A stretch of DNA of 64,000 bases from Aggregicoccus sp. 17bor-14. GTDB lineage: Bacteria > Myxococcota > Myxococcia > Myxococcales > Myxococcaceae. This document shows positions 1-64,000 of the stretch, one piece after another (position 1 is the stretch's first letter; each line of letters starts with the position of its first letter). The position numbers and the translations under genes are program-made. Location: positions 1 through 64,000 of the forward strand of contig NZ_VJZZ01000016.1 of the NCBI RefSeq assembly GCF_009659535.1, written 5' to 3'. The notes below the pieces were generated by a model that saw only the letters and a program-made list of their open reading frames with translations, ran no database searches and was not told where the DNA came from.

Positions 1-114
1 CTGAGGCCCGCGAAGTGGCGGAGGATGAGACGGACGACAAGCTGGCCGGCTGCTTCTTTTCCCATCCCCCGCCAACAGCTAACCGCTTGTTATTACCTCC
101 CGCGAGATGCGTTT
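1..114. other. left-edge sequence, no supported gene
   Basis: A forward frame reads through from the left edge with a plausible acidic peptide (...VAEDETDDKLAG...), but it has no stop before the repeat that follows and runs on antisense into the next gene. It could be the tail of a gene lying outside the window with a misjudged end. Nothing firmer can be said. Confidence 0.3.
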
Positions 115-150
115 GCCCTGCCCAGGGGGAGAGGGACGGGGTGAGGGAAG
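115..150 (+). repeat. hairpin repeat copy 1 (CCCTCTCCC/GTGAGGGA family)
   Basis: Truncated copy of the dispersed repeat: the left hairpin arm is shortened to GCCCTGCCCAGGG, followed by GGAGAGGGACGGGGTGAGGG. It lies just downstream of the stop of the minus-strand lipoprotein gene. Confidence 0.7.
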
Positions 151-161
151 GGGGCCGCCGA

Positions 162-1850
162 CTAGGGCATCCCCGGCTCCACCTCCGCCGGCGCGCGCTG
201 CCAGGCGGTGTTCCCGTGCACGGAGCTCCACCCGCTGCGCAGCGGCACGAGCCCCGGCACGGAGAAGCGCCACAGGTTCACGAAGTCCGCGCCCGCGTTC
301 CACTCCAGCAGCACCGTGCCATCCGTGAACGAGGCGGCCTTCACGTAGCAGTAATAGAAAGAGTCATCGCTCACCGGAAGGTCGTAGGACAGCAGCTCTC
401 CGTCTGGCGTGACGACGTCCACGCACGCATCCGCGCGGCCGGACTCGTAGCCGTACCAGTCGTTGATGTGAGCGTCGAAGCGCGCGGTGCGCACCTGGGC
501 CCAGCCGCCGCCCTCGAGCAGTACGCCTTCGCTCACGGCGGGGCCCGGCACCGGGATGCGCCGCCGCAGCAGTCCGTTGCCCAGGTCGAAGCGCTCGAGC
601 CGTCCAGGGACCGCGCGGGTGATGCGGCCGCTCGCGGTGTCGATGAAGGTGCCGGCCGTCGGTGCGGCGCGGGTGCCATCCGGCTCGCGCAGCACGAAGC
701 GCAGCGCGCCCGTCTCCGGCGCGAGCACCTCGCCGCCCTCGAGGACGAGTGCCTCGCCCGCCACCGCCACGGGCGCAGTCGTGGCGTCCTGCTGCCAGCG
801 CAGTGCGCCCGAGCGGTCAACGCTGCGCAGCGTGCCGGGCCCGGTGCGGGAGGCACCCGGAGGGGTGAGGAGCAGGTAGGCGTTGCCCTGCGCATCCGCG
901 ATGGGACTGCCGCGCGCGAAGCCCGGGAGCTGCTCGCGCCACGCCAGGCTCACGCCCTCGGCGGACACGTCGAGCGCGAGCAGCCAGGTGCCACCCTTGG
1001 AGCTCTCCGCGGCAAAGAGGACCCGGTCTCCCCCGAGGGAGGCCGGCTCCGAGAGCTTGAACGAGACATCCCGGCCTTCGAGCGAGAGGCCTAGCAGCGT
1101 GCCCACCCACTGGGTCCCTTGCGCGAGGAGCTGCGCGGGATCGACGACGGTGAGCCAGTCTCCGCCCGGGGAGAAGAAGAGGCTGCGCTCCTGCAGCGTG
1201 AGGCCCTGTCCGAAGGTGGAGGCGTCGTAGGAGGTCGCGCCCATCCGAGCGGCGTCGTCCCCGGCGGAGAAGGTGTCGAACTGCGACCAGCTGTAGCCGC
1301 CCGACTGCACCGTGAAGCGGCCGGCGCCGCGGTGTGCCCCCGCCTCCGCGTGCCAATACCCGCCCTGCACGAGGCTGCCAGGAAGGGGGCGCTCTGGCGG
1401 CGGCACACACACGCCCTCACGGCAGGTGGCGGGCCCCTGACAGTTGGCGGCGTCGCGGCACACGGTGCCATCGAGCACGGGCGCATCCACGCAGACGCCC
1501 GCGCGGCACGTCCCCGCGTGGCACTCGCGTACGCGGCAGGGGGCTCCGTCGTCACGCACGCGCCCCGTGTCCACCCAGTTCCCCGTCGTGGAGTCGCACG
1601 CGAACTGGTGCTCACAGCTCTCCCGTACCGAGAGCGCCAGCCTCGCCGGGTCGCAGGTGCGGGCGGCTGCCTCGGGCTGCTCGGCTGTCTCAGGTTTGGA
1701 CGGGGGAAGGGGCTGCGCTGGCGGCGTCGCGGGTGGGGCGTCGGGAGGGGGCGTCTCGACGATGGGATCCTCGGGCCCCTCAGCCGTCGGACCACACGCT
1801 GCTCCGAGCAGCACACCCAGCACCACGACCGACAGCCGGCTCCCGCGCAT
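162..1850 (-). CDS. Cys-rich beta-propeller-like lipoprotein
   Basis: Predicted surface lipoprotein of 562 residues. The chosen ATG gives a signal peptide with lipobox LLGAAC, lipid-anchored Cys19; upstream in-frame codons would destroy this signal. A Pro-rich linker follows. Next comes a Cys-rich segment (approx. residues 65-150) with repeated D-G-x-x-C-R-x-x-x-C pairs of the kind seen in myxobacterial surface proteins. The remainder has PQQ/propeller-like strands such as LLALDVSAEG and RFDLGNGLLRRR. No catalytic motif is visible. It is probably a structural or binding protein of the outer envelope; the ligand is unknown. The domain calls rest on sequence texture, not on a profile match. Confidence 0.75.
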   Translation of the reverse strand: MRGSRLSVVVLGVLLGAACGPTAEGPEDPIVETPPPDAPPATPPAQPLPPSKPETAEQPEAAARTCDPARLALSVRESCEHQFACDSTTGNWVDTGRVRDDGAPCRVRECHAGTCRAGVCVDAPVLDGTVCRDAANCQGPATCREGVCVPPPERPLPGSLVQGGYWHAEAGAHRGAGRFTVQSGGYSWSQFDTFSAGDDAARMGATSYDASTFGQGLTLQERSLFFSPGGDWLTVVDPAQLLAQGTQWVGTLLGLSLEGRDVSFKLSEPASLGGDRVLFAAESSKGGTWLLALDVSAEGVSLAWREQLPGFARGSPIADAQGNAYLLLTPPGASRTGPGTLRSVDRSGALRWQQDATTAPVAVAGEALVLEGGEVLAPETGALRFVLREPDGTRAAPTAGTFIDTASGRITRAVPGRLERFDLGNGLLRRRIPVPGPAVSEGVLLEGGGWAQVRTARFDAHINDWYGYESGRADACVDVVTPDGELLSYDLPVSDDSFYYCYVKAASFTDGTVLLEWNAGADFVNLWRFSVPGLVPLRSGWSSVHGNTAWQRAPAEVEPGMP

Positions 1851-1983
1851 CGCACGCCCCCGCGTCCCGAGTGCGGCCACCCTGGGCACGGGGGAAGGAA
1901 GCGGCAAGGGCCGTGGACCCGGGAATCCCCGGCGACTGGACACAGCGGCGCACTCCGCTCGCGCGGGAGGCCGGGCGCTGCGG

Positions 1984-2409
1984 CTAGCGCTCCTTCAGCT
2001 CCGGCAGCGAGCCGCTGCGCGCGTGGGCCACCCACGCCTTGGGCCTGCGCCCCTCGCGCTCGAGCTGCACGCAGGTGGCGTAGTGCCCCGCGCAGAAGCC
2101 GGCGCTGAAGCGCGGCCTGCCGCAGCCGCGGATGGAGCAGCTGCGCTGGCCGCGCACGGCGGCGGACGCCGCGGGCCGCGAGCCTGCGCGGGCCTTCGCC
2201 GCGGCCGCCGGGAGCGGCACTGCCTGAGGTCGCGGCTGCGTCGCGGTCTCGCCCGCCGTGGCCTGCCGCGCGCGCCCCCGCCGGCGCGGCTCCGACGCAG
2301 GCGCCTGCCCCAGCCTGCGCAGCGCGCGCACCAGCTCGCGCACGGCCGGGGCGAGCTCCTCGCGCACGGCGGCGCGCACCGCCCGCTCCACCTCCGCGCT
2401 GTTCTCCAT
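1984..2409 (-). CDS. small protein with C-terminal zinc-knuckle-like motif
   Basis: A 141-residue protein. The N-terminal 35 residues form a charged helix (VERAVRAAVREELAPAVREL). An Ala/Pro/Arg-rich linker follows, then a compact C-terminal module CSIRGCGRPRFSAGFCAGHY, a C-x4-C-x9-C-x2-H pattern that could bind zinc. The ATG at 2409 has GAGGAA about 6 nt upstream; the ATG at 2421 lacks a ribosome site, so 2409 is preferred. It starts 28 nt after the cytochrome gene stop, so the two are probably cotranscribed. The function is not recognised; nucleic-acid or protein binding is a guess from the zinc motif and basic linker. Confidence 0.65.
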   Translation of the reverse strand: MENSAEVERAVRAAVREELAPAVRELVRALRRLGQAPASEPRRRGRARQATAGETATQPRPQAVPLPAAAAKARAGSRPAASAAVRGQRSCSIRGCGRPRFSAGFCAGHYATCVQLEREGRRPKAWVAHARSGSLPELKER

Positions 2410-2437
2410 GCTCTTCCTCATTGCAGGCCTGTGCGCG

Positions 2438-3649
2438 CTACGGGCGCGCCGCGCTCCCGTGCTCCTGCTTCAGCCACTGCGCGAGCACCAGCGCCTGCTC
2501 CGGGTCGATGCGGCTGCCGAAGCTGGGCATGCTGGTGCCGGGCAGGAAGCGCTGCGGCTCGCGGATCCACTCGGCGATGCGCTCGGGCGGGTGCGTGCGG
2601 GCCGCGCGCACCAGGTTCTCGTGGTTGCGCGCGCCGGGCGCATGGCAGCCCTGGCAGCCCAGCTGCGCGTAGAGCTGCGCGGGGTCCAGCGTGCGCGGCG
2701 GGGCCTCCACGGGGCGGCTCGCGGGGTGCTCGCCCTGCTGCTTCGGCAGGCTGCGCAGGTAGGTGAAGAGGGCGGCGATCTCCACGTCGTCGAAGCCGCG
2801 GAAGCGCGGCATGGGCCCGCGGATGGCGCTGCCGTCCGGCTTCACCCCGTCCTTCAGCGCGCGGCTGAAGTGCGCGAGCGTCCACTCGCCAATCCCCGTG
2901 GCGCCGTCCGGCGTGAGGTTGGGCGAGAACACCGGCTTGCTCGCGGAGTCCACGAACTCGAAGCCGCCCGTGAGCGCCTTCGGGCCGTTCGCCTTGGCCG
3001 GGTCGAAGCCCGGGCTGTGGCAGTCCGCGCAGTCGAGCACCGCGTGCGCGAGGTAGTGCCCGTACTCCACCGTGTTCGCCTTCGCCGGGACCGGGATGCC
3101 CTTCGCCGGGAGCGCCGGCGCCTTGCCGCCCGTGCTCACCGCGAAGATGAGCCGGCCCACGAAGCTCAAGCGGCTGGGCGGCTGCAGCGTGGGGTCCGGC
3201 GCGAAGAGCGGGTCCTCCGAGCGCAGGAAGCCCAGCAGCGCCGCGAGGTCCGCATCGCCCATCGCGTGCGCCGGCATCACCGTCAGCGCGTCGCGGCGGT
3301 TCACGCCGTAGCGGATGGTGCGCGCCACCTGCGCGTCCGTCGCGCGGCCGATGCCCGCCGTGGGGTGCGAGGTGACGTTCGCCGAGTAGAAGGCGCCCAG
3401 GAAGGCGGGCACCTCCACCAGGTGCGCACCCGAGGCGCGTGTGCTGTCCGCGCCGCGGTGGCAGCCCTCGCAGCTCGCATGGAAGATGGCGGCGCCGCGT
3501 GCCACGCCCTCCGCGGAGCGGTCCGCCACGATGGGCGGCAGCGGCGCCTCCACCGGACGGCTCGAGATGGACAGCAGCGCGGCCAGCCCGCCACCCAGGC
3601 CGAGCGCGAGCACGGCCGCGCCATAGGTCAGCACCTTCTTGAGCTTCAA
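2438..3649 (-). CDS. membrane-anchored tri-heme cytochrome c
   Basis: Electron-transfer protein of 403 residues with three c-type heme sites: CEGCH (60-64), CADCH (207-211) and CQGCH (332-336). One transmembrane or uncleaved signal segment (approx. 7-28) directs it to the periplasm. The first two domains, with SANVTSHPTAGIG and FSPNLTPDGATGIG, resemble the alcohol-dehydrogenase cytochrome subunit type of diheme repeat; the third is a short class I domain. Start is TTG preceded by GGGGGGAG; no ATG is better placed. No dehydrogenase or oxidase subunit adjoins it, so the electron donor and acceptor are unknown. The family assignment is firm from the three CxxCH motifs. Confidence 0.9.
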   Translation of the reverse strand: MKLKKVLTYGAAVLALGLGGGLAALLSISSRPVEAPLPPIVADRSAEGVARGAAIFHASCEGCHRGADSTRASGAHLVEVPAFLGAFYSANVTSHPTAGIGRATDAQVARTIRYGVNRRDALTVMPAHAMGDADLAALLGFLRSEDPLFAPDPTLQPPSRLSFVGRLIFAVSTGGKAPALPAKGIPVPAKANTVEYGHYLAHAVLDCADCHSPGFDPAKANGPKALTGGFEFVDSASKPVFSPNLTPDGATGIGEWTLAHFSRALKDGVKPDGSAIRGPMPRFRGFDDVEIAALFTYLRSLPKQQGEHPASRPVEAPPRTLDPAQLYAQLGCQGCHAPGARNHENLVRAARTHPPERIAEWIREPQRFLPGTSMPSFGSRIDPEQALVLAQWLKQEHGSAARP

Positions 3650-3789
3650 GACTCCCCCCGTTACCCGGCGTGCCGGAGCGCCCCCCGCGCCCCACGCACA
3701 CCGTGACGGGGCTTATGCCCCCCGAGGCGTGACCGGGGCGTGACGGGGGCTCGCCTTCCTCTCAGGGAAAAGGGGGCGGCGCACTCGGA

Positions 3790-4563
3790 CTAAGGGAGGA
3801 GGAACTCCTTCACCTCGAGGCGCTCCGGGGGCAGGGGGAAGGGCAGCGCCACGTCCTCCTCGGACGGGGGCAGGCCGCTGCGGTCCTCGCACACCACCGC
3901 CACCCGCCCGCTGCACGCGTCCGCCACCACCACCGTGCACTGCGTGTCCTCGCCGCGCACCTGCGCCGCCGGCCCCTGCCGCGCCGTGCTGCTCACCAGG
4001 AGGTCCAGCGCCCCGCCCACCTCGCTCACCCTGTCGTCCGGGCGGCCCGTCTCCACCGGGGCGGGCTCCCCGTCCACGTCGGTGCCCGCATCCACATCCG
4101 GCACCAGGCCGAAGAGCAGCGCGCCGCTGCCCTCCACCCCGGACTCGGTCCAGGCGTAGCGGTCCACCCACAGGCCGCGGGGGCAGCCGGGCGCGGGGGT
4201 GAGCTCTCCCACCTCGCCCTCGGCGGGCAGCGCCACCTCCTGGCCGAGCCGGTACAGGTGCAGGTAGGCGCGCTCGCGCACGCTGGCCGCCGGCGCCGCG
4301 GCGAGCCGCTGCAGCAGGGGCACCACCTCCTCCAGCCGCCCCTGCGCCTCGAGGCAGCGCACGCGCTCGCTCAGGGCGCGGGTGGGCAGGGGAGCGCCCG
4401 GGTGCTCGGGAGCCTCGGGGCAGGTGTCCTGCGCGCGGGCCGGGAGGGCTAGCAGCAGCAGCAGGGCGCTCAGGGGGACCCCCGTGGCGGCGAGGCCGCA
4501 GCGCGGGGGAGAGGAGGGGTGGGGTGCGGCCCGGGGGCCGCGGAAGGGTCGAGGGCTGGACAT
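3790..4563 (-). CDS. secreted protein of unknown function
   Basis: A 257-residue protein. An N-terminal stretch rich in Arg/Pro precedes a hydrophobic core (LSALLLLLALPARA) with a likely signal peptidase site after ARA-QD. The ATG at 4563 has GGAG 7 nt upstream. The mature part begins with a short helical segment resembling a TPR-type repeat (LEEVVPLLQRLAAAPAASVRERAYLHLYRLG), then a domain with four Cys residues that could form disulfides. No family is recognised. The open frame extends 63 nt upstream but without a ribosome site. Periplasmic or outer-membrane-associated localisation is inferred from the signal only. Confidence 0.65.
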   Translation of the reverse strand: MSSPRPFRGPRAAPHPSSPPRCGLAATGVPLSALLLLLALPARAQDTCPEAPEHPGAPLPTRALSERVRCLEAQGRLEEVVPLLQRLAAAPAASVRERAYLHLYRLGQEVALPAEGEVGELTPAPGCPRGLWVDRYAWTESGVEGSGALLFGLVPDVDAGTDVDGEPAPVETGRPDDRVSEVGGALDLLVSSTARQGPAAQVRGEDTQCTVVVADACSGRVAVVCEDRSGLPPSEEDVALPFPLPPERLEVKEFLLP

Positions 4564-4662
4564 GGCTGACTCCACGCGGACACGCACCCCACCGCGAAGG
4601 TGGGGTGCTGCCTGGGAGCAGTGCACGGCCTCTGCCAGCGCCCTGGGTGTGGCGGAGGTCGC

Positions 4663-4911
4663 CTAGTGGTGCTTCTCGGGCGGCTCGATGGGCTTCGGCG
4701 CGGCGAAGAGGCTGTCGGGGCCGTGGCTCAGGTACACCTCGCCGTGGGCCACCTCGCGCACATCCTCCAAGCTGACGGCGAAGTCCTTGTGACGGAAGAG
4801 ACCCTTCTCCACGATGAGCTCTTCGCCGCGCACCGACAGCACGTGCCCCAGCTTGTGCCCGTCGATGGTGCGAACCGTCATCCCCTCCCGGATCTCGGAA
4901 CGGTCGAACAT
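4663..4911 (-). CDS. PRC-barrel-like small protein (DUF2171-type)
   Basis: An 82-residue cytoplasmic protein beginning MFDRSEIREGMTVRTIDGHK, the N-terminal pattern of small PRC-barrel/DUF2171 proteins (R-x-G-M-x-V-x-x-x-D-G-x-x-L-G-x-V). The ATG has an excellent ribosome site (AGGAGGAG, 4-6 nt away); the 62 upstream in-frame residues are Cys/Arg-rich non-coding translation and were discarded. The C-terminus ends in a His-containing tail (EKHH). Such proteins are often stress-linked, but the role is unknown. It stands alone between 99- and 216-bp gaps. Confidence 0.75.
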   Translation of the reverse strand: MFDRSEIREGMTVRTIDGHKLGHVLSVRGEELIVEKGLFRHKDFAVSLEDVREVAHGEVYLSHGPDSLFAAPKPIEPPEKHH

Positions 4912-5127
4912 TGCCTCCTCCTTGCCCGGGGCCTGAGGAAGTTCGCGCCCGACCGTCGAGCGCGAGGGTAGGCCCCCCGCCAAACATGTCCCCGGCCCAC
5001 GCCGTGTGCAGCGCGTTGTACGCACTGCGACACAGAGCGCTGCGCTGCAGGGCGGGCATGCTCGGCGCGCGCACCCTCCCGTTGGACCGGAGGGCAACGC
5101 GGCGCGGGAACAGAATCCGGAAGCGGA

Positions 5128-5877
5128 CTACTTCTTGCGGGACATGAAGGCCATGAAGGCCTCGCGCGCCTCGTCCGAGCCGAGGCGCTGGACGAACTCG
5201 GCGCCTTCGCGGCGCAGGGTGGCCTGCACGGCCTCGCGCTGGGGGGCGCGCATCAGGCGCTTGGTCAGCTGCAGCGCCTGGGCGGGCTTCTGCGCGAGCG
5301 CGGCGGCCCGCTCGGCCACGTGGGCCTCCAGCGCGTCCGGGGCGAGCACCCGGTTCACGATGCCCGCGCGCAGCGCCGTCGCCGCGTCGAAGGGCTCGCC
5401 GAACATGAGCAGCTCGCTCGCCAGCACGCCGCCCGCGAGCTGGGGCAGCAGCAGGCTGCTCGCCGCCTCGGGCACGAGGCCCAGGTTCACGAAGGGCATG
5501 GCGAAGCGGGCCTTCTCGCTCGCGGCCACGTAGTCGCAGTGCAGGAGCATCGTGGTGCCGATGCCCACCGCCGCGCCCTCCACGCCCGCCACCACCGGCT
5601 TGTCCAGCGCGATGAGGGCGCGCAGGAAGCGGAACACCGCGCTGTCCTCGCCCGTGGGCGGGTTCTCGAGGAAGTCGCCCAGGTCGTTGCCCGCGGTGAA
5701 GCTGCCGCCCGCGCCCGCGAGCCGCACCACGCGCACGGCCGCGTCCGTGGCGGCCGCCTCCAGCGCCTCCGCGCCGCGCGTGTACATGGCGTGCGTGAAG
5801 GCGTTCTTCTTCTCGGGACGGTTGAAGGTGACGTGCAGGACGCCACCCTCGGTGCGGGTCTGGAGCGTGTCGGACAT
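5128..5877 (-). CDS. enoyl-CoA hydratase/isomerase family protein
   Basis: A crotonase-fold enzyme of 249 residues acting on acyl-CoA substrates, likely in fatty-acid oxidation. The oxyanion-hole region (GAGGSFTAGNDLGDF) and the second loop (KPVVAGVEGAAVGIG) are intact, and the catalytic-type Glu is present in GLVPEAASS. The typical single Glu favours hydratase or isomerase activity with a short N-terminus. An ATG at 5877 is preferred over a GTG four codons earlier. Its gene follows the ketosynthase by 13 nt, so it is the last gene of the tetR-thiolase-ketosynthase-hydratase operon. The substrate cannot be read from sequence. Confidence 0.88.
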   Translation of the reverse strand: MSDTLQTRTEGGVLHVTFNRPEKKNAFTHAMYTRGAEALEAAATDAAVRVVRLAGAGGSFTAGNDLGDFLENPPTGEDSAVFRFLRALIALDKPVVAGVEGAAVGIGTTMLLHCDYVAASEKARFAMPFVNLGLVPEAASSLLLPQLAGGVLASELLMFGEPFDAATALRAGIVNRVLAPDALEAHVAERAAALAQKPAQALQLTKRLMRAPQREAVQATLRREGAEFVQRLGSDEAREAFMAFMSRKK

Positions 5878-5890
5878 GGTGCGGCGCACC

Positions 5891-7165
5891 TTACAGCTGC
5901 GGGGCGCGCCCGAACACCAGCGACGCGTTGGTGCCTCCGAAGCCGAAGGAGTTGCTCATCACCGCGTCCACGCGCACCTCGCGCGCCCGCTGCGGGACGA
6001 GGTCCAGCCGCACGCGCGGGTCCTGCCTCTCGAGGTTGAGCGTCGGCGGGAGCACGCCGCGGGTGAGGGCGAGCACGCTGATGATCGCCTCCGCCGCGCC
6101 CGCAGCGCCGTTCATGTGGCCCGTCATGCTCTTGGTCGAGGAGACGGCGAGCGAGCCGCCGCGCTCGCCGAACACCGCCTCGATGGCCTCCGCCTCCAGC
6201 GCGTCCCCGATGTCCGTGCCGGTGCCGTGCGCGTTGAGGTAGCCGATGTCCTGGGGGCGCAGTCCCGCGTCCTCGAGCGCGAGCCGCATCGCGCGCTGCC
6301 CGCCCTCGTGCGCGGGGGCGGGGCTGGTGGGGTGGTTCGCGTCCGAGGAGGCGCCGTAGCCCACGAGCTCCGCGTAGATGCGCGCCCCGCGCGCCTGCGC
6401 GTGCTCGAGCGACTCGAGCACCATCACGCCTGAGCCTTCTGCGATGACGAAGCCGTCGCGGTCCTGGTCGAAGGGGCGGCTCGCGCCGGCGGGGTCCTCG
6501 TTGCGGGTGCTGAGCGCCTTCATCGCGTTGAAGCCCGCGACGCCCAGGAGGCACACCGGCGCCTCCGCCCCGCCCGCGAGCGCCACGTCGTAGTCGCCGC
6601 GCTGGATGCCGCGCATCGCCTCGCCGAGCGCGTGCGCGCTGGTGCTGCACGCGCTCGCCGGGCTCCAGCTCGGGCCCTTGAGGCCGTGGCGCATGGACAC
6701 GTAGCCCGCGGCCATGTTGGGGATCATCTGCAGGATGAAGAAGGGGCTCACCCGGTCCGGCCCCTTCTCCAGCGCCTTGCGGTACGTCTCCTCCAGGCTC
6801 GCGATGCCGCCGATGCCCGTGCCGATGATGCAGGCCGCGCGCGGGGCGAGCTGCGGCGTCACCGTGAGCTTCGCGTCCGCCATCGCGAGGTCGCTCGCGG
6901 CGACCGCGAGCTGCGCGAAGCGGTCCATGCGCCGCAGCTCGCGCTTCTCGATGAAGTCCTCGGGAGTGAAGTCGCGCACCTCGCCGGCGATGCGCGTGTC
7001 CAGGCGGCTCGCGTCGAAGAGGGTGATGGGCCCCACGCCGCTGCGGCCCTGCACCAGCGCGCTCCAGCTCTTCTCCACACCCGTGCCACAGGGGGTGAGC
7101 AGGCCCATCCCGGTGACCACCACCCGCCTCAGCTCGACGGTCCTGCGCACGCCCTGCGTCTTCAC
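5891..7165 (-). CDS. fabF: beta-ketoacyl-ACP synthase II (FabF-type)
   Basis: Condensing enzyme of 424 residues, the usual FabF length. The catalytic triad is complete: Cys173 in [14 protein letters not shown], His313 in NAHGTGT and His350 in [13 protein letters not shown]. The Cys motif reads SACSTSAH rather than the common TACATGAH, a mild deviation. The start is GTG with GGAG 7 nt upstream. Its neighbours are a thiolase and an enoyl-CoA hydratase, catabolic enzymes, rather than an acyl carrier protein or fabG. It may therefore be a specialised paralogue and not the housekeeping fatty-acid elongation gene. The name is used at family level. Confidence 0.88.
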
Positions 7166-7212
7166 GGTGTGACTCCAGCGACTGCGGGTTTCAGGTTCTC
7201 AGCTTCGGTCTT

Positions 7213-8445
<1,233 letters not shown>

Positions 8446-8484
8446 GACGCGTTCCCCCTTCGTGTGACCCGTGTGATGGCCGCT

Positions 8485-9072
8485 TCAGCGCTCCGAGCCG
8501 AGCGCATCGCGCGCGAAGTCGCGGCAGGCCTCGAGGACCTCCTCGGACAGCGGCGTGCCGCGCAGCGCGCGAGAGAGCGAGAGCCCGCCGTACATGAGCG
8601 CGAGCGTGGCCAGCCCGAGCCGGCGGCGGCGCGGGGCGCGGCCCTCCAGGTGCTCGTCCAGCACGGCCAGGTGCGCCTCCATCTCGGCGGCGAAGGACTC
8701 CTTCACCGGCGCACCCGCCTGGGGCAGCTCGCTCAGCACCGAGGGCACCGGGCAGCCGAGGTCCGGGCGGTCGCGGTGGGCAGGGGAGAGGTACTTGCGC
8801 AGCAGGGGAGCCAGCGCCTCCGCGCCCCGGCCCGGCCCCAGGTGCGCGCGCATCACGTCGCGCATCTGGGTCATGCAGCTGTGCAGCCCCTGGGCGACGA
8901 GCGAGTCCTTCGAGTCGAAGTGGGCGTAGAAGCCGCCCACCGTGAGGCCCGCGCCCTTCATGACCTCGGCCACGCTCGCCCCACCGATGCCGTGCTCGCG
9001 CAGCCGGCGCACCGCGGAGGCGAGGATGTCCTCGCGCGTGCGCTCCTTCTGTTCCGTCCGGGTCGGGCTCAT
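8485..9072 (-). CDS. TetR-family transcriptional regulator
   Basis: A 195-residue one-component repressor. The N-terminal TetR helix-turn-helix occupies approx. residues 8-58 (ILASAVRRLREHGIGGASV...GLTVGGFYAHFDSKDSL, a typical YxxFxxK recognition helix). The C-terminal part is a TetR_C-like dimer and effector domain. It heads the operon with thiolase, ketosynthase and enoyl-CoA hydratase, so these are its probable targets, with an acyl-CoA or similar ligand likely. The start codon overlaps an 18-bp perfect palindrome. No Shine-Dalgarno sequence precedes the ATG, so translation may be leaderless or weak. Confidence 0.9.
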   Translation of the reverse strand: MSPTRTEQKERTREDILASAVRRLREHGIGGASVAEVMKGAGLTVGGFYAHFDSKDSLVAQGLHSCMTQMRDVMRAHLGPGRGAEALAPLLRKYLSPAHRDRPDLGCPVPSVLSELPQAGAPVKESFAAEMEAHLAVLDEHLEGRAPRRRRLGLATLALMYGGLSLSRALRGTPLSEEVLEACRDFARDALGSER

Positions 9073-9088
9073 ATGATGAGCATCATAT
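9071..9088. promoter_or_regulatory. palindromic operator candidate for the TetR regulator
   Basis: ATATGATG-AG-CATCATAT is a perfect 8-bp inverted repeat with a 2-nt spacer, strikingly AT-rich for this genome. A second partial copy (ATTATGACCATCAT) follows at 9088-9100. It overlaps the tetR start codon, the position expected for autorepression. The TetR assignment is by position only. Confidence 0.65.
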
Positions 9089-9120
9089 TATGACCATCAT
9101 CCGGATTTGCAACTGGCCGG

Positions 9121-9627
9121 TCAACTGCGGGCGAGCCACCGGTCGAGCGACCACCGGCCGCTGCCTCGCACCACCACCGCGAGCGCGATGCCGATGGCCA
9201 GCAGGTGGTACTCGAAGCCCTCGCCCTTCTGGTTGCCGAACCAGTTCATGAAGAACCCGTTGTCCAGGTGCGAGGTGAGCGCGGCCACCGCCATGTTGAC
9301 GGCGATGCCCAGCGCCGCCGCCCGGCCGCCCAGCCCGAGCACCAGCGCGAGCGCGCCCAGGGACTCGGCGAGGATCGCCGCGAGCGCGAAGGGCCACGGG
9401 ATGTGCATCGTCCCGGTGAAGAAGCCCATGGTGCCCTCGAAGCCGTAGCCGCCGAACCCGCCCAGCGTCTTCTGCAGGCCGTGCGGGAGCATGACGAGGC
9501 CCAGGGTGAGGCGCAGGCCCAGGGCCACCGGGTCATCCCCGGTGGCGAGCAGCCGCTGCAGCGCCGCGCGCACGCTCGGAGTCGCCGTGGGCGCGAGCCC
9601 CCCTTCCGTCCGGAGGAGGCCGCTCAT
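9121..9627 (-). CDS. DoxX family membrane protein
   Basis: A 168-residue integral membrane protein with four predicted hydrophobic helices. The DoxX signature region (GLRLTLGLVMLPHGLQKTLGG) is near residues 37-60, and FFTGTMHIPWPFALAAILAES follows. Such proteins act in the inner membrane and have been linked to redox or oxidative-stress functions; the exact reaction is unknown. The ATG overlaps the rhodanese stop (ATGA), indicating translational coupling, and the pairing with a sulfurtransferase fits sulfur or thiol redox chemistry. Longer in-frame extensions upstream run through the rhodanese gene and are discarded. Confidence 0.85.
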   Translation of the reverse strand: MSGLLRTEGGLAPTATPSVRAALQRLLATGDDPVALGLRLTLGLVMLPHGLQKTLGGFGGYGFEGTMGFFTGTMHIPWPFALAAILAESLGALALVLGLGGRAAALGIAVNMAVAALTSHLDNGFFMNWFGNQKGEGFEYHLLAIGIALAVVVRGSGRWSLDRWLARS

Positions 9628-9944
9628 GACCGCACCAGGGGAAGGCCGGCGTCCGCCCAGTCCTGCTTGCCGCCCGCGTACACCTTCACGTCCCGGAAGC
9701 CGAGGGCGCGCAGGCGCTCGGCCGCGACGTGCGAGTTCTGGCAGGTGAGGCTCGCGCAGTACACGACGACCTCGGTGTCGGGGCTGCCGAGCCGCGCCAC
9801 GTCGGGCGTCTCGTGCGAGAGCTGGATGGCGCCGGGCAGGTGGCCCTTGCGGAAGTAGGGCTCGGGCAGGGCCTCGGCGAGCACGAAGCGCTCGCCGCGC
9901 TGAAGCTTCTGGTGGAGCTCGTTTCGGGAGATCAGCGACGACAT
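9624..9944 (-). CDS. single-domain rhodanese-like sulfurtransferase
   Basis: A 106-residue rhodanese domain. The putative sulfane-carrying Cys63 lies in VVVYCASLTCQNS, followed by ERLRALGFRDVKVYAGG as in the canonical fold. Substrate-loop residues differ from the CxxGxR consensus: the loop has Ser and Cys and no Arg, so activity or specificity may be altered. The ATG at 9944 yields a domain of usual length; the upstream 27 residues are low-complexity and rejected. The gene is coupled to doxX by a 4-nt overlap and is transcribed away from the LysR regulator, which probably controls the pair. Confidence 0.85.
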   Translation of the reverse strand: MSSLISRNELHQKLQRGERFVLAEALPEPYFRKGHLPGAIQLSHETPDVARLGSPDTEVVVYCASLTCQNSHVAAERLRALGFRDVKVYAGGKQDWADAGLPLVRS

Positions 9945-10032
9945 GGGGACCGCCTTTGGGAAGAGCGGCGGAGGAGCCCGCCGTCTCTGCTGAGCCAAGA
10001 GGTACTGCCGCGGCCCCCTGCGCACGAGACCC

Positions 10033-10072
10033 GCGGGATGGACGCACTGTTCCGCCTGCGCAACAATCCCGC
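10033..10072. promoter_or_regulatory. inverted repeat in the rhodanese/LysR divergent promoter
   Basis: GCGGGAT (10033-10039) and ATCCCGC (10066-10072) form a 7-bp inverted repeat with a 26-nt spacer. It ends 3 nt before the LysR start codon, within the 131-bp divergent intergenic region. LysR regulators usually bind such regions, but this repeat lacks the classic T-N11-A form, so it is a weak candidate. Confidence 0.3.
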
Positions 10073-10075
10073 GCC

Positions 10076-11002
10076 ATGGCCCTGCAGGTGGACGACGTGG
10101 TCTCGATGGTGCTCTTCGCGCGCGTGGTGGAGGAGCGCAGCTTCACGGCGGCCGCCGAGCGGCTCGGGATGCGCAAGAGCACGGTGAGCCGCAGGCTCGC
10201 GGCGCTGGAGGAGGACCTGGGCGTGCGGCTCCTGCACCGCACCACGCGCCGGCTCAGCCTCACGGACGCGGGGCTCGCCTACTACCAGCGCTGCGCGCGC
10301 GTCACGGCGGAGGCGGACGCGGCGGCAGCGCTCGCGCAGGGGCTCGGCGGTGCGCCGCGCGGCACGCTGCGGGTGAATGCGCCGAGCGTGCTCGGGGCGC
10401 GCTACCTGGCTCCCGCGGTAGGGGCCTTCCTGCAGGAGTTCCCGCAGGTGCAGGTGGAGCTGAGCGTGGACGACGCGCCGGTGGATGTGCTGCACGGCGG
10501 CTACGACGTGGTGGTGCGGGTGGCGCGCAAGGGGCCGCTGCAGGCCGAGGCGAGCCTCGCCGCGCGCAGGCTCGCGATGGACCGCCTGGTGGCGTGCGCC
10601 ACGCCCGGCTACTTCCAGAAGCACGCGCGCCCGGAGGTGCCCGAGGACCTCACGCAGCACCACTGCCTGCGCTACGCGCAGAACGCGCCGCACCAGGAGT
10701 GGCGCTTCGTGCGCGACGGCGAGCCCGCCTACGTGCCGGTGCCCAGCAGCTTCTCCAGCAACAATGGCGAGGTGCTGCGCATGGCGGCGCTCGCCGGGAT
10801 GGGGCTCGCGGTGCTGCCGCACTTCGGCGTGGTGGACGCGCTGGAGAGCGGCGCGCTCGAGGAGGTACTCCCCGACTACCGCATCGACGAGCTCGCGGTG
10901 TGGGCCCTCACACCCGAGCGCCAGGGAACGCCCGCGCGAGCGCGCGCCTTCGTGGACTTCCTCGCGGCGCGCTTTCGCAAAGGGCTGGGAAGGCCGCTCT
11001 AG
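10076..11002 (+). CDS. LysR-family transcriptional regulator
   Basis: A 308-residue LysR-type regulator. The winged helix-turn-helix covers approx. residues 4-62, with SFTAAAERLGMRKSTVSRRL as recognition helix. A type-2 periplasmic-binding-like effector domain spans approx. 90-295 and ends in the common RARAFVDFLAARF. It is closest in style to the CrgA/AaeR-like group. The ATG at 10076 sets the usual N-terminus; the 40 residues upstream lack structure. It is divergent from the rhodanese-doxX pair, its likely target. Its 3' end lies 4 bp from the convergent lipoprotein gene. Confidence 0.92.
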   Translation: MALQVDDVVSMVLFARVVEERSFTAAAERLGMRKSTVSRRLAALEEDLGVRLLHRTTRRLSLTDAGLAYYQRCARVTAEADAAAALAQGLGGAPRGTLRVNAPSVLGARYLAPAVGAFLQEFPQVQVELSVDDAPVDVLHGGYDVVVRVARKGPLQAEASLAARRLAMDRLVACATPGYFQKHARPEVPEDLTQHHCLRYAQNAPHQEWRFVRDGEPAYVPVPSSFSSNNGEVLRMAALAGMGLAVLPHFGVVDALESGALEEVLPDYRIDELAVWALTPERQGTPARARAFVDFLAARFRKGLGRPL

Positions 11003-11006
11003 TGGC

Positions 11007-12371
11007 TCAGGTCCGCGTCGTCTCGGTGAAGAGCACGAAGGCGTCGCGGCTGCCGCGCGAGGGGCCCGCGAGGTCGCCCGTGGTGTAGCCCACGATGAAG
11101 GCGCGGCCGCAGGGGTCCACGGCCACGGCGGCCGGGTGGTCGTCCCCGGCGCTGCCCCACTGCTGCGTGGCGCGCACCTGTCCGTCCGCCGAGAGGCGCG
11201 CGAGGAACACGTCGAACTCCCCCGCGTTGGGCTTCGCGGGGTCGAACGTGCCGGGCGTCTCGCCCACCACGACGATGGAGCCGTCCACCGGGTCCACCGC
11301 CAGGTCCGTCACCCAGTCGCTGTCGTCCGTGCCCAGCTGCGTCGTCCAGCGCACCTCGCCCGTGGCTCCGTCCCGCCGCTGCACGAAGGCATCCTGCTGC
11401 CCGTAGGCATGCTCGCCCAGCTGGTGGAAGGTGCTGCCCGCCACGAGCAGGTCCCCGCCCGGCAGCACGTGCACGGCGGCAATCATGTCGAAGCCGGTCG
11501 GCGTCACGCGCCGGTTCCACAGCGCCTGCCCCTGCGCGTCCAGCTTGCGCAGGAAGGGCCCGTCCTGCGCGCCCGAGAGCACCCCACCGCTCACGTAGAC
11601 CGCGCCGTCACTGCCCACGCCGAGTCCCAGCACCTGATCCGAGCCGTCCGTGTCGTCGTGGTTCCACCAGGAGGCCTGCAGCGCTCCGTCCTCGCCCGCG
11701 TGCAGCTTCAGCACGAAGGGGTCCTCCTCGCGCGCCAGGTAGTTCACGTCGATGGTGTCGTCGTCGTAGCCGGCCACCACGAGGTCTCCCGCCGGGTCGA
11801 AGGTGAGGCGGGTGGGGTGCTGCGGGTGCTCGCTGCCCCCCTGGTAGCGCACGCGCAGCTTGCCGTCCGGGCCCACGTCGCCCACCACCACGTCGTAGCG
11901 CCCGCCCGACTTGAAGCCCGGGAAGGCGCCCGTGGTACGCGCGGCGAAGTGCAGCGCGTTCGTGCCCGGCTGCAGCGTGAGTGCCTCGACGACCTCGGCC
12001 GAGCCGGGGAGGTTCAGCAGCTGGTAGGTGGGGATGGGGCTCCCCGGCGCCACCGTCCAGATGACCCCGAGCGCGTCGCCCTCCGGCGGCACGCTCGCGT
12101 CCAGGGAGCCGTGCTCGTAGCCCGCGAAGACGAGGCGGCCCCCGGGCGCCACCAGCACGTCCAGCAGCTCGTCGCTCTTGTCCGTGCCCCAGTGCCCGCC
12201 CTTGTCCGTCACCCAGTGCTCGGGCAGCGCGACGCAGCCCTCCGTCACCGGCGCGGGCTGCTCGGGCTCCGGCTGCTGAGTCTCGGGCTCGGTCGTGCCA
12301 CAGGCCGTGAGTGCGAGTGCTGCGGTCATCGCGGCGATGTGCCTCGCCCCCGTCGTCTTCATGCGCCCCAT
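11007..12371 (-). CDS. beta-propeller repeat lipoprotein
   Basis: A 454-residue exported lipoprotein. The signal peptide ends in lipobox ALTAC (Cys24), followed by a Glu/Pro/Gln linker. The mature part holds about six repeats of the type GDLLVAGSTFHQLG...DAFVQRRDGATGEVRWTTQLG, matching SBBP-type seven-bladed propellers. The ATG at 12371 has GGAGGGGG about 8 nt upstream, which decides against the longer open frame. Function is unknown; such proteins are abundant on myxobacterial surfaces. No enzymatic residues are apparent. Its stop nearly abuts the convergent LysR gene. Confidence 0.82.
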   Translation of the reverse strand: MGRMKTTGARHIAAMTAALALTACGTTEPETQQPEPEQPAPVTEGCVALPEHWVTDKGGHWGTDKSDELLDVLVAPGGRLVFAGYEHGSLDASVPPEGDALGVIWTVAPGSPIPTYQLLNLPGSAEVVEALTLQPGTNALHFAARTTGAFPGFKSGGRYDVVVGDVGPDGKLRVRYQGGSEHPQHPTRLTFDPAGDLVVAGYDDDTIDVNYLAREEDPFVLKLHAGEDGALQASWWNHDDTDGSDQVLGLGVGSDGAVYVSGGVLSGAQDGPFLRKLDAQGQALWNRRVTPTGFDMIAAVHVLPGGDLLVAGSTFHQLGEHAYGQQDAFVQRRDGATGEVRWTTQLGTDDSDWVTDLAVDPVDGSIVVVGETPGTFDPAKPNAGEFDVFLARLSADGQVRATQQWGSAGDDHPAAVAVDPCGRAFIVGYTTGDLAGPSRGSRDAFVLFTETTRT

Positions 12372-12549
12372 CTGTGTCCCCCTCCGTGAGCGCGCTTTGA
12401 GCGCACCCTGCGTGACACAGGCGTGACCGGACGAGCAGAGGAAATTGGGAACCGGATTCCTAGCGGCGCTCCCAACGCGGGCTGACGCGAAGACATGCCG
12501 CTCGAGCGACCGGCTCAGCGCGTGCGCGTCAGGGTGAGGACGCGGTGGC

Positions 12550-14097
12550 TCAGGCAGCCGGGGACGCGGCGATGTCGATGAGCGGCGCGGGCGTGCGGCG
12601 CTTGCCCGGGGGCTCGTAGTCGAAGTGGCCCTCGGCCCGCGCGCGGCAGTTGTCGCAGTGGTTGCAGTCACCCTCTCGCGGCTCGTCGAAGTACTCGCCC
12701 AGCAGCTTCCAGCGGCAGGCGGTGGAGCTGCCGTAGCGCATCATCGCCTCCAGCCGCTCGCGGTCGGTCTGGTGGCGGGCCTCGTAGGCGCCGAGGTACG
12801 CGTCCAGCTCCTCGGGGCGCTCGAAGGCGCGCAGCTGCTTCAGCCCCCGCGCTCCGCGCTCCAGCACTCCGGCCGCCACCAACTGCGCCACCAGCACCTT
12901 CGCGCGCTTGTCCCCGAGCCCGCTCGCCTCGGCGAGCCGCTTGAGCGCGACGCTCTTCTTGCCCTCGCACAGCCGCTGCGCGGCGGCGTACAGCTGCTGG
13001 CTCTCGTCGCGGCGCGGGTACTTGCCGCCGAGGAAGAAGCTCTGGATGCGCCGGTCCTCGAGCCGGTAGAGCAGCGCGGCCTTCGCGGGGTTGCCGTCGC
13101 GCCCCGCGCGGCCCGCCTCCTGGTAGTAGCTCTCGAGCGAGTCCGGGAAGTGGTAGTGCACCACGAGCCGCAGGTCCGGCTTGTCGATGCCCAGGCCGAA
13201 GGCCTTGGTCGCCACCACCACCGGCGTGGTGCCGTCCATGAAGTGGCGCTGGCTCTCCTCGCGCTCGGCCGCCTTGAGCTTGCCGTGGTAGCGCCCGGCC
13301 TCCACGCCTTGCGCGCGCAGCCAGCGCCACAGCTCGTCCGCGCGGCGCACGGTGGCCGTGTACACGATGGCGCTGCCGTCCGCCTCGCGAAGCAGCTCGA
13401 GCAGCTTCTGGCGCTTGAGCTCCGGGTTCACGGTGCGCTGCACCTCGAGGAAGAGGTTGTCGCGCTGGATGCCGGTGCTCACCACCTCGGGGTCCTTCAG
13501 CCCCAGCTGGCTCACGATGTCCGCGCGCACCTGGGGCGTCGCCGTCGCGGTGAGGGCGAGCACGCGCGGGCGGCCGAGTGCGCGGATGGCGTCGCCGAGC
13601 GCGAGGTAGGCGGGGCGGAAGTCGTGGCCCCACTGCGAGACGCAGTGCGCCTCGTCCACCACGAAGAGGCTCACGTCCGCGCGCTTGAGCAGCGCGAGGC
13701 GCTCGGGGTTCTCCAGCTGCTCGGGGGTCACGTAGATGAACTCGTGCTCGCCGCGGCGGATCTCGGTGTGCAGCTCGCGCGCGTCGCTCGCGCTCAGGGT
13801 GCTGTCGAGCTTCGCCGCGTCCAGGTCGAAGCGCTCGGTGAGGTGCTCCTTCTGGTCGTGCATCAGCGCGAGCAGCGGGCTCACCACCACGGTGGAGCCG
13901 GGCACGAAGAGCGCGGGGAGCTGGAAGGTGAGGCTCTTGCCGGCGCCGGTGGGCAGCACGCCCAGCACGTCCCTGCCGGCGATGACCGCCTCCATGATCT
14001 CCCGCTGGCCGGGGCGGAACTGCTCGACGCCGAAGCGCTCGCGCGCCTCGCGCTCGAGCTCGGGCCAGAGGGCTTCGGGGTCCAGGGGAGGCGTCAT
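12550..14097 (-). CDS. recQ: ATP-dependent DNA helicase RecQ
   Basis: Superfamily 2 3'-5' DNA helicase of 515 residues. Motif 0 (FRPGQREIM) is near residue 27, Walker A (GVLPTGAGKS) 46-55, and the DEAH box 148-151 followed by the RecQ-specific aromatic loop (CVSQWGHDFRPAY). The second RecA lobe includes HFPDSLESYYQEAGRAGRDG. The zinc-binding RQC subdomain has four Cys (CRWKLLGEYF...CNHCDNC). There is no HRDC domain, so this is a short RecQ. The open frame upstream of the ATG is antisense to the neighbouring ATPase gene and is not real. It is divergent from that gene across 153 bp. Confidence 0.95.
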   Translation of the reverse strand: MTPPLDPEALWPELEREARERFGVEQFRPGQREIMEAVIAGRDVLGVLPTGAGKSLTFQLPALFVPGSTVVVSPLLALMHDQKEHLTERFDLDAAKLDSTLSASDARELHTEIRRGEHEFIYVTPEQLENPERLALLKRADVSLFVVDEAHCVSQWGHDFRPAYLALGDAIRALGRPRVLALTATATPQVRADIVSQLGLKDPEVVSTGIQRDNLFLEVQRTVNPELKRQKLLELLREADGSAIVYTATVRRADELWRWLRAQGVEAGRYHGKLKAAEREESQRHFMDGTTPVVVATKAFGLGIDKPDLRLVVHYHFPDSLESYYQEAGRAGRDGNPAKAALLYRLEDRRIQSFFLGGKYPRRDESQQLYAAAQRLCEGKKSVALKRLAEASGLGDKRAKVLVAQLVAAGVLERGARGLKQLRAFERPEELDAYLGAYEARHQTDRERLEAMMRYGSSTACRWKLLGEYFDEPREGDCNHCDNCRARAEGHFDYEPPGKRRTPAPLIDIAASPAA

Positions 14098-14250
14098 GGA
14101 CGAGAACCTAAGGACGCGCGCAGGACGCGCGCTCGCCCGCCTGCCCTGCGGCAGGAGGAGCAGTCCCGTCCGGCGGGAGGGGTTCCCGTTCCCCACGTGG
14201 CGGAAGCCGTGCGCGCGAGGGCAGGCGGGCGCACCATAATCGTTGCCCCT

Positions 14251-16002
14251 ATGGAACAGTCCCAGCCCAGCCCTGCCGCCGCCGTCCGCAGTGAGGACTT
14301 CGCCCTGCTTGTGGCGGTGCTCCCTCCGCCGCTGCAGGCGGCCGTGAACGCGCTGCCCGAGGCGGAGCTGCTGGAGGTGGTGATGGACCTGGGCCGCCCG
14401 CCCGAGGCGCGGCTGGTGGGCGGGGTGCAGCGCCTCTCCGAAGCGCCCGTCACGCCCGAGGACCTGCAGGCGGTGCTCGGAAGGGTGGGGGAGCTGGGCG
14501 GGGACAACCGCGCCGGCATCGAGCGCACGCTGCACCGCGTGTCGGCCATCCGAAACCGACAGGGCCGCGTGGTGGGGCTCACCCTGCGCGTGGGGCGCGC
14601 CATCCTGGGCACCATCGACATGCTGCGCGACCTGGTGGACTCGGGGCTGAACCTGCTGCTGCTGGGGCGGCCCGGCGTGGGCAAGACGACGAAGCTGCGC
14701 GAGGTGGCGCGCGTGCTCGCGGACGCGCTGGGCAAGCGGGTGATGGTGGTGGACACCAGCAACGAGATCGGCGGCGACGGCGACATCCCGCACCCGGGCA
14801 TCGGCGGTGCGCGCCGCATGCAGGTGAGCCGGCCGGACCGCCAGCACGACGTGATGATCGAGGCGGTGGAGAACCACATGCCCGAGGCCATCGTGGTGGA
14901 CGAGATCGGCACCGCGGCGGAGGCGGCGGCCGCGCGCACCATCGCCGAGCGCGGCGTGCAGTTGGTGGCCACGGCGCACGGCAACACGCTGGAGAATCTG
15001 GTGCTGAACCCCACGCTCTCGGACCTGGTGGGCGGGGTGCAGACGGTGACCCTGAGCGACGAGGAGGCGCGGCGGCGGCGCACGCAGAAGACGGTGAGCG
15101 AGCGGCGCGCGCCGCCGACCTTCGACATCGTGGTGGAGATGGTGAGCCGCGACGAGGTGCTGGTGCACCGGGACACGGCCGGAGCGGTGGACCGGCTGCT
15201 CGCGGGCGCGGAGGTGGGCGGGGAGCGGCGCCAGCAGGAGGGCGGCAGCGTGCGCGTGGAGGCGGCGCCCGAGGTGGTGGAGGCCACGCCTCCGGGACAC
15301 CACGGGCAGCACGCGGCACCGGGCGCGGGCGGAGGCGCCTTCGGGGCGCTGCGGCCGGGGCCCACGCGCATCGCGGCGCACGCGGTGAGCCGCGAGCTGC
15401 TCGAGCGCGTGCTGCGCGACCTGCCGGTGGAGGCGATTGCCGTGGGGCGTCCGGAGAACGCGGACCTGGTGCTCACGCTGCGCAGCCGCGCGAACGCGCC
15501 GCGCCTGCGCAAGGCGGCCGAGCGCAGCGGGGCGCGGGTGCTGCCCATCAAGCGCAACAGCGCCACGGAGATCCGCCGCGCATTGAAGTCGGCGCTCAAC
15601 ATCCTCGAGGGCGTGGACCAGGACGAGGTGCGCGCCGCGGTGGCGGAGGCGGAGCACGCCATCCAGCGCGTGCTCGCGGAAGGGGTGAACGTGCCGCTCG
15701 CGCCGCGCCCCTCGCGCCTGCGCAAGCTGCAGCACAAGCTGGTGACGCGCTACCACCTGGAGACGGTGAGCCTGGGCAGCGAGCCCTTGCGCCACCTGGT
15801 CATCTACCCGCTGGGCTCGGGGGTGGTGGCAGCGCAGGACGACGCGCACGAGCCCGCGCTGGACGAGGAGCCCGAGGCGCTGCTCGCCGACGACCTGCGC
15901 GAGGGCGGCGACGACGAGGAGCCGCTCGAGGAGGACGACGCGGGCAACGGCCACGACGACGCGCCGGAGGATGACGAGGACGTCTCCGAGCGGCACGTGT
16001 GA
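14251..16002 (+). CDS. Ycf45-like R3H domain AAA ATPase
   Basis: A 583-residue nucleotide-binding protein of the family shared with plastid/cyanobacterial Ycf45 and related to SpoIIIAA-type ATPases. Walker A is GRPGVGKTT (139-147) and Walker B AIVVDEIG (213-220), with VATAHGN after it as sensor. A C-terminal nucleic-acid-binding R3H-like segment begins near residue 490 (RKLQHKL...YHLETVSLGSEPLRH). The last 60 residues are extremely acidic. Family members are thought to bind single-stranded nucleic acid; the physiological role is unclear. It is divergent from recQ, which may hint at a DNA-metabolism role. Confidence 0.87.
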   Translation: MEQSQPSPAAAVRSEDFALLVAVLPPPLQAAVNALPEAELLEVVMDLGRPPEARLVGGVQRLSEAPVTPEDLQAVLGRVGELGGDNRAGIERTLHRVSAIRNRQGRVVGLTLRVGRAILGTIDMLRDLVDSGLNLLLLGRPGVGKTTKLREVARVLADALGKRVMVVDTSNEIGGDGDIPHPGIGGARRMQVSRPDRQHDVMIEAVENHMPEAIVVDEIGTAAEAAAARTIAERGVQLVATAHGNTLENLVLNPTLSDLVGGVQTVTLSDEEARRRRTQKTVSERRAPPTFDIVVEMVSRDEVLVHRDTAGAVDRLLAGAEVGGERRQQEGGSVRVEAAPEVVEATPPGHHGQHAAPGAGGGAFGALRPGPTRIAAHAVSRELLERVLRDLPVEAIAVGRPENADLVLTLRSRANAPRLRKAAERSGARVLPIKRNSATEIRRALKSALNILEGVDQDEVRAAVAEAEHAIQRVLAEGVNVPLAPRPSRLRKLQHKLVTRYHLETVSLGSEPLRHLVIYPLGSGVVAAQDDAHEPALDEEPEALLADDLREGGDDEEPLEEDDAGNGHDDAPEDDEDVSERHV

Positions 16003-16030
16003 GCGCTCCCTTTGCCTCGCGTCCTGCGCG

Positions 16031-16543
16031 CTATCTCAGGAGTCGCAGCAGGTCCTCGGCCTTGACCCACCAGACGGTGTTGACGGGGATGACGTTGAAG
16101 CCGCGGTCAGCCAGCGTGAGCAGCGCCGGCGGCACCCAGCCATAGACGATGCCGTAGCGTCCACGCACCTCGTGCGCGAACCAGGTGTCCCAGCCCGGGA
16201 TGTCGAGGTCGTCGAGGAAGCCGTTCGACTGGACGATGGCCGCGCCACAGAGGTCGGTGTCGAAGTCGGTCGCGAACACGCGTCCACCGGCGAGCTCCCG
16301 AAGCGGTGGGGTGGGGGCGTTCGAGAGCTCCAGCGCCTCGCGTCGGCGCGCGGCGATGAAGTCCACGGCCTCGAGGCTGCACTGGGGTGAGCCGAGCAGC
16401 AGATCGAGCTGCGTGTTCTCGTCCTGCGCGAACAGCGGAGGCATCAGCGCCTTCGTGCGCGTCGTCTCTCCCGCCCGGGCGGCAACGGCTCTCGGCGCAC
16501 ACCACGCAATGGTCTCTGCCAGCCGGGTCACGACGTCGCTCAT
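16031..16543 (-). CDS. hypothetical protein
   Basis: A 170-residue protein, probably cytoplasmic, with no signal peptide or membrane span. It is rich in Trp near the end (GWDTWFAHEV, NTVWWVKAEDLLRLL). The ATG follows a purine-rich stretch (AGGATGGGCGGCG). Base composition is lower in GC than its neighbours, and it borders a repeat-bearing non-coding region, so horizontal acquisition is possible. No family was recognised. An antitoxin or immunity role was considered because of the antitoxin-like gene nearby, but nothing in the sequence supports it. Confidence 0.6.
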   Translation of the reverse strand: MSDVVTRLAETIAWCAPRAVAARAGETTRTKALMPPLFAQDENTQLDLLLGSPQCSLEAVDFIAARRREALELSNAPTPPLRELAGGRVFATDFDTDLCGAAIVQSNGFLDDLDIPGWDTWFAHEVRGRYGIVYGWVPPALLTLADRGFNVIPVNTVWWVKAEDLLRLLR

Positions 16544-17100
16544 CGCCGCCCATCCTCTCGTCGCACGCGGAGCTTCACTGCCGCGCCCAAGAGACTGTCA
16601 CGTCTCCCGCATGGAGGGAGGACCGGATGGGACAGGCTCGATTCGCCTGCGTCGAGCGCGCACGGGCGCTGCCCTGCGCCGCGCTCCGGGGAGGCGCAGG
16701 CAGTAACTTCTCCAGGAAAACCCCCGACATCTCAGAACAGGAGCGCGCATCCCTGCGTCCGAAGACACGGCACGGTCGTGCGGAAATGGGATGGCCGCCG
16801 TGCGCCCCCGGAGCGCATCGCAGGGCAACGCCTCGGCGCGCTCGGCGCAGGCGGAAGTCGACCGTTCGTTCCGTCTTTCCCACGAGCGCTGTTCGCGACG
16901 CGCACTGCGGCCGACCCGCGCAGCTGCCGACCCACCCCTCCGGGCGCGAAGTCGCGCGCTCCTGTTCTGAGATGTCGGGGGATTTGCTGAAAGAACTACC
17001 GGCTCCTCTCCACTGCGCTCGGTCGGCTCGGGCCGCACGGCTCCTCGCGACGACGTGTCGGACACTCCGGGCATCGTGCACCGCTGGGGGAGGGGTGGGG
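16544..17100. other. 557-bp non-coding region with inverted-repeat element
   Basis: No convincing gene on either strand. Its main content is the 261-bp inverted-repeat-bounded segment listed separately. The forward open frame crossing it shows no conserved features before the ATG at 17101. Confidence 0.6.
16721..16981. mobile_element. MITE-like element bounded by 28-bp perfect inverted repeats
   Basis: The left arm 16721-16748 starts CCCCCGACATCTCAGAACAG. The right arm 16954-16981 is its exact reverse complement (28/28). The arms enclose 205 bp without a gene. Similarity continues outward about 15-20 bp imperfectly (ACTTCT-CCAGGAAAA versus AGTTCTTTCAGCAAAT), so the true ends may lie near 16705 and 17000. 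No transposase is present. It is best explained as a non-autonomous element or the collapsed ends of an insertion sequence. Copy number elsewhere is unknown. Confidence 0.6.
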
Positions 17101-17745
17101 ATGGGGAGCAAGCGACTCACGCCGCGCAAAGACTGCGACACACGCCCAGCACCGAGCGAGCTCTGCGAGCGCTTGGGGCTGCTGCGCCGCAGGGACTGGG
17201 CACCGTACGGGATTCCCTTCGCGCACGTGCGCTGGGGGCTGACGAGAGTGGCGCCGGGGGTCTACGCGAGCTACCCGACCTTCTTCGATGCGACCACCGT
17301 GGCGGCAAAGCGTGTTCCGCAGGGAGTGGTCTGCCTGCGCTCCGCGCTCTACCTCCACGGCCTGGAGCCGGAGCCGCCGCAGGTATGGTTCGCCATTGGC
17401 GAGAAGGCGCGGCGGCCTCGCATCGAGGAGCCCGCACTGCGCACGGTGCGCTTCGGCGGGCTCGCGTGGACGCAGGGAATCGAGGAGCGCACCCACCGCG
17501 GCGTCCCGGTGCGCGTCTACTCGATGGCGAAAACCGTGGTGGACCTCTTCCGGTGCCGGAAGGAGCTCGGCCAATCGACGGCGGCCTACGCCCTGGGCCG
17601 CGCCGTGCGTGCGGGGCTCTGCACGACGGACCAGGTGCGTCACTTCGCCGGGATGCTGCACGTGTGGCGCGTGGTGGAGCCCTACCTGCAGGTGCTCGAG
17701 CACCGCCCCTCACCGCCGGTGCGGCGCCTCAGCGCGACCCCTTGA
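17101..17745 (+). CDS. AbiEi-type antitoxin / viral-defence transcriptional regulator-like protein, orphan
   Basis: A 214-residue protein resembling the COG5340/AbiEi group of type IV antitoxins. An N-terminal winged-helix-like segment (LGLLRRRDWAPYGIPFAHVRWG...APGVYA) is followed by the characteristic core AKRVPQGVVCLRSALYLHGL, then VWFAIGEKARRPR and GVPVRVYSMAKTVVDLFRCR. In complete systems the next gene encodes an AbiEii nucleotidyltransferase toxin. Here only a hairpin and a convergent lipoprotein gene follow. A purine-rich ribosome site (GGGGAGGGG) precedes the ATG. It may be a remnant, a solitary regulator, or may act with a toxin elsewhere. Confidence 0.75.
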   Translation: MGSKRLTPRKDCDTRPAPSELCERLGLLRRRDWAPYGIPFAHVRWGLTRVAPGVYASYPTFFDATTVAAKRVPQGVVCLRSALYLHGLEPEPPQVWFAIGEKARRPRIEEPALRTVRFGGLAWTQGIEERTHRGVPVRVYSMAKTVVDLFRCRKELGQSTAAYALGRAVRAGLCTTDQVRHFAGMLHVWRVVEPYLQVLEHRPSPPVRRLSATP

Positions 17746-17750
17746 AACGA

Positions 17751-17782
17751 CGAGGGCCCCGGGGGCGCCCCCGAGGCCCTCG
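17751..17782. terminator. bidirectional hairpin between convergent genes
   Basis: A 32-nt near-perfect palindrome (one mismatched pair, CGAGGGCC...GGCCCTCG with GGGGGCGCCCCC at the centre). It lies in the 57-bp gap between the converging antitoxin-like and lipoprotein genes. It lacks a U-tract, so it would act as a stem barrier to both transcripts. Confidence 0.75.
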
Positions 17783-17802
17783 CGCTCAGGAAGCCGAAGA
17801 GC

Positions 17803-19203
17803 CTAGTTGCCGGCCGCGAACGAGCCCTCGGCGACGATGAGCAGCTCCATCGCCGGGGTGCTCTTGCTGCCGAAGGCCGAGAGCACCGAGGCCTGGTTGC
17901 GCAGGCCGGTGGCGAAGGTGCCGTACGCGTCCGCGGTGCCGGTGGCGAGCGCGGTGGCGTCCACGCCGCCCGCCGTGCTCACCGCGCCGCTCGCGGCGAT
18001 GTCCAGGGTGCTGTCCAGCACGGCGCCGGCGCTGCTCGCGGCCTGCAGCGCGAGGGTGACACCCGCGGAGGTGCCGGCGTTCACGCCGAGGAAGTTGCCG
18101 AGCACCGTGGACTGCACGCTCGCGTCGGTGGCGATGGTGGCGCTGAAGGTGGAGAAGGCCTGCGCGGCGACGCCGGCGCTGCCCGAGCTGTCCACCTGGC
18201 TGCGCAGCTGCAGCGCGGCGTTGGCGGCCTGGGTCTTCACCGCGTCGGTGGCGCCCGCGGCCTGCAGCAGCGCGGAGATGGCGGCGCCGGAGCTGCGCGC
18301 CTCGAGCGAGCCGGCGGCGCGCACGGCCGCGTCCACCAGGGGCTGCGCGTCCTGCGAGGGCAGCTGCGCCTCGAGCGAGACGCGGAAGGCGGCGCTCGCG
18401 CTGCTCTCGCTCTGCGCCTGCTCCTGGGCCTCGGCGCCGGCCTTCTGCACGGCGGCCGCGAGCTCGGCGTAGAAGGTCTCGTAGGCCTGCGCCACGTTGC
18501 TGCCCGCATCCAGCGAGGCGTTCAGCTTCGCCGCGGCGGAGAGCTCCGCCTCGAAGAGCGCGTCGCCGCCGGTCTGCACGCCCGCCTTGGCGAGCGCCTT
18601 CACGCGCGCCTCCTGCGCGGCGCGGGTGCTCTCGGCGAGCGCCTTCAGCCACGCGCTCACCTGCGCGGCGGTGCCCTTGCGCACCTCCTTCGCGATGCGC
18701 GCGTCGAGGCGCGCGCGCAGGTCCACCGTGTCGGTGTCCTCGGCCTTCGCGCCGTCCTTCACCATCTGCAGGAAGACCTCGGCCTCCAGCGAGCTCTCGC
18801 TGTCCATGGGCGGCGCGGTGACGGTGTCACCCGCCTTGCCGCTGGTCTCCAGCAGCGCGCTGGCGAGCACCTGGCCGCGGGCGTCGACCGCCTGCAGCAC
18901 GAGCCGCTCCTCGCCCGCAGGGACGCTCAGCTCGTAGCGCCCCTCGGCCTGGACCTGCGCCTCGGCCTGCGTCTGCAGCGCGCCGCCGGCGCCCACGCTG
19001 CTCACGCGCACCTGGCTCGCGGCGGCCACCGTGCCGCTGCCGCCGAAGCCGCCCTGCGCCTGCACCACGCCCTGGGCCTGGGTGCCCGCGCCATCGCTCA
19101 CGCGCCCGCGCACCGTGGCGTCGCCGCCACCGCAGGCCACGAGCCCCAGCGCCGCAAAGGCCACCACTGCGCCGACCACCCGCTGCTGAACCGACTGCCT
19201 CAT
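17803..19203 (-). CDS. large Ala/Ser-rich lipoprotein
   Basis: A 466-residue lipoprotein. Signal peptide, lipobox LGLVAC with Cys24, then GGGDATVRG. Residues approx. 30-150 resemble a carboxypeptidase-regulatory-like beta-sandwich (VRGRVSDGAG...GRYELSVPAGEERLVLQAVD), and the remaining 300 residues are strongly helical and Ala-rich. The ATG has GGAGAG 9 nt upstream. Upstream in-frame sequence is discarded because it is antisense low-complexity. The function is unknown; the long helices suggest a structural cell-envelope protein. It is transcribed divergently from the small secreted protein genes. Confidence 0.75.
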   Translation of the reverse strand: MRQSVQQRVVGAVVAFAALGLVACGGGDATVRGRVSDGAGTQAQGVVQAQGGFGGSGTVAAASQVRVSSVGAGGALQTQAEAQVQAEGRYELSVPAGEERLVLQAVDARGQVLASALLETSGKAGDTVTAPPMDSESSLEAEVFLQMVKDGAKAEDTDTVDLRARLDARIAKEVRKGTAAQVSAWLKALAESTRAAQEARVKALAKAGVQTGGDALFEAELSAAAKLNASLDAGSNVAQAYETFYAELAAAVQKAGAEAQEQAQSESSASAAFRVSLEAQLPSQDAQPLVDAAVRAAGSLEARSSGAAISALLQAAGATDAVKTQAANAALQLRSQVDSSGSAGVAAQAFSTFSATIATDASVQSTVLGNFLGVNAGTSAGVTLALQAASSAGAVLDSTLDIAASGAVSTAGGVDATALATGTADAYGTFATGLRNQASVLSAFGSKSTPAMELLIVAEGSFAAGN

Positions 19204-19519
19204 GTGTTGTCTCTCCTCGGGAGGAACGCCGCGGGACCCGTGTGCAATGCCTCTGCCGCTGCCAACCCCGCGAGCCTTCACGGGTAGGAGCTGCACCTTC
19301 CCGACGCGGGCGTCAGGGCAGGCGGGCGTGAGCGGGCCCCTGGCGATCGGTGCGCGCCGGCCCTCCTCGCGCACGCTGCCCTCTCCTTGCGGAGTGGGGG
19401 CCCTTTTGGATCTCCTCCCGGCCTTTCGAGGCTTGCCAACTTTACGGGGAGAGGCCGCAGCAGCTAAAAAGCACGGCGCCGCGCGGGACTGCCCCCGCGC
19501 CCGCGCTCCCCGAGCCCCC
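19204..19519. other. 316-bp divergent intergenic region
   Basis: The region lies between the divergent lipoprotein and small secreted protein genes and should carry both promoters. A short A-rich stretch (CTAAAAAG, 19467-19474) stands out but no convincing -35/-10 pair was found. No -24/-12 element is present. Confidence 0.4.
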
Positions 19520-19900
19520 ATGATCTCCTGCCGTCCCGTCCTGCTGGCCTGCGCCGTGGCCGCGCTGCTCGTCCCTGCTGCGGCGCATCCCCAGACCGTC
19601 GTTAATGCCACCTTCAACACGGCCTACGTCTTCGAGACCGTGGACAGCTACGAGGTGAAGGGCTGGCCGAATCGCGTCGTCGTCACGGGGCTGCAGGTGG
19701 GCGCGAGCGACCCCACCACGATCTCCTTCCCCTACTACACAAGCAACGCCACCTCGACCGAGACGGCTCGCTCCTTCGAGCGCTGCGACCGGTTCGCGCT
19801 GATCGCCATGAACAAGCCAGGTCAGTTCCTGCTCGAGGTCCGCACCGAGGGTTCCTCCAGCAGCTTCCCCTTCGTCGCCTGCAAGCTGACCCGCCGCTAA
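19520..19900 (+). CDS. small secreted protein, tandem paralogue A
   Basis: A 126-residue exported protein. Signal peptide (hydrophobic core LLACAVAALLVPAAA) is followed by a beta-rich domain. It shares with the next gene the order VDxYxxx...VTGLxxG, then S-x-x-x-x-R-C-[DE]-[KR]-[FL]-A-L-[IL]-A-M-x-x-P-G-x-F, then FP-x-C-[AK]-L-T-R. The two conserved Cys probably form a disulfide. No known family is recognised. The ATG lacks a clear ribosome site. It probably forms an operon with the following paralogue and the repeat lipoprotein. Confidence 0.7.
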   Translation: MISCRPVLLACAVAALLVPAAAHPQTVVNATFNTAYVFETVDSYEVKGWPNRVVVTGLQVGASDPTTISFPYYTSNATSTETARSFERCDRFALIAMNKPGQFLLEVRTEGSSSSFPFVACKLTRR

Positions 19901-19923
19901 CCCCCCACCGCTCGCGAGCTCCC

Positions 19924-20274
19924 ATGCGCCCCCTCGTCTTCGCGCTCCTGTCCCTCGCGGCCCTCGGTGCCTCGGCCGCCACGCCCACGCTCCCGCTCGT
20001 CTTCGTCACCGTGGACCGCTACGTCATCACTCCGAGCCAGTTCGTCGAAGTGACGGGCCTCGTCGAGGGAGAGGCCACGCCCCGCACGGTGCGCTTCTTC
20101 GCCGGCGGCTACGAAAACACCCAGAGCCTCAGCTCCTCCGCGACGCGCTGCGAGAAGCTCGCGCTGCTGGCGATGGCGAGCCCGGGCAAGTTCAAGCTGG
20201 AGCTGGGCGGGGCCACCACGGGCACGGAGCCGGAGGAGTTCCCGTCCTGCGCCCTCACCCGGGTGAAGCCGTGA
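19924..20274 (+). CDS. small secreted protein, tandem paralogue B
   Basis: A 116-residue protein with a signal peptide (MRPLVFALLSLAALGASA-A). It is a diverged duplicate of the preceding gene: VDRYVITPSQFVEVTGLVEG and RCEKLALLAMASPGKF align with the equivalent stretches there, including both Cys. It begins 23 nt after the paralogue stop and its own stop overlaps the GTG of the next gene, so translation is coupled. The function is unknown; proximity to the metal-binding-repeat lipoprotein suggests a joint surface role. Confidence 0.72.
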   Translation: MRPLVFALLSLAALGASAATPTLPLVFVTVDRYVITPSQFVEVTGLVEGEATPRTVRFFAGGYENTQSLSSSATRCEKLALLAMASPGKFKLELGGATTGTEPEEFPSCALTRVKP

Positions 20275-21971
20275 GGGCAGCGCTCCTCTGCGCGGGCCTG
20301 CTCGCGCTCGCGGGCTGCGGCGGCTCACCGGACCCCGAGCCCGTGAAGCCCACGCCCCCGGTCACCCCGGCTCCGCCGGTCGTGGTGGACGCAGACCACG
20401 ACGGCGTGCCCTCCACCGCGGACTGCGCGGACGACGACGCCACGCGCTTCCAGTACGTCTCCGGCCACCGCGACGCGGACGGCGACGGCGTGGGTGCGGA
20501 CGCGCTCGAGCAGGTGTGCGCGGGCGCCGCGCTGCCGCAGGGCTGGGTGAGCACGGGCGGAGACTGCGCGACCTACGACGCCACGCGCTGGCGCGAGCTG
20601 GCGGTCTACGAGGACTGGGACGGCGACGGGCGCACCCGGCCGTACGCGCAGACGCTGTGCATCGGCGCGCAGGTGCCCACGGGCTACGTCACGCAGCGGG
20701 GTGAGGACGACTGCAGCGACTTCGACGCGACCGCCTGGCACGAGGTGCCGCTCTACTTCGACCTGGACGGGGACGGCGTGGGCGATGACTACGCGATGTC
20801 CATGTGCCTCGGCAGCGCTCCGCCGCCCACGTACATGGTGGCCACCGGCGGCGACTGCGCGCCCCGCGACGCCACGCTCTACACGATGCTGCCCTACGCC
20901 TACCGCGACGCGGACGGCGACGGCGCCACCGTGCCGCAGCAGGGCAGCGTGTGCTCGGGCTTCTACCTGCCCGCAGGCTACCGCGAGAGCGCGCAGGGCC
21001 TGGACTGCAACGACGCGGACCCGAGCGTCTACTCGATGCAGCCGGGCTTCCCGGACCCGGACGGCGACGGGGTGGGCTCGGGCGAGAGCTTCGAGGTGTG
21101 CGCGGGGGTGGCGATGCCGCGCTACTCCTCGCGCCGCAGCGACGACTGCGCGCCGCAGGACTCCAGCCGCTGGGAGCAGCGCGAGTACCGGCTCGGCGAC
21201 GCGGACGGCGACGGACGCACCGTGCCGCTCGCCGAGCCCGCCTCCTTCTGCGTGGGCAACACCGACCCGCAGGGCTACTCGCGCGGCACCCCCTGGCCGG
21301 ATGACTGCGACGACGCGGACGCCGCGCGCTACCAGGTGCTCGCCTACGCGTACCGCGACGCGGACGGCGACGGGGCGACGGTGCCGGCGACCGGCTCGCT
21401 GTGCAGCGGCGCGAGCCTTCCCGCGGGCTACGCGACGCAATCGCGCGGCGCGGACTGCGACGACGCGGACGCCCAGCGCTTCGTGCAGCTGAGCGGCTTT
21501 GCGGACGTGGACGCGGACGGCGTGGGGGCGGGCGAGGCGCAGGCCTTCTGCACCGCGGGCGCGCTGCCCGCGGGCTTCGTAGCCTCCTCCACCGACTGCG
21601 CCGCACAGGATGCCGCGCGCTGGCGCACGGTGACCCCGGGCTTCCTCGACCAGGACGGGGACGGCTACACGGTGGTGGACCCGGCGCCCACCGCGCAGTG
21701 CATCGGCACGGCGCCGGAGGCGCCCTCGGTGCTCGCGGCGCGCGGCAACGACTGCGAGGACACGGACCCCACGCGCTTCCTCTGGCGGGTGTTCTACCGG
21801 GACGAGGACGGGGACGGCGTGGGGGCGGCGCCGCGCCTGCTGCGCTGCCTGGCCACCGGGGCGGCCCCCGCGGGCGAGTCCCCCTACGGCTGGGACAGCG
21901 ACGACGCGGACCCCGCAGTGCAGCAGTCCGAGGAGGACGAGGCCGTGCTCCAGCTCCTGCTGGAGACCTGA
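20271..21971 (+). CDS. MopE-like metal-binding repeat lipoprotein
   Basis: A 566-residue lipoprotein (lipobox LLALAGC, Cys16) starting at GTG within a GTGA overlap. The mature chain holds eleven DxDxDG-type acidic motifs (DADHDG, DADGDG, DWDGDG, DLDGDG and so on) spaced about 45-50 residues apart. Each is followed by a Cys, a P-x-G-[YW] and a DC-x-D-x-D-A element. This matches the repeated putative metal-binding motif seen in MopE-like proteins and thrombospondin type 3-like calcium loops. It probably binds Ca2+ or another divalent ion at the cell surface. There are two Cys per repeat, so it is probably disulfide-braced. The DNA repeats are diverged, so the array is old. Confidence 0.85.
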   Translation: MRAALLCAGLLALAGCGGSPDPEPVKPTPPVTPAPPVVVDADHDGVPSTADCADDDATRFQYVSGHRDADGDGVGADALEQVCAGAALPQGWVSTGGDCATYDATRWRELAVYEDWDGDGRTRPYAQTLCIGAQVPTGYVTQRGEDDCSDFDATAWHEVPLYFDLDGDGVGDDYAMSMCLGSAPPPTYMVATGGDCAPRDATLYTMLPYAYRDADGDGATVPQQGSVCSGFYLPAGYRESAQGLDCNDADPSVYSMQPGFPDPDGDGVGSGESFEVCAGVAMPRYSSRRSDDCAPQDSSRWEQREYRLGDADGDGRTVPLAEPASFCVGNTDPQGYSRGTPWPDDCDDADAARYQVLAYAYRDADGDGATVPATGSLCSGASLPAGYATQSRGADCDDADAQRFVQLSGFADVDADGVGAGEAQAFCTAGALPAGFVASSTDCAAQDAARWRTVTPGFLDQDGDGYTVVDPAPTAQCIGTAPEAPSVLAARGNDCEDTDPTRFLWRVFYRDEDGDGVGAAPRLLRCLATGAAPAGESPYGWDSDDADPAVQQSEEDEAVLQLLLET

Positions 21972-22032
21972 GGGGCAGGCGGGCGGGCGGCGTCCACGGC
22001 CGTTCCGGGCCCCCGCCCCCACCCCCGCCCGG

Positions 22033-22059
22033 TGTCCGTTTGCGGGACGCGCCTTTCCC
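22033..22059 (+). promoter_or_regulatory. putative enhancer (UAS) of the adaptor promoter
   Basis: TGTCCG-N5-GGGA-N8-TCCC. The same bipartite layout (GT at the same 11-nt distance from GGGA, then an inverted TCCC half) recurs upstream of permease 4, permease 8 and both micro-protein genes. Its start lies 115 nt before the end of the -12 element, a normal range for a sigma-54 activator site. The GGGACGCGCCTT block is also shared with the permease 8 site. Confidence 0.55.
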
Positions 22060-22092
22060 GCCTCCGCGCAACGCAGCGGAAAGAGATGAGGC

Positions 22093-22122
22093 CACGGCAA
22101 GGAAATCGGCCTCTTGGCCGTG
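22093..22122. promoter_or_regulatory. inverted repeat near the adaptor promoter
   Basis: CACGGCAAG (22093-22101) and CTTGGCCGTG (22113-22122) are inverted copies with one extra base, about 50 nt upstream of the predicted start point. This could be a secondary binding site for an activator or bending protein. It is weak, as it has no counterpart at the other promoters. Confidence 0.25.
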
Positions 22123-22132
22123 CGTAGAGCGG

Positions 22133-22148
22133 TGGCACGCAGTTCGCT
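22133..22148 (+). promoter_or_regulatory. sigma-54 -24/-12 promoter of the adaptor operon
   Basis: TGGCACG-CAGT-TCGCT matches the consensus TGGCACG-N4-TTGCW with one mismatch and the obligatory GG-N10-GC spacing. The predicted start is near 22159, only about 2 nt before the GTG of the adaptor. Confidence 0.75.
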
Positions 22149-22160
22149 CTAGGCCTTCCC

Positions 22161-23401
22161 GTGGACATCCCCCGCCCCAAGAAGAAGAAGAAGCTGCCCT
22201 ACGTCCTGGCGGCCGTCGGTGTGGTCGCCCTCCTGGCCATCACGCTCGGGCTGTCGAAGCTGCGCGCCGCGGCGCCCACGGTCCCGCGCGACGGCGTGTG
22301 GGTGGACGCGGTGAAGCGCGGCCCCATGGTGCGCCAGGTGAAGGGCCCGGGCACGCTGGTGCCCGAGTATGTGCGCTGGCTCACCGCGGACACCCCGGGC
22401 CGCGTGGACAAGATCCTTCTGCGCCCCGGCGCCCAGGTGAAGCCGGACACGGTCATCCTCGAGCTGGCGAACCCGGACGTGCAGCTGCAGGCGCTGCAGG
22501 CCGAGCGCGAGCTGGCGGACGCGCAGGCGCAGCTGGTGGCGCTCAAGACCGAGCTGACGAACCAGGGCTACACCGCGGAAGCGGCCATGGCCACGCTCAA
22601 GGCGGAGACGAGCAACGCGCAGCGGCGCGCCTCGTACAACGAGAACCTCCTCAACAAGCACTACATCGCCGAGGTCGAGGCGCAGCAGGCGAACGAGAAG
22701 GCCGAGGAGATGACGGCCCGCCTGGACCTGGAGAAGCGCCGCGTGGACGTGCTGCGCGACAGCCAGCGCCAGCGCGTCACCGCGCAGCTGGGGCAGATCG
22801 AGCGCCTGCGCGCCGTGGCGGAGTTCCGCCGCAAGCAGGTGGACGGGCTGCACGTGCGCGCCGGCGACACCGGCATCCTCCAGGAGCTTCCCCTGCAGCT
22901 GGGCCAGTGGGTGACCCCCGGCGTGCTGCTCGCCAAGGTGGTCAAGCCCGAGCGCCTCAAGGCCGAGCTGCGCATCGCCGAGACCCAGGCGCGCGACGTG
23001 GCGGTGGGCCAGAAGGTGGCGGTGGACACGCGCAACGGCATCGCCGAGGGCACGGTGGCCCGCGTGGCGCCGAGCGCGAGCCAGGGCACGGTGCTCGTCG
23101 AGGTGAGCCTGCCGGGTGAGCTGCCCCGCGGCGCGCGCCCCGACCTCACCGTGGAGGGCACCGTGGAGCTGGAGCGCCTCAACAACGTGCTCTACGTGGG
23201 CAGGCCGGCGGGCGCGCAGAGCGGCGCCACGGTGAGCCTGTTCCGGATGCAGGGCGGCAGCGACGAGGCCGAGCGGGTCCAGGTGCGCCTGGGCCGCAGC
23301 TCGGTGAACACCATCGAGGTCCTCGCGGGCCTCAGCGAAGGGGACCAGGTGGTCCTCTCCGACATGACGCAGTGGGACAGCGCGGAGCGGGTGAAGCTCA
23401 A

Positions 23402-23405
<4 letters not shown>
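22161..23405 (+). CDS. periplasmic adaptor subunit (HlyD/MacA/RND-adaptor family)
   Basis: A 414-residue membrane-fusion protein linking an inner-membrane ABC transporter to an outer-membrane channel. The GTG start gives the family-typical MDIPRPKKKKK; one membrane anchor (approx. 12-32) follows. Next comes a barrel-sandwich half (VDKILLRPGAQVKPDTVILEL), a long coiled-coil hairpin (approx. 108-225), the second half (HVRAGDTGILQELPLQLGQWVTPG) and a beta-barrel domain. It is coupled by a 4-nt overlap to the ATPase gene. A sigma-54 promoter lies directly upstream. It is the only adaptor in the permease cluster, so it is presumably shared by several permeases. Confidence 0.9.
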
Positions 23406-24157
<752 letters not shown>

Positions 24158-24201
24158 GCGGGAGCAACAGGTCCATCCTTTCCCTTCCGGAGAGGAACCG
24201 T

Positions 24202-24248
24202 GTCCTCCCTCTCCCTTCTTCGTGGAGGCAGAGGGTCGGGGTGAGGGA
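24202..24248 (+). repeat. hairpin repeat copy 2, degenerate loop
   Basis: TCCTCCCTCTCCC, then an expanded loop, then GAGGGTCGGGGTGAGGGA. It lies between ATPase 1 and permease 1, so the stem could reduce read-through from the adaptor-ATPase pair into the permeases. Confidence 0.7.
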
Positions 24249-24307
24249 CGTGCGCCTCCCCCGCAGGACCCGTCTGTCCGCATCACCCGAGGGGAGAGAG
24301 CACCGAG

Positions 24308-26773
24308 ATGGACGCGCTGCTGCAGGACCTCCGCTACGCCGTGCGCACGCTGCGCCGCAGCCCGGGCTTCGCGCTCGCGGCGCTGCTCAGCCTCGCGCTG
24401 GGGCTGGGCGCGAACACCGCCATCTTCAGCGCGGTGGACGCAGCGCTCCTGCGCCCCTTGCCCTACCCCGAGGACTCGCGGCTCGTCTCCGTGAGCAGCA
24501 CGATGAAGGCGCGCGGGCTGGACTCCATCCCGCTCAGCCTGCCGGACTACCACTCGTACCGCGACGGGGCGCCCAGCCTCGCGGGGCTCGCGGCGTGGGC
24601 GGGCGCGAGCCCCAACCTCACCGCGCCGGACGCCGCGCCCGAGCAGCTGGAGGCGGCGGTGACCACCGCGAACCTCCCGCAGGTGCTCGGCGTGGGCCCG
24701 CGGCTCGGGCGCGCCTTCTCCCCGGAGGAGGAGACGCCGGGCAAGGACCACGTGGTGCTGGTCTCGGACGCCTTCTTCCGCCGGCGCCTGGGCGGGCGCG
24801 CGGACGCGTTGGGCCGCGCGAGCCTGCAGCTGGACGGCGAGAGCTTCACGGTGGTGGGGGTGATGCCGCCGGGCTTCGACTACCCCTCGAAGGACACCCA
24901 GCTGTGGCTGCCGCTCTCGCTGGACGCGGCGAGCCTGGGCCGCGCGAACCACTTCATCCGCGCGGTGGGAAGGCTCGCCCCCGGAGCGAGCCTCGAGCGC
25001 GCGCAGGCGGAGCTGGACGGGGTGGCGGCGCGGCTCGCGCGGGACTTCAAGGAGTCCGCGCTCACCGGCGCGAGCGTGCGCCCGCTGCGCAGCCTGCGCG
25101 GCGAGGACGTGCGCACCGAGCTGTGGGTGCTCCTGGGGGCGGTGGGCTGCGTGCTGCTCATCGCGTGCGCGAACCTGGCGAACCTGCTGCTCGCCCGGGG
25201 CGCCGCGCGCAGCCGGGAGCTCGCGGTGCGCGCGGCCCTGGGCGCCCCGCGCTCCCGCGTGGTGCGCCAGCTGCTCACCGAGAGCGCGCTGCTCTCGCTC
25301 GCGGGCGCGGTGCTGGGGGCGCTGGTGGCCACCTGGGCGCTGGACGGCGTGCGGGCGCTCGCGCCCGCGGACCTGCCGGGCATCGCGGAGGCCTCCGTGG
25401 ACGGGCGCGTGCTGCTCTTCACCTTCGCGCTCGCGCTCACCACGGCGCTGCTCTTCGGGCTCGCCCCGGCGCTCGCGGTGAGCCGCCCGCAGCTCTCCGA
25501 GACGCTGAAGGCGGGAGGCCGCGGGCTCGCCGGCGGCGGGCGGCACCGGCTGCGCAGCGGGCTGGTGGTGGCGGAGGTGGCGCTCGCCATCGTGCTCCTG
25601 AGCGGCGCGGGGCTGCTGCTGCGCTCCTTCCACGCGCTGCACCGGGTGGACCTGGGCTTCGTGCCTGCGCACGTGCTCACGGCGGACATCGTCGTGCCGG
25701 AGGGTGGCTACAAGGAGCCCGCGCAGGTGCAGGCCTTCCGCCAGCAGCTGCTGCAGCGGCTCTCGGGGCTGCCCGGGGTGCAGGCCGTGGGCGCGCTCTC
25801 GGGCGCTCCCCTGAGCACGCACAACAACCTGCGCCTGTGCACGGTGGAGGGCGCGAGCCTGCCCACGGACCTCTCGCAGGTGCCGGCGGTGATGTACCGC
25901 GGCGTGGAGGGCGGGGCGCTCGAGGCGGTGGGGATGCAGCTCGTGCGCGGGCGCCCCTTCGGCGCAGGCGACGTGGCGGGCGCGCCCGGCGTGGTGCTGC
26001 TCAACGAGACGGCGGCGCGCCGGCTCTTCCCCGGCCGCGACGCGGTGGGCGGCCGGCTGTGGCTGGGGCCCCCGGAGTCGCTCGCCCCGCCGGACGTGCT
26101 CGCGCGCCTGCCGGGCGGGCGCTTCCCGCGGCTCACGGTGGTGGGCGTGCTCAAGGACGCGCACACCCAGGGGCCGGGCGAGGAGGTGCCGCTCGAGGTC
26201 TACGTCCCCATGGCCCAGGCGCTGGACGCCTTCCGCGCCATGACCCTCACCGTGCGCACGCAGGGCGAGCCGGGCGCGGCGCTCGCCGGCGTGCGCGGCG
26301 CGCTCGCGGAGCTGGACCCGTCCTTGCCGCTCGCCTCCGTCACCACGCTGGAGGCGAGCCTGGACGAGTCGCTCGCCCCGGCGCGGCTGCAGACCTTCCT
26401 GCTGGGCGGCTTCTCGCTGCTCGCGCTCGCGCTCGCGCTGGTGGGCATCTACGGGGTGATGGCGTACGCGGTGAGCCAGCGCACGCAGGAGTTCGGGGTG
26501 CGCATGGCGCTGGGCGCGGACGGCGCGAGCGTGCGGCGCATGGTGCTGCGCGAGGGCGCGCGCCTGGTGGGCCTGGGGCTGCTGCTCGGCCTCGCCGGCT
26601 CGCTCGCGCTCGCGCGGGTGCTGCAGGGGCTGCTCTTCGGCGTGGGCGCGGGAGACCCGCTCACCTACGCCGCCGTGGTGGTGGTGCTGGGCGGCGCGGC
26701 GCTCGTGGCGCTGGATGCGCCGGCGCGGCGCGCGACGCGCGTGGACCCGATGGAGTCCTTGCGCGCGGACTAG
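24308..26773 (+). CDS. ADOP-family duplicated ABC permease 1
   Basis: An 821-residue fused permease made of two MacB-like halves. The family N-terminus is [20 protein letters not shown], followed by transmembrane segment 1 ending [10 protein letters not shown] and a periplasmic MacB core domain. The first FtsX block contains [19 protein letters not shown] (approx. 285). The second half starts with [20 protein letters not shown] (approx. 417), and the last FtsX block ([19 protein letters not shown], approx. 705) ends in the conserved [10 protein letters not shown]. Such proteins use the energy of a separate ATPase to move periplasmic cargo by mechanotransmission rather than through the bilayer. 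The substrate is unknown. It starts the run of three closely spaced permeases 1-3. Confidence 0.93.
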
Positions 26774-26788
26774 AGAAGGAGCTGGGTC

Positions 26789-29185
26789 ATGGAAAGCCTG
26801 CTGCAGGACCTCCGCTACGCACTGCGCACGCTGCGCCGCAGCCCCGGCTTCGCGCTCGCCGCGGGGCTCACCCTGGCGCTCGCCATCGGGGCGAACACCG
26901 TCATCTTCAGCGCCCTGTACGCGACCCTGCTCAAGCCGCTGCCCTACCGCGAGCCCGAGCGGCTGGTGCGGGTGTGGGACGCGCAGGTGGGCGTGGACAA
27001 GGCGAGCGCGAGCGCGTCCGAGGTGCTCGCGTGGCGCCAGAGCAGGGCGGTCGCGGGGATTGCCGCCTACGACCGCGCGGACCTCAACCTCACCGGCACG
27101 GACGCGCCGCAGCGGGTGAACGCCGCGCGCTCCACCGCGAACCTCTTCGACCTGCTCGGCGTGCACCCGCAGCTGGGGCGCGGCTTCACCGAGGACGAGG
27201 CGCAGGAGGGCGCGCCGCACGTCGCGGTGCTGAGTGACGCCTTCTGGCACCGCCAGCTCGGCGGGGACCCGCAGGTGCTGGGCAAGAGCCTCACGCTCAA
27301 TGGCGAGAGCTACACGGTGGTGGGCGTGCTGCCCGCGGACTTCTCCTTCGGCGAGAACTCGCAGGACGCGGACCTGTGGGTGCCGCACCCGCTCAAGACG
27401 GACAAGCCGGGCAGCCACTACCTCAGCGTCCTCGCGCGGCTCGCGCCGGGCGCGAGCGTGAAGGCGGCGAACGAGGACCTCACCCGCCTCAACGAGGCCT
27501 TCTGGCGCGCACAGGGGGAGCCCATCCCCCACGCCACCCTGGTGATGGACTGGCGCGAGAGCCTCACCCGCCAGACGCGCGGCGGGCTCCTGATGCTGCT
27601 CGGCGCGGTGGCCTTCGTGCTGCTCATCGCGTGCGCGAACGTGGCGAACCTCACCCTGGTGCGCGCGCTCAGCCGCCAGCGCGACGGGGCGATTCGCGCG
27701 GCGCTGGGCGCGAGCCGGCTGCGCCAGGTGCGCCAGGCGCTCGCGGAGAGCGTGCTGCTCGCGCTGGGCGGCGGGCTCGTGGGGCTGGTGCTCGCGCTGT
27801 GGGGGATGGACCTGGTGCGCATCCTCACCCCCTCGAGCATGGCCCGGCTCTCGCCGGCCACCCTCAGCGTGCCCGCGCTCCTCTACAACTTCGGCCTCTC
27901 GGTGGGCTGCGGGCTGCTCTTCGGCCTGCTGCCCGCGCTGCACGTGACGCGCGGCGAGCTCACCCCGCTGCTCAAGAGCGGCGGCGCCCAGGCGGGCGCG
28001 CTCGGCCACCACCCCATGCGCAGCGCGCTGGTGGTGCTGCAGCTCGCGCTCGCGCTGGTGCTGCTCATCGGCACCGGGCTCACCCTGCGCTCGGTGCACA
28101 ACCAGGCTACGGCGCAGCTGGGCTTCGAGCCCGAGCACGTGCTCACCGCGCGCATCACCCTGCCGCCGGAGAAGTACCCGGACCCCGCGCGCATGCGCGC
28201 CTTCTTCGAGCAGGTGCAGCAGCGGGTGCGCTCGCTGCCCGGCGTGGAGCAGGCGGGCTTCGTGAACAACGCGCCCCTGTGGGGCAGCAACGTGAACGGG
28301 GACTTCACCATCGAGGGGCGCCAGGGCGCGCCCGGCGAGCGCCTGGTCACCGAGTTCCAGATCGCGAGCCCCGAGTACTTCGGCGCCATGGGCATCCCGC
28401 TCAAGCGCGGGCGCAACTTCGGGCCGCAGGACACGGACACCTCGCCCGGGGTGGTCATCGTGAACGAGACCTTCGCGAAGACCTTCTTCCCCGGCCAGGA
28501 GGCGGTGGGCCAGCGCATCAACCTGGGGTGGAAGGAGAACGAGCCGGCGCGCGAGATCATCGGCGTGGTGGGCGACGTGCGCCACATGGCGCTCAAGCAG
28601 GGCCCGGTGCCCGAGAGCTACGTGCCGCTCGCCCAGATGCAGATGAACCGGATGGTGCTCGCGCTGCGGGCGAAGGGAGAGCCCACGGCGCTCGTGAGCT
28701 CGGTGCGCCAGGAGGTGCTGGCGGTGGACGCGCAGCAGCCGGTCTACGACCTGCAGTCCTACGGCGACCGGCTGGACAGCCTGCTGCGCCAGGACCGCGC
28801 GGCGACGCGGCTCTTGGGTGCGCTCGCGGTGCTCGCGCTGGTGCTCGCGGGCGTGGGCATCTACGGCGTGATGGCCTACACGGTGGGGCAGCGCACGCGC
28901 GAGCTGGGCATCCGGCGCGCGCTCGGGGCGCAGCAGACGCAGGTGCTCTCGCTGGTGCTGGGGCAGGGCGCGCGCCTCACGCTGGTGGGCCTGGGGCTGG
29001 GGCTCGCGGGCGCGTACCTGCTGGGGCGCGTCGCGCAGAGCATCCTCTACGAGGTGAGCGCCTCGGAGCCGGCGGTGTTCCTCGGGGTGAGCGCGGGGCT
29101 CGCCGCCGTGGCGCTCGCTGCCTGCTGGCTCCCCGCGCGCCGCGCCTCCCAGGTGGACCCCGCCATCAGCTTGCGCGCCGAATAG
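26789..29185 (+). CDS. ADOP-family duplicated ABC permease 2
   Basis: A 798-residue duplicated permease, the shortest of the eight. Its first half contains [20 protein letters not shown], where most paralogues have LLLARGAxR. Its second core begins [18 protein letters not shown] near residue 413. The final block is [19 protein letters not shown], and it ends [10 protein letters not shown]. It begins 15 nt after permease 1 with a good ribosome site (AAGGAG, 8 nt). Divergence from its neighbours in the periplasmic cores suggests a distinct substrate or partner. It is cotranscribed with permeases 1 and 3. Confidence 0.93.
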
Positions 29186-29201
29186 CCGAGGAGCACCCGC
29201 C

Positions 29202-31631
29202 ATGGACACCCTGCTGCAGGACCTGCGCTACGCCGTGCGCCTCATGCGCCAGAGCCCGGGCTTCACGCTCGCCGCCGTCCTGGCCCTTGCCCTCGGCATC
29301 GGCGCGAACAGCGCCGTCTTCAGCGTGGTGAACGGCGTGCTGCTGCGCCCGCTGCCCTACCCGCGCGCGCAAGAGCTCACGACGGTGCACACCACCTTCG
29401 CGGCGCAGGGGCTCGAGGGGCTCGCGCTCTCGGTGCCCGAGTACGAGGACGTGCGCACGCAGACGCGCGGCTTCGCGAGCTGGGGCGCGCTCGCGCAGGC
29501 GGACGAGACGCTGGCGGGGGCGGACGGCCCGGAGCGCCTCCAGGTCGGCCTGGTGACGGCCTCCTGGCTGCCCACGCTGGGCGTGGGGACGGTGCTGGGG
29601 CGCGGCTTCACGCCGGAGGAGGAGACGCCGGGGCGCGACAAGGTGGTGGTGCTCGGGCACGCGCTGTGGCGCACGCGCTTCGGTGCGGACCCCGGCATCG
29701 TGGGGCGCAGCGTGACGCTGGAGGGCGAGCCCTACACGGTGGTGGGGGTGCTGGCGGAGGGCGTCGCGCAGCCGGCGGGCACGCAGCTGTACCAGCCGCT
29801 CGCGCTGGGGCCGGACGCGCGCGCGGAGTCCCTGCGCGGCACGCGCTACCTGCAGGTGCTCGGCCGGCGCGCGCAGGGCGTGAGCGAGGCGGCGGCGCAC
29901 GCGGAGGTGGCGCGGGTGGCGGGGGAGCTCGCGCGGGCGCACCCCGAGGCCTACCCGGCGAGCAAGGCGTGGCGCCTGGACGTCTCGAGCCTCGGCGAGG
30001 AGACGGTGGGCGGGGTGCGCGGCACGCTGTGGCTGCTGCTGGGCGCGGTGGGCTTCGTGCTGCTCATCGCGTGCACCAACGTGGCGAGCCTCCTGCTCGC
30101 GCGGGCGGCGGCGCGCGGGCGTGAGCTCTCGGTGCGCGCGGCGCTGGGCGCAGCGCGGAGCCGGCTCGCGCGCCAGCTTCTCACGGAGAGCCTGCTGCTC
30201 AGCCTCCTCGGCGGGGCGCTGGGGCTGCTGCTCGCGCTGTGGGGCACGGAAGCGCTGGTGGCGTGGGTGGGCGACGGGCTGCCGCGCGCCTCCGAGGTGC
30301 GGCCGGACGCGGCGGTGCTCCTCTTCACGCTCGCGGTGAGCGTGGGCACGGGGCTGCTCTTCGGACTCGCGCCGGCGCTGAGCGGGAGCCGGGCGGACCT
30401 GCACGCGGCGATGCGCGAGGGGAGCCGGGGCACGGGCGGCACGCGCGCGGTGCGGCTGCGCTCGCTCTTCGTCGTCTCGCAGGTGGCGCTCGCGCTGGTG
30501 CTGCTGGTGGGCGCGGGGCTGCTGGTGCGCAGCTTCGTGCGGCTGCAGGCGGTGGACCCGGGCTTCCGGCCGGAGGGCGTGCTGAGCGCGCGGGTGAGCC
30601 TGCCGGACGGCGCCTACCCGGATGCGGCGGCCCGCGCGCGCTTCCACACCGCGTGGCTCGAGCAGGTGCGCGCACTGCCGGGCGTGGAGGCGGCGGGGCT
30701 GACCACGCTGCTGCCCCTGCGCGGGCGCGCCGACCGCGGCCTGGACGTGGAGGGCGTGGAGCCGCCGGCGGGCGCGGTGCGGCCCGCGGTGGAGTACCGC
30801 GCGGTGAGCCCGGGCTACCTGGAGACGCTGGGCGTGGCGCTGCGGCGCGGGCGCGCGCTCGCGGACACGGACGGGGCGCAGGGCGCGCCGGTGCTGCTGC
30901 TCAACGAGGCGGCGGTGAAGGTGCTGTTCCCGGGCGGGGAGGATCCGCTGGGCCGGCGCATCCGGCTGCGCAGCCGCAAGGCCCCGCAGCCGTGGACGAC
31001 GGTGGTGGGCGTGGTGGGGGACGTGCGCGAGTGGGGGCTCGACGTGCCGGCGCGCCCCACCGCCTACTTCTCCGCGCTGCAGGCGGGGCCCTCGGCGGTG
31101 TCGCTCGTGGTGCGCACGCGCGCGGCGCCCACGGCGCTGCTGGGCTCGCTGCGCACGGAGCTCGCGCGGCTGGACTCGGGCCTCCCCCTCTTCGAGGTGG
31201 CGCCACTGTCCGAGGTCGTGGAGGCCTCGGTGGGCCAGCGCAGCCTCACGCTCGCGCTGATGCTGGGCTTCGCGCTGGTGGCGCTGGGGCTCGCGGGGCT
31301 GGGGCTGTACGGGGTCATCGCGTTCGGGGTGGCGCAGCGCTCGCGCGAGGTGGGCATCCGGCTCGCGCTGGGGGCGCGCCCCGCGCAGGTGCTGCGGCTG
31401 GTGGTGGGCCAGGGGCTGCGGCTCGCGCTGGCGGGGGTGGCGCTGGGGCTGGTGCTCGCGCTCGCGCTCGGACGGCTGCTGGGCGGGCTGCTCTACGGCG
31501 TGCAGCCCGCGGACCCGCTCACGCTGCTCGCGGTGCCGCTGCTGCTCACGGGCGTGGCGCTGCTCGCGAGCTGGGTGCCGGCGCGCCGCGCGACGCGGGT
31601 GGACCCGGCGAGCACGCTGCGCGCCGAGTAG
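29202..31631 (+). CDS. ADOP-family duplicated ABC permease 3
   Basis: An 809-residue paralogue ([20 protein letters not shown]...). The first FtsX block is [19 protein letters not shown]; the second half starts [20 protein letters not shown] (approx. 421); it ends [10 protein letters not shown]. It starts 16 nt after permease 2. It is the last gene before a 219-bp gap holding a repeat remnant and a new sigma-54 promoter, so it probably closes the first permease transcript. Codon and base usage match the neighbouring permeases. Confidence 0.93.
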
Positions 31632-31647
31632 TTCTGGAGGCCCACCG

Positions 31648-31662
31648 TGTCGGGGTGAGGGA
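31648..31662 (+). repeat. hairpin repeat copy 3, tail fragment only
   Basis: Only the tail GTCGGGGTGAGGGA remains, directly after the permease 3 gene. The stem is missing, so no terminator function is expected. Confidence 0.55.
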
Positions 31663-31676
31663 AGCGGGCCCTGCAC

Positions 31677-31703
31677 TGTTCGCCCCTGGGATTGCCCCTT
31701 CCC
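31677..31703 (+). promoter_or_regulatory. putative enhancer (UAS) of the permease 4 promoter
   Basis: TGTTCG-N5-GGGA-N8-TCCC. It begins exactly 115 nt before the end of the -12 element, as in the adaptor promoter. Caution: it starts 15 nt after a repeat remnant, and part of it could be that repeat's extended tail. Confidence 0.45.
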
Positions 31704-31714
31704 AGCCCCGCACA

Positions 31715-31733
31715 GCGCCGCGCTGAGCGGCGC
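31715..31733. promoter_or_regulatory. inverted repeat upstream of permease 4
   Basis: GCGCCGC-N5-GCGGCGC, a perfect 7-bp inverted repeat about 79 nt upstream of the predicted start. It could be a second activator site or simply a GC-rich hairpin. Confidence 0.3.
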
Positions 31734-31776
31734 GAAGCCCCCAGCAAATCCGCCCCCTTGGGACCCACCGCGCCGC

Positions 31777-31792
31777 TGGCACGCCCCTCGCT
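31777..31792 (+). promoter_or_regulatory. sigma-54 -24/-12 promoter of permeases 4-6
   Basis: TGGCACGCCCCTCGCT is identical over all 16 positions to the permease 8 promoter, with GG-N10-GC spacing. The predicted start near 31803 leaves a 48-nt leader with a normal ribosome site. Confidence 0.75.
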
Positions 31793-31850
31793 TTAGCGCC
31801 TCCCGGGCGGCCCGTGTGCCGTCCGCGCGCGCGCAGGAGAGGAGCTCCCG

Positions 31851-34274
31851 ATGGACACCTTCGTGCAGAACCTCCGCTTCGCGCTGCGCATGCTGCGCAA
31901 GAGCCCGGGCTTCACGCTGGCGGCCGTCCTCACGCTCGCCCTCGGCATCGGAGCGAACACGGCCATCTTCAGCGTGGTCAACGGCGTGCTGCTGCGCCCG
32001 CTCCCGTACAAGGACCCGCAGCAGCTCACGTACCTGTGGGAGGGCACGCCGCAGTTCCCGGAGATGAGCCTCGCGGTGGAGAACTACCGGGACTACCGCG
32101 ACCGCAGCCGCTCCTTCGCCTCCTTCGCGGGCTTTCGCACCGAGAGCCGGGACCTGACGGGGGTGGACGCGCCCGAGCGGCTGAAGGCGCGCATGGCGAG
32201 CGCGAGCCTGCTGCCCACGCTGGGCGTGCAGCCGGCGCTCGGGCGCAACTTCACGGCGGAGGAGGACCGGCCGGGTGGGGCGCCGGTGGTGATGCTCGAG
32301 TACGGCTTCTGGCAGCGGCGCTTCGGCAAGGACCCGAACATCGTGGGGCGCACGCTCACGCTGGACGGCAAGCCGCACACGGTGGTGGGCGTGCTGCCGG
32401 AGGCTTTCCGCTTCTTCAGCCCGCGCGACATCTGGATGCCCTTGGAGGGCAACCTGCCGGCGGAGACCCGGCGCGGGAACCACCCGGGGCTCTACGGCGT
32501 CGCGCGGCTCAAGCCGGGCGTCACGCTCGCGCAGGCGCGCGCGGACCTGGAGACGGTGGGCCACGCGCTGCAGAAGGAGTACCCGAACGAGTACAGCACC
32601 ATCCTTCCCCACCTCAACGTGCTGCACGCGGAGCTGGTGAAGGAGGTGAAGGGCAGCCTCCTCACGCTGCTCGCGGCGGTGGCGGCGGTGCTGCTCATCG
32701 CGGCCATCAACGTGGCGAACCTGATGCTCGCGCGCGGCGCCACGCGGGAGCGCGAGCTCGCCATCCGCGCGGCGCTGGGCGCGGGCCGCTCCACGCTCGT
32801 CGCGCAGCTGCTGGTGGAGAGCGCGGTGGTGGCGCTGCTGGGCGGAGGCCTGGGACTGCTGCTCGCGCTGTGGGGCGTGGACGTGCTGAGCAGCGCGCGG
32901 CCCGAGGCCATCCCCGAGGTGGCCAGCTTCGGGGTGGACGCGAAGGTGCTCGCCTACACGCTGGTGCTCTCGCTGGGGGTGGGGCTGCTCCTGGGCATCC
33001 TGCCCGCGCTGCGCGGCAGCCAGGTGGCGCTCGCCGGGGCGATGAAGGGCTCGGAGGCGCAGGCGCTGCCGGGCCGCCACCGGGTGAAGGCGCGCGACGT
33101 GCTGGTGGTGGGCGAGGTGGCGCTCGCGCTCGTGCTTCTCGTGGGTGCGGGGCTGCTCCTGCGCACCTTCGTTCAGCTGCAGCAGCTCGACGTGGGTTTC
33201 AAGTCCGAGGGTCTCCTCACCCTCGAGATGAGTGCCCCGGCGAGCCGCTTCCCCGGAGCGGAGTCGCTCCGGGCCTTTACGCAGGCCGCCACGGCGCGCC
33301 TCGCGAGCGCGCCGGGCGTGCGCTCGGCCGCGGTGTCGGCCGGGATGCCGCTGCTGGGCGCCTCCGAGAGCAGCATCCGGGTGGTGGGCCAGCCGGAGCC
33401 CAAGCCGGGGGAGGCCCCGCTCGCGGTGAACTACATCGTGGGGCCGGGCTTCTTCGAGACGATGGGCATCCGGCTGCTCGAGGGGCGCTACCTCGACGCG
33501 CGCGACACGCCCACCAGCCCGCGGGTGATGGTGGTGGACGAGGTGTTCGCGCGCCGCCTCTTCCCGGACGGCCACGCGCTGGGCCAGCGCATCAAGTGGG
33601 CGGACATGGAGCAGGAGATCGTGGGCGTGGTGCGCCACGTGGCGAACTACGGCATCGGCGGCCGCGAGCCTGCGGGCATCCAGATGTACCAGCCCTACAC
33701 GCAGCTGCCGGAGAAGTTCATCCCGATGGTGCGCGAGTTCAACGTGGCGGTGCGCGCGGCAGGCGCGGACGCGGTGGCCATCATCCCCACGGTGCGCCGC
33801 GAGTTCGCGGCGCTGGACCCGGACCAGGCGCTCGCGGAGCTCAAGCCGATGGACGAGGTGGTGCTGGAGAGCCTCGGCGAGCGGCGCTTCACGCTGCACC
33901 TCATCGAGCTCTTCGCGGCGCTCGCGCTGGTGCTCGCGGGCATCGGCATCTACAGCGTGATGAGCTACGCGGTGGCCCAGCGCACGCGCGAGATGGGCAT
34001 CCGCATGGCGCTGGGGGCGCGCGGCCACGACGTGCTGCGGCTCGTGGTCGGGCACGGCTTCCGGCTCGCGGCGGCAGGGGTCCTCTTCGGCGTCTTCGCC
34101 GCGTGGGCGCTCACCCGGCTGCTGGGCACGCTGCTCGAGGGCGTGAGCGCCACCGACCCCGTCACCTTCGCGCTCGTGGCGCTCGGCCTCGGCGCCGTGG
34201 CCGTGTTCGCGAGCTACCTGCCGGCGCGCAAGGCCGTGAAGGTGGACCCCGTCGTCTCACTCAAGGCCGAGTAG
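31851..34274 (+). CDS. ADOP-family duplicated ABC permease 4
   Basis: An 807-residue permease and first member of a closely related trio (4-6), all starting MDTF[VL][14 protein letters not shown]. The first FtsX block reads [19 protein letters not shown], replacing the ACANVAN of permeases 1-3. The second half starts at about residue 415 ([20 protein letters not shown]). The end is [12 protein letters not shown]. Unlike permeases 5 and 6, its first periplasmic domain lacks the C-x5-C pair before HPGLYG. It has its own sigma-54 promoter and heads the 4-5-6 transcript. Confidence 0.93.
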
Positions 34275-34305
34275 CGAAGACTGCAGCACCCGAGGAGCAC
34301 GACTC

Positions 34306-36744
34306 ATGGACACCTTCCTGCAGAACCTGCGCTTCGCGCTGCGCATGCTGCGCAAGAGCCCCGGCTTCACGCTCGCGGCGGTCATCACGCTCGCGCTCGG
34401 CATCGGCGCCAACACCGCCATCTTCAGCGTGGTCAACGGGGTGCTGCTGCGCCCGCTGCCCTACCAGAACCCGGACCAGCTGCTGATGCTCTGGGAGGGC
34501 ACGCCCACCTTCCCGGACGCGAGCCTCTCCTTCGCGGACTTCCGCGACTACCGCTCGCGCAACCGCACGCTGGCGAGCGTGGCGGGCTTCCGCACCGAGC
34601 GGCGGGACCTGACGGGCCAGGAGACGCCGGAGCAGCTCAGCGCGCGCATGGCGAGCGCGAACCTGCTGCCCACGCTGGGCGTGCAGCCGGCGCTGGGTCG
34701 CAACTTCAACGCCGATGAGGACCGCAAGGGTGGGGCGCCGGTGGTGATGCTGGAGTACGGCTTCTGGCAGCGGCGCTTCGGCAAGGACCCGAACATCATC
34801 GGGCGCACGCTCACCCTGGATGGCAAGCCGTACACGGTCATCGGCGTGCTTCCGGAGTCCCTGCGCTTCTTCGGCACGCGCGACATCTGGCTCCCACTCG
34901 AGGCCTTCCCCCGCTGCGAGGACTCGCGCGGCTGCCACCCGGGGCTCTACGGCATCGCGCGGATGAAGCCGGGCGTCACGCTGCAGCAGGCGCGCGCGGA
35001 CCTGGAGACGGTAGGCCACGCGATGCAACAGGAGTTCCCGAAGGACTACTCGAACTACCTGCCGCGGGTGAACGAGCTGCACGCGGAGCTGGTGAAGGAC
35101 GTGAAGGGCAGCCTGCTCACCCTGCTCGTCGCGGTGGCCGGCGTGCTGCTCATCGCGGCGATCAACGTGGCGAACCTGCTCCTCGCGCGCGGGGCCACCC
35201 GGGCGCGCGAGCTCGCCATCCGCGCGGCGCTGGGCGCGGGGCGCGCCGTGCTGGTGATGCAGCTGCTGGTGGAGAGCGCGCTGGTGGCGGTGATGGGCGG
35301 AGGCCTGGGGCTCCTGCTCGCGCTGTGGGGCGTGGACGTGCTCGCGGGCAGCCGGCCGGACGCCATCCCCGAGGCGACGAACTTCAGCGTGGACCTGCGG
35401 GTGCTGCTCTTCACGCTGGCGGTGAGCCTGGGGACGGGGCTGCTGCTCGGGATGCTGCCGGCCCTGCGCGGCAGCCAGGTGGCGCTCGCGGGCGCGATGA
35501 AGGGCTCGGACGCGCAGCTCTCGGCGCCCGCGCGCGGCAAGGTGCGCGCGCGCGACGTGCTGGTGGTGGGCGAGGTCTCGCTCGCGCTGGTGCTGCTGGT
35601 GGGCGCGGGGCTCTTGCTGCGCAGCTTCATCCAGCTGCAGGAGCTGGACCTCGGCTTCCGGCCGGACGGGCTGCTCACGCTGCAGACGAGCGCGCCCGAG
35701 TCGCGCTACCCGGCCTCGCAGCTGCGCGCCTTCGCCGACCGGTTGCACGAACGGCTCGCGAGCGCGCCCGGGGTGAAGAGCGCGGTGGTGACGGCGGCGC
35801 TGCCGCTCATCGACTTCAACGAGCAGAGCTTCTACGTGGTGGGCCGGCCGGAGCCGGTGTCACTCGGGGACACGCCGCTCGCGGCGAGCTACCTCGTGGG
35901 CGAGGGCTACTTCGAGACGCTGGGCATCCCGCTGGTGAAGGGGCGCTACCTGCAGCCCTCGGACAAGCTGGGCAGCCCGCTCGCGGTGGTGGTGGACGAG
36001 CGCTTCGCGAGCGCGATGTTCCCCGACGGCAACGTGCTGGGGCAGCGCATCAAGATGGGGCGCAAGGAGGGGGAGCCGTGGGAGATCGTGGGCGTGGTGC
36101 GCCACGTAGCGGGCTACGGCGTGGGGGCGAAGGAGCCGGCCACGATGCAGTTCTACACGGCCATCGCGCAGCGCACGGACGACGACCTGCCGCGCACCTT
36201 CCACGTGGCGATGCGCGGCAGCGGCGACACCGAGGAGGCGGCGCTCTCGCTGGTGCCCACGGTGCGCACGGAGCTCTCCGCGCTGGACCCGGACCAGGTG
36301 CTCTCCGAGGTGAAGCCGATGGAGCGGGTGGTGGCGGAGAGCCTCGGCGAGCGGCGCTTCACGCTGGGGCTCATCGGGCTCTTCGCGGCGCTGGCGCTGG
36401 TGCTGGCGAGCATCGGCATCTACAGCGTCATGTCCTACGCGGTGGTGCAGCGCACGCGCGAGATGGGCATCCGCATGGCGCTGGGCGCGCGGGGTGCGGA
36501 CGTGCTGCGCCTGGTGGTGGGCCACGGCTTCCGGCTCGCGGCCGCGGGCGTCGTCTTCGGCGTCTTCGCGGCGTGGGCGCTCACGCGGCTGCTCTCCGGG
36601 ATGCTCTCGGGCGTGAGCGCCACCGACCCCACCACCTTCGCGCTCGTCGCGCTGGGGCTGGGCGCGGTCGCCGTGTTCGCGAGCTACCTGCCTGCGCGGC
36701 GCGCCGTGAAGGTGGACCCCGTCGTGTCACTGAAGGCCGAGTAG
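34306..36744 (+). CDS. ADOP-family duplicated ABC permease 5
   Basis: An 812-residue near-duplicate of permeases 4 and 6. Its N-terminal 55 residues are almost identical to theirs. The first periplasmic domain carries CEDSRGC followed by HPGLYG, a C-x5-C pair that could form a disulfide in the periplasm. [19 protein letters not shown] marks the first FtsX block, and [12 protein letters not shown] the end. It lies 31 nt after permease 4 and 22 nt before permease 6, with matching CGAGGAGCACGAC-type leaders, a sign that the leader was duplicated together with the gene. Confidence 0.93.
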
Positions 36745-36766
36745 CAGTCCCGAGGGAGCACGACCC

Positions 36767-39211
36767 ATGGATACCTTCCTGCAGAACCTCCGCTTCGCGC
36801 TGCGCATGCTGCGCAAGAGCCCGGGCTTCACGCTGGCGGCCGTCCTCACGCTGGCGCTGGGCATCGGGGCGAACACCGCCATCTTCAGCGTGGTCAACGG
36901 GGTGCTCTTGCGCCCGCTGCCCTACGAGAAGCCCGAGCAGCTGCTCATGCTCTGGGAGGGGACGCCCCAGCAACCGGAGGCGAGCCTCGCGTTCCCCAAC
37001 TACCGCGACTACCGCGACCGCAGCCACACGCTGGCGAGCGTGGGCGCCTTCCGCTCGGACACGCGAGACCTCACCGGCGTGGACAGCCCGGAGCGGCTGA
37101 AGGCGCGCATGGCGAGCGCGAGCCTGCTGCCCACGCTGGGCGTGCAGCCGGCGCTGGGGCGCAACTTCACCGCGCAGGAGGACACGAAGGGCGGCCCGCC
37201 GGTGGTGATGCTGGAGCACGCCTTCTGGGTGCGGCGCTTCGGCAAGGATCCGAGCGTGCTCGGCCGCACGCTCACGCTCAATGGCCAGCCCCACACGGTG
37301 GTGGGCGTGCTGCCGGAGCGCTTCCGCTTCTTCGATGCGCGCGACGTGTGGCTGCCGCTCGAGGACAACCCGCTGTGCGGCGAGTCGCGCGGCTGCCACC
37401 CCGGGCTCTATGCCGTCGCGCGCCCGAAGCCGGGCGTGAGCGTGAGCCAGGTGCGCGCGGACCTGGAGACGGTGGGCTACGCGCTGCAGAAGGAGTACCC
37501 GCGGGCGTACTCCAACTACCTGCCCAAGGTGAACGGGCTGCACGCGGAGATCGTGAAGGACGTGAAGGGCAGCCTCTTCATGCTGCTGGCGGCGGTCGCC
37601 GGGGTGCTGCTCATCGCCACCATCAACGTGGCGAACCTGCTGCTCGCGCGCGGTGCGGCGCGCTCGCGCGAGCTCGCCATCCGCGCGGCGCTCGGTGCGG
37701 GCAAGGGCACGCTGGTGATGCAGATGCTGGTGGAGAGCGCCCTGGTGGGTCTGCTGGGGGGCGTGTTCGGGCTGCTGCTCGCGATGTGGGGGGTGGACGT
37801 GCTCGCCAGCAGCCGCCCGGATGCGATCCCCAGCGCGGCGACCTTCAGCGTGGACGGCAATGTGCTCGCCTTCACGCTGGGGGTGAGCCTGCTCGTGGGC
37901 ATCGTCCTGGGCGTGCTGCCTGCGCTACGCGGCAGCCAGGTGGCGCTCGCGGGGGCGATGAAGGGCTCGGACGCGCAGGTGGAGGCGGCGGCCGGCAGCG
38001 GGCGCCGGCGGCTGCGCGCGCGCGACGTGCTGGTGGTGGGCGAGGTCTCGCTCGCGCTGGTGCTGCTCGTCGCGGCGGGGCTGCTCCTGCGCACCTTCGT
38101 GCAGCTGCAGGGCCTGGACCTGGGCTTCCGTCCCGACGGGTTGCTCACCCTGGGCATCACCGCTCCGGAGAGCCGCTTCGACCTGGCCGCACTGCGCGCC
38201 TTCCCGGAGCGGGTGCGTGAGCGGCTCGCGGGTGCGCCGGGCGTGAAGAGCGTGACGGTGGCGGCGGGCATGCCGATCATCGGCGCGGCCGGGTACAGCT
38301 TCACCGTGGTGGGGCGCCCGGAGCCGGCGACGCTCGGCGAGCAGCCGATGGCGATCGTGTACCCGGTGGACCCGGCCTACTTCGAGACGCTGGGCATCTC
38401 CCTGCTGCAGGGCCGCCTCATCGGCGCGCAGGACCGGCTCGGCGCCCCGCGCGTCGTGGTGGTGGACGAGGCGATCGCGAAGCAGCTGTTCCCGGACGGC
38501 AACGTCGTCGGCCAGCGCATCAAGTACGACGGCGACGTGGCCGAGATCGTCGGCGTGGTGCGCCACGTGGTCCACGATGGCGCCGGGCAGAAGGAGGGAG
38601 CGCCCTTCCAGTTCTACGCGCCGCTCGCCCAGTTCACCGACGAGGCGATGAAGTTCACGCGCGAGTTCGTGGTGGCGGTGCGCGCGAACGGCAGCAGCGA
38701 GGAGGCGGCGCTGGGCCTGGTGCCCACGGTGCGCAGCGAGATCACGGCGCTGGACCCGGACCAGGCGATCTCGGACGTGAAGCCGATGGAGCAGGTGGTG
38801 AGCGAGAGCCTCGGCGAGCGCCGCTTCATGCTCGGGCTCATCGGGCTCTTCGGCGTGCTCGCGCTGGTGCTCGCGGGCATCGGCATCTACAGCGTGATGA
38901 GCTACGCCGTCGTGCAGCGCACGCGGGAGATGGGCATCCGCATGGCGCTGGGGGCGAAGGGCGGAGACGTGCTGCGCCTCGTGGTGGGCCACGGCTTCCG
39001 GCTCGCGCTCGCGGGCGTGCTCATCGGCGTCCTCGCGGCCTGGGCCCTCACCCGGCTGCTCTCCGGGATGCTCGCGGGCGTGAGCGCGACCGACCCCACG
39101 ACCTTCGCCCTGGTGGCGCTGGGGTTGGGCGCGGTGGCGGTGCTCGCGAGCTACTTGCCCGCGCGGCGCGCCGTGCGGGTGGACCCGGTGGTTTCGCTCA
39201 AGGCGGAGTAG
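36767..39211 (+). CDS. ADOP-family duplicated ABC permease 6
   Basis: An 814-residue third member of the 4-5-6 trio. It has CGESRGC before HPGLYA, the same potential disulfide as permease 5, and [19 protein letters not shown] in the first FtsX block. A short Ala/Gly/Arg insertion ([14 protein letters not shown]) precedes the second half. The C-terminus is [12 protein letters not shown]. It is followed immediately by an intrinsic terminator, so it ends the transcript begun at the permease 4 promoter. Most sequence differences from 4 and 5 lie in the periplasmic cores, as expected for substrate diversification. Confidence 0.93.
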
Positions 39212-39223
39212 CGCCCCCGAGCG

Positions 39224-39258
39224 GGGCGGGGGTGCCTCCAACCCCCCGCCCGTTTTTT
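39224..39258 (+). terminator. intrinsic terminator between permeases 6 and 7
   Basis: GGGCGGGGG (39224-39232) pairs perfectly with CCCCCGCCC (39243-39251) over a 10-nt loop, followed by GTTTTTT. It is the clearest rho-independent terminator in the window. It lies only 17 nt upstream of the permease 7 ATG. Confidence 0.9.
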
Positions 39259-39275
39259 CTCGACAGGACCCGCGC

Positions 39276-41726
39276 ATGAACACGCTGCTCCAGGACCTCC
39301 GCTACGCGCTGCGCACGCTGGTGCGCCAGCCGGGCTTCACGCTCGTGGCCGTGCTGGTGCTCGCGCTGGGCACGGGGGTGAACACGGCCCTGTTCACGCT
39401 GGTAGACGCGGTGCTGCTGCGCCCGAGCCCCGGCGTGCACGACGCCGGGCGGCTCGCGTGGTTGAGCACCACGTCGCAGCGCGCGATGCGCCGCTTCCCC
39501 ATGAGCTACCCGGACTACGTGGACTACCGCGACGGGGTGGCTCGCGTGGCGGCGCTCGCGGCCTACGACCGGGCGAGCGTGCACCTCGCGGGGCGGGGCG
39601 GGGAGCCGGAGCGGGTGGGCGCGCACCTGGTGAGCGGCAACTACTTCGATGTGCTGGGGGTGCGCCCGGCGCTGGGCCGCGGCTTCCAGCCCGAGGAGGA
39701 CCGCACGCCGCTCACCCACCCGGTGGTGGTGCTGGGGTACGCGCTGTGGCAGCGGCGCTTCGAGGGAGCGCCGGACGTGGTGGGCAGGAGCCTCACGGTG
39801 AACGGCCACGCCTTCACCATCGTGGGCGTGGCGCCCGAGGGCTTCACGGGCCCGGAGCTCGACGACCGCACCACGGACCTCTTCCTGCCCTTGATGATGA
39901 AGCCCTGGGCGGAGCCGCAGCGCGCGGACGAGCTGCAGCGCCGCAACGCGAGCAGCCTGCGGGTGCTGGGGCACCTGCTGCCCGGGGCGAGCCCCGCCTC
40001 GCTGCAGGCCGCGGTGGACACGGTGTCCGCGCGGCTGGAGAAGGACTACCCGGGGACGCGCAAGGGCGTGGGGGCGCGTGTGCAGCCCTTCCGCGGTGCG
40101 CTGCACCCGCGCTCGGCCGAGGAGGCGAGCGGCGCCGTGATGCTGCTCGCTGCGGTGTGCGGGCTGGTGCTGCTCATCGCGTGTGCGAACACCGCGAACC
40201 TGCTGCTCGCGCGCGGGGCGGGGCGCACGCGCGAGCTCGCCGTGCGGGTGGCGATGGGGGCAGGGCGCGGGCGGCTCGTGCGCCAGTTGCTCACCGAGAG
40301 CCTGCTGCTCGCGCTCGTGGGCACGGGGGTGGGGCTGCTCCTCGCGCTGTGGGCGGCGGACGCGCTCGTCGCGGTGACGGGCGCGCCCATCCCGCTGCAG
40401 GGGGCGGTGGACGGGCGGCTGCTCGCGGTGGCGCTCGCGCTCGCGCTGGGCACCGGCGTGCTCTTCGGCCTGGTGCCGGCGCTGCGCGCGAGCCAGGTGA
40501 GCGTGATGGGCTCGCTCAAGGGCGCGGGGCAGGTGAGCCGCTCGGGGCGGCTGCAGGGCGCCTTCGTGGTGGGGCAGGTGGCGCTCAGCCTCGTGCTGCT
40601 GGTGACGGCGGGCCTCTTCCTGCGCAGCCTCGCCAAGGCGGACCGCATCCCGCTGGGCTTCACGCCGGAGGGCGTGGTGACGGCCGCGGTGGACCTGGGG
40701 GTGCAGGGCTACGACGCGCCCCGGCGCGACGCCTTCTACACGGCGCTGCTCGCGCGCACGCAGAGCCTGCCGGGCGTGGAGAGCGCGGCGCTCACGAGCA
40801 TGGTGCCCCTGAGCGGGCGGATGATGAGCGCGGGCTACGAGCTCTCCGGGGACGAGCGCGTGCCGCTCGAGCAGCGCGAGGAGCGGGTCGCGGGCGTGGC
40901 GGTGGTGACGCCGGGCTACCTGCGCACGCTGCGCATCGCACTGCGCGCGGGGCGGGACCTCTCTGCGGCGGACGTGGCGGGCGCGCCGAAGGTGGCGCTG
41001 GTGAACGAGACCCTGGCGCGCGCGCTCGCGGGGCCGGGCGGCAGCGCGCTGGGCCAGCGCGTCGGGCTGGGCGGCCCGGACCGCATCGAGGTGGTGGGCG
41101 TGGTGGCGGACGGCAAGTACGACGCGCTGGACGAGCCCGCGCGCCCCTTCCTGTACCTCTCCGCGCCGCAGTTTCCCGAGTGGATGACCGAGGCGAGCCT
41201 CGTGGTGCGCAGCCCCGCGGACCCGGCGGCGCTGCTCGCGAGCGTGCGCGCGGAGGTGCACGGGCTGGACGCGGACCTGCCGGTGTACGAGGTGCGCACG
41301 CTGCCGGCGCTGGTGCACGCGCGGCACGAGTTCCGGCGCGCGCTGAGCGGCATCCTCTCGGCCTGCAGCGCGCTCGCGCTGGTGCTCGCCGCGGTGGGGC
41401 TCTACGGCGTGGTGGCCTTCGGCGTGGCGCAGCGCACGCGCGAGCTGGGCGTGCGGCTCGCCCTGGGGGCGCGGCCCGCGGACGTGCTGCGGCTCGTGGT
41501 GGGCGGCGGGGTGCGGCTGGTGCTCGTGGGGGTGGGGGTGGGGCTCGCGCTGAGCGCGGCGCTCACCCGGATGCTCTCGAGCGTGCTCTTCGGCCTCTCG
41601 GCCACCGACCTGCCCACGTTCCTGGGCGTCAGTATCCTTCTCGGGAGCGTGGCGCTCCTGGCATCGTACCTCCCGGCGCGGCGTGCCGCGCGCGTGGACC
41701 CGGCAGTCTCCCTCAAGGCGGAATAG
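39276..41726 (+). CDS. ADOP-family duplicated ABC permease 7
   Basis: An 816-residue diverged paralogue ([20 protein letters not shown]). The first FtsX block is [19 protein letters not shown]; the second half starts [19 protein letters not shown] (approx. 428); it ends [10 protein letters not shown]. The periplasmic cores differ clearly from those of permeases 4-6. It is followed after 6 nt by ATPase 2, which is therefore its likely dedicated engine. A strong terminator just upstream means that it needs read-through or a promoter hidden in the end of permease 6; no -24/-12 element was found for it. Confidence 0.93.
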
Positions 41727-41732
41727 ACCCTC

Positions 41733-42410
41733 ATGACCCAGCCCCTCATCAGCCTGCGCAACGTGGAGAAGAGCGTGCCCACGGGCCCCAGCCGCACCTG
41801 GCTCCTGCGCCGCATCGACCTGGACGTGGCGCAAGGCGAGTTCGTGACGCTCATGGGCCCCTCGGGCGCGGGCAAGAGCACGCTCCTGTCCATCCTCGGG
41901 CTGCTGGATGCCGAGTGGGAGGGCGAGTACCAGCTCGACGGCGAGCCCGTGCACCGGATGAACCACAAGCAGCGCGGCGAGCTCAGCCGGCGCACCATCG
42001 GCTTCGTGTTCCAGCAGTACCACCTGCTGGACGGGCTCACGGTGGCGGAGAACCTCGAGGTCCCCTTGAGCTACCGCAACCTGCCCAAGCGCGAGCGCGA
42101 GGCGCTGGTGGGCGATGCGCTCGACCGCTTCCAGCTCGTGGGGAAGAAGGACCTCTTCCCGAACCAGCTCTCCGGCGGCCAGCAGCAGCTGGTGGGCATC
42201 GCGCGAGCGCTCATCGGCAGCCCGAAGGTGCTGCTCGCGGACGAGCCCACCGGCAACCTGCACAGTGCGCAGGCCACGGAGATCATGGAGCGCTTCAAGG
42301 CGCTCAACCAGGCGGGCACCACGGTCATCCAGGTGACCCACTCCGAGAGCAACGCCGCCTACGGCCACCGCGTCATCCAGCTGCGAGACGGGTGGATCCA
42401 GAAGGAGTAG
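41733..42410 (+). CDS. ABC transporter ATP-binding protein 2 (MacB/LolD type, divergent motifs)
   Basis: A 225-residue ATPase, the usual length for the LolD/MacB group. Walker A GPSGAGKS (42-49), Gln94, signature LSGGQ (146-150), Walker B LLADE (Glu171) and His203 are present. Two positions deviate: the residue after GGQQQ is Leu153 rather than Arg, and the D-loop reads GNLHS with His177 in place of Asp. Both are tolerated in some family members but set it apart from ATPase 1. It lies 6 nt after permease 7 and is followed by a hairpin repeat, probably ending the transcript. Confidence 0.93.
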   Translation: MTQPLISLRNVEKSVPTGPSRTWLLRRIDLDVAQGEFVTLMGPSGAGKSTLLSILGLLDAEWEGEYQLDGEPVHRMNHKQRGELSRRTIGFVFQQYHLLDGLTVAENLEVPLSYRNLPKREREALVGDALDRFQLVGKKDLFPNQLSGGQQQLVGIARALIGSPKVLLADEPTGNLHSAQATEIMERFKALNQAGTTVIQVTHSESNAAYGHRVIQLRDGWIQKE

Positions 42411-42415
42411 CCCGC

Positions 42416-42454
42416 GTCCTCCCTCTCCCTCTGGGAGAGGGTCGGGGTGAGGGA
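42416..42454 (+). repeat. hairpin repeat copy 4, full length
   Basis: A complete copy: GTCCTCCCTCTCCC-TCT-GGGAGAGGG with tail TCGGGGTGAGGGA. It begins 5 nt after the ATPase 2 stop, where the perfect 9-bp stem could serve as a transcription barrier. Confidence 0.85.
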
Positions 42455-42490
42455 AGACTTCGCTGGCCTGCGCGCCGTAGAGTGCGCGAC

Positions 42491-43060
42491 GTGTCGGTTT
42501 CCGCCGAAAAGCCGCTGAAGCTCTCCGCACGCGTCCTGGTGGAGCAGGGCGTGTGGGGAGCCGTGGCCGTCATCGGCGCCTTCGTCTTCGAGGGACTCGC
42601 CGGGCTGCTCGACTCGATCGGTTACACGACGAGCGGAGCAATGGGCGACTGCATCGGCGTGGGCAGCAAGGTGGGTGCGCTCGCGGTCTGTGCCCTGCTC
42701 GCGATGTCGGCCCGCTGGTATGGACGGAGGGCGTGGCCAGGGCTGTGGGCGACCATCGTTGCAGTCGAGAGCCTGCGCTTCATCCCCTCGCTCGCCATCC
42801 TGGCGTTCATCGCGAGCAAGGGGTCTTTGGTGCCAGCGACCTGGAGAGAGTGGTGGAACTCCGCTTTTCTCTGGTGGCCACTGATGGCGCTCGCATGCGT
42901 CGCCTCTGCGTGGATCCTCACGCGCAAGCCGCGTCAGGACATGCGCCAGGTAGCGGTGTCCATTCTCGGTGGCCTGACCTTCATCGCGCTCGTGGCTGCC
43001 CTGCGGAGCCTCGAGCCGTTGCTGCCATGGGCGTGGCTCGTCGCGATTGTCGCTCGGTAG
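42491..43060 (+). CDS. multi-spanning membrane protein of unknown function
   Basis: A 189-residue protein with about five hydrophobic helices (approx. 20-42, 58-74, 86-108, 124-144, 152-186). Its Trp-rich WREWWNSAFLWWPL lies near residue 118. Base composition is noticeably lower in GC than the permeases. The start is uncertain: GTG at 42491 is chosen because it gives a short polar N-terminus, but no good ribosome site precedes it. No family is recognised. It begins the block of unrelated genes that separates ATPase 2 from permease 8. Confidence 0.6.
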   Translation: MSVSAEKPLKLSARVLVEQGVWGAVAVIGAFVFEGLAGLLDSIGYTTSGAMGDCIGVGSKVGALAVCALLAMSARWYGRRAWPGLWATIVAVESLRFIPSLAILAFIASKGSLVPATWREWWNSAFLWWPLMALACVASAWILTRKPRQDMRQVAVSILGGLTFIALVAALRSLEPLLPWAWLVAIVAR

Positions 43061-43172
43061 CTCTTCGAACCCGATTCTCGCGTATCACTCCCCACTTGCC
43101 CGTGCGTGTGGAGCAGGCGCAGATGGGTCATCCACCGACGCAGCAGGGTGCGCCGTGGGAACCTGACCGTCC

Positions 43173-44303
43173 ATGACGACGACGCTCGCACCCCCCACGC
43201 AGGAGGCCAGTGGCCAGCACCTGCACCTGCTGGACGGGGGCGCGGAGGCCTTCCCGCGGATGCTCGCGGCGATCGACGCGGCGGCGCGCTTCGTCCACCT
43301 GGAGGTCTACACCTTCGAGCTCGACACCATCGGCACGCGCTTCCTCGAAGCCCTCGAGGCGGCGCTGCGGCGCGGCGTGCGGGTGCACGTGCTGGTGGAC
43401 GGGTGGGGCACGGCGCGCGACGCCGACGCCATCCGCGATCGCCTGCGCGCCGCCGGTGCGCGCGTGCGCGTCTACAACCCGCTTCGCGTGCTGCCCACGG
43501 GGCGCTCCTGGCGCAACCACCGGAAGATCCTCCTCGTGGACGGGCAGGTGGCCTTCATCGGGGGCATCAACATCGGGGATGCCTACGCGGGCACGGCGGA
43601 GCGGCCGGGCTGGGCAGACCTCGCGCTGGAGCTGCGCGGTGAAGTCGCGGCGCAGCTCGAGTCGCGGCTGCACGCGCGCGCCTCCCGGCTGCAGGTGGGG
43701 CGCGTGCAGGTGCACCTCGCGGGCTTTGGCGGAGGCCTGCGACTCGAGGCGCGCTACCGAGCGGCGATCGAGAGCGCGCGCGAGCAGGTGACGATCGCCC
43801 ACGCCTACTTCCTTCCCGAGGGCGGACTCGTGCGGGCACTCGCGCGCGCAGCGGCGCGGGGCGTACGGGTGCGGCTGCTGCTCGCGGGGCGCTCGGACGT
43901 GCCGCTCACGCGGCTCGCGACGGGGCGGCTCTACCGCAAGCTGCTGCAGGCGGGCGTGAGCGTGCACGAGTGGGAGTGCAGCATCCTGCACGCGAAGGCG
44001 GCGGTGGTGGACGGGCGGCGACTCCTGGTGGGCTCCTTCAACCTGGATCCCTTGAGCCTCGTGAACCTCGAGACGCTGGTCGAGGTTGACGACGCGGGCG
44101 TGGCAGCGCAAGGGGACCGCTGGATGGAGCGCCACCTCGCGGCTGCTCGCACGCTCACGCTCGCGGACCTGCCGCGTCCGGGGCTGCGGCGCTGGGTGAT
44201 GGACCTGCTGGGGCTGCTTCTCGCGCGGCTCACCGGAGCGGCGGCGCACCTGCTGGGCTGGCGGCTGCGGCGCCGGCCCGTGCTGCCGCGGGGGCAGGGT
44301 TGA
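43173..44303 (+). CDS. phospholipase D-like protein (cardiolipin synthase type)
   Basis: A 376-residue enzyme with two HxKxxxxD catalytic motifs: His116-Lys118-Asp123 in HRKILLVDG and His273-Lys275-Asp280 in HAKAAVVDG. Each is followed by the usual GG[IS]N/GSFN. The arrangement matches bacterial cardiolipin synthases of the ClsB type, which join phospholipids at the inner membrane. It has no N-terminal membrane anchor but a hydrophobic, Arg-rich C-terminus (LLGLLLARLTGAAAHLLGWRLRR) that may bind the membrane. The exact donor lipids cannot be told. Confidence 0.88.
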   Translation: MTTTLAPPTQEASGQHLHLLDGGAEAFPRMLAAIDAAARFVHLEVYTFELDTIGTRFLEALEAALRRGVRVHVLVDGWGTARDADAIRDRLRAAGARVRVYNPLRVLPTGRSWRNHRKILLVDGQVAFIGGINIGDAYAGTAERPGWADLALELRGEVAAQLESRLHARASRLQVGRVQVHLAGFGGGLRLEARYRAAIESAREQVTIAHAYFLPEGGLVRALARAAARGVRVRLLLAGRSDVPLTRLATGRLYRKLLQAGVSVHEWECSILHAKAAVVDGRRLLVGSFNLDPLSLVNLETLVEVDDAGVAAQGDRWMERHLAAARTLTLADLPRPGLRRWVMDLLGLLLARLTGAAAHLLGWRLRRRPVLPRGQG

Positions 44304-44305
44304 AC

Positions 44306-44689
44306 ATGAACTTCGAGATTCACAGCCGACCGTGGCCGGACATCGTCGGCTTCTACCGCGACCTGGTCGAGAACCACGGATGGGAGCTCGAGGGCATGTT
44401 GAACCTGGTGTGCCAGCTCGCCGCATCCCGCTACGCGCAGGGCCATCTCTACGGGGCGACGTCCATGGAGCGCCTGCTGCTCGCGCAGACGCCGACCTTC
44501 GAGTACCAGCGCGAGATGCTCCTCATCGAGCCGTCGCGAGATCGGCTCGTCTTCACGTACTTCGAAGAGCCCTACGTCTCCGTGCGCTGGACGAAGACCT
44601 GCGCCCCGGAGGCCGGATTCTCGGCGCTCGAGCACTTCCTCGTCGACGTGAAGAAGTGGTGGAGGGAGCAACCTCCGCCCAGCCAGTAG
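44306..44689 (+). CDS. hypothetical protein
   Basis: A 127-residue soluble protein with no signal peptide, rich in aromatic residues (WPDIVGFYRDLVENHGWELEG...FTYFEEPYVSVRW). The ATG at 44306 is preferred to a TTG at 44300 that overlaps the upstream stop; GGGGGCAGG precedes it. It lies 2 nt after the phospholipase D-like gene and is likely cotranscribed with it. No family recognised. Size and lone position suggest a small accessory or immunity-like protein, which is speculation. Confidence 0.65.
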   Translation: MNFEIHSRPWPDIVGFYRDLVENHGWELEGMLNLVCQLAASRYAQGHLYGATSMERLLLAQTPTFEYQREMLLIEPSRDRLVFTYFEEPYVSVRWTKTCAPEAGFSALEHFLVDVKKWWREQPPPSQ

Positions 44690-45071
44690 ACCCTCGAGCC
44701 CGGTGGCATGGACGCCCGGCTCGGCAGGAAGAGGACGGAGTGTTCCGATAGGTGGCGTGCTTCGCGCCCAGCTCGCGACGGCATCGCCCTGCGACATGCT
44801 CAGGGGAAGCACAGGTGCGGCACCTCCAAGTGGCGCGGCATACCCCTCTCGTTCGCAGTGCTGTGCGTCGCTAAATACAAACCTAGGGAGTTTCGAAATC
44901 TCCCGAGGTTTGTATTTAGCGTCGCACCGAAGTCCGCCCGACAGGGGCTCCTCCCACTGCGCGCCCCCTGAGCCTCCCGCACGGCACCGCCCCGATGTGC
45001 CCGACGTAAGCGCTTCAACCACCCTCCATCCGCGTCCTTCCCTGCATGCGCGCCTCGAGCAACCGCGCGGC
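44690..45071. other. 382-bp non-coding gap
   Basis: No gene is supported on either strand. It holds a long AT-rich hairpin (listed separately) and otherwise GC-rich sequence with scattered stops. It separates convergent genes, the hypothetical protein and the PNPOx-like protein. Confidence 0.6.
44863..44927. repeat. 65-nt AT-rich palindrome
   Basis: The left arm GTGCGTCGCTAAATACAAAC and its right counterpart GTTTGTATTTAGCGTCGCAC pair around position 44895 with only a few mismatches across the stem, continuing inward through CCTaGGGAG/CTCCCgAGG. Weaker inverted similarity continues outward (for example GCTCAGGGGAAGCACAGG near 44798 against GCTCAGGGGGCGCGCAG in the reverse direction near 44975). 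Its AT-rich core is foreign to this genome. It could be a MITE-type element or a strong bidirectional terminator between convergent genes. Confidence 0.7.
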
Positions 45072-45953
45072 TCACGCGTGAGGGGGCGGATCGAATGGCG
45101 AGTACGACTCGAAGCGCCACCGCAGCGCCGTCTCGCGCGGACGCTCCTCCACGCTTTCGATGTCGAAGCGCAGCAGGCGCTCCGCACCTGGGAACTCCGC
45201 CTGCCGCGGGTCGTCCCAGAGCACCTGGCCGCGGCCGAGCAGCTCTGTCGCCGAGCCGCGCGCGAAGTCCACGAGGAGCAGCGCCGCCTGCGGGCTGAGC
45301 TCCACATTGCCGAGCGAGTTGAACATCGCGTTGCCCTTGTAGTCAGGCACGAGCAGCTGCCCCGGCGCGGGCTGATGGATGAAGCCAGGCCTCCCGCCAC
45401 GGTGGGACGCATCGAGCCCCAGCGCGCGGCTGCCGGTGGCGATGAAGAAGGTATCCGCCTGCGCGATGCGCTCGGCCAGCGGCGCGAGCGCCCCGGGCTC
45501 CGCGCCGACGTGCACGAGGCCGCGCGCCTGGATGTACTTCGGGCAGTTGCCGTACACCTGCTCGAGCCGCAGTCGAGCGCCTCCCTCCCCGGACGCCTCG
45601 AAGGTGCCGTTGAGCCGCACGCGGCTGCGCGTCGCGAGCTCGATGGCGAGCAGGCCGAAGGGGTCACCCGGACGGAGCCCCAGCGCGCCCACGTCCGCGA
45701 GCAGCTGCACGTGCTCGGCATCGAGCGGCTCGAGCACGGGCCGCTCCGGAGCCCCGCTGTCCACGAGCCGCAGCCGGGGGCGCTCCTCCGCATCCAGGTA
45801 CGCGAGCAACACGAAGGGCTGCTCCGCGAGGAAGTCGCCCAGGTGCTGCGAGAGGGCGGGGCGGATGCCGCGGCCCACGCGCTGGGCCAGGGCGCTGACG
45901 CCTGCGCGCTGCTGCAGGGTGAGCTCGCCGGAGTGGAAGGGAGAGGGGTCCAT
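45072..45953 (-). CDS. pyridoxamine 5'-phosphate oxidase-like flavoprotein
   Basis: A 293-residue protein of the FMN-binding split-barrel superfamily. Two barrel-like halves are seen: PFVLLAYLDAEERPRLRLVDSGAPE (approx. 45-70) and DTFFIATGS...GGRPGFIHQPAPGQLLVPDYKGNAMFNSLGN (approx. 165-215). The latter matches the flavin and phosphate region of PNPOx-family proteins of unknown substrate. The ATG at 45953 gives a compact N-terminus with a purine-rich upstream; 46 extra upstream residues are rejected. It is divergent from permease 8, whose promoter lies in the shared 164-bp gap. Confidence 0.8.
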   Translation of the reverse strand: MDPSPFHSGELTLQQRAGVSALAQRVGRGIRPALSQHLGDFLAEQPFVLLAYLDAEERPRLRLVDSGAPERPVLEPLDAEHVQLLADVGALGLRPGDPFGLLAIELATRSRVRLNGTFEASGEGGARLRLEQVYGNCPKYIQARGLVHVGAEPGALAPLAERIAQADTFFIATGSRALGLDASHRGGRPGFIHQPAPGQLLVPDYKGNAMFNSLGNVELSPQAALLLVDFARGSATELLGRGQVLWDDPRQAEFPGAERLLRFDIESVEERPRETALRWRFESYSPFDPPPHA

Positions 45954-45996
45954 GCGCAGGGGATTCTCGGCCCCGGCGAGCGTTGCGCGCGCGAGG

Positions 45997-46022
45997 TGTC
46001 CGCTCCTGGGACGCGCCTTCCC
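45997..46022 (+). promoter_or_regulatory. putative enhancer (UAS) of the permease 8 promoter
   Basis: TGTCCG-N5-GGGA-N7-TCCC. It shares TGTCCG and GGGACGCGCCTT with the adaptor site. It starts 104 nt before the end of the -12 element, 11 nt (one helical turn) closer than at the adaptor and permease 4. No hairpin repeat is adjacent, so here the similarity is not explained by the repeat family. Confidence 0.55.
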
Positions 46023-46085
46023 ACGCCCGCCCACCGAAGCCGCGGAGCGCGAGCAATTCCAGGGCCTTGTCCCCCGAAGAAGCCG

Positions 46086-46101
46086 TGGCACGCCCCTCGC
46101 T
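46086..46101 (+). promoter_or_regulatory. sigma-54 -24/-12 promoter of permease 8
   Basis: TGGCACGCCCCTCGCT, identical to the permease 4 promoter. The predicted start near 46112 leaves a leader of only about 6 nt before the ATG at 46118, cutting into the visible GGAGGG ribosome site. Confidence 0.72.
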
Positions 46102-46117
46102 ATACCGGAGGGTTGCG

Positions 46118-48532
46118 ATGAGCACCTTCCTCCAGGACCTGCGCTACGCCTTGCGCCTGCTGCGCCAGGCGCCCGGCTTCACCCTCGCTGCGGTGCTGGC
46201 GCTCGCGCTGGGCATCGGGGCCACCACGGCGCTCTTCAGCGTGGTGCACGCGGTGCTCCTGCGGCCGCTGCCCTACGCGGACGCCGAGCGCCTGGTCATC
46301 GTGACGGACCCCAGCGCGCAGCCCGGCAGCCAGCGCTACAGCCTCTTCGAGCGCGACGAGCTCGCGCGCGGCGCCACGCAGCTCTCGAGCCTCACGGCCT
46401 ACAGCAACACCGCACTCGCGCTCACGGGGCTCGGGGATGCGCAGCAGGTGCGCGGCGTCCTCACCGACGGGCCCTTCTTCGAGGTGTTCGGCGTGCAGGC
46501 GGAGCTGGGCCGCACGCTCGACCCGCGCACCCCCGAGGCACCGGAGGTGGTGGTGAGCCACTCCTTCTGGGCGCAGCAGCTGGGCGGCAGCCCGCAGGCG
46601 CTCGGCCGCACGCTCACGCTCAGTGGCCAGCCCTACACGCTGGTAGGCGTGATGCCGGACACCTTCGCGGTGCCCAACACGCGGGCGCAGCTGTGGCTCA
46701 CCCAGGCGAGCACGCCCAACGCTTCGCAGCAGGCGGCGCGCACCTCGAAGGGCTGGCGCGCCTTCCAGCTCACGGGACGGCTCGCGCCGGGGGCGAGCCT
46801 CGCCTCCGCGGGCAGCGAGCTCGCGGCGCTCGGCGAGCGGCTCGCGGCCACCTACCCGGACACGCAGGGGGACCTGCACCTGGGCGCGGCGAGCCTGCAC
46901 GAGGCCACGGTGGGCAACGTGCGGCTGCTCCTGTGGGTGCTGCTGGGCGCGGTGGGCTTCGTGCTGCTGCTCGCGGCCTCCAACGTCGCGCACCTGCAGC
47001 TCGCGCGCGCGGCGGTGCGGCAGAAGGAGCTGGCCATCCGCATCGCGCTGGGGGCGAGCCGCGGCCGGCTCGTGCGCCAGCTGCTCACCGAGAGCGTGCT
47101 GCTCGCGCTGCTGGGCTGCGCCCTGGGGCTCCTGCTCGCGCTGTGGGGCACGGACGCGCTCGTCGCGCTCGCGGGCCGGGCGCTTCCGCGCGCGGGTGAG
47201 GTGGGGATGGACGGGCGGGTGCTCCTCTTCGCGCTCGCGACGGCGGTGGCCACGGGCGTGGGGGTGGGGCTGGTGCCCGCGCTGCAGCGCAGCCAGCAGA
47301 GCCCGCAGGCGTCCCTGGGGCGAGGCAGCGCAGAGGCGTTTCGCGGCCGCACGCACGGGGTCCTGGTGGTGGCCGAGGTCGCGCTCGCGCTCGTGCTGGT
47401 GCTGGGCGCGGGGCTGATGCTCAAGAGCTTCTACAAGCTGCAGCAGGTGGACCCGGGGGTGGACGCGGAGGGCATCTACACCGGGCGGCTCAACCTCACC
47501 GGCACGCGCTACCAGGAGGACGCGGCGCTGCTCGCCTTCCAGCAGCAGCTGCTCGCGCGGCTCGCGGCGCGCCCGGAGGTGGCGGGCGCCGGCCTGGGGC
47601 TCAGCGTGCCGGCCGGCGCAGACCAGCGCGGCAACAGCTACCGGGTGGAGGGCACCCCGGAGAACCTGGCGAACCCGCCGCAGGCGATCACCAACGTCGT
47701 GAGCCCTGGCTTCCTCGAGACGCTGCGGGTGCCCCTGCGCGCAGGGCGCCTGCTGCAGAAGAGCGACGACGTGGCTGGAGCGCCGCAGGTCATCGTGGTG
47801 AGCGAGGCCTTCGTGCGCGCGGCCTTCCCGGACCAGGACCCGCTGGGCAAGCGCATCTCCATGGGCCAGGTGGAAGGCAAGCCGGACTGGTACACGGTGG
47901 TGGGCGTGGTGGGGGACGTCGCCTACGACGGCCTCGACACGGCCCCAGGCCCCACGCTCTACCAGCCCAGCGTGCAGTCGCCCTACCGCGCCCCGCAGCT
48001 GGTGGTGCGTGCGGCCGGGGGCATGCCGGTCGAGCGGCTCGCGGGCGTCATGCGCGAGGAGCTGCGCGCGCTGGACCCCAGCGTGCCGCTGGGCGACGAG
48101 ATGACGCTGGAGGCGATGCTCGCCCGCGGGCTCGGCGCGCCGCGCTTCCGCACGCTGCTGCTCGGCGTCTTCGGCGCGCTCGCGCTCGTCCTCGCGGCCG
48201 TGGGCATCTACGGCGTCATGAGCTACGCGGTGGCGCAGCGCGCGCACGAGATGGGCGTGCGCATGGCGCTGGGCGCGCAGCGCCGCGACCTCCTCTCGCT
48301 CGTGGTGGGGCAGTCGCTGCGGCGCGTGGGGCTGGGGCTCGCGGTGGGGCTCGCGCTCGCGCTCGCCGCGCACCGCAGCATCGCGGGGCTGCTCTTCGGG
48401 GTCGGTGCCCTGGACCCCGCCGTCTTTGCCTCGGTGCCCGCGCTGCTCGCCGGCGTGGCGTTCGTGGCCAGCTGGCTGCCTGCCCGCCGGGCAGCCGGAG
48501 TAGACCCCGCCGTGGTCCTGCGCCGCGGCTAG
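46118..48532 (+). CDS. ADOP-family duplicated ABC permease 8
   Basis: An 804-residue permease physically separated from the other seven by four unrelated genes. N-terminus [20 protein letters not shown]; the first FtsX block is strongly altered (LAASNVAHLQLARAAVRQKE), making it the most divergent paralogue. The second half starts [19 protein letters not shown] (approx. 411), and the end is VDPAVVLRRG. The upstream open frame is discarded. Its own sigma-54 promoter matches that of permease 4 exactly, and it directly precedes the sigma-54 activator and kinase genes. It needs an ATPase supplied in trans, since none adjoins it. Confidence 0.92.
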   Translation: MSTFLQDLRYALRLLRQAPGFTLAAVLALALGIGATTALFSVVHAVLLRPLPYADAERLVIVTDPSAQPGSQRYSLFERDELARGATQLSSLTAYSNTALALTGLGDAQQVRGVLTDGPFFEVFGVQAELGRTLDPRTPEAPEVVVSHSFWAQQLGGSPQALGRTLTLSGQPYTLVGVMPDTFAVPNTRAQLWLTQASTPNASQQAARTSKGWRAFQLTGRLAPGASLASAGSELAALGERLAATYPDTQGDLHLGAASLHEATVGNVRLLLWVLLGAVGFVLLLAASNVAHLQLARAAVRQKELAIRIALGASRGRLVRQLLTESVLLALLGCALGLLLALWGTDALVALAGRALPRAGEVGMDGRVLLFALATAVATGVGVGLVPALQRSQQSPQASLGRGSAEAFRGRTHGVLVVAEVALALVLVLGAGLMLKSFYKLQQVDPGVDAEGIYTGRLNLTGTRYQEDAALLAFQQQLLARLAARPEVAGAGLGLSVPAGADQRGNSYRVEGTPENLANPPQAITNVVSPGFLETLRVPLRAGRLLQKSDDVAGAPQVIVVSEAFVRAAFPDQDPLGKRISMGQVEGKPDWYTVVGVVGDVAYDGLDTAPGPTLYQPSVQSPYRAPQLVVRAAGGMPVERLAGVMREELRALDPSVPLGDEMTLEAMLARGLGAPRFRTLLLGVFGALALVLAAVGIYGVMSYAVAQRAHEMGVRMALGAQRRDLLSLVVGQSLRRVGLGLAVGLALALAAHRSIAGLLFGVGALDPAVFASVPALLAGVAFVASWLPARRAAGVDPAVVLRRG

Positions 48533-48538
48533 GGAACA

Positions 48539-48575
48539 GTCCCCTCTCCCTCCGGGAGGGGGAAGGGGTGAGGGA
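48539..48575 (+). repeat. hairpin repeat copy 5
   Basis: GTCCCCTCTCCC-TCC-GGGAGGGGG with tail AAGGGGTGAGGGA, starting 6 nt after the permease 8 stop and ending 30 nt before the response regulator start. Confidence 0.82.
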
Positions 48576-48605
48576 TGTCCCCCCACCCGAGACCTTCTGG
48601 TTAGA

Positions 48606-50072
48606 GTGGTGACCGCCGTGTCCCAGCCTGCTTACGAGTCCGCCTCCCCCGTGACCACCCCCGCTCCCGCCCCCGCTCCGCAGCAGCCACGCATCCTCGT
48701 CGCCGACGACCAGGCGGACGTGCTCGAGGCGCTGCGCCTGCTGCTCAAGCGCGACGGCTTCTCGGTCGTCACCACGCAGTCGCCCGCCGGCGTGATCAGC
48801 GCGCTGGAGGGGCAGGACTTCGACCTGCTGCTGATGGACCTCAACTACACGCGCGACACCACGAGCGGGAAGGAGGGCTTCGACCTGCTGCAGAACCTGC
48901 GCAGCCACGACGCGAACCTCCCGGTCATCGTGATGACGGCGTGGGGCAGCGTGGAGGGCGCGGTGGAGGCGATGCGCCGCGGGGCGCGCGACTACGTGCA
49001 GAAGCCCTGGGACAACACGCGCCTGCTCGCCACGCTGCGCACGCAGCTGGAGCTGGGCCGCGCGCTCAAGCGCACGCGCCGGCTGGAAGAGGAGAACACC
49101 CACCTGCGCGCCAAGGGCGAGCGCCCCGCCTTCCTCGGCGAGAGCCGCGCGATGCTGCCGGTGAAGAAGCTCATCGAGCGCGTGGCGAGCAGCAGCGCGA
49201 ACGTGCTCATCACGGGCGAGCACGGCACGGGCAAGGAGGTGGTCGCGCGCTCCCTGCACGCGCTGAGCGGGCGCGCGGGCACCCCGTTCGTCGCGGTGAA
49301 CGCGGGCGGCCTCTCCGAGGGCGTCTTCGAGAGCGAGCTGTTCGGCCACGTGAAGGGCGCCTTCACGGACGCGAAGAGCGACCGCATCGGCTGCTTCGAG
49401 CTCGCGGACGGGGGCACGCTGTTCCTCGACGAGATCGGCAACATGCCGCCCAGCCAGCAGGCGAAGCTCCTGCGCGTGCTGCAGACGGGCGAGCTGCACC
49501 CGGTGGGCAGCAGCAAGGTGCGCCGGGTGAGCGTGCGCGTGGTGAGCGCGACGAACGCGGACCTGGGCAAGGCGGTGGAGGAGGGGCGCTTCCGCGAGGA
49601 CCTGCTCTACCGGCTCAACACGGTGGAGGTGCAGCTGCCGCCGCTGCGCGAGCGCACCGAGGACATCCCCATCCTCGCCTCGCACTTCCTGGACGTGCAG
49701 GGCCAGAAGTACGGCCGGCCCGGGATGCGCTTCGACTCGGGCGCGCTCGAGGCGCTCATCGCCTACACCTGGCCGGGCAACGTGCGCGAGCTGGAGCACG
49801 CGGTGGAGCGCGCGCTGCTCATGGCCCAGGGCGACACGGTGGGCGCCGAGGACCTGCTGCTGCGCCGGCGCGGCGGCGGCGAGGGCGGCAGCGCGCGGCT
49901 CGAGGAGATGACGCTGGAGGACGTGGAGCGCCACCTCATCCAGAAGAGCCTCGTGCGGCACGCGGGCAACGTGAGCGACGCGGCGCGCGCGCTGGGCCTC
50001 AGCCGCAGCGCGCTCTACCGGCGCATGCAGCACTTCGACATCACCAGCGCCGCCAAGGGTCAGAAGGGGTAG
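48606..50072 (+). CDS. sigma-54-dependent response regulator (NtrC type) with GAFTDA loop
   Basis: A 488-residue enhancer-binding protein. The receiver domain (28-145) is complete: Asp34/Asp35, phospho-acceptor Asp78, Thr111 and Lys133. The AAA+ domain (approx. 174-400) has Walker A GEHGTGKE (204-211) and Walker B TLFLDE (271-276). The sigma-54 contact loop reads GAFTDA (251-256) instead of GAFTGA. The C-terminus carries a Fis-type helix-turn-helix (NVSDAARALGLSRSALYRRM). Three GTG codons (48606, 48609, 48618) are possible starts. It is cotranscribed with the kinase 2 nt downstream and is the obvious activator of the sigma-54 promoters in this locus. Confidence 0.92.
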   Translation: MVTAVSQPAYESASPVTTPAPAPAPQQPRILVADDQADVLEALRLLLKRDGFSVVTTQSPAGVISALEGQDFDLLLMDLNYTRDTTSGKEGFDLLQNLRSHDANLPVIVMTAWGSVEGAVEAMRRGARDYVQKPWDNTRLLATLRTQLELGRALKRTRRLEEENTHLRAKGERPAFLGESRAMLPVKKLIERVASSSANVLITGEHGTGKEVVARSLHALSGRAGTPFVAVNAGGLSEGVFESELFGHVKGAFTDAKSDRIGCFELADGGTLFLDEIGNMPPSQQAKLLRVLQTGELHPVGSSKVRRVSVRVVSATNADLGKAVEEGRFREDLLYRLNTVEVQLPPLRERTEDIPILASHFLDVQGQKYGRPGMRFDSGALEALIAYTWPGNVRELEHAVERALLMAQGDTVGAEDLLLRRRGGGEGGSARLEEMTLEDVERHLIQKSLVRHAGNVSDAARALGLSRSALYRRMQHFDITSAAKGQKG

Positions 50073-50074
50073 GG

Positions 50075-51457
50075 ATGAAGAGGCGGCGCCAGCCCCTCAA
50101 GCACGACGTCCACGTCCTCCTCCTCACGCTGCTGGCGGGCCTGCCCGGCTCCGTCACCGCGCTGTGGATCCTCTGGGACGGGGACTTCAGCCTGAAGGTG
50201 CGCTGGACGCTCTCCGCCCTCATCCTCTGCGTGTGGGGCGGCGCGGCGCTCGCGGTGCGCGAGCGCGTGACGCGGCCCCTGCAGACGGTGAGCAACCTGC
50301 TGCTCGCGCTGCGCCAGGGCGACTACGGCGTGCGCGGGCGCGGCGGCCGGCTCAACGACCCGCTCGGTGAGGTCTTCCTCGAGGCCAACGTGCTCGGCGA
50401 GACGCTGCGCGAGCAGCGGCTCGGCGCGCTGGAGGCCGGCGAGCTGCTCTCCAAGGTGATGGAGGAGATCGACGTGGCGGTGCTCGCCTTCGACGAGGGC
50501 GCGCGCCTGCGGCTCGTGAACAAGGCGGGCGAGCGGCTGATGGGCAGGGGCCGGCGCGACCTGCTCGGCCAGGCGGCGGAGGCGCTCGCCCTCGGGGAGC
50601 TGCTCGAGGGCGCGGCGCCGCGCCGGGTGAGCCCCACCTTCGCGGTGAGCACGCCGGGCCACGAGGGCGGCCCCTACGAGCTGCGCCGCTCCTCCTTCCG
50701 CCAGCACGGCCTGCCGCACACGCTGGTGGTGCTCGCGGACCTGGGCGCGGCGCTGCGCGAGGAGGAGCGCGAGGCGTGGAAGCGGCTCATCCGCGTGCTC
50801 AGCCACGAGATCAACAACTCGCTCGCCCCCATCCACTCGATTGCCGCGGGCCTGCAGGACGCGCTCACGCAGCAGCCGCGCCCCTCGGACTGGGACGAGG
50901 ACGCGGCGAGCGGGCTCGCGGTCATCGCGCGGCGCAGCGCGAGCCTCAGCCGCTTCATGAGCAGCTACGCGCGGCTCGCGCGTCTGCCGCCACCTTCCCT
51001 GGGCACCGTGGCCGTGAGCGAGTGGGTGCGGCGCGTGGCGAGCCTGGAGAAGCGCCTCGCCGTGGAGGTGCGCGCGGGCCCCGAGCTCACGCTGCGCGCG
51101 GACGGCGACCAGCTGGAGCAGCTGCTCATCAACCTGGTGCGCAACGCGGCCGACGCGGCGCTGGAGACCCAGGGCCGCGTCTGGTTGTCGTGGAGCGTGG
51201 TGGCGCCCGGAGCCCTCGAGGTGTGGGTCGAGGACGAGGGGCCGGGCCTGCCGGACACCGCGAACCTCTTCGTGCCCTTCTTCACCACCAAGCCCAACGG
51301 CAGCGGCATCGGGCTCGCGCTGAGCCGGCAGATCGCCGAAGCCCACGGCGGCAGCGTGCGGCTCGAGAACCGCGCGGGAGAGAAGGGCTGCCGCGCGCGG
51401 CTGCGCCTCCCGTTCGAGGTGCGCGCCCCGGCCCCCGCGCAGAACGCTACGGCCTGA
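50075..51457 (+). CDS. membrane sensor histidine kinase
   Basis: A 460-residue kinase. Two transmembrane helices (approx. 12-34 and 44-62) have only about ten residues between them, so there is almost no periplasmic sensor and the signal is probably sensed within the membrane. A HAMP-like linker (RVTRPLQTVSNLLLALRQGDY), a PAS-like domain (approx. 118-225) and the phospho-acceptor His244 in RVLSHEINNSLAPI follow. The ATPase domain has N-box INLVRNAADAA, G1 VEDEGPGL and G2 GSGIGLALS. The ATG follows GGGGTAGGG. It pairs with the preceding response regulator. The tiny sensor loop fits detection of envelope stress or of a transporter. Confidence 0.92.
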   Translation: MKRRRQPLKHDVHVLLLTLLAGLPGSVTALWILWDGDFSLKVRWTLSALILCVWGGAALAVRERVTRPLQTVSNLLLALRQGDYGVRGRGGRLNDPLGEVFLEANVLGETLREQRLGALEAGELLSKVMEEIDVAVLAFDEGARLRLVNKAGERLMGRGRRDLLGQAAEALALGELLEGAAPRRVSPTFAVSTPGHEGGPYELRRSSFRQHGLPHTLVVLADLGAALREEEREAWKRLIRVLSHEINNSLAPIHSIAAGLQDALTQQPRPSDWDEDAASGLAVIARRSASLSRFMSSYARLARLPPPSLGTVAVSEWVRRVASLEKRLAVEVRAGPELTLRADGDQLEQLLINLVRNAADAALETQGRVWLSWSVVAPGALEVWVEDEGPGLPDTANLFVPFFTTKPNGSGIGLALSRQIAEAHGGSVRLENRAGEKGCRARLRLPFEVRAPAPAQNATA

Positions 51458-51462
51458 CCCGC

Positions 51463-51501
51463 GTCCTCCCTCTCCCCCTGGGAGAGGGTCGGGGTGAGGG
51501 A
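51463..51501 (+). repeat. hairpin repeat copy 6, full length
   Basis: GTCCTCCCTCTCCC-CCT-GGGAGAGGG plus TCGGGGTGAGGGA, 5 nt downstream of the kinase stop; it may end the regulator-kinase transcript. Confidence 0.85.
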
Positions 51502-51537
51502 GTCGGGTTCCCACCTGCGCCCCTGTGCACCCGCACC

Positions 51538-51589
51538 ACACCGTTGTAGCACCAACGGTTCAGCTTCCCGCAGAGCTGCAGAACGGTGT
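51538..51589. promoter_or_regulatory. triple AACGGT motif upstream of the LolA-like gene
   Basis: ACACCGTT (51538-51545) and AACGGTGT (51582-51589) are perfect inverted copies 36 nt apart. A third half-site, CAACGGT (51553-51559), makes a tighter 7-bp inverted repeat with ACCGTTG (51540-51546). They lie 30-80 bp upstream of the GTG, a usual place for an operator. No regulator is assigned. Confidence 0.4.
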
Positions 51590-51618
51590 AAACGCCGCCC
51601 TCCCTCTGGAGGCCTCCG

Positions 51619-52398
51619 GTGACCGTGCTCCGTCTCGCAGCTGCGCTCCTGCTCGTGCTCCTCGCCACGCCTGCGCGCGCGCAGGACGTCGACCTGCCCG
51701 CGCTGCTCGCGCGCATCCGCGAGGCCACGCCGGGCGTGAGCTACCTGGTGAAGGAGCGGCTGCAGGCGATGACGGTGACCTCGGTCACCGAGGAGCGCGA
51801 CGGCAAGGGGCGCGTGACGCACACCTACGAGCGGGTGCGGCGCATCAGCGAGCAGGAGGGCAAGCGCACGAGCGCGGTGCTGCGCGCCGTGGACGACGGC
51901 AAGGACGTGACGGCGCTGCGCCGGCGCGAGGCCGAGGAGCGCGAGACGAAGGAGGGGCCGGAGAAGAAGGAGGACGACAAGGGGATGTCCTTCGAGCTGC
52001 CCTTCACCGCGGAGAACCAGCCGCGCCACCGCTTCAGCGTGGTGGGACCGGACGCGCGAGACCCGCGCCTCCTGGTCGTGCACTTCGAGCCCGCGGGCGA
52101 GCGCGACCCGGCGGTGATGGAGGGCGAGGCGCTGGTGGATCCCACGAGCGGACAGGTGCGCCGCCTGCGCTTCCGCCCCTCGAAGTACCCGAGCATCCTC
52201 ATCGACCGGCTCGACGTGGAGATGGACTTCCGCAGCCACCCGCAGGTGGGCGCGGTGCTCACCCGCATGGTGGTGGACGGCGAGGGCGGGCTGCTCTTCT
52301 TCAAGAAGCGCGGCCGCTCCACGCTCAGCTTCAGCGACGTGGTCTTCAAGCCCACGGGAGCGCCTTCGGGCGCCACCATGGTCCACGCCGCACCGTAA
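51619..52398 (+). CDS. secreted LolA-like protein
   Basis: A 259-residue protein with a clear signal peptide (LRLAAALLLVLLATPARA-QD). The body is charged and beta-rich: LVKERLQAMTVTSVTEERDGKGRV, then a Lys/Glu-rich loop (EGPEKKEDDKG), then GEALVDPTSGQVRRLRFRPSKYP...DVEMDFRSHPQVGAVLTRMVVDG. The last part resembles the end of LolA/LppX-type lipoprotein-carrier folds. The GTG at 51619 has GGAGG 6 nt upstream. A role in carrying lipid or lipoproteins in the periplasm is possible but inferred only from fold-like patterns. Confidence 0.65.
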   Translation: MTVLRLAAALLLVLLATPARAQDVDLPALLARIREATPGVSYLVKERLQAMTVTSVTEERDGKGRVTHTYERVRRISEQEGKRTSAVLRAVDDGKDVTALRRREAEERETKEGPEKKEDDKGMSFELPFTAENQPRHRFSVVGPDARDPRLLVVHFEPAGERDPAVMEGEALVDPTSGQVRRLRFRPSKYPSILIDRLDVEMDFRSHPQVGAVLTRMVVDGEGGLLFFKKRGRSTLSFSDVVFKPTGAPSGATMVHAAP

Positions 52399-52407
52399 CC
52401 GGGACGC

Positions 52408-52434
52408 TGTTCGCATCTGGGAAGCGCGCATCCC
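52408..52434 (+). promoter_or_regulatory. putative enhancer (UAS) of micro-protein 1
   Basis: TGTTCG-N5-GGGA-N8-TCCC, with no hairpin repeat adjacent. It starts 173 nt before the end of the -12 element at 52581. A 12-bp perfect palindrome, AGAGCGCGCTCT (52464-52475), lies between it and the promoter. Confidence 0.45.
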
Positions 52435-52565
52435 GCAAGCGGCGAGCGCCGAGAGCAGGCAGGAGAGCGCGCTCTGCCCTGCGGGCGTAGCCCCGGGGTC
52501 CAACGCCCCTCGTAGAGGGCTGAACCCACGGGCTTTTTCGCAGCGCCCTGGAGGCCCCCGGGCGT

Positions 52566-52581
52566 TGGCACGCGCCATGCT
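52566..52581 (+). promoter_or_regulatory. sigma-54-like promoter of micro-protein 1
   Basis: TGGCACG-CGCC-ATGCT has a perfect -24 half and correct GG-N10-GC spacing, with one mismatch in the -12 half. The predicted start near 52592 gives a leader of about 49 nt with GGAG before the ATG. Confidence 0.6.
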
Positions 52582-52640
52582 CATGGAAGGGATGTGCGGA
52601 CGCAAAGGTGCGGACGCCACGAACCCCTGGAGCACACGCC

Positions 52641-52754
52641 ATGAGCACCCTCGCCAAGAACAGCCACGACCTCACCTCCTTCGGGCTCAGCGCGCTGATG
52701 AGCGGCTACGTCCTCGGCTTCGTCGTCCTCTGCGCCCAGTACATCCACGGCTAG
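52641..52754 (+). CDS. 37-residue membrane micro-protein 1
   Basis: MSTLAKNSHDLTSFGLSALM, then one hydrophobic helix (approx. 15-33, ending VVLCAQYIHG). It aligns along its whole core with micro-protein 2, 535 bp downstream: HD[LV]-x(3-4)-[GL]-[LA]-L-x-ALMS-x-x-[VH]-[LV]-x-x-[FL]-V-x-[LV]-[LC]. Conservation of a spaced pair, a GGAG ribosome site and a sigma-54-like promoter argue that it is a real gene. It is presumably an inner-membrane peptide. It might modulate the kinase or permeases, but that is inference from shared promoter motifs. Confidence 0.7.
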   Translation: MSTLAKNSHDLTSFGLSALMSGYVLGFVVLCAQYIHG

Positions 52755-52954
52755 TGCGCGACATCCCGCGGGCCTGTCCAGGCCGCGGGAAGATGAGAGC
52801 AGGAGCCGGCGCGCAGTGACGGGCCGGCAGAGAGACCCCGGGAGTGAGGCGCCGCGCCGGAGCGCGCGTCGAGAGCCCCTTCCGGGAGTGAGCGGAGCGA
52901 GCGCCGCAGCGCACCCCGCGTAGAGCCCCTTTCACGCTTCGACTGTTTGCCCGT

Positions 52955-52993
52955 GTCCTCCCTCTCCCTCTGGGAGAGGGTCGGGGTGAGGGA
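52955..52993 (+). repeat. hairpin repeat copy 7, full length
   Basis: GTCCTCCCTCTCCC-TCT-GGGAGAGGG with TCGGGGTGAGGGA; identical through the whole core to copy 4. The tandem 49-bp units begin just after its tail. Confidence 0.85.
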
Positions 52994-53002
52994 GGCACGC
53001 TC

Positions 53003-53149
53003 GGCACTGTGCGCCCGTGGGACGCGAGCATCCCTAACGCATCGTGAGCAGTGCGCTGTGCACTTGTGGGACGCGCCCGTCCCGAGCGCATCGCGAGCAG
53101 TGCGCCGTGCGCCCGTGGGACGCGCGCATCCCGCGAGCGCCGCACGAGC
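53003..53149 (+). repeat. three tandem 49-bp units carrying enhancer-like motifs
   Basis: Imperfect units start near 53003, 53051 and 53100. Each contains GTGnG/CA-N-GGGACGCG-N4-TCCC in the same layout as the putative enhancers: motif starts are 53008, 53057 and 53106, GGGA is always 11 nt after the motif start, and TCCC follows 8 nt after GGGA. The copies lie 130-228 nt upstream of the end of the -12 element at 53236. The first copy starts 15 nt after a hairpin repeat, so part of the motif may derive from that repeat's tail. Confidence 0.65.
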
Positions 53150-53220
53150 TCCTTCGCCCGCCTGCCCGCACTGCGCGAAGACCCATCGAACTTCCGCGCA
53201 CTTCGCTGCGTGCACGCGCG

Positions 53221-53236
53221 TGGCCCGCGCCTTGCT
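53221..53236 (+). promoter_or_regulatory. sigma-54 -24/-12 promoter of micro-protein 2
   Basis: TGGCCCG-CGCC-TTGCT differs from the consensus TGGCACG-N4-TTGCW at one base and keeps GG-N10-GC. The predicted start near 53247 leaves a leader of about 42 nt containing an excellent AAGGAGGA ribosome site. Confidence 0.72.
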
Positions 53237-53288
53237 CTCTGCTGTCGTGTGCGCGGCGCACGACTCTGCACCGCGGAAGGAGGACGTC

Positions 53289-53414
53289 ATGCCGCAGATG
53301 ATGGAGCAGGCGAAGAAGGCGCAGCACGACGTGTCGGGGCTGGCGCTGGGGGCGCTGATGAGCACGCACGTGTTCACGCTGGTGCTGCTGTGCCTCGACT
53401 ACATGGGGCGCTGA
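53289..53414 (+). CDS. 41-residue membrane micro-protein 2
   Basis: MPQMMEQAKKAQHDVSGLAL, then one hydrophobic helix (approx. 17-36) ending LCLDYMGR. It is homologous to micro-protein 1: HDVSGLALGALMS against HDLTSFGLSALMS, and LLCLDYMG against LCAQYIHG. The ATG has AAGGAGGA 5-6 nt upstream, the best ribosome site nearby. A near-consensus sigma-54 promoter and three tandem enhancer-like units precede it. The longer in-frame extension upstream runs through the repeats and is rejected. Its function is unknown; it is expected in the inner membrane. Confidence 0.75.
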   Translation: MPQMMEQAKKAQHDVSGLALGALMSTHVFTLVLLCLDYMGR

Positions 53415-53598
53415 TGGGCTGCCGGTGCACACAGTGGGCGTGAGGTAGGCGCCCCTCGTGCGCTGCAACTTTCCCCTGCAGCAGGATGCGCAGGGGCCGG
53501 GTCACGCGAGCCCCACGCCGGCGCATTTCCTCTGTGCGGTGTGCTCGCGGTAGAGAGGGAGACTGGCGTGAACGTCCACGCCGTTGGGAGCTCCCTGC

Positions 53599-54567
53599 AT
53601 GCGCCTCGTCGTCAGTCTCCTCGTCTCGCTCTCGCTGGTGGGCTGTGCGCATGGCGGGCGCGAGGCGGCGAAGGCCCCTGCAGCGTCCCTCGTCGCGCCG
53701 CCTCCCGCCGCGCTCGCTCCCGAGGCCGAGGGCCGCAAGCTCGCGGGTGAGGCGGACCGGCGCGCGAGCGTGGGCGACACCACGGCGGCTCTGGAGCTGT
53801 ACCGGCGCGCGTGGGAGCTCGGCGTGCGCGAGGACGCGGCGCTGTACAACGCGGCGTGCGCGGCGTCGCTCGCGGGCCAGACGGCCGAGGCGCTCACCTG
53901 GCTGCAGCGCGCGGCGGACGCGGGCTTCGCGCACGCGGCGCACCTGCAGCAGGACCCGGACCTCGCGGCTGCGCGCGCGGAGGAGGGCTTCGCGGCCGTG
54001 GCCGCCCGCGTGGCGGAGAACGAGGCGAAGCTCACCCTCGCGAGCGACCCCGCGCTGCGCGATGCGCTGCTGCAGCGCATGGCCGAGGACCAGGTGGCGC
54101 GCGCGGCGGTGGAGAAGAGCGACTACCGGGACGAGGCGGCCACGGCGCGCCTGCGTGCGGTGGAGCAGCAGAACACGCAGTGGCTGAAGGAGCAGGTGAC
54201 GAAGGGCGGCTGGCCCACGCGCTCGCAGGTGGGCGAGCGCGGCGCGCAGGCGGCGTGGCTGCTGGTGCAGCACGCGGATGGGGACCTCGCGTTCCAGAAG
54301 CAGTGCCTCGCGCTGCTCGAGGGGGCCGCGGCCTCGGGCGAGGCGGCGAAGAAGAGCGTGGCCTACCTCACCGACCGCGTGCTGGTGGCCGAGGGCAAGC
54401 CGCAGCGCTACGGCACGCAGTTCCACCGCCCGGAAGGGCTGCCCGTGCCGCGCACGATGGAGGACCCGGAAGGCGTGGACGCTCGCCGCGCGGCGATGGG
54501 ACTCGCGCCGCTCGCCGACTACACGCAGCAGCTCGAGCAGCTTCAGGCGGAGGTGCCGACCCCCTAG
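53599..54567 (+). CDS. lipoprotein with TPR-like region and DUF6624 domain
   Basis: A 322-residue lipoprotein (MRLVVSLLVSLSLVGC, Cys16). Residues approx. 50-130 form TPR-like helices (TAALELYRRAWELGVREDAALYNAACAASL). The C-terminal domain (approx. 165-285) matches DUF6624: NTQWLKEQVTKGGWPTRSQVGERGAQAAWLLVQHAD and VAYLTDRVLVAEGKPQRYGTQF. This domain is widespread but uncharacterised. The ATG has GGGAG 8 nt upstream. It is likely an outer-membrane or inner-membrane tethered protein facing the periplasm. Confidence 0.82.
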   Translation: MRLVVSLLVSLSLVGCAHGGREAAKAPAASLVAPPPAALAPEAEGRKLAGEADRRASVGDTTAALELYRRAWELGVREDAALYNAACAASLAGQTAEALTWLQRAADAGFAHAAHLQQDPDLAAARAEEGFAAVAARVAENEAKLTLASDPALRDALLQRMAEDQVARAAVEKSDYRDEAATARLRAVEQQNTQWLKEQVTKGGWPTRSQVGERGAQAAWLLVQHADGDLAFQKQCLALLEGAAASGEAAKKSVAYLTDRVLVAEGKPQRYGTQFHRPEGLPVPRTMEDPEGVDARRAAMGLAPLADYTQQLEQLQAEVPTP

Positions 54568-54689
54568 CGACGGCGGGCCCGCCGGTGTAGAAGCGCGGCG
54601 CGCGCGGGCCGACCCGCGACCACTCGTGGGGAGTGGGTGAAGTGCGGGAACGACCCGCGTCCCTCTCTGGTGTCACGGAGACGCACGCG

Positions 54690-55355
54690 ATGCCCGTCCT
54701 CCCGCTCCTCCTCGTCCTCGCCCTGAACGCCGCGCCGCCCGTGCGGATGGGCAGCCACGGCATGGTGCTCTTCGGCCAGGGCAGCGCGCTCTACGCGAGC
54801 CACATCCCGATGTTCCACCCGCCGCACGACGTGCAGCTGCTGCTGCAGGTAGAGCTCACAGGGAAGGGCCTGCCAGCGGACTTCGCGCGCGGGCTCTACA
54901 CGCTGGACCCCGAGCGCTTCGACCTGAGCCAGCTCATGGCCGGCAAGGTGCGCACGTTCCACGCGGCCCTGTACCGCGGCAGCTTCGATGGTGGCGGGAC
55001 GGTGCTGCAGAAGGACGTGACGGTGCGGGTGCGGCGCGTGCTGCACGCTGCGCCCCTGAAGGCGGATGCACCGGCGCTGCCGCAGCTGCGCTACCTCGTG
55101 GTGGGCGAGGGGCGCGAGGGCTACCTCGTGCATGCGCTGGGACGCGCGCCGGACTTCGACCAGGTGCTGCGAGCGACGTTCGAGAAGCCCCTGCCCGCGG
55201 GTGTGCACGTGCTCGAGCTGCCGAGGCGGGAGAACGCCGTGGACACGCGCCTCACCCCTGGAGCGGTCCCGAACGCCACGCTCGATGGCGCCGCGACGCA
55301 CCTCGAGGTCGCCCAGGAGCTCTCCTTCCTGCGCGGCCCTGACTTCACGCCGTGA
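54690..55355 (+). CDS. secreted protein of unknown function
   Basis: A 221-residue protein with a short signal peptide (MPVLPLLLVLALNAAPP). The mature part contains MGSHGMVLFGQGSALYASHIP followed by MFHPPHDVQLLLQVEL, a His-rich conserved-looking block in which H-x-P-x-H-D could bind a metal. The rest is beta-rich. The ATG at 54690 has GGAG 10 nt upstream; the longer frame adds 19 polar residues without a signal. No characterised family is recognised, and the metal idea is inference. Confidence 0.65.
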   Translation: MPVLPLLLVLALNAAPPVRMGSHGMVLFGQGSALYASHIPMFHPPHDVQLLLQVELTGKGLPADFARGLYTLDPERFDLSQLMAGKVRTFHAALYRGSFDGGGTVLQKDVTVRVRRVLHAAPLKADAPALPQLRYLVVGEGREGYLVHALGRAPDFDQVLRATFEKPLPAGVHVLELPRRENAVDTRLTPGAVPNATLDGAATHLEVAQELSFLRGPDFTP

Positions 55356-55359
55356 CAAT

Positions 55360-55396
55360 GTCCCCTCTCCCCCCGGGAGAGGGACGGGGTGAGGGA
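55360..55396 (+). repeat. hairpin repeat copy 8
   Basis: GTCCCCTCTCCC-CCC-GGGAGAGGG with tail ACGGGGTGAGGGA, starting 4 nt after the stop of the secreted protein. It has TGCGCGCCCG 15 nt after the tail, the same position at which the enhancer-like motif begins after copies 3 and 7. Confidence 0.83.
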
Positions 55397-55465
55397 AGGG
55401 CGCTTCACACTGCGCGCCCGCCTCTTGGCATCGCTCGCGGCACCTGCGATGAGCAGAGGGCTCCG

Positions 55466-56575
55466 ATGACCTCCTTCCTGCGCACCACCCTCGAGCGCCT
55501 CACGCAGCGCCTGCGCCCGCAGCGCACGACACCGCCACCCGCTCCTGCGCGCGCAGTCATCCCTCTGCGCCCGCTCGCCCCCGAGGTCGCCGAGCGCATC
55601 GCGGCCTTCTGGCGCTGGTTCTCCGCAGAGCGCCCCCGCTTCGAGCACGCAGTGCGCATGGGCCTGAACCCCGAGCTGCAGGAGCTGCTCGGCGCGGAGG
55701 TGAGCGCGCTGCACCCCGAGCTGCACTGGGAGCTGGGCCGCGCGCGCGACGGCGTCATCGACCTCTCGCTCACGGCCGAGGGGAACTTCCCGCTGCGCAA
55801 GCTGACCGAGGCCTGGTGCCAGGCTGCGCCGCACGACCTGCAGGGCTGGCGCTTCCACCCCGCGCGTCCGCCCACGCCGGGCGCGACCGCCTTCACCCTC
55901 AACGTCGCGGGACAGGACGCGGCGATCGCCGACCTGCGCTGCGCCCTCGAGCCGGACGACGCCCGCGCGCGCCTGAACCTGCGCGTGTGGCACCCCGCCT
56001 TCGCCGCGCTGGAGCCCGAGGCGCGCAGCATGGTGGCGTTCCTCTCACTGGATGCACTGCTGGGCGAGGACGACGTGGAGCGCTGGGTGGGCGGCATCCA
56101 GCTCGTGGAGGAGGCGGCGGAGGCCTTCGTCCCGCCCGCCGAGCTGCAGGCCCGCGTCGCTGCCCTCGCCGCGGCTCCGCGCGACACCTTCTCCTTCCTG
56201 CAGGGCAAGAACCCGCAGGGCCGCGCGGCGATGGCCACGCTGAACCTCGCGCTCAAGCGGCTGGACCACCTGGCGTACGAGGACCAGCTCGTGGTGACGA
56301 TCGCGTACCGCAACGCGGACGCGCAGGGCATTCCGCCCGCCGAGGAGCACCAGGCGGCGCAGGCGCTGGAGGACACGCTGGTGGAGTCACTCGCGGGGCT
56401 CGCGCTGCACTACGGGCACGTGGTGAGCGGCGGGCGGCTCGAGGTGCTCTTCTACGTCGCGGACAAGCGCGCTGCGGAGGGGAAGCTCGCCGCGTGGCGC
56501 GGGCGCGCGCAGGGCTGGCAGGTGCAGCGCACGTGGCACCACGACCCGGAGTGGAAGGCGCTGCTCAAGTGGTGA
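55466..56575 (+). CDS. DUF695-domain protein
   Basis: A 369-residue soluble protein without a signal peptide. The N-terminal half (approx. 40-240) is a domain of unknown kind with FWRWFSAERPRFEHAV. The C-terminal 120 residues fit DUF695: EDQLVVTIAYRNADAQGIPP, then EEHQAAQALEDTLVESLAG, then GGRLEVLFYVADKR and a terminal HHDPEWK. The ATG at 55466 has AGAGGG 5 nt upstream; the in-frame extension upstream is repeat sequence (giving the peptide SPLPPGEGRGEG) and is rejected. The function is unknown. Confidence 0.75.
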   Translation: MTSFLRTTLERLTQRLRPQRTTPPPAPARAVIPLRPLAPEVAERIAAFWRWFSAERPRFEHAVRMGLNPELQELLGAEVSALHPELHWELGRARDGVIDLSLTAEGNFPLRKLTEAWCQAAPHDLQGWRFHPARPPTPGATAFTLNVAGQDAAIADLRCALEPDDARARLNLRVWHPAFAALEPEARSMVAFLSLDALLGEDDVERWVGGIQLVEEAAEAFVPPAELQARVAALAAAPRDTFSFLQGKNPQGRAAMATLNLALKRLDHLAYEDQLVVTIAYRNADAQGIPPAEEHQAAQALEDTLVESLAGLALHYGHVVSGGRLEVLFYVADKRAAEGKLAAWRGRAQGWQVQRTWHHDPEWKALLKW

Positions 56576-56596
56576 GGTCTCGGGGTGGAACAGCGC

Positions 56597-57238
56597 TCAG
56601 TGGCGCCCGTGCCACTTGTCGATGCTGGTGTCGAAAGCCGTGATGAGGTCGCGTGCACGCAGGAAGGTCTGCGGAATCGCTGCACGTCGTTGCTCGTAGG
56701 CTGACTCCGAGAACGGTGTGCCCAGCTTCTCTGCGCGGTGTTCGAGGAGAAGCCGGGACTCGTAATCGACCCATTCGCGCAGCCAGGCGCTGCGGCTCGG
56801 TTCGTCCCATCTCTCGCGCTGAGCATGACGCCAGAGGAAGCGGAACTTCTCGTGTGCAGCGATCCGATCCAGCCGCTCGATCCAGGCTCCCTTGTAAGCG
56901 ACGCCCTTGCCCGCGACGAAGCGGCCGTAGGTTCCCAGCCGTAGCACCTCCACCGCGACGTTCAGGGGGGAGTCCAGGTTGGCCCTGTTGAGAAAGCACC
57001 CTCCCGTGTCCGTGTCGTAATCCGTGCGATGGGCTGCGATGAGCCGATGGGCGTAGCGCTGCGCGCGGCGGTAACGGCGTGGATCCACTGCACGCAGCAG
57101 CTCGAGCCCCTTCACCAAGCGTCTGCTCTCGGCTGGGACGGCGAAGAGCTTGAACCCGTCCACCGCGTCGTGCGGACCGTGAGCGAGCAGGGCGCGGATG
57201 ACGGGCTCCAACGCGCGCACGAGAAAGCGAGGTGCCAC
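56597..57238 (-). CDS. hypothetical protein, lower GC than surroundings
   Basis: A 213-residue, Arg/Tyr-rich soluble protein with many helices (RRYRRAQRYAHRLIAAHRTDYDTDTGG...NVAVEVLRLGTYGRFVAGKG). Codon third positions are visibly less GC-biased than in neighbours, suggesting foreign origin. The start is a GTG at 57238 without a clear ribosome site, so the N-terminus is uncertain. No family was recognised. It is convergent with the DUF695 gene 21 bp away. Confidence 0.55.
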   Translation of the reverse strand: MAPRFLVRALEPVIRALLAHGPHDAVDGFKLFAVPAESRRLVKGLELLRAVDPRRYRRAQRYAHRLIAAHRTDYDTDTGGCFLNRANLDSPLNVAVEVLRLGTYGRFVAGKGVAYKGAWIERLDRIAAHEKFRFLWRHAQRERWDEPSRSAWLREWVDYESRLLLEHRAEKLGTPFSESAYEQRRAAIPQTFLRARDLITAFDTSIDKWHGRH

Positions 57239-57305
57239 TCAGCCGTCCTCAGGTCGGGAAGGGTATTCCGGAGACTCTGCCACAGGGACTCATGCTTCGC
57301 CCGGC

Positions 57306-57346
57306 ACCCTCACCCTGGCCCTCTCCCAGGGGGAGAGGAAGGACAC
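57306..57346 (-). repeat. hairpin repeat copy 9, reverse orientation
   Basis: Reverse-oriented copy (CCTCACCCTGGCCCTCTCCC-AGG-GGGAGAGG), next to the nucleotidase stop. It is oriented with that minus-strand gene, as the other copies are with theirs. Confidence 0.8.
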
Positions 57347-57347
57347 A

Positions 57348-58820
57348 TCAGGGGCTGTCGGCGGCGCTGCCGAACACGGGCGTGCCGCCGGGCAGCGTGG
57401 GGTCGTGCGGGAGGCTCCCGCGCGGGCTGCGCAGGTACACGAACGGGGTCGCGAAGAGGAAGTTGGACACGCGGCTCGTGTAGATGTCCGCGTAGCGCTC
57501 GATCTGCCGCGCCAGGTGGCTCTTGTCGTTGCCCGCACGGCTGAGCAGGCCCCAGCTCGGGTTGCTCAGCTCTCCACCTGCGCGCACCAGCGGGGCGATC
57601 TCCGCGTCCAGCGCCTCGAGCTGGGCGCGCAAGGCCAGTGCGCGCGCGTGCAGCTCGCTCTCGGGGATGTCGGTGCGCGGGCCGTAGTGGTCGCGGCGCC
57701 GCTGCAGCTCGAGCCGCACCTGCGCGGCCTCCGCCTCCAGCCGCTCCTTCTGCTCCATCTTCTCCGCGATGCGCTGCTCGGTCGCGCGGAAGGCCGCGAT
57801 GCTGCGCACCTCGTCCTCCAGCTCGCGCACGATCAGCGCCGTGCGCCAGCGCAGCACGTTCTTCGTCACGTGCACGTCGCCGAACATGTGGTCGCCCACG
57901 TAGAGGATCTCGTCCCCGCTCAGGCCGAGGGTGCGCTCGATCTCCACCGCGCTGCCGCCCAGGTACGGCACGCCGCTCTTGAGCGGCCCCTGGTGCGGGC
58001 GCAGGAGCCCCTCCTCCGTGGCCACCTCGAAGAGCGGCGAGCGCGTGGTGAAGAACTCCGGCTTGCGCGCGCTCACGATGACCACGTCGAACAGGTCCCT
58101 CCAGGTCATCCCCTTGGGCAGGAAGCGGTCGAAGCTGTAGCGCATCATCGGCGCGGTGTAGGCCCACTCGCTGTTGGTGATGAGCAGCAGCTTCTTGCCC
58201 GCGTGCTTCTGGTCCAGCAGCGCGAGCGGCACGTCCGGGTCCAGCAGCACGAAGCGGTCCGGGTCCGCGACGATCTCCGCCTTCAGCGCCCCCGCCATGT
58301 GCGTGGCGTCCAGGCTGCGGCGCACGTGCTCGTAGAGGTCCGCGTAGCCCATGGGGCTGCCAGGGAGCTTCCCCGCGTCCAGCAGCTCCACCAGCTGCGC
58401 GTAGAGGCAGCCCTCGGAGAGGCTGAACAGCGTGTTGAGGAACACCCAGCGCCGCTCCGCGAGGTCGATGAGCGTGCGCGAGTACTCCGTGCGCTGGCGC
58501 TCGAACTCCAGGGGCTTCGTCCCGTGCAGCGCGCGCTTCACGAAGCCGAAGCGGTTCGCCTTGAGCAGGTTGCCCTTGAGCGTGTCGATGATGAGCCCGC
58601 GCATCGCGAGCCCCGGGTCGAACTGCAGATGCCCCACGGGCCAGCCCTTGGCCACGAGCTGCTCGCGCATGTGCTCGTACGCGCGCTGCTCCCACGCCTC
58701 CACCCGGTAGTGGATGAGCGTGTAGTCCATGTCGTAGCCCACGGCCTTGATGGCCCGCATGTTGAGGGTGCGGTTGCAGAAGAGGCCGCGCTCGGGCGGA
58801 GGTGCGCTCGGGAGAGTCAT
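57348..58820 (-). CDS. HAD-family 5'-nucleotidase (cytosolic purine nucleotidase type)
   Basis: A 490-residue hydrolase. The HAD nucleophile motif DMDYTLIHY (approx. residues 30-38; first Asp nucleophile, second acid/base) starts the domain, and NSEWAYT, KPEFF and GDHMFGDVHVTK supply motifs II, III and the Mg-binding acidic pair. The layout matches the HAD-IG cytosolic 5'-nucleotidases that dephosphorylate IMP/GMP. A helical C-terminal segment (EMEQKERLEAEAAQVRLELQRRRD) may oligomerise. The ATG at 58820 is chosen over an upstream GTG-type start 12 codons earlier. Confidence 0.9.
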   Translation of the reverse strand: MTLPSAPPPERGLFCNRTLNMRAIKAVGYDMDYTLIHYRVEAWEQRAYEHMREQLVAKGWPVGHLQFDPGLAMRGLIIDTLKGNLLKANRFGFVKRALHGTKPLEFERQRTEYSRTLIDLAERRWVFLNTLFSLSEGCLYAQLVELLDAGKLPGSPMGYADLYEHVRRSLDATHMAGALKAEIVADPDRFVLLDPDVPLALLDQKHAGKKLLLITNSEWAYTAPMMRYSFDRFLPKGMTWRDLFDVVIVSARKPEFFTTRSPLFEVATEEGLLRPHQGPLKSGVPYLGGSAVEIERTLGLSGDEILYVGDHMFGDVHVTKNVLRWRTALIVRELEDEVRSIAAFRATEQRIAEKMEQKERLEAEAAQVRLELQRRRDHYGPRTDIPESELHARALALRAQLEALDAEIAPLVRAGGELSNPSWGLLSRAGNDKSHLARQIERYADIYTSRVSNFLFATPFVYLRSPRGSLPHDPTLPGGTPVFGSAADSP

Positions 58821-58868
58821 GGGCTCTACCTGCCCATTCCCGCGCGCCCTGTCCACGCCCTCGTGCGG

Positions 58869-59837
58869 CTACAGGTCCAGCTCCAGGCGGCGCGAGCGCG
58901 CCCGGCTCACGCACACCAGGATGTTGCGAGAACGTTGCCCTGCCTCCAGGAAGCAGTCCCGGTGGTCCGGCTCGCCGCCCAGCAGCCCCGTGAGGCAGGT
59001 GCCGCAGCTGCCCGACTCGCAGTCGCTGGGCACCTGCACGCCGTGGGTGCGCAGCACGTTGAGGATGCTCATCCCCGGCGGCACGTGGAGCACGCGGTTG
59101 CTGCGCTTGAGCGCCACCTCGAAGGTGCCGTCCCCGGGGCGCTGGGTGAGCACGTTCGTGCCCTCCGCCGTGAACGCCTCGAAGTGCACCGTCTCCTGCG
59201 GCCAGCCGCCCACCTCCGCCGCGTCGCGCACGGCGCCCATCAGCGGCGCGGGGCCGCAGCAGTACAGGTGCGCGCCGCCGGGGCGCTCGGCGAGCAGCGC
59301 GCGCACGTCCAGCCCGCGTGCAGGGTCTCCGCCGTCGTGGTGCAGGTGCACCCGGCCGCGGAAGCGCGGCTCGCTCAGGCGCACGCGGAAGGCCGTGCGC
59401 GCGGGGCTGCGCGTGCAGTAGTGCAGCGCGAAGGGGGCGCCGGTGCGCGCGAGCTGCTCCGCCATGGCGAGCAGCGGCGTGATGCCGATGCCTCCCGCGA
59501 CCAGCAGCGTGAAGGGCGCGGGCACCAGCGGGAACTGGTTGCGCGGGAGGCTGGTGAGCAGCGTGTCGTCCACCTGCACCCGCTCGTGCATCGCGCGCGA
59601 GCCGCCGCGGCCGTGGTGCTCGCGCTGCACCGCGATGACGTAGCGGTGCGTCTCCTGCGGGTCGTTGCACAGCGAGTACTGGCGCAAGGGGCCACCGGGC
59701 ACGCGCACCTCCAGGTGCGCCCCGGCCTCGAAGGGCGGAAGGCGTGCAGTGGGAGGCGGCACCAGCTCGTAGGTGCGGATGTCCTCCGTCTCCGACTCGA
59801 TGCGGCTGACCCGCAGGCGAAGTGTGTCCGAGAGCAC
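58869..59837 (-). CDS. ferredoxin-NAD(P) reductase component of an oxygenase (VanB/phthalate reductase type)
   Basis: A 322-residue three-domain reductase. The flavin domain (RQYSLCNDPQ, approx. 56-65) and the NAD domain (LLVAGGIGITPLLAMAEQL, LYCCGPAPLMGAV) are followed by a C-terminal plant-type 2Fe-2S domain with C-x4-C-x2-C (CESGSCGTC) and the fourth Cys about 29 residues on (LVCVSRA). It passes electrons from NAD(P)H to a terminal oxygenase. No oxygenase gene adjoins it. The GTG at 59837 is chosen because AGGAGGGG lies about 10 nt upstream. Confidence 0.9.
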   Translation of the reverse strand: MLSDTLRLRVSRIESETEDIRTYELVPPPTARLPPFEAGAHLEVRVPGGPLRQYSLCNDPQETHRYVIAVQREHHGRGGSRAMHERVQVDDTLLTSLPRNQFPLVPAPFTLLVAGGIGITPLLAMAEQLARTGAPFALHYCTRSPARTAFRVRLSEPRFRGRVHLHHDGGDPARGLDVRALLAERPGGAHLYCCGPAPLMGAVRDAAEVGGWPQETVHFEAFTAEGTNVLTQRPGDGTFEVALKRSNRVLHVPPGMSILNVLRTHGVQVPSDCESGSCGTCLTGLLGGEPDHRDCFLEAGQRSRNILVCVSRARSRRLELDL

Positions 59838-60117
59838 GGCATGCCCCTCCTGGCGAAGGCGTGCACGCAGGCACGCCAGGTGGTCAGGGAAGGATGCGGT
59901 TGCACCTGCGTACCGGTGAGTGGGTCCGGCGCCGTGCATCCGTGGAGCGGGCGCGACACTCCCACACGACCCGGGGGCACGCGGGAGCCTGGCCGCCTGC
60001 ACACCGGCCGGACGAGGCCCGCGCACCGCATGCTGGTCGCGCGTGCAGGCTGCGGCGCGCGGGTGGGCAAGGCACAGTGGTCCTGAACCCGGGCCAGACA
60101 CAGGTGACAGGCGCACC

Positions 60118-60573
60118 ATGAGCGAGAGGGCGACCGCGGACGCAGTGGAGACGTGGGTGCAGTGGCAGGGCGGAAGGGCCGCGCTGCTCAACGGAGACGA
60201 CGCGCCGTGCCTCAGCACGGGGCTCGGGAACGGCGGCGGCCAGTGGCGCCCCGAGGAGCTGCTCATCGGCGCGGTGGAGCTGGGCGTGATGCTGCGCTTC
60301 CTCGCGCTCGCGGACCGGGACGGGCTGCGGCCCCTCTCCTACCAGAGCAGCGCATTGGGCCGCTTTCGCGGCCACGCCGAGGAGGGCTGCCAGCTCATCG
60401 ACCTCATCGTGCGCCCGCGCGTGGGCGTCGCGCAGCCCGAGGAGATACCGCGCGCCGAGGCGCTGTTCGCGCAGCTCTCCCGCGAGCCGCCCGATGCCGG
60501 GCTGCTGCGCGTGACGCCGCGCGTGCAGCCCAGCGTGCAGTGGGAGAGCCTCGAGCCGCTCACGGCGCATTGA
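60118..60573 (+). CDS. OsmC-like protein lacking the redox cysteines
   Basis: A 151-residue protein with an OsmC-type pattern (WRPEELLIGAVELGVMLRFLALADRDGL...SALGRF...RPRVGV...AEALFAQLSREPP). In active OsmC/Ohr peroxidases one Cys lies in the helix after EEL and another near xxCP. Here those positions are Val/Leu and Ser, so peroxidase chemistry is unlikely. The remaining Cys (CLSTG, EEGCQ) are elsewhere. The function is unknown. The ATG lies in CACCATGAG, with no strong ribosome site. Confidence 0.68.
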   Translation: MSERATADAVETWVQWQGGRAALLNGDDAPCLSTGLGNGGGQWRPEELLIGAVELGVMLRFLALADRDGLRPLSYQSSALGRFRGHAEEGCQLIDLIVRPRVGVAQPEEIPRAEALFAQLSREPPDAGLLRVTPRVQPSVQWESLEPLTAH

Positions 60574-60579
60574 GGAAAT

Positions 60580-60608
60580 GTCCCCTCTCCCAGGGGGAGA
60601 GGGAAGAC
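60580..60608 (+). repeat. hairpin repeat copy 10, stem only
   Basis: GTCCCCTCTCCC-AGG-GGGAGAGGGAAGAC; the tail GTGAGGGA is absent. It fills the 34-bp gap between the converging OsmC-like and SafE-like genes, where its perfect 9-bp stem could terminate both. Confidence 0.8.
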
Positions 60609-61285
60609 TAGTGGCAGCGGCCCTTTGTGACGACGGCGCGCACCACGAGCACTACCGCCGCGAGCAGCGGCACCGCGCGCCTGAGGACGAAGCCCGCGAG
60701 CTTCGGCCCTCCGCGCTGCCACAGGCCCGCCTGCAGCTGCGCCCCGAGCAGCGCCGGGAGCCCCCCGAGCGCGAAGGCCCCCATCACCAGCGCCCCGCCC
60801 CCCACGCTGCCCGCCGCGAGCGCCGCGAGGTACACGCCGTACAGCAGCCCGCAGGGCAGCAGCGGGGTGAGCGCACCCATTGCACCGGCCCGCAGCGCCG
60901 GCGAAAACTTTGCGCCCACCCGCGCGAGCCCGCTCGCGAGCCGCGAGAGCCTGGGAAGGGGCCGCAGCCGCTTGCCCAGCTCCAGCGCGCTCGCCACCAG
61001 CGCCGCCGCCATGAGCCAGGGCAGGTAGGGGCGGGTGCTCACCGCGAGCGCCCGCGTGACGCCTCCTCCCAGCGCGCCCAGCAGCGCCCCCATCGAGGCG
61101 TACGCGAGCACGCGCCCTGCCTGGTAGGCGGCCATCGCCCTCGTGCGCCCCGCGCGCTGCACCGTGGGAAGGCTCGCGCAGGCGAGCGGTCCGCACATGA
61201 GGAGGCAGTGCACGCTGCCCGTCACGCCCACCATGAGCGCACCGGCAGCGCCCGCGAGCACGGGAGAGGAGAGGAGTGGGTCCAT
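60608..61285 (-). CDS. TauE/SafE-family membrane protein next to the cbb3 genes
   Basis: A 225-residue inner-membrane protein with about six hydrophobic helices. The conserved half-motifs are GSVHCLLMCGPLACAS (Cys-x3-Cys, approx. 24-39) and GALTPLLPCGLLYGVYLAAL. These are typical of the sulfite-exporter-like proteins found beside cbb3 oxidase assembly genes, often linked to copper or maturation. It is divergent from ccoI; the two chosen start codons overlap on opposite strands (CATG at 61283-61286). The N-terminus is therefore not certain. Confidence 0.8.
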   Translation of the reverse strand: MDPLLSSPVLAGAAGALMVGVTGSVHCLLMCGPLACASLPTVQRAGRTRAMAAYQAGRVLAYASMGALLGALGGGVTRALAVSTRPYLPWLMAAALVASALELGKRLRPLPRLSRLASGLARVGAKFSPALRAGAMGALTPLLPCGLLYGVYLAALAAGSVGGGALVMGAFALGGLPALLGAQLQAGLWQRGGPKLAGFVLRRAVPLLAAVVLVVRAVVTKGRCH

Positions 61286-63737
61286 GCGGGGCTCTCTCGC
61301 AATGGGCATGCCGTTCGCAGTGGGCCCCCTCCACATGCACGCACCCGCCCCCTGTCTCCACTGTGGAAGCCCCGTGCCCGAGGGCGTCGTCCCCGCGCGC
61401 TTCTGCTGCGCCGGCTGTGAGTCCGTGTACGGCCTGCTGCAGGAGCAGGGGCTCACGCGCTACTACGCGCTCGCCGGAGGGCAGGGCGCGCCCGCGCTCG
61501 AGGTGCCCACCCAGCGCAGCCGCGCCTGGCTCGAGCCGCTGCTCGCGCGCGCCGAGGCCGACGGCGCGGGCTCCCTGTGCGCGCTGCAGTTGGACGTGCA
61601 GGGCCTGCACTGCGCCGCGTGCGTGTGGCTGATGGAGGAGCTGTTCCGCCGCCAGGGCGGAGGCGCCTCGCTCACGGTGAATCCGGCGCTGGGCACGCTG
61701 CGGCTGCGTTGGGCGCAGGGCCGCTTCGACGTGGGCGCCTACCTCACCAGCGTGGAGCGCTTCGGCTACCTCTTCGGCCCGCCGCGCAAGCGCCCCGGCG
61801 CCGCGAGCCGGGACCTGCCCGTGCGCCTCGGCGTGTGCGCGGCCCTCACCATGAACGTGATGATGTTCTCGGTCGCCTTCTACCTGGGGCTCTCCCCGGC
61901 GGAGGGGGACCTGTTCGCGCTCTTCACGCGGCTCTCCGTGCTGCTCTCCACCGCGGTGGTGCTGGTGGGCGGCTGGCCCTTCCTGCGCACCGCAGTGCAG
62001 GGCGTGCGACGCGGCGTGCTGCACCTGGACCTGCCCATCGCGGTGGGCATCCTGCTCGTGTACGCGACGAGCCTGTTGAAGGTGCGCGACGGACGCGGAG
62101 ACCTCGCGTACTTCGACACGCTCAACACCTTCGTCACCCTGATGCTCGTGGGCCGCTGGCTGCAGCAGCGGGTCATCGAGCGCAACCGCCGCTTCCTCCT
62201 CGAGGACGACGGCGCGGACGGCCTCGTGGTGCGCCGCGAGGAGGGGGCCGCGCTCGCCACCGTGCGTGCCCCGCAGGTGCGCGAGGGCGACGTGATGGTG
62301 GTGGCGCCCGGAGACCTGGTCCCGGTGGACGCGGAGCTGCTCGAGGAGGCGGCCCGCTTCAGCACCGACTGGATTACGGGGGAGAGTGCGGCGAGGCAGC
62401 TCTCGCAGGGTGAGCGCGTGCCGGCGGGGGCCTTCAATGGCTCGGGCTCCGCGGTGCGGGTGCGCGCGCTGAGTGACTTCGCGGACTCGCCGCTCGTGGC
62501 CCTGCTGCGCCAGGCGCCCGAGGGCTCCGGCGGCGTGCCGCTGCACGCGCGCTTCTGGAATGCGCTCTCGCGCGGCTGGGCGGTGGCGGTGCTGGGGATT
62601 GCCGCCGCGGGCCTCGCGCTGTGGTGGCCCTCGGGGCCGCAGCGCGCGCTGGAGGTGGCCGTCGCGCTGCTCGTGGTCACCTGCCCGTGTGCGCTCGGGC
62701 TCGCGGTGCCGCTCGCGTACGAGCTCGCGCAGGCGCGGCTGCGGCGCATCGGGCTGTTCTCGCGGCGCGCGGACCTGCTCGACCGGCTTCCCCGCGTGCG
62801 CAGCGTGCTCTTCGACAAGACGGGGACGCTCACGCTCGGGCGGCTGGAGTTGGTGGACCCGCGGTGCGTGGAGGCACTGTCACACGAGGCCCGTGACGCG
62901 GCCTTCGACATGGTGAGCCGCAGCAACCATCCGGTGAGCCGGTGTCTGGCGGCGGCGCTGTCTCGGGTGGGGGCGCGGTACTCCGCGGGCGCGCGCGTGG
63001 TGGAGGTGGCCGGATGTGGACTGGAGATGGGGGCGTGGCGGCTGGGGAAGCGAGGCTGGTGCACGGCGCACATCCCTCACCCCGACCCTCTCCCAGGGGG
63101 AGAGGGGACAGTGCTCACCTTCAACGGCCAGGTCGTCGCGGTGTTCTCCCTTCGCGAGGCGGTGCGGGCGGACGCGCGGCGCGAGGTGGCCGCGCTGCAG
63201 AGTGAAGGCCTGGGCGTGTGGCTCATCTCCGGGGATGCCCCCGAGCGGGTGGGCGCGATGGCGCTCGCACTGGGCGTCCCGGCCGAGCATGCATTGGGCG
63301 GCCAGCGCCCCGAGGACAAGGCCGCGGCGGTGCGCCGCATCGACCGCCAGGACACGCTGTACCTGGGCGATGGCGTGAACGACAGCCTCGCCTTCGAGGC
63401 CGCCCTGTGCGCGGGCACCCCCGCCATCGACCGCCCCGTCATGCCGGGCAAGGCGGACTTCTTCCTCCTCGGCGAAGGACTTGCGCCGCTGCGCGAGGCT
63501 TTGGCCCTCTCGCGCAAATTACGCGCGGTGGTGCGGCGCACGCTGGCCCTCGCGCTCGCCTACAACGTGCTCGCCATCGCCACCTGCCTCGCGGGGCTGA
63601 TGACGCCGCTCCGAGCGGCGGTGGCCATGCCGCTCAGCTCGCTCAGCCTGCTGCTGCTCACCGCCTACAGCCTCGCACCCGAGCGCGCGCGCCCTACGCC
63701 CTCGCTGGCGCAGGGGCTGCAAGAGGCGCGGGCATGA
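61284..63737 (+). CDS. ccoI: CcoI-type cation (copper) P-type ATPase for cbb3 assembly
   Basis: An 817-residue P1B-type ATPase. Features in order: N-terminal Cys cluster (CLHCG...FCCAGCESVY), heavy-metal domain with CAAC, actuator TGES (approx. 365), translocation CPC in VVTCPCALG, phosphorylation site DKTGTLT, nucleotide-binding SNHPVSR and hinge GDGVNDS. The N-domain loop contains an in-frame copy of the hairpin repeat (residues approx. 598-611, IPHPDPLPGGEG). In cbb3 systems CcoI supplies copper for the oxidase. A strong AGGAG site supports ATG 61284; 61302 and 61335 are alternatives. Its stop overlaps the ccoS start. Confidence 0.92.
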   Translation: MRGSLAMGMPFAVGPLHMHAPAPCLHCGSPVPEGVVPARFCCAGCESVYGLLQEQGLTRYYALAGGQGAPALEVPTQRSRAWLEPLLARAEADGAGSLCALQLDVQGLHCAACVWLMEELFRRQGGGASLTVNPALGTLRLRWAQGRFDVGAYLTSVERFGYLFGPPRKRPGAASRDLPVRLGVCAALTMNVMMFSVAFYLGLSPAEGDLFALFTRLSVLLSTAVVLVGGWPFLRTAVQGVRRGVLHLDLPIAVGILLVYATSLLKVRDGRGDLAYFDTLNTFVTLMLVGRWLQQRVIERNRRFLLEDDGADGLVVRREEGAALATVRAPQVREGDVMVVAPGDLVPVDAELLEEAARFSTDWITGESAARQLSQGERVPAGAFNGSGSAVRVRALSDFADSPLVALLRQAPEGSGGVPLHARFWNALSRGWAVAVLGIAAAGLALWWPSGPQRALEVAVALLVVTCPCALGLAVPLAYELAQARLRRIGLFSRRADLLDRLPRVRSVLFDKTGTLTLGRLELVDPRCVEALSHEARDAAFDMVSRSNHPVSRCLAAALSRVGARYSAGARVVEVAGCGLEMGAWRLGKRGWCTAHIPHPDPLPGGEGTVLTFNGQVVAVFSLREAVRADARREVAALQSEGLGVWLISGDAPERVGAMALALGVPAEHALGGQRPEDKAAAVRRIDRQDTLYLGDGVNDSLAFEAALCAGTPAIDRPVMPGKADFFLLGEGLAPLREALALSRKLRAVVRRTLALALAYNVLAIATCLAGLMTPLRAAVAMPLSSLSLLLLTAYSLAPERARPTPSLAQGLQEARA
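63073..63109 (-). repeat. hairpin repeat copy 11, reverse, inside ccoI
   Basis: TCCCTCACCCCGACCCTCTCCC-AGG-GGGAGAGGGGAC lies wholly within the ccoI coding sequence and keeps the frame. It encodes the peptide IPHPDPLPGGEG in the nucleotide-binding domain loop. Confidence 0.88.
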
Positions 63738-63922
63738 GCGTCGTCATCCTGCAGGTCTTCGTCAGCCTGATGCTGGTCGGCAGCAGCGTGCTGCTCTTCC
63801 TCGTGAGCGTGCGCCAGCGCGACCACGAGCACGCGGACCGCCTCAGCCTCATCCCGCTCGAGGACGAGCACCCCGCCGCCTCTCCCGCTGCCCCCGCCGA
63901 ATCGAAGGAGCCCCTCTCGTGA
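63734..63922 (+). CDS. ccoS: CcoS, cbb3-type oxidase assembly protein
   Basis: A 62-residue membrane protein: MSVVILQVFVSLMLVGSSVL with one helix, then FLVSVRQRDHEHADRLSLIPLEDE, the charged tail common to CcoS. It overlaps ccoI by 4 nt (ATGA) and ccoN by 4 nt (GTGA), so the three are translationally coupled. CcoS is needed for cofactor insertion into the cbb3 catalytic subunit in other bacteria. Confidence 0.88.
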   Translation: MSVVILQVFVSLMLVGSSVLLFLVSVRQRDHEHADRLSLIPLEDEHPAASPAAPAESKEPLS

Positions 63923-64000
63923 GCCACGCAGCCTCCGCTCAGCAACAGCGCATCGTCTACGACGACGCCCCCACGCGCTGGTTCATCGCCGCCGCCATGC
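63919..64000 (+). CDS. ccoN: cbb3-type cytochrome c oxidase subunit I, N-terminal fragment
   Basis: A GTG start within the ccoS stop gives MSHAASAQQQRIVYDDAPTR, then WFIAAAM, at which point the window ends. The YDDAPTRWFIAAAM stretch is the typical CcoN N-terminus leading into the first transmembrane helix. Only 27 residues are visible, so identity rests on this stretch and on the ccoI-ccoS context. Confidence 0.8.
   Translation, partial: MSHAASAQQQRIVYDDAPTRWFIAAAM

Follow-up and report, generated by a model that had tools for sequence, protein, structure and literature searches.

A new family of single-helix microproteins that probably belongs to an exporter–kinase regulon with sigma-54-type promoters in myxobacteria

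AcrZ and KdpF are small accessory subunits of the transporters AcrB and Kdp, respectively, MgrB acts on PhoQ, and TisB and Hok are short hydrophobic toxin peptides. AcrZ and MgrB also serve as examples of small membrane regulators in the literature (PMC11539335). In Bce-type modules, a kinase with hardly any extracellular loop is combined with an FtsX/MacB-like ABC transporter (PMC3023708, PMC10314905). A small partner of ADOP permeases is not described in the papers searched.

The locus analyzed here lies in a window of 64,000 nucleotides, which is the whole stretch of DNA analyzed, from Aggregicoccus sp. 17bor-14. On its plus strand are located (i) an HlyD-type adaptor gene (22161–23405), the first gene of an exporter operon; (ii) seven ADOP/MacB-type duplicated permease genes in tandem (24308–41726); (iii) the second of two ABC ATPase genes (41733–42410); (iv) an eighth permease gene (46118–48532) of the ADOP family of duplicated permeases (TIGR03434; 869 bits against the NCBIfam cut-off of 622); (v) an NtrC-type response regulator gene (48606–50072); and (vi) a histidine kinase gene (50075–51457). 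The first ABC ATPase gene starts at 23402, between the HlyD gene and the permeases. Most other kinase loci examined have one to three tandem ADOP permeases. The regulator consists of a receiver, a sigma-54 AAA+ domain and a Fis helix-turn-helix, the domains that define an NtrC-type activator, and its GAFTGA loop reads GAFTDA, a variant. The kinase has two N-terminal helices connected by a short periplasmic loop of about nine residues, followed by PAS and HATPase domains.

The locus resembles Bce-type modules in that transporter, kinase and regulator are encoded together, the kinase is of the two-helix, short-loop form, and the permease is of the MacB/FtsX kind. It differs from them in belonging to a Gram-negative organism and in having an HlyD adaptor, duplicated ADOP permeases and an extra microprotein; moreover, the Bce regulator is OmpR-type, whereas here an NtrC-type regulator is combined with sigma-54. 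The kinase is present in ten genera of the bacterial family, and the layout is Bce-like but with the NtrC-type regulator and sigma-54.

The original prediction placed two homologous membrane microprotein genes of 37 and 41 residues in this region, and both were located: gene 1 (52641–52754, plus strand; product MSTLAKNSHDLTSFGLSALMSGYVLGFVVLCAQYIHG, 37 residues) and gene 2 (53289–53414, plus strand; product MPQMMEQAKKAQHDVSGLALGALMSTHVFTLVLLCLDYMGR, 41 residues), in which the 37-residue register of the family starts at residue five (base 53301). The two peptides share 40% identity over 35 residues (BLASTP E 6e-9 in a single comparison). The genes had also been described as lying just downstream of the kinase gene; they do lie near it, but one gene (51619–52398, plus strand), encoding an unclassified predicted secreted protein, intervenes between the kinase and gene 1. 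No counterpart of that protein was found in the other kinase loci. Ribosome sites were read from the sequence of both genes, as predicted, namely GGAG (52629–52632, plus strand), 8 nt 5′ of the ATG at 52641, and AAGGAGG (53277–53283, plus strand), 5 nt 5′ of the ATG at 53289. By eye, a strong hairpin follows 3′ of gene 1.

Each peptide contains a single hydrophobic stretch (residues 14–32 in gene 1, where a transmembrane helix is predicted, and residues 18–36 in gene 2), and AlphaFold2 models the 37-mer as a single helix (residues 3–36, mean pLDDT 79). The model backs the predicted single helix and nothing beyond it. The charges flanking the hydrophobic stretches of the family peptides point to no clear orientation in the membrane.

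Two further features surround the genes. A palindromic, REP-like element of 33 bp (CCCTCTCCCnnTGGGAGAGGGtCGGGGTGAGGG) occurs in seven copies in the window (at 42421, 48542, 51468, 52960, 55363, 57307 and 63074), where none is expected by chance, and one copy sits between the two microprotein genes. Downstream of gene 2 is a gene for a DUF6624/TPR protein (53584–54567), which neighbors a microprotein gene in the window and in several Pyxidicoccus-type genomes (L076, L079 and L080), with differing orientation.

Single-sequence searches of relatives returned mostly chance matches and missed most members, and profiles were required to collect the family. Among 195 genomes of the phylum, the microproteins were found in 29, which belong to three genera: the genome studied here, with 3 copies, 25 of the 27 Myxococcus/Pyxidicoccus-type genomes, and 3 of the 7 genomes of a third genus. 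An enlarged-profile search of the 195 genomes found no member outside these genera. Most Myxococcus/Pyxidicoccus-type genomes have one copy, two of them have two, and a contig scan with the Myxococcus profile matched only three loci, in P. caerfyrddinensis, P. fallax and M. dinghuensis. Full-length profile matches mostly have E values of 1e-10 to 1e-20. The third copy in the genome studied here (MHQMPESLYDNAVLNMSPVVAAYMVGLLALLLTYMQG) is located outside the window, on contig 16 (94729–94839; 10130–10240 of locus L074), and is divergent from a CBS-domain gene.

All members are 36–41 residues long with one helix each, and 16 diverse members align over 37 columns without gaps. M1, D10 and Y34 are the only residues that never vary among these 16, that is to say, the HD...ALMS core noted for the two window peptides is not family-wide; D10 and Y34 are in turn absent from the third-genus copies. 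Of the pairs that could be used, 87% have a dN lower than their dS, with a median ratio of 0.59. Homologs with conserved coding signals in related genomes, which had been named as the check on the two genes, thus exist, and the claim stands. The 5′ region is itself conserved, as would be expected if the open reading frames (ORFs) were spurious and the conserved elements were regulatory DNA or RNA from which no peptide is made, but this explanation is highly improbable: because dN is below dS, length is nearly constant, ribosome sites are present and the hydrophobic core is retained even at 11–27% identity, the reading of the two ORFs as genuine protein-coding genes is well supported by the comparative sequence data. 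The suggestion that they are undescribed held as well, with no match in Pfam, NCBIfam or PHROGs (best PHROGs E 0.07, not significant) and no description of this peptide or of the exporter operon in the papers searched, a search largely outside subscription journals. The microproteins form a new family of an already known type, and its control region is both unusual and unusually well conserved.

The −24/−12 elements predicted for both genes are present exactly, at 52566–52581 for gene 1 (TGGCACGCGCCATGCT) and at 53221–53236 for gene 2 (TGGCCCGCGCCTTGCT), both on the plus strand. Every family copy has such a promoter about 60–75 nt before its start, with GG at −24 and GC at −12 ten bases apart within TGGCAC-N5-TTGCW; deviations are GA at −12 in both copies of genome G089 and ATGC for TTGC at 52566. 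The Myxococcus-type copies all have TGGCCC-N5-TTGCT 64–76 nt 5′ of the family start codon, and the third copy in the genome studied here has TGGCAGGGCCTTTGCT with correct GG-N10-GC spacing. An upstream activator site, the further feature of a predicted sigma-54 promoter, accompanies the copies except that third one (C16:94729), which has the promoter and no enhancer recognizable with the matrix described below.

A blind scan for a −24/−12 element within 95 nt, a ribosome site and a hydrophobic ORF of 28–60 codons outside called genes covered about 936 kb, made up of the window together with 20 kinase loci and 26 microprotein loci. Nothing but family members came out, with alternative starts of one ORF counted once. 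In genomes G087 and G089 of the third genus, the scan found 37-residue ORFs (MFGSQIQNDSNPFVVMCSVIAVYVVSSAFLLIDFIQP and MFSSEIKNDSNPFFIMCSVIAVYVIGSAALIIDFIHP) immediately 5′ of HlyD in the exporter operon, and on the same strand. The third-genus copies thus joined the family through the promoter scan and were then put into the profile. The peptide MFGSQIQNDSNPFVVMCSVIAVYVVSSAFLLIDFIQP is only 11–27% identical to other members, and of 2000 segment-preserving shuffles, 36 scored at least as high against the family profile as one of the two ORFs and 1 at least as high as the other. Judged by sequence alone, the case for homology is therefore modest for the one and good for the other; the exact length, the promoter variant, the leader hairpin and the enhancer, which is present at the third-genus copies too, add to it. 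The profile that includes these ORFs found two more copies (G088:C57:4674 and G089:C10:48845). The G089:C10 copy faces a lone ADOP-type permease gene in convergent orientation, and immediately 5′ of its own start that permease gene has an enhancer-like site and the −24/−12 element TGGCACGCGGCTCGCT.

The enhancer reads TGTyCG-N4-TGGGACG followed by a less constant half and, in 13 exporter promoters of other genomes, precedes the −24 element by about 90 nt; exporter operons of many genera have it at this distance. A matrix built solely from those 13 promoters hits both microprotein genes in the window (per-position p 1.1e-5 and 1.8e-5) as well as the promoters of HlyD, 31851 and 46118, the p values spanning 0.8e-5 to 1.8e-5 overall. 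The motif said to be shared with the permease promoters is thus found at both genes and at three promoters of the permease operons, all on the plus strand: the exporter-operon promoter region (22033–22148; enhancer 22033, −24/−12 at 22133, TGGCACGCAGTTCGCT), an internal permease promoter (31677–31792; enhancer 31677, −24/−12 at 31777) and the promoter of the eighth permease (45997–46101; enhancer 45997, −24/−12 at 46086). Upstream of gene 2 is an array of three 49-bp direct repeats (53004–53150, plus strand) with one enhancer site each (53008, 53057 and 53106), and the enhancer site of gene 1 (52404–52452, plus strand; TGTTCGCATCTGGGAAGCGCGCATCCCGCAAGCG from 52408) is a fourth member of this repeat family.

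The 6.9-Mb genome contains four exact TGTNCG-N4-TGGGACG sites, two of which are followed by a good −24/−12 element, namely 45997 (46118 promoter) and 53008 (53289 promoter). Four genomes of another genus (G070, G074, G079 and G080; 9.4–10.1 Mb) contain the exact TGTyCG form once each; in three, the exporter −24/−12 element follows 100 nt on, and in the remaining one the site lies within the kinase locus and the same −24/−12 element was not recovered by pattern. Nearly all Myxococcus-type copies have an enhancer by the matrix, mostly 174–220 nt 5′ of the ATG and on the opposite strand; some of these sites match the exporter matrix weakly (p up to 8e-4), and L068 and L070 have their top-scoring site at another position, though the sequence itself can be seen where it usually lies. 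With two mismatches allowed, 14 matches were found in the window against 8.75 expected, which is not clearly above chance, and the argument therefore rests on exact and matrix matches, position and conservation. On these grounds the sequence comparisons indicate that the upstream motif is a real enhancer and more than chance.

Other exact matches in other genomes were considered as targets and set aside, since most are intragenic or have no good −24/−12 element. One exact enhancer with a −24/−12-like site (locus L158, G114:C4:572417) precedes a gene for a soluble small protein of 77 residues (MAKTTQRGQVIRRSARQVK...), which is either a further target or a coincidence and is probably unrelated.

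Between promoter and start codon, the Myxococcus-type leaders (for example, L075 and L088) share a stem-loop, TGCC-n-CGCG-N5-CGCG-n-GGCA. Over 19 sequences, 90% of its cells are paired, compared with 21–57% in slid versions, and covariation is slight. A stem-loop of gene 2 (GTCGTGTGCGCGGCGCACGAC; 53244–53264, plus strand) has the position of the conserved hairpin of its homologs, and the third-genus copies have a hairpin similar to that of the Myxococcus type. From these sequences, the hairpin may adjust how well the mRNA is translated or how stable it is. One subgroup has the hairpin base-paired with the ribosome site, and this, together with peptide size and hydrophobicity, would suit a stress-induced, membrane-active, toxin-like peptide of the TisB/Hok type that lowers membrane energization, its translation being limited by the hairpin. 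Such a toxin is quite unlikely, in that most genomes of the Myxococcus/Pyxidicoccus genus have just one copy of the gene, at the same conserved chromosomal position, the conserved N-terminus is acidic or polar rather than a cationic amphipathic helix, and an unsystematic look recognized no antisense RNA gene.

Kinase orthologs (54–73% identity) are present in 59 of 96 genomes of the bacterial family, that of the window included. All 29 microprotein genomes have the kinase, and none of the 37 kinase-less genomes has the microprotein (Fisher 2.5e-8, a value that is phylogenetically confounded); within the third genus, co-occurrence is 3/3 versus 0/4 (p 0.029). The microprotein appears to be dispensable to the system because most other kinase-bearing genera have no recognizable copy. 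The sequence data thus suggest that the peptide needs the system and that the system does not need the peptide.

A location always within the kinase/permease locus was ruled out, because in Myxococcus-type genomes the gene occupies an unrelated locus, with a peroxiredoxin gene and, beyond it, a PTS cluster on one side, and genes for a predicted secreted metalloprotease and a related short secreted protein on the other. The names peroxiredoxin, PTS and predicted secreted metalloprotease are our own assignments, which we take from the sequences rather than from database matches. An operon with the downstream metalloprotease gene is disfavored, since a conserved intergenic stretch (CCTGGACGGGA...TATAA) resembles, by eye, a separate promoter. 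This setting would suit a small protein that works in the envelope independently of the exporter and has only the activator in common with it; we regard that explanation as unlikely, given the linkage to the exporter operon or to a second permease in another genus and the strict co-occurrence with the kinase. The predicted membership in the same regulon as the permeases is borne out by the shared enhancer and promoter class, the strict co-occurrence with the kinase and the linkage to the permease operon in a second genus. Because footprinting identifies the enhancer with the one at the HlyD–ABC–ADOP permease–response regulator–histidine kinase operon, assignment of the microproteins to the exporter–kinase regulon is well supported at the level of sequence.

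The NtrC-type regulator (48606–50072) is presumed to activate this regulon, and, once activated by the kinase (50075–51457), it would presumably switch the microprotein genes on. The peptide would then insert in the inner membrane, and a role as a small inner-membrane modulator or signal, as originally proposed, is consistent with one predicted helix and no other domain. The microproteins may be regulon-made accessory subunits that bind and tune the ADOP/MacB-type exporter, by analogy with AcrZ on AcrB or KdpF on Kdp, a reading on which our confidence is evenly divided. We favor it because, beyond the window, the system-linked copies sit next to permease genes or permease operons and not next to the kinase. 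Like AcrZ and KdpF, the peptides have fewer than 50 residues, a single predicted membrane helix and co-regulation with a transporter, which is seen here through the shared promoter class and enhancer only; in contrast, no sequence relation is shown, and the putative target is an ADOP/MacB-type ABC permease. The neighboring permease belongs to the ADOP family (TIGR03434), of which the microprotein is not part. As an accessory subunit, the peptide would be an optional adjuster, which some lineages with the exporter have and others lack.

The chief rival to the accessory-subunit reading is that the peptide attaches to the membrane region of the kinase and weakens or strengthens its signaling, thereby feeding back on the regulon that produces it, in the manner of MgrB with PhoQ; it is the chief rival because a kinase without a sizeable periplasmic sensor may rely on a membrane partner, as in Bce-like systems. 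The loop of about nine residues leaves little periplasmic sensor of the kinase's own, so that a membrane partner is probably needed, and the same regulon produces the peptide, which is never found without the kinase and in the window is encoded by a gene (gene 1) one gene downstream of that for the kinase. However, many genomes have the kinase without the microprotein, system-linked copies elsewhere adjoin permease operons rather than the kinase, and the permease itself could be the kinase partner, as in Bce modules. The likeness to MgrB extends to a short single-pass peptide that is the output of a two-component system it possibly modulates, whereas the regulator here is NtrC-type and works with sigma-54, and the conserved cysteine pair of MgrB is absent from the microproteins. 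We consider kinase feedback possible but doubtful. Somewhat less probable still is that this undescribed family serves ADOP permeases and their loop-less kinase as a dedicated membrane partner, in a sigma-54-run exporter–kinase–peptide sensing module of a Gram-negative, predatory lineage, where the peptide would couple the state of the exporter to the kinase.

The combination of a sigma-54 promoter, a ribosome site and a short hydrophobic ORF is a cheap microprotein finder, free of false positives over about 0.9 Mb, and the peptide it recovers is conserved as a gene yet missing from the family databases searched. With the regulon outlined here, ADOP permeases gain a wiring diagram whose parts are a two-component system, a small membrane peptide and a specific enhancer motif, and permeases and peptide alike become open to direct tests in genetically tractable myxobacteria.
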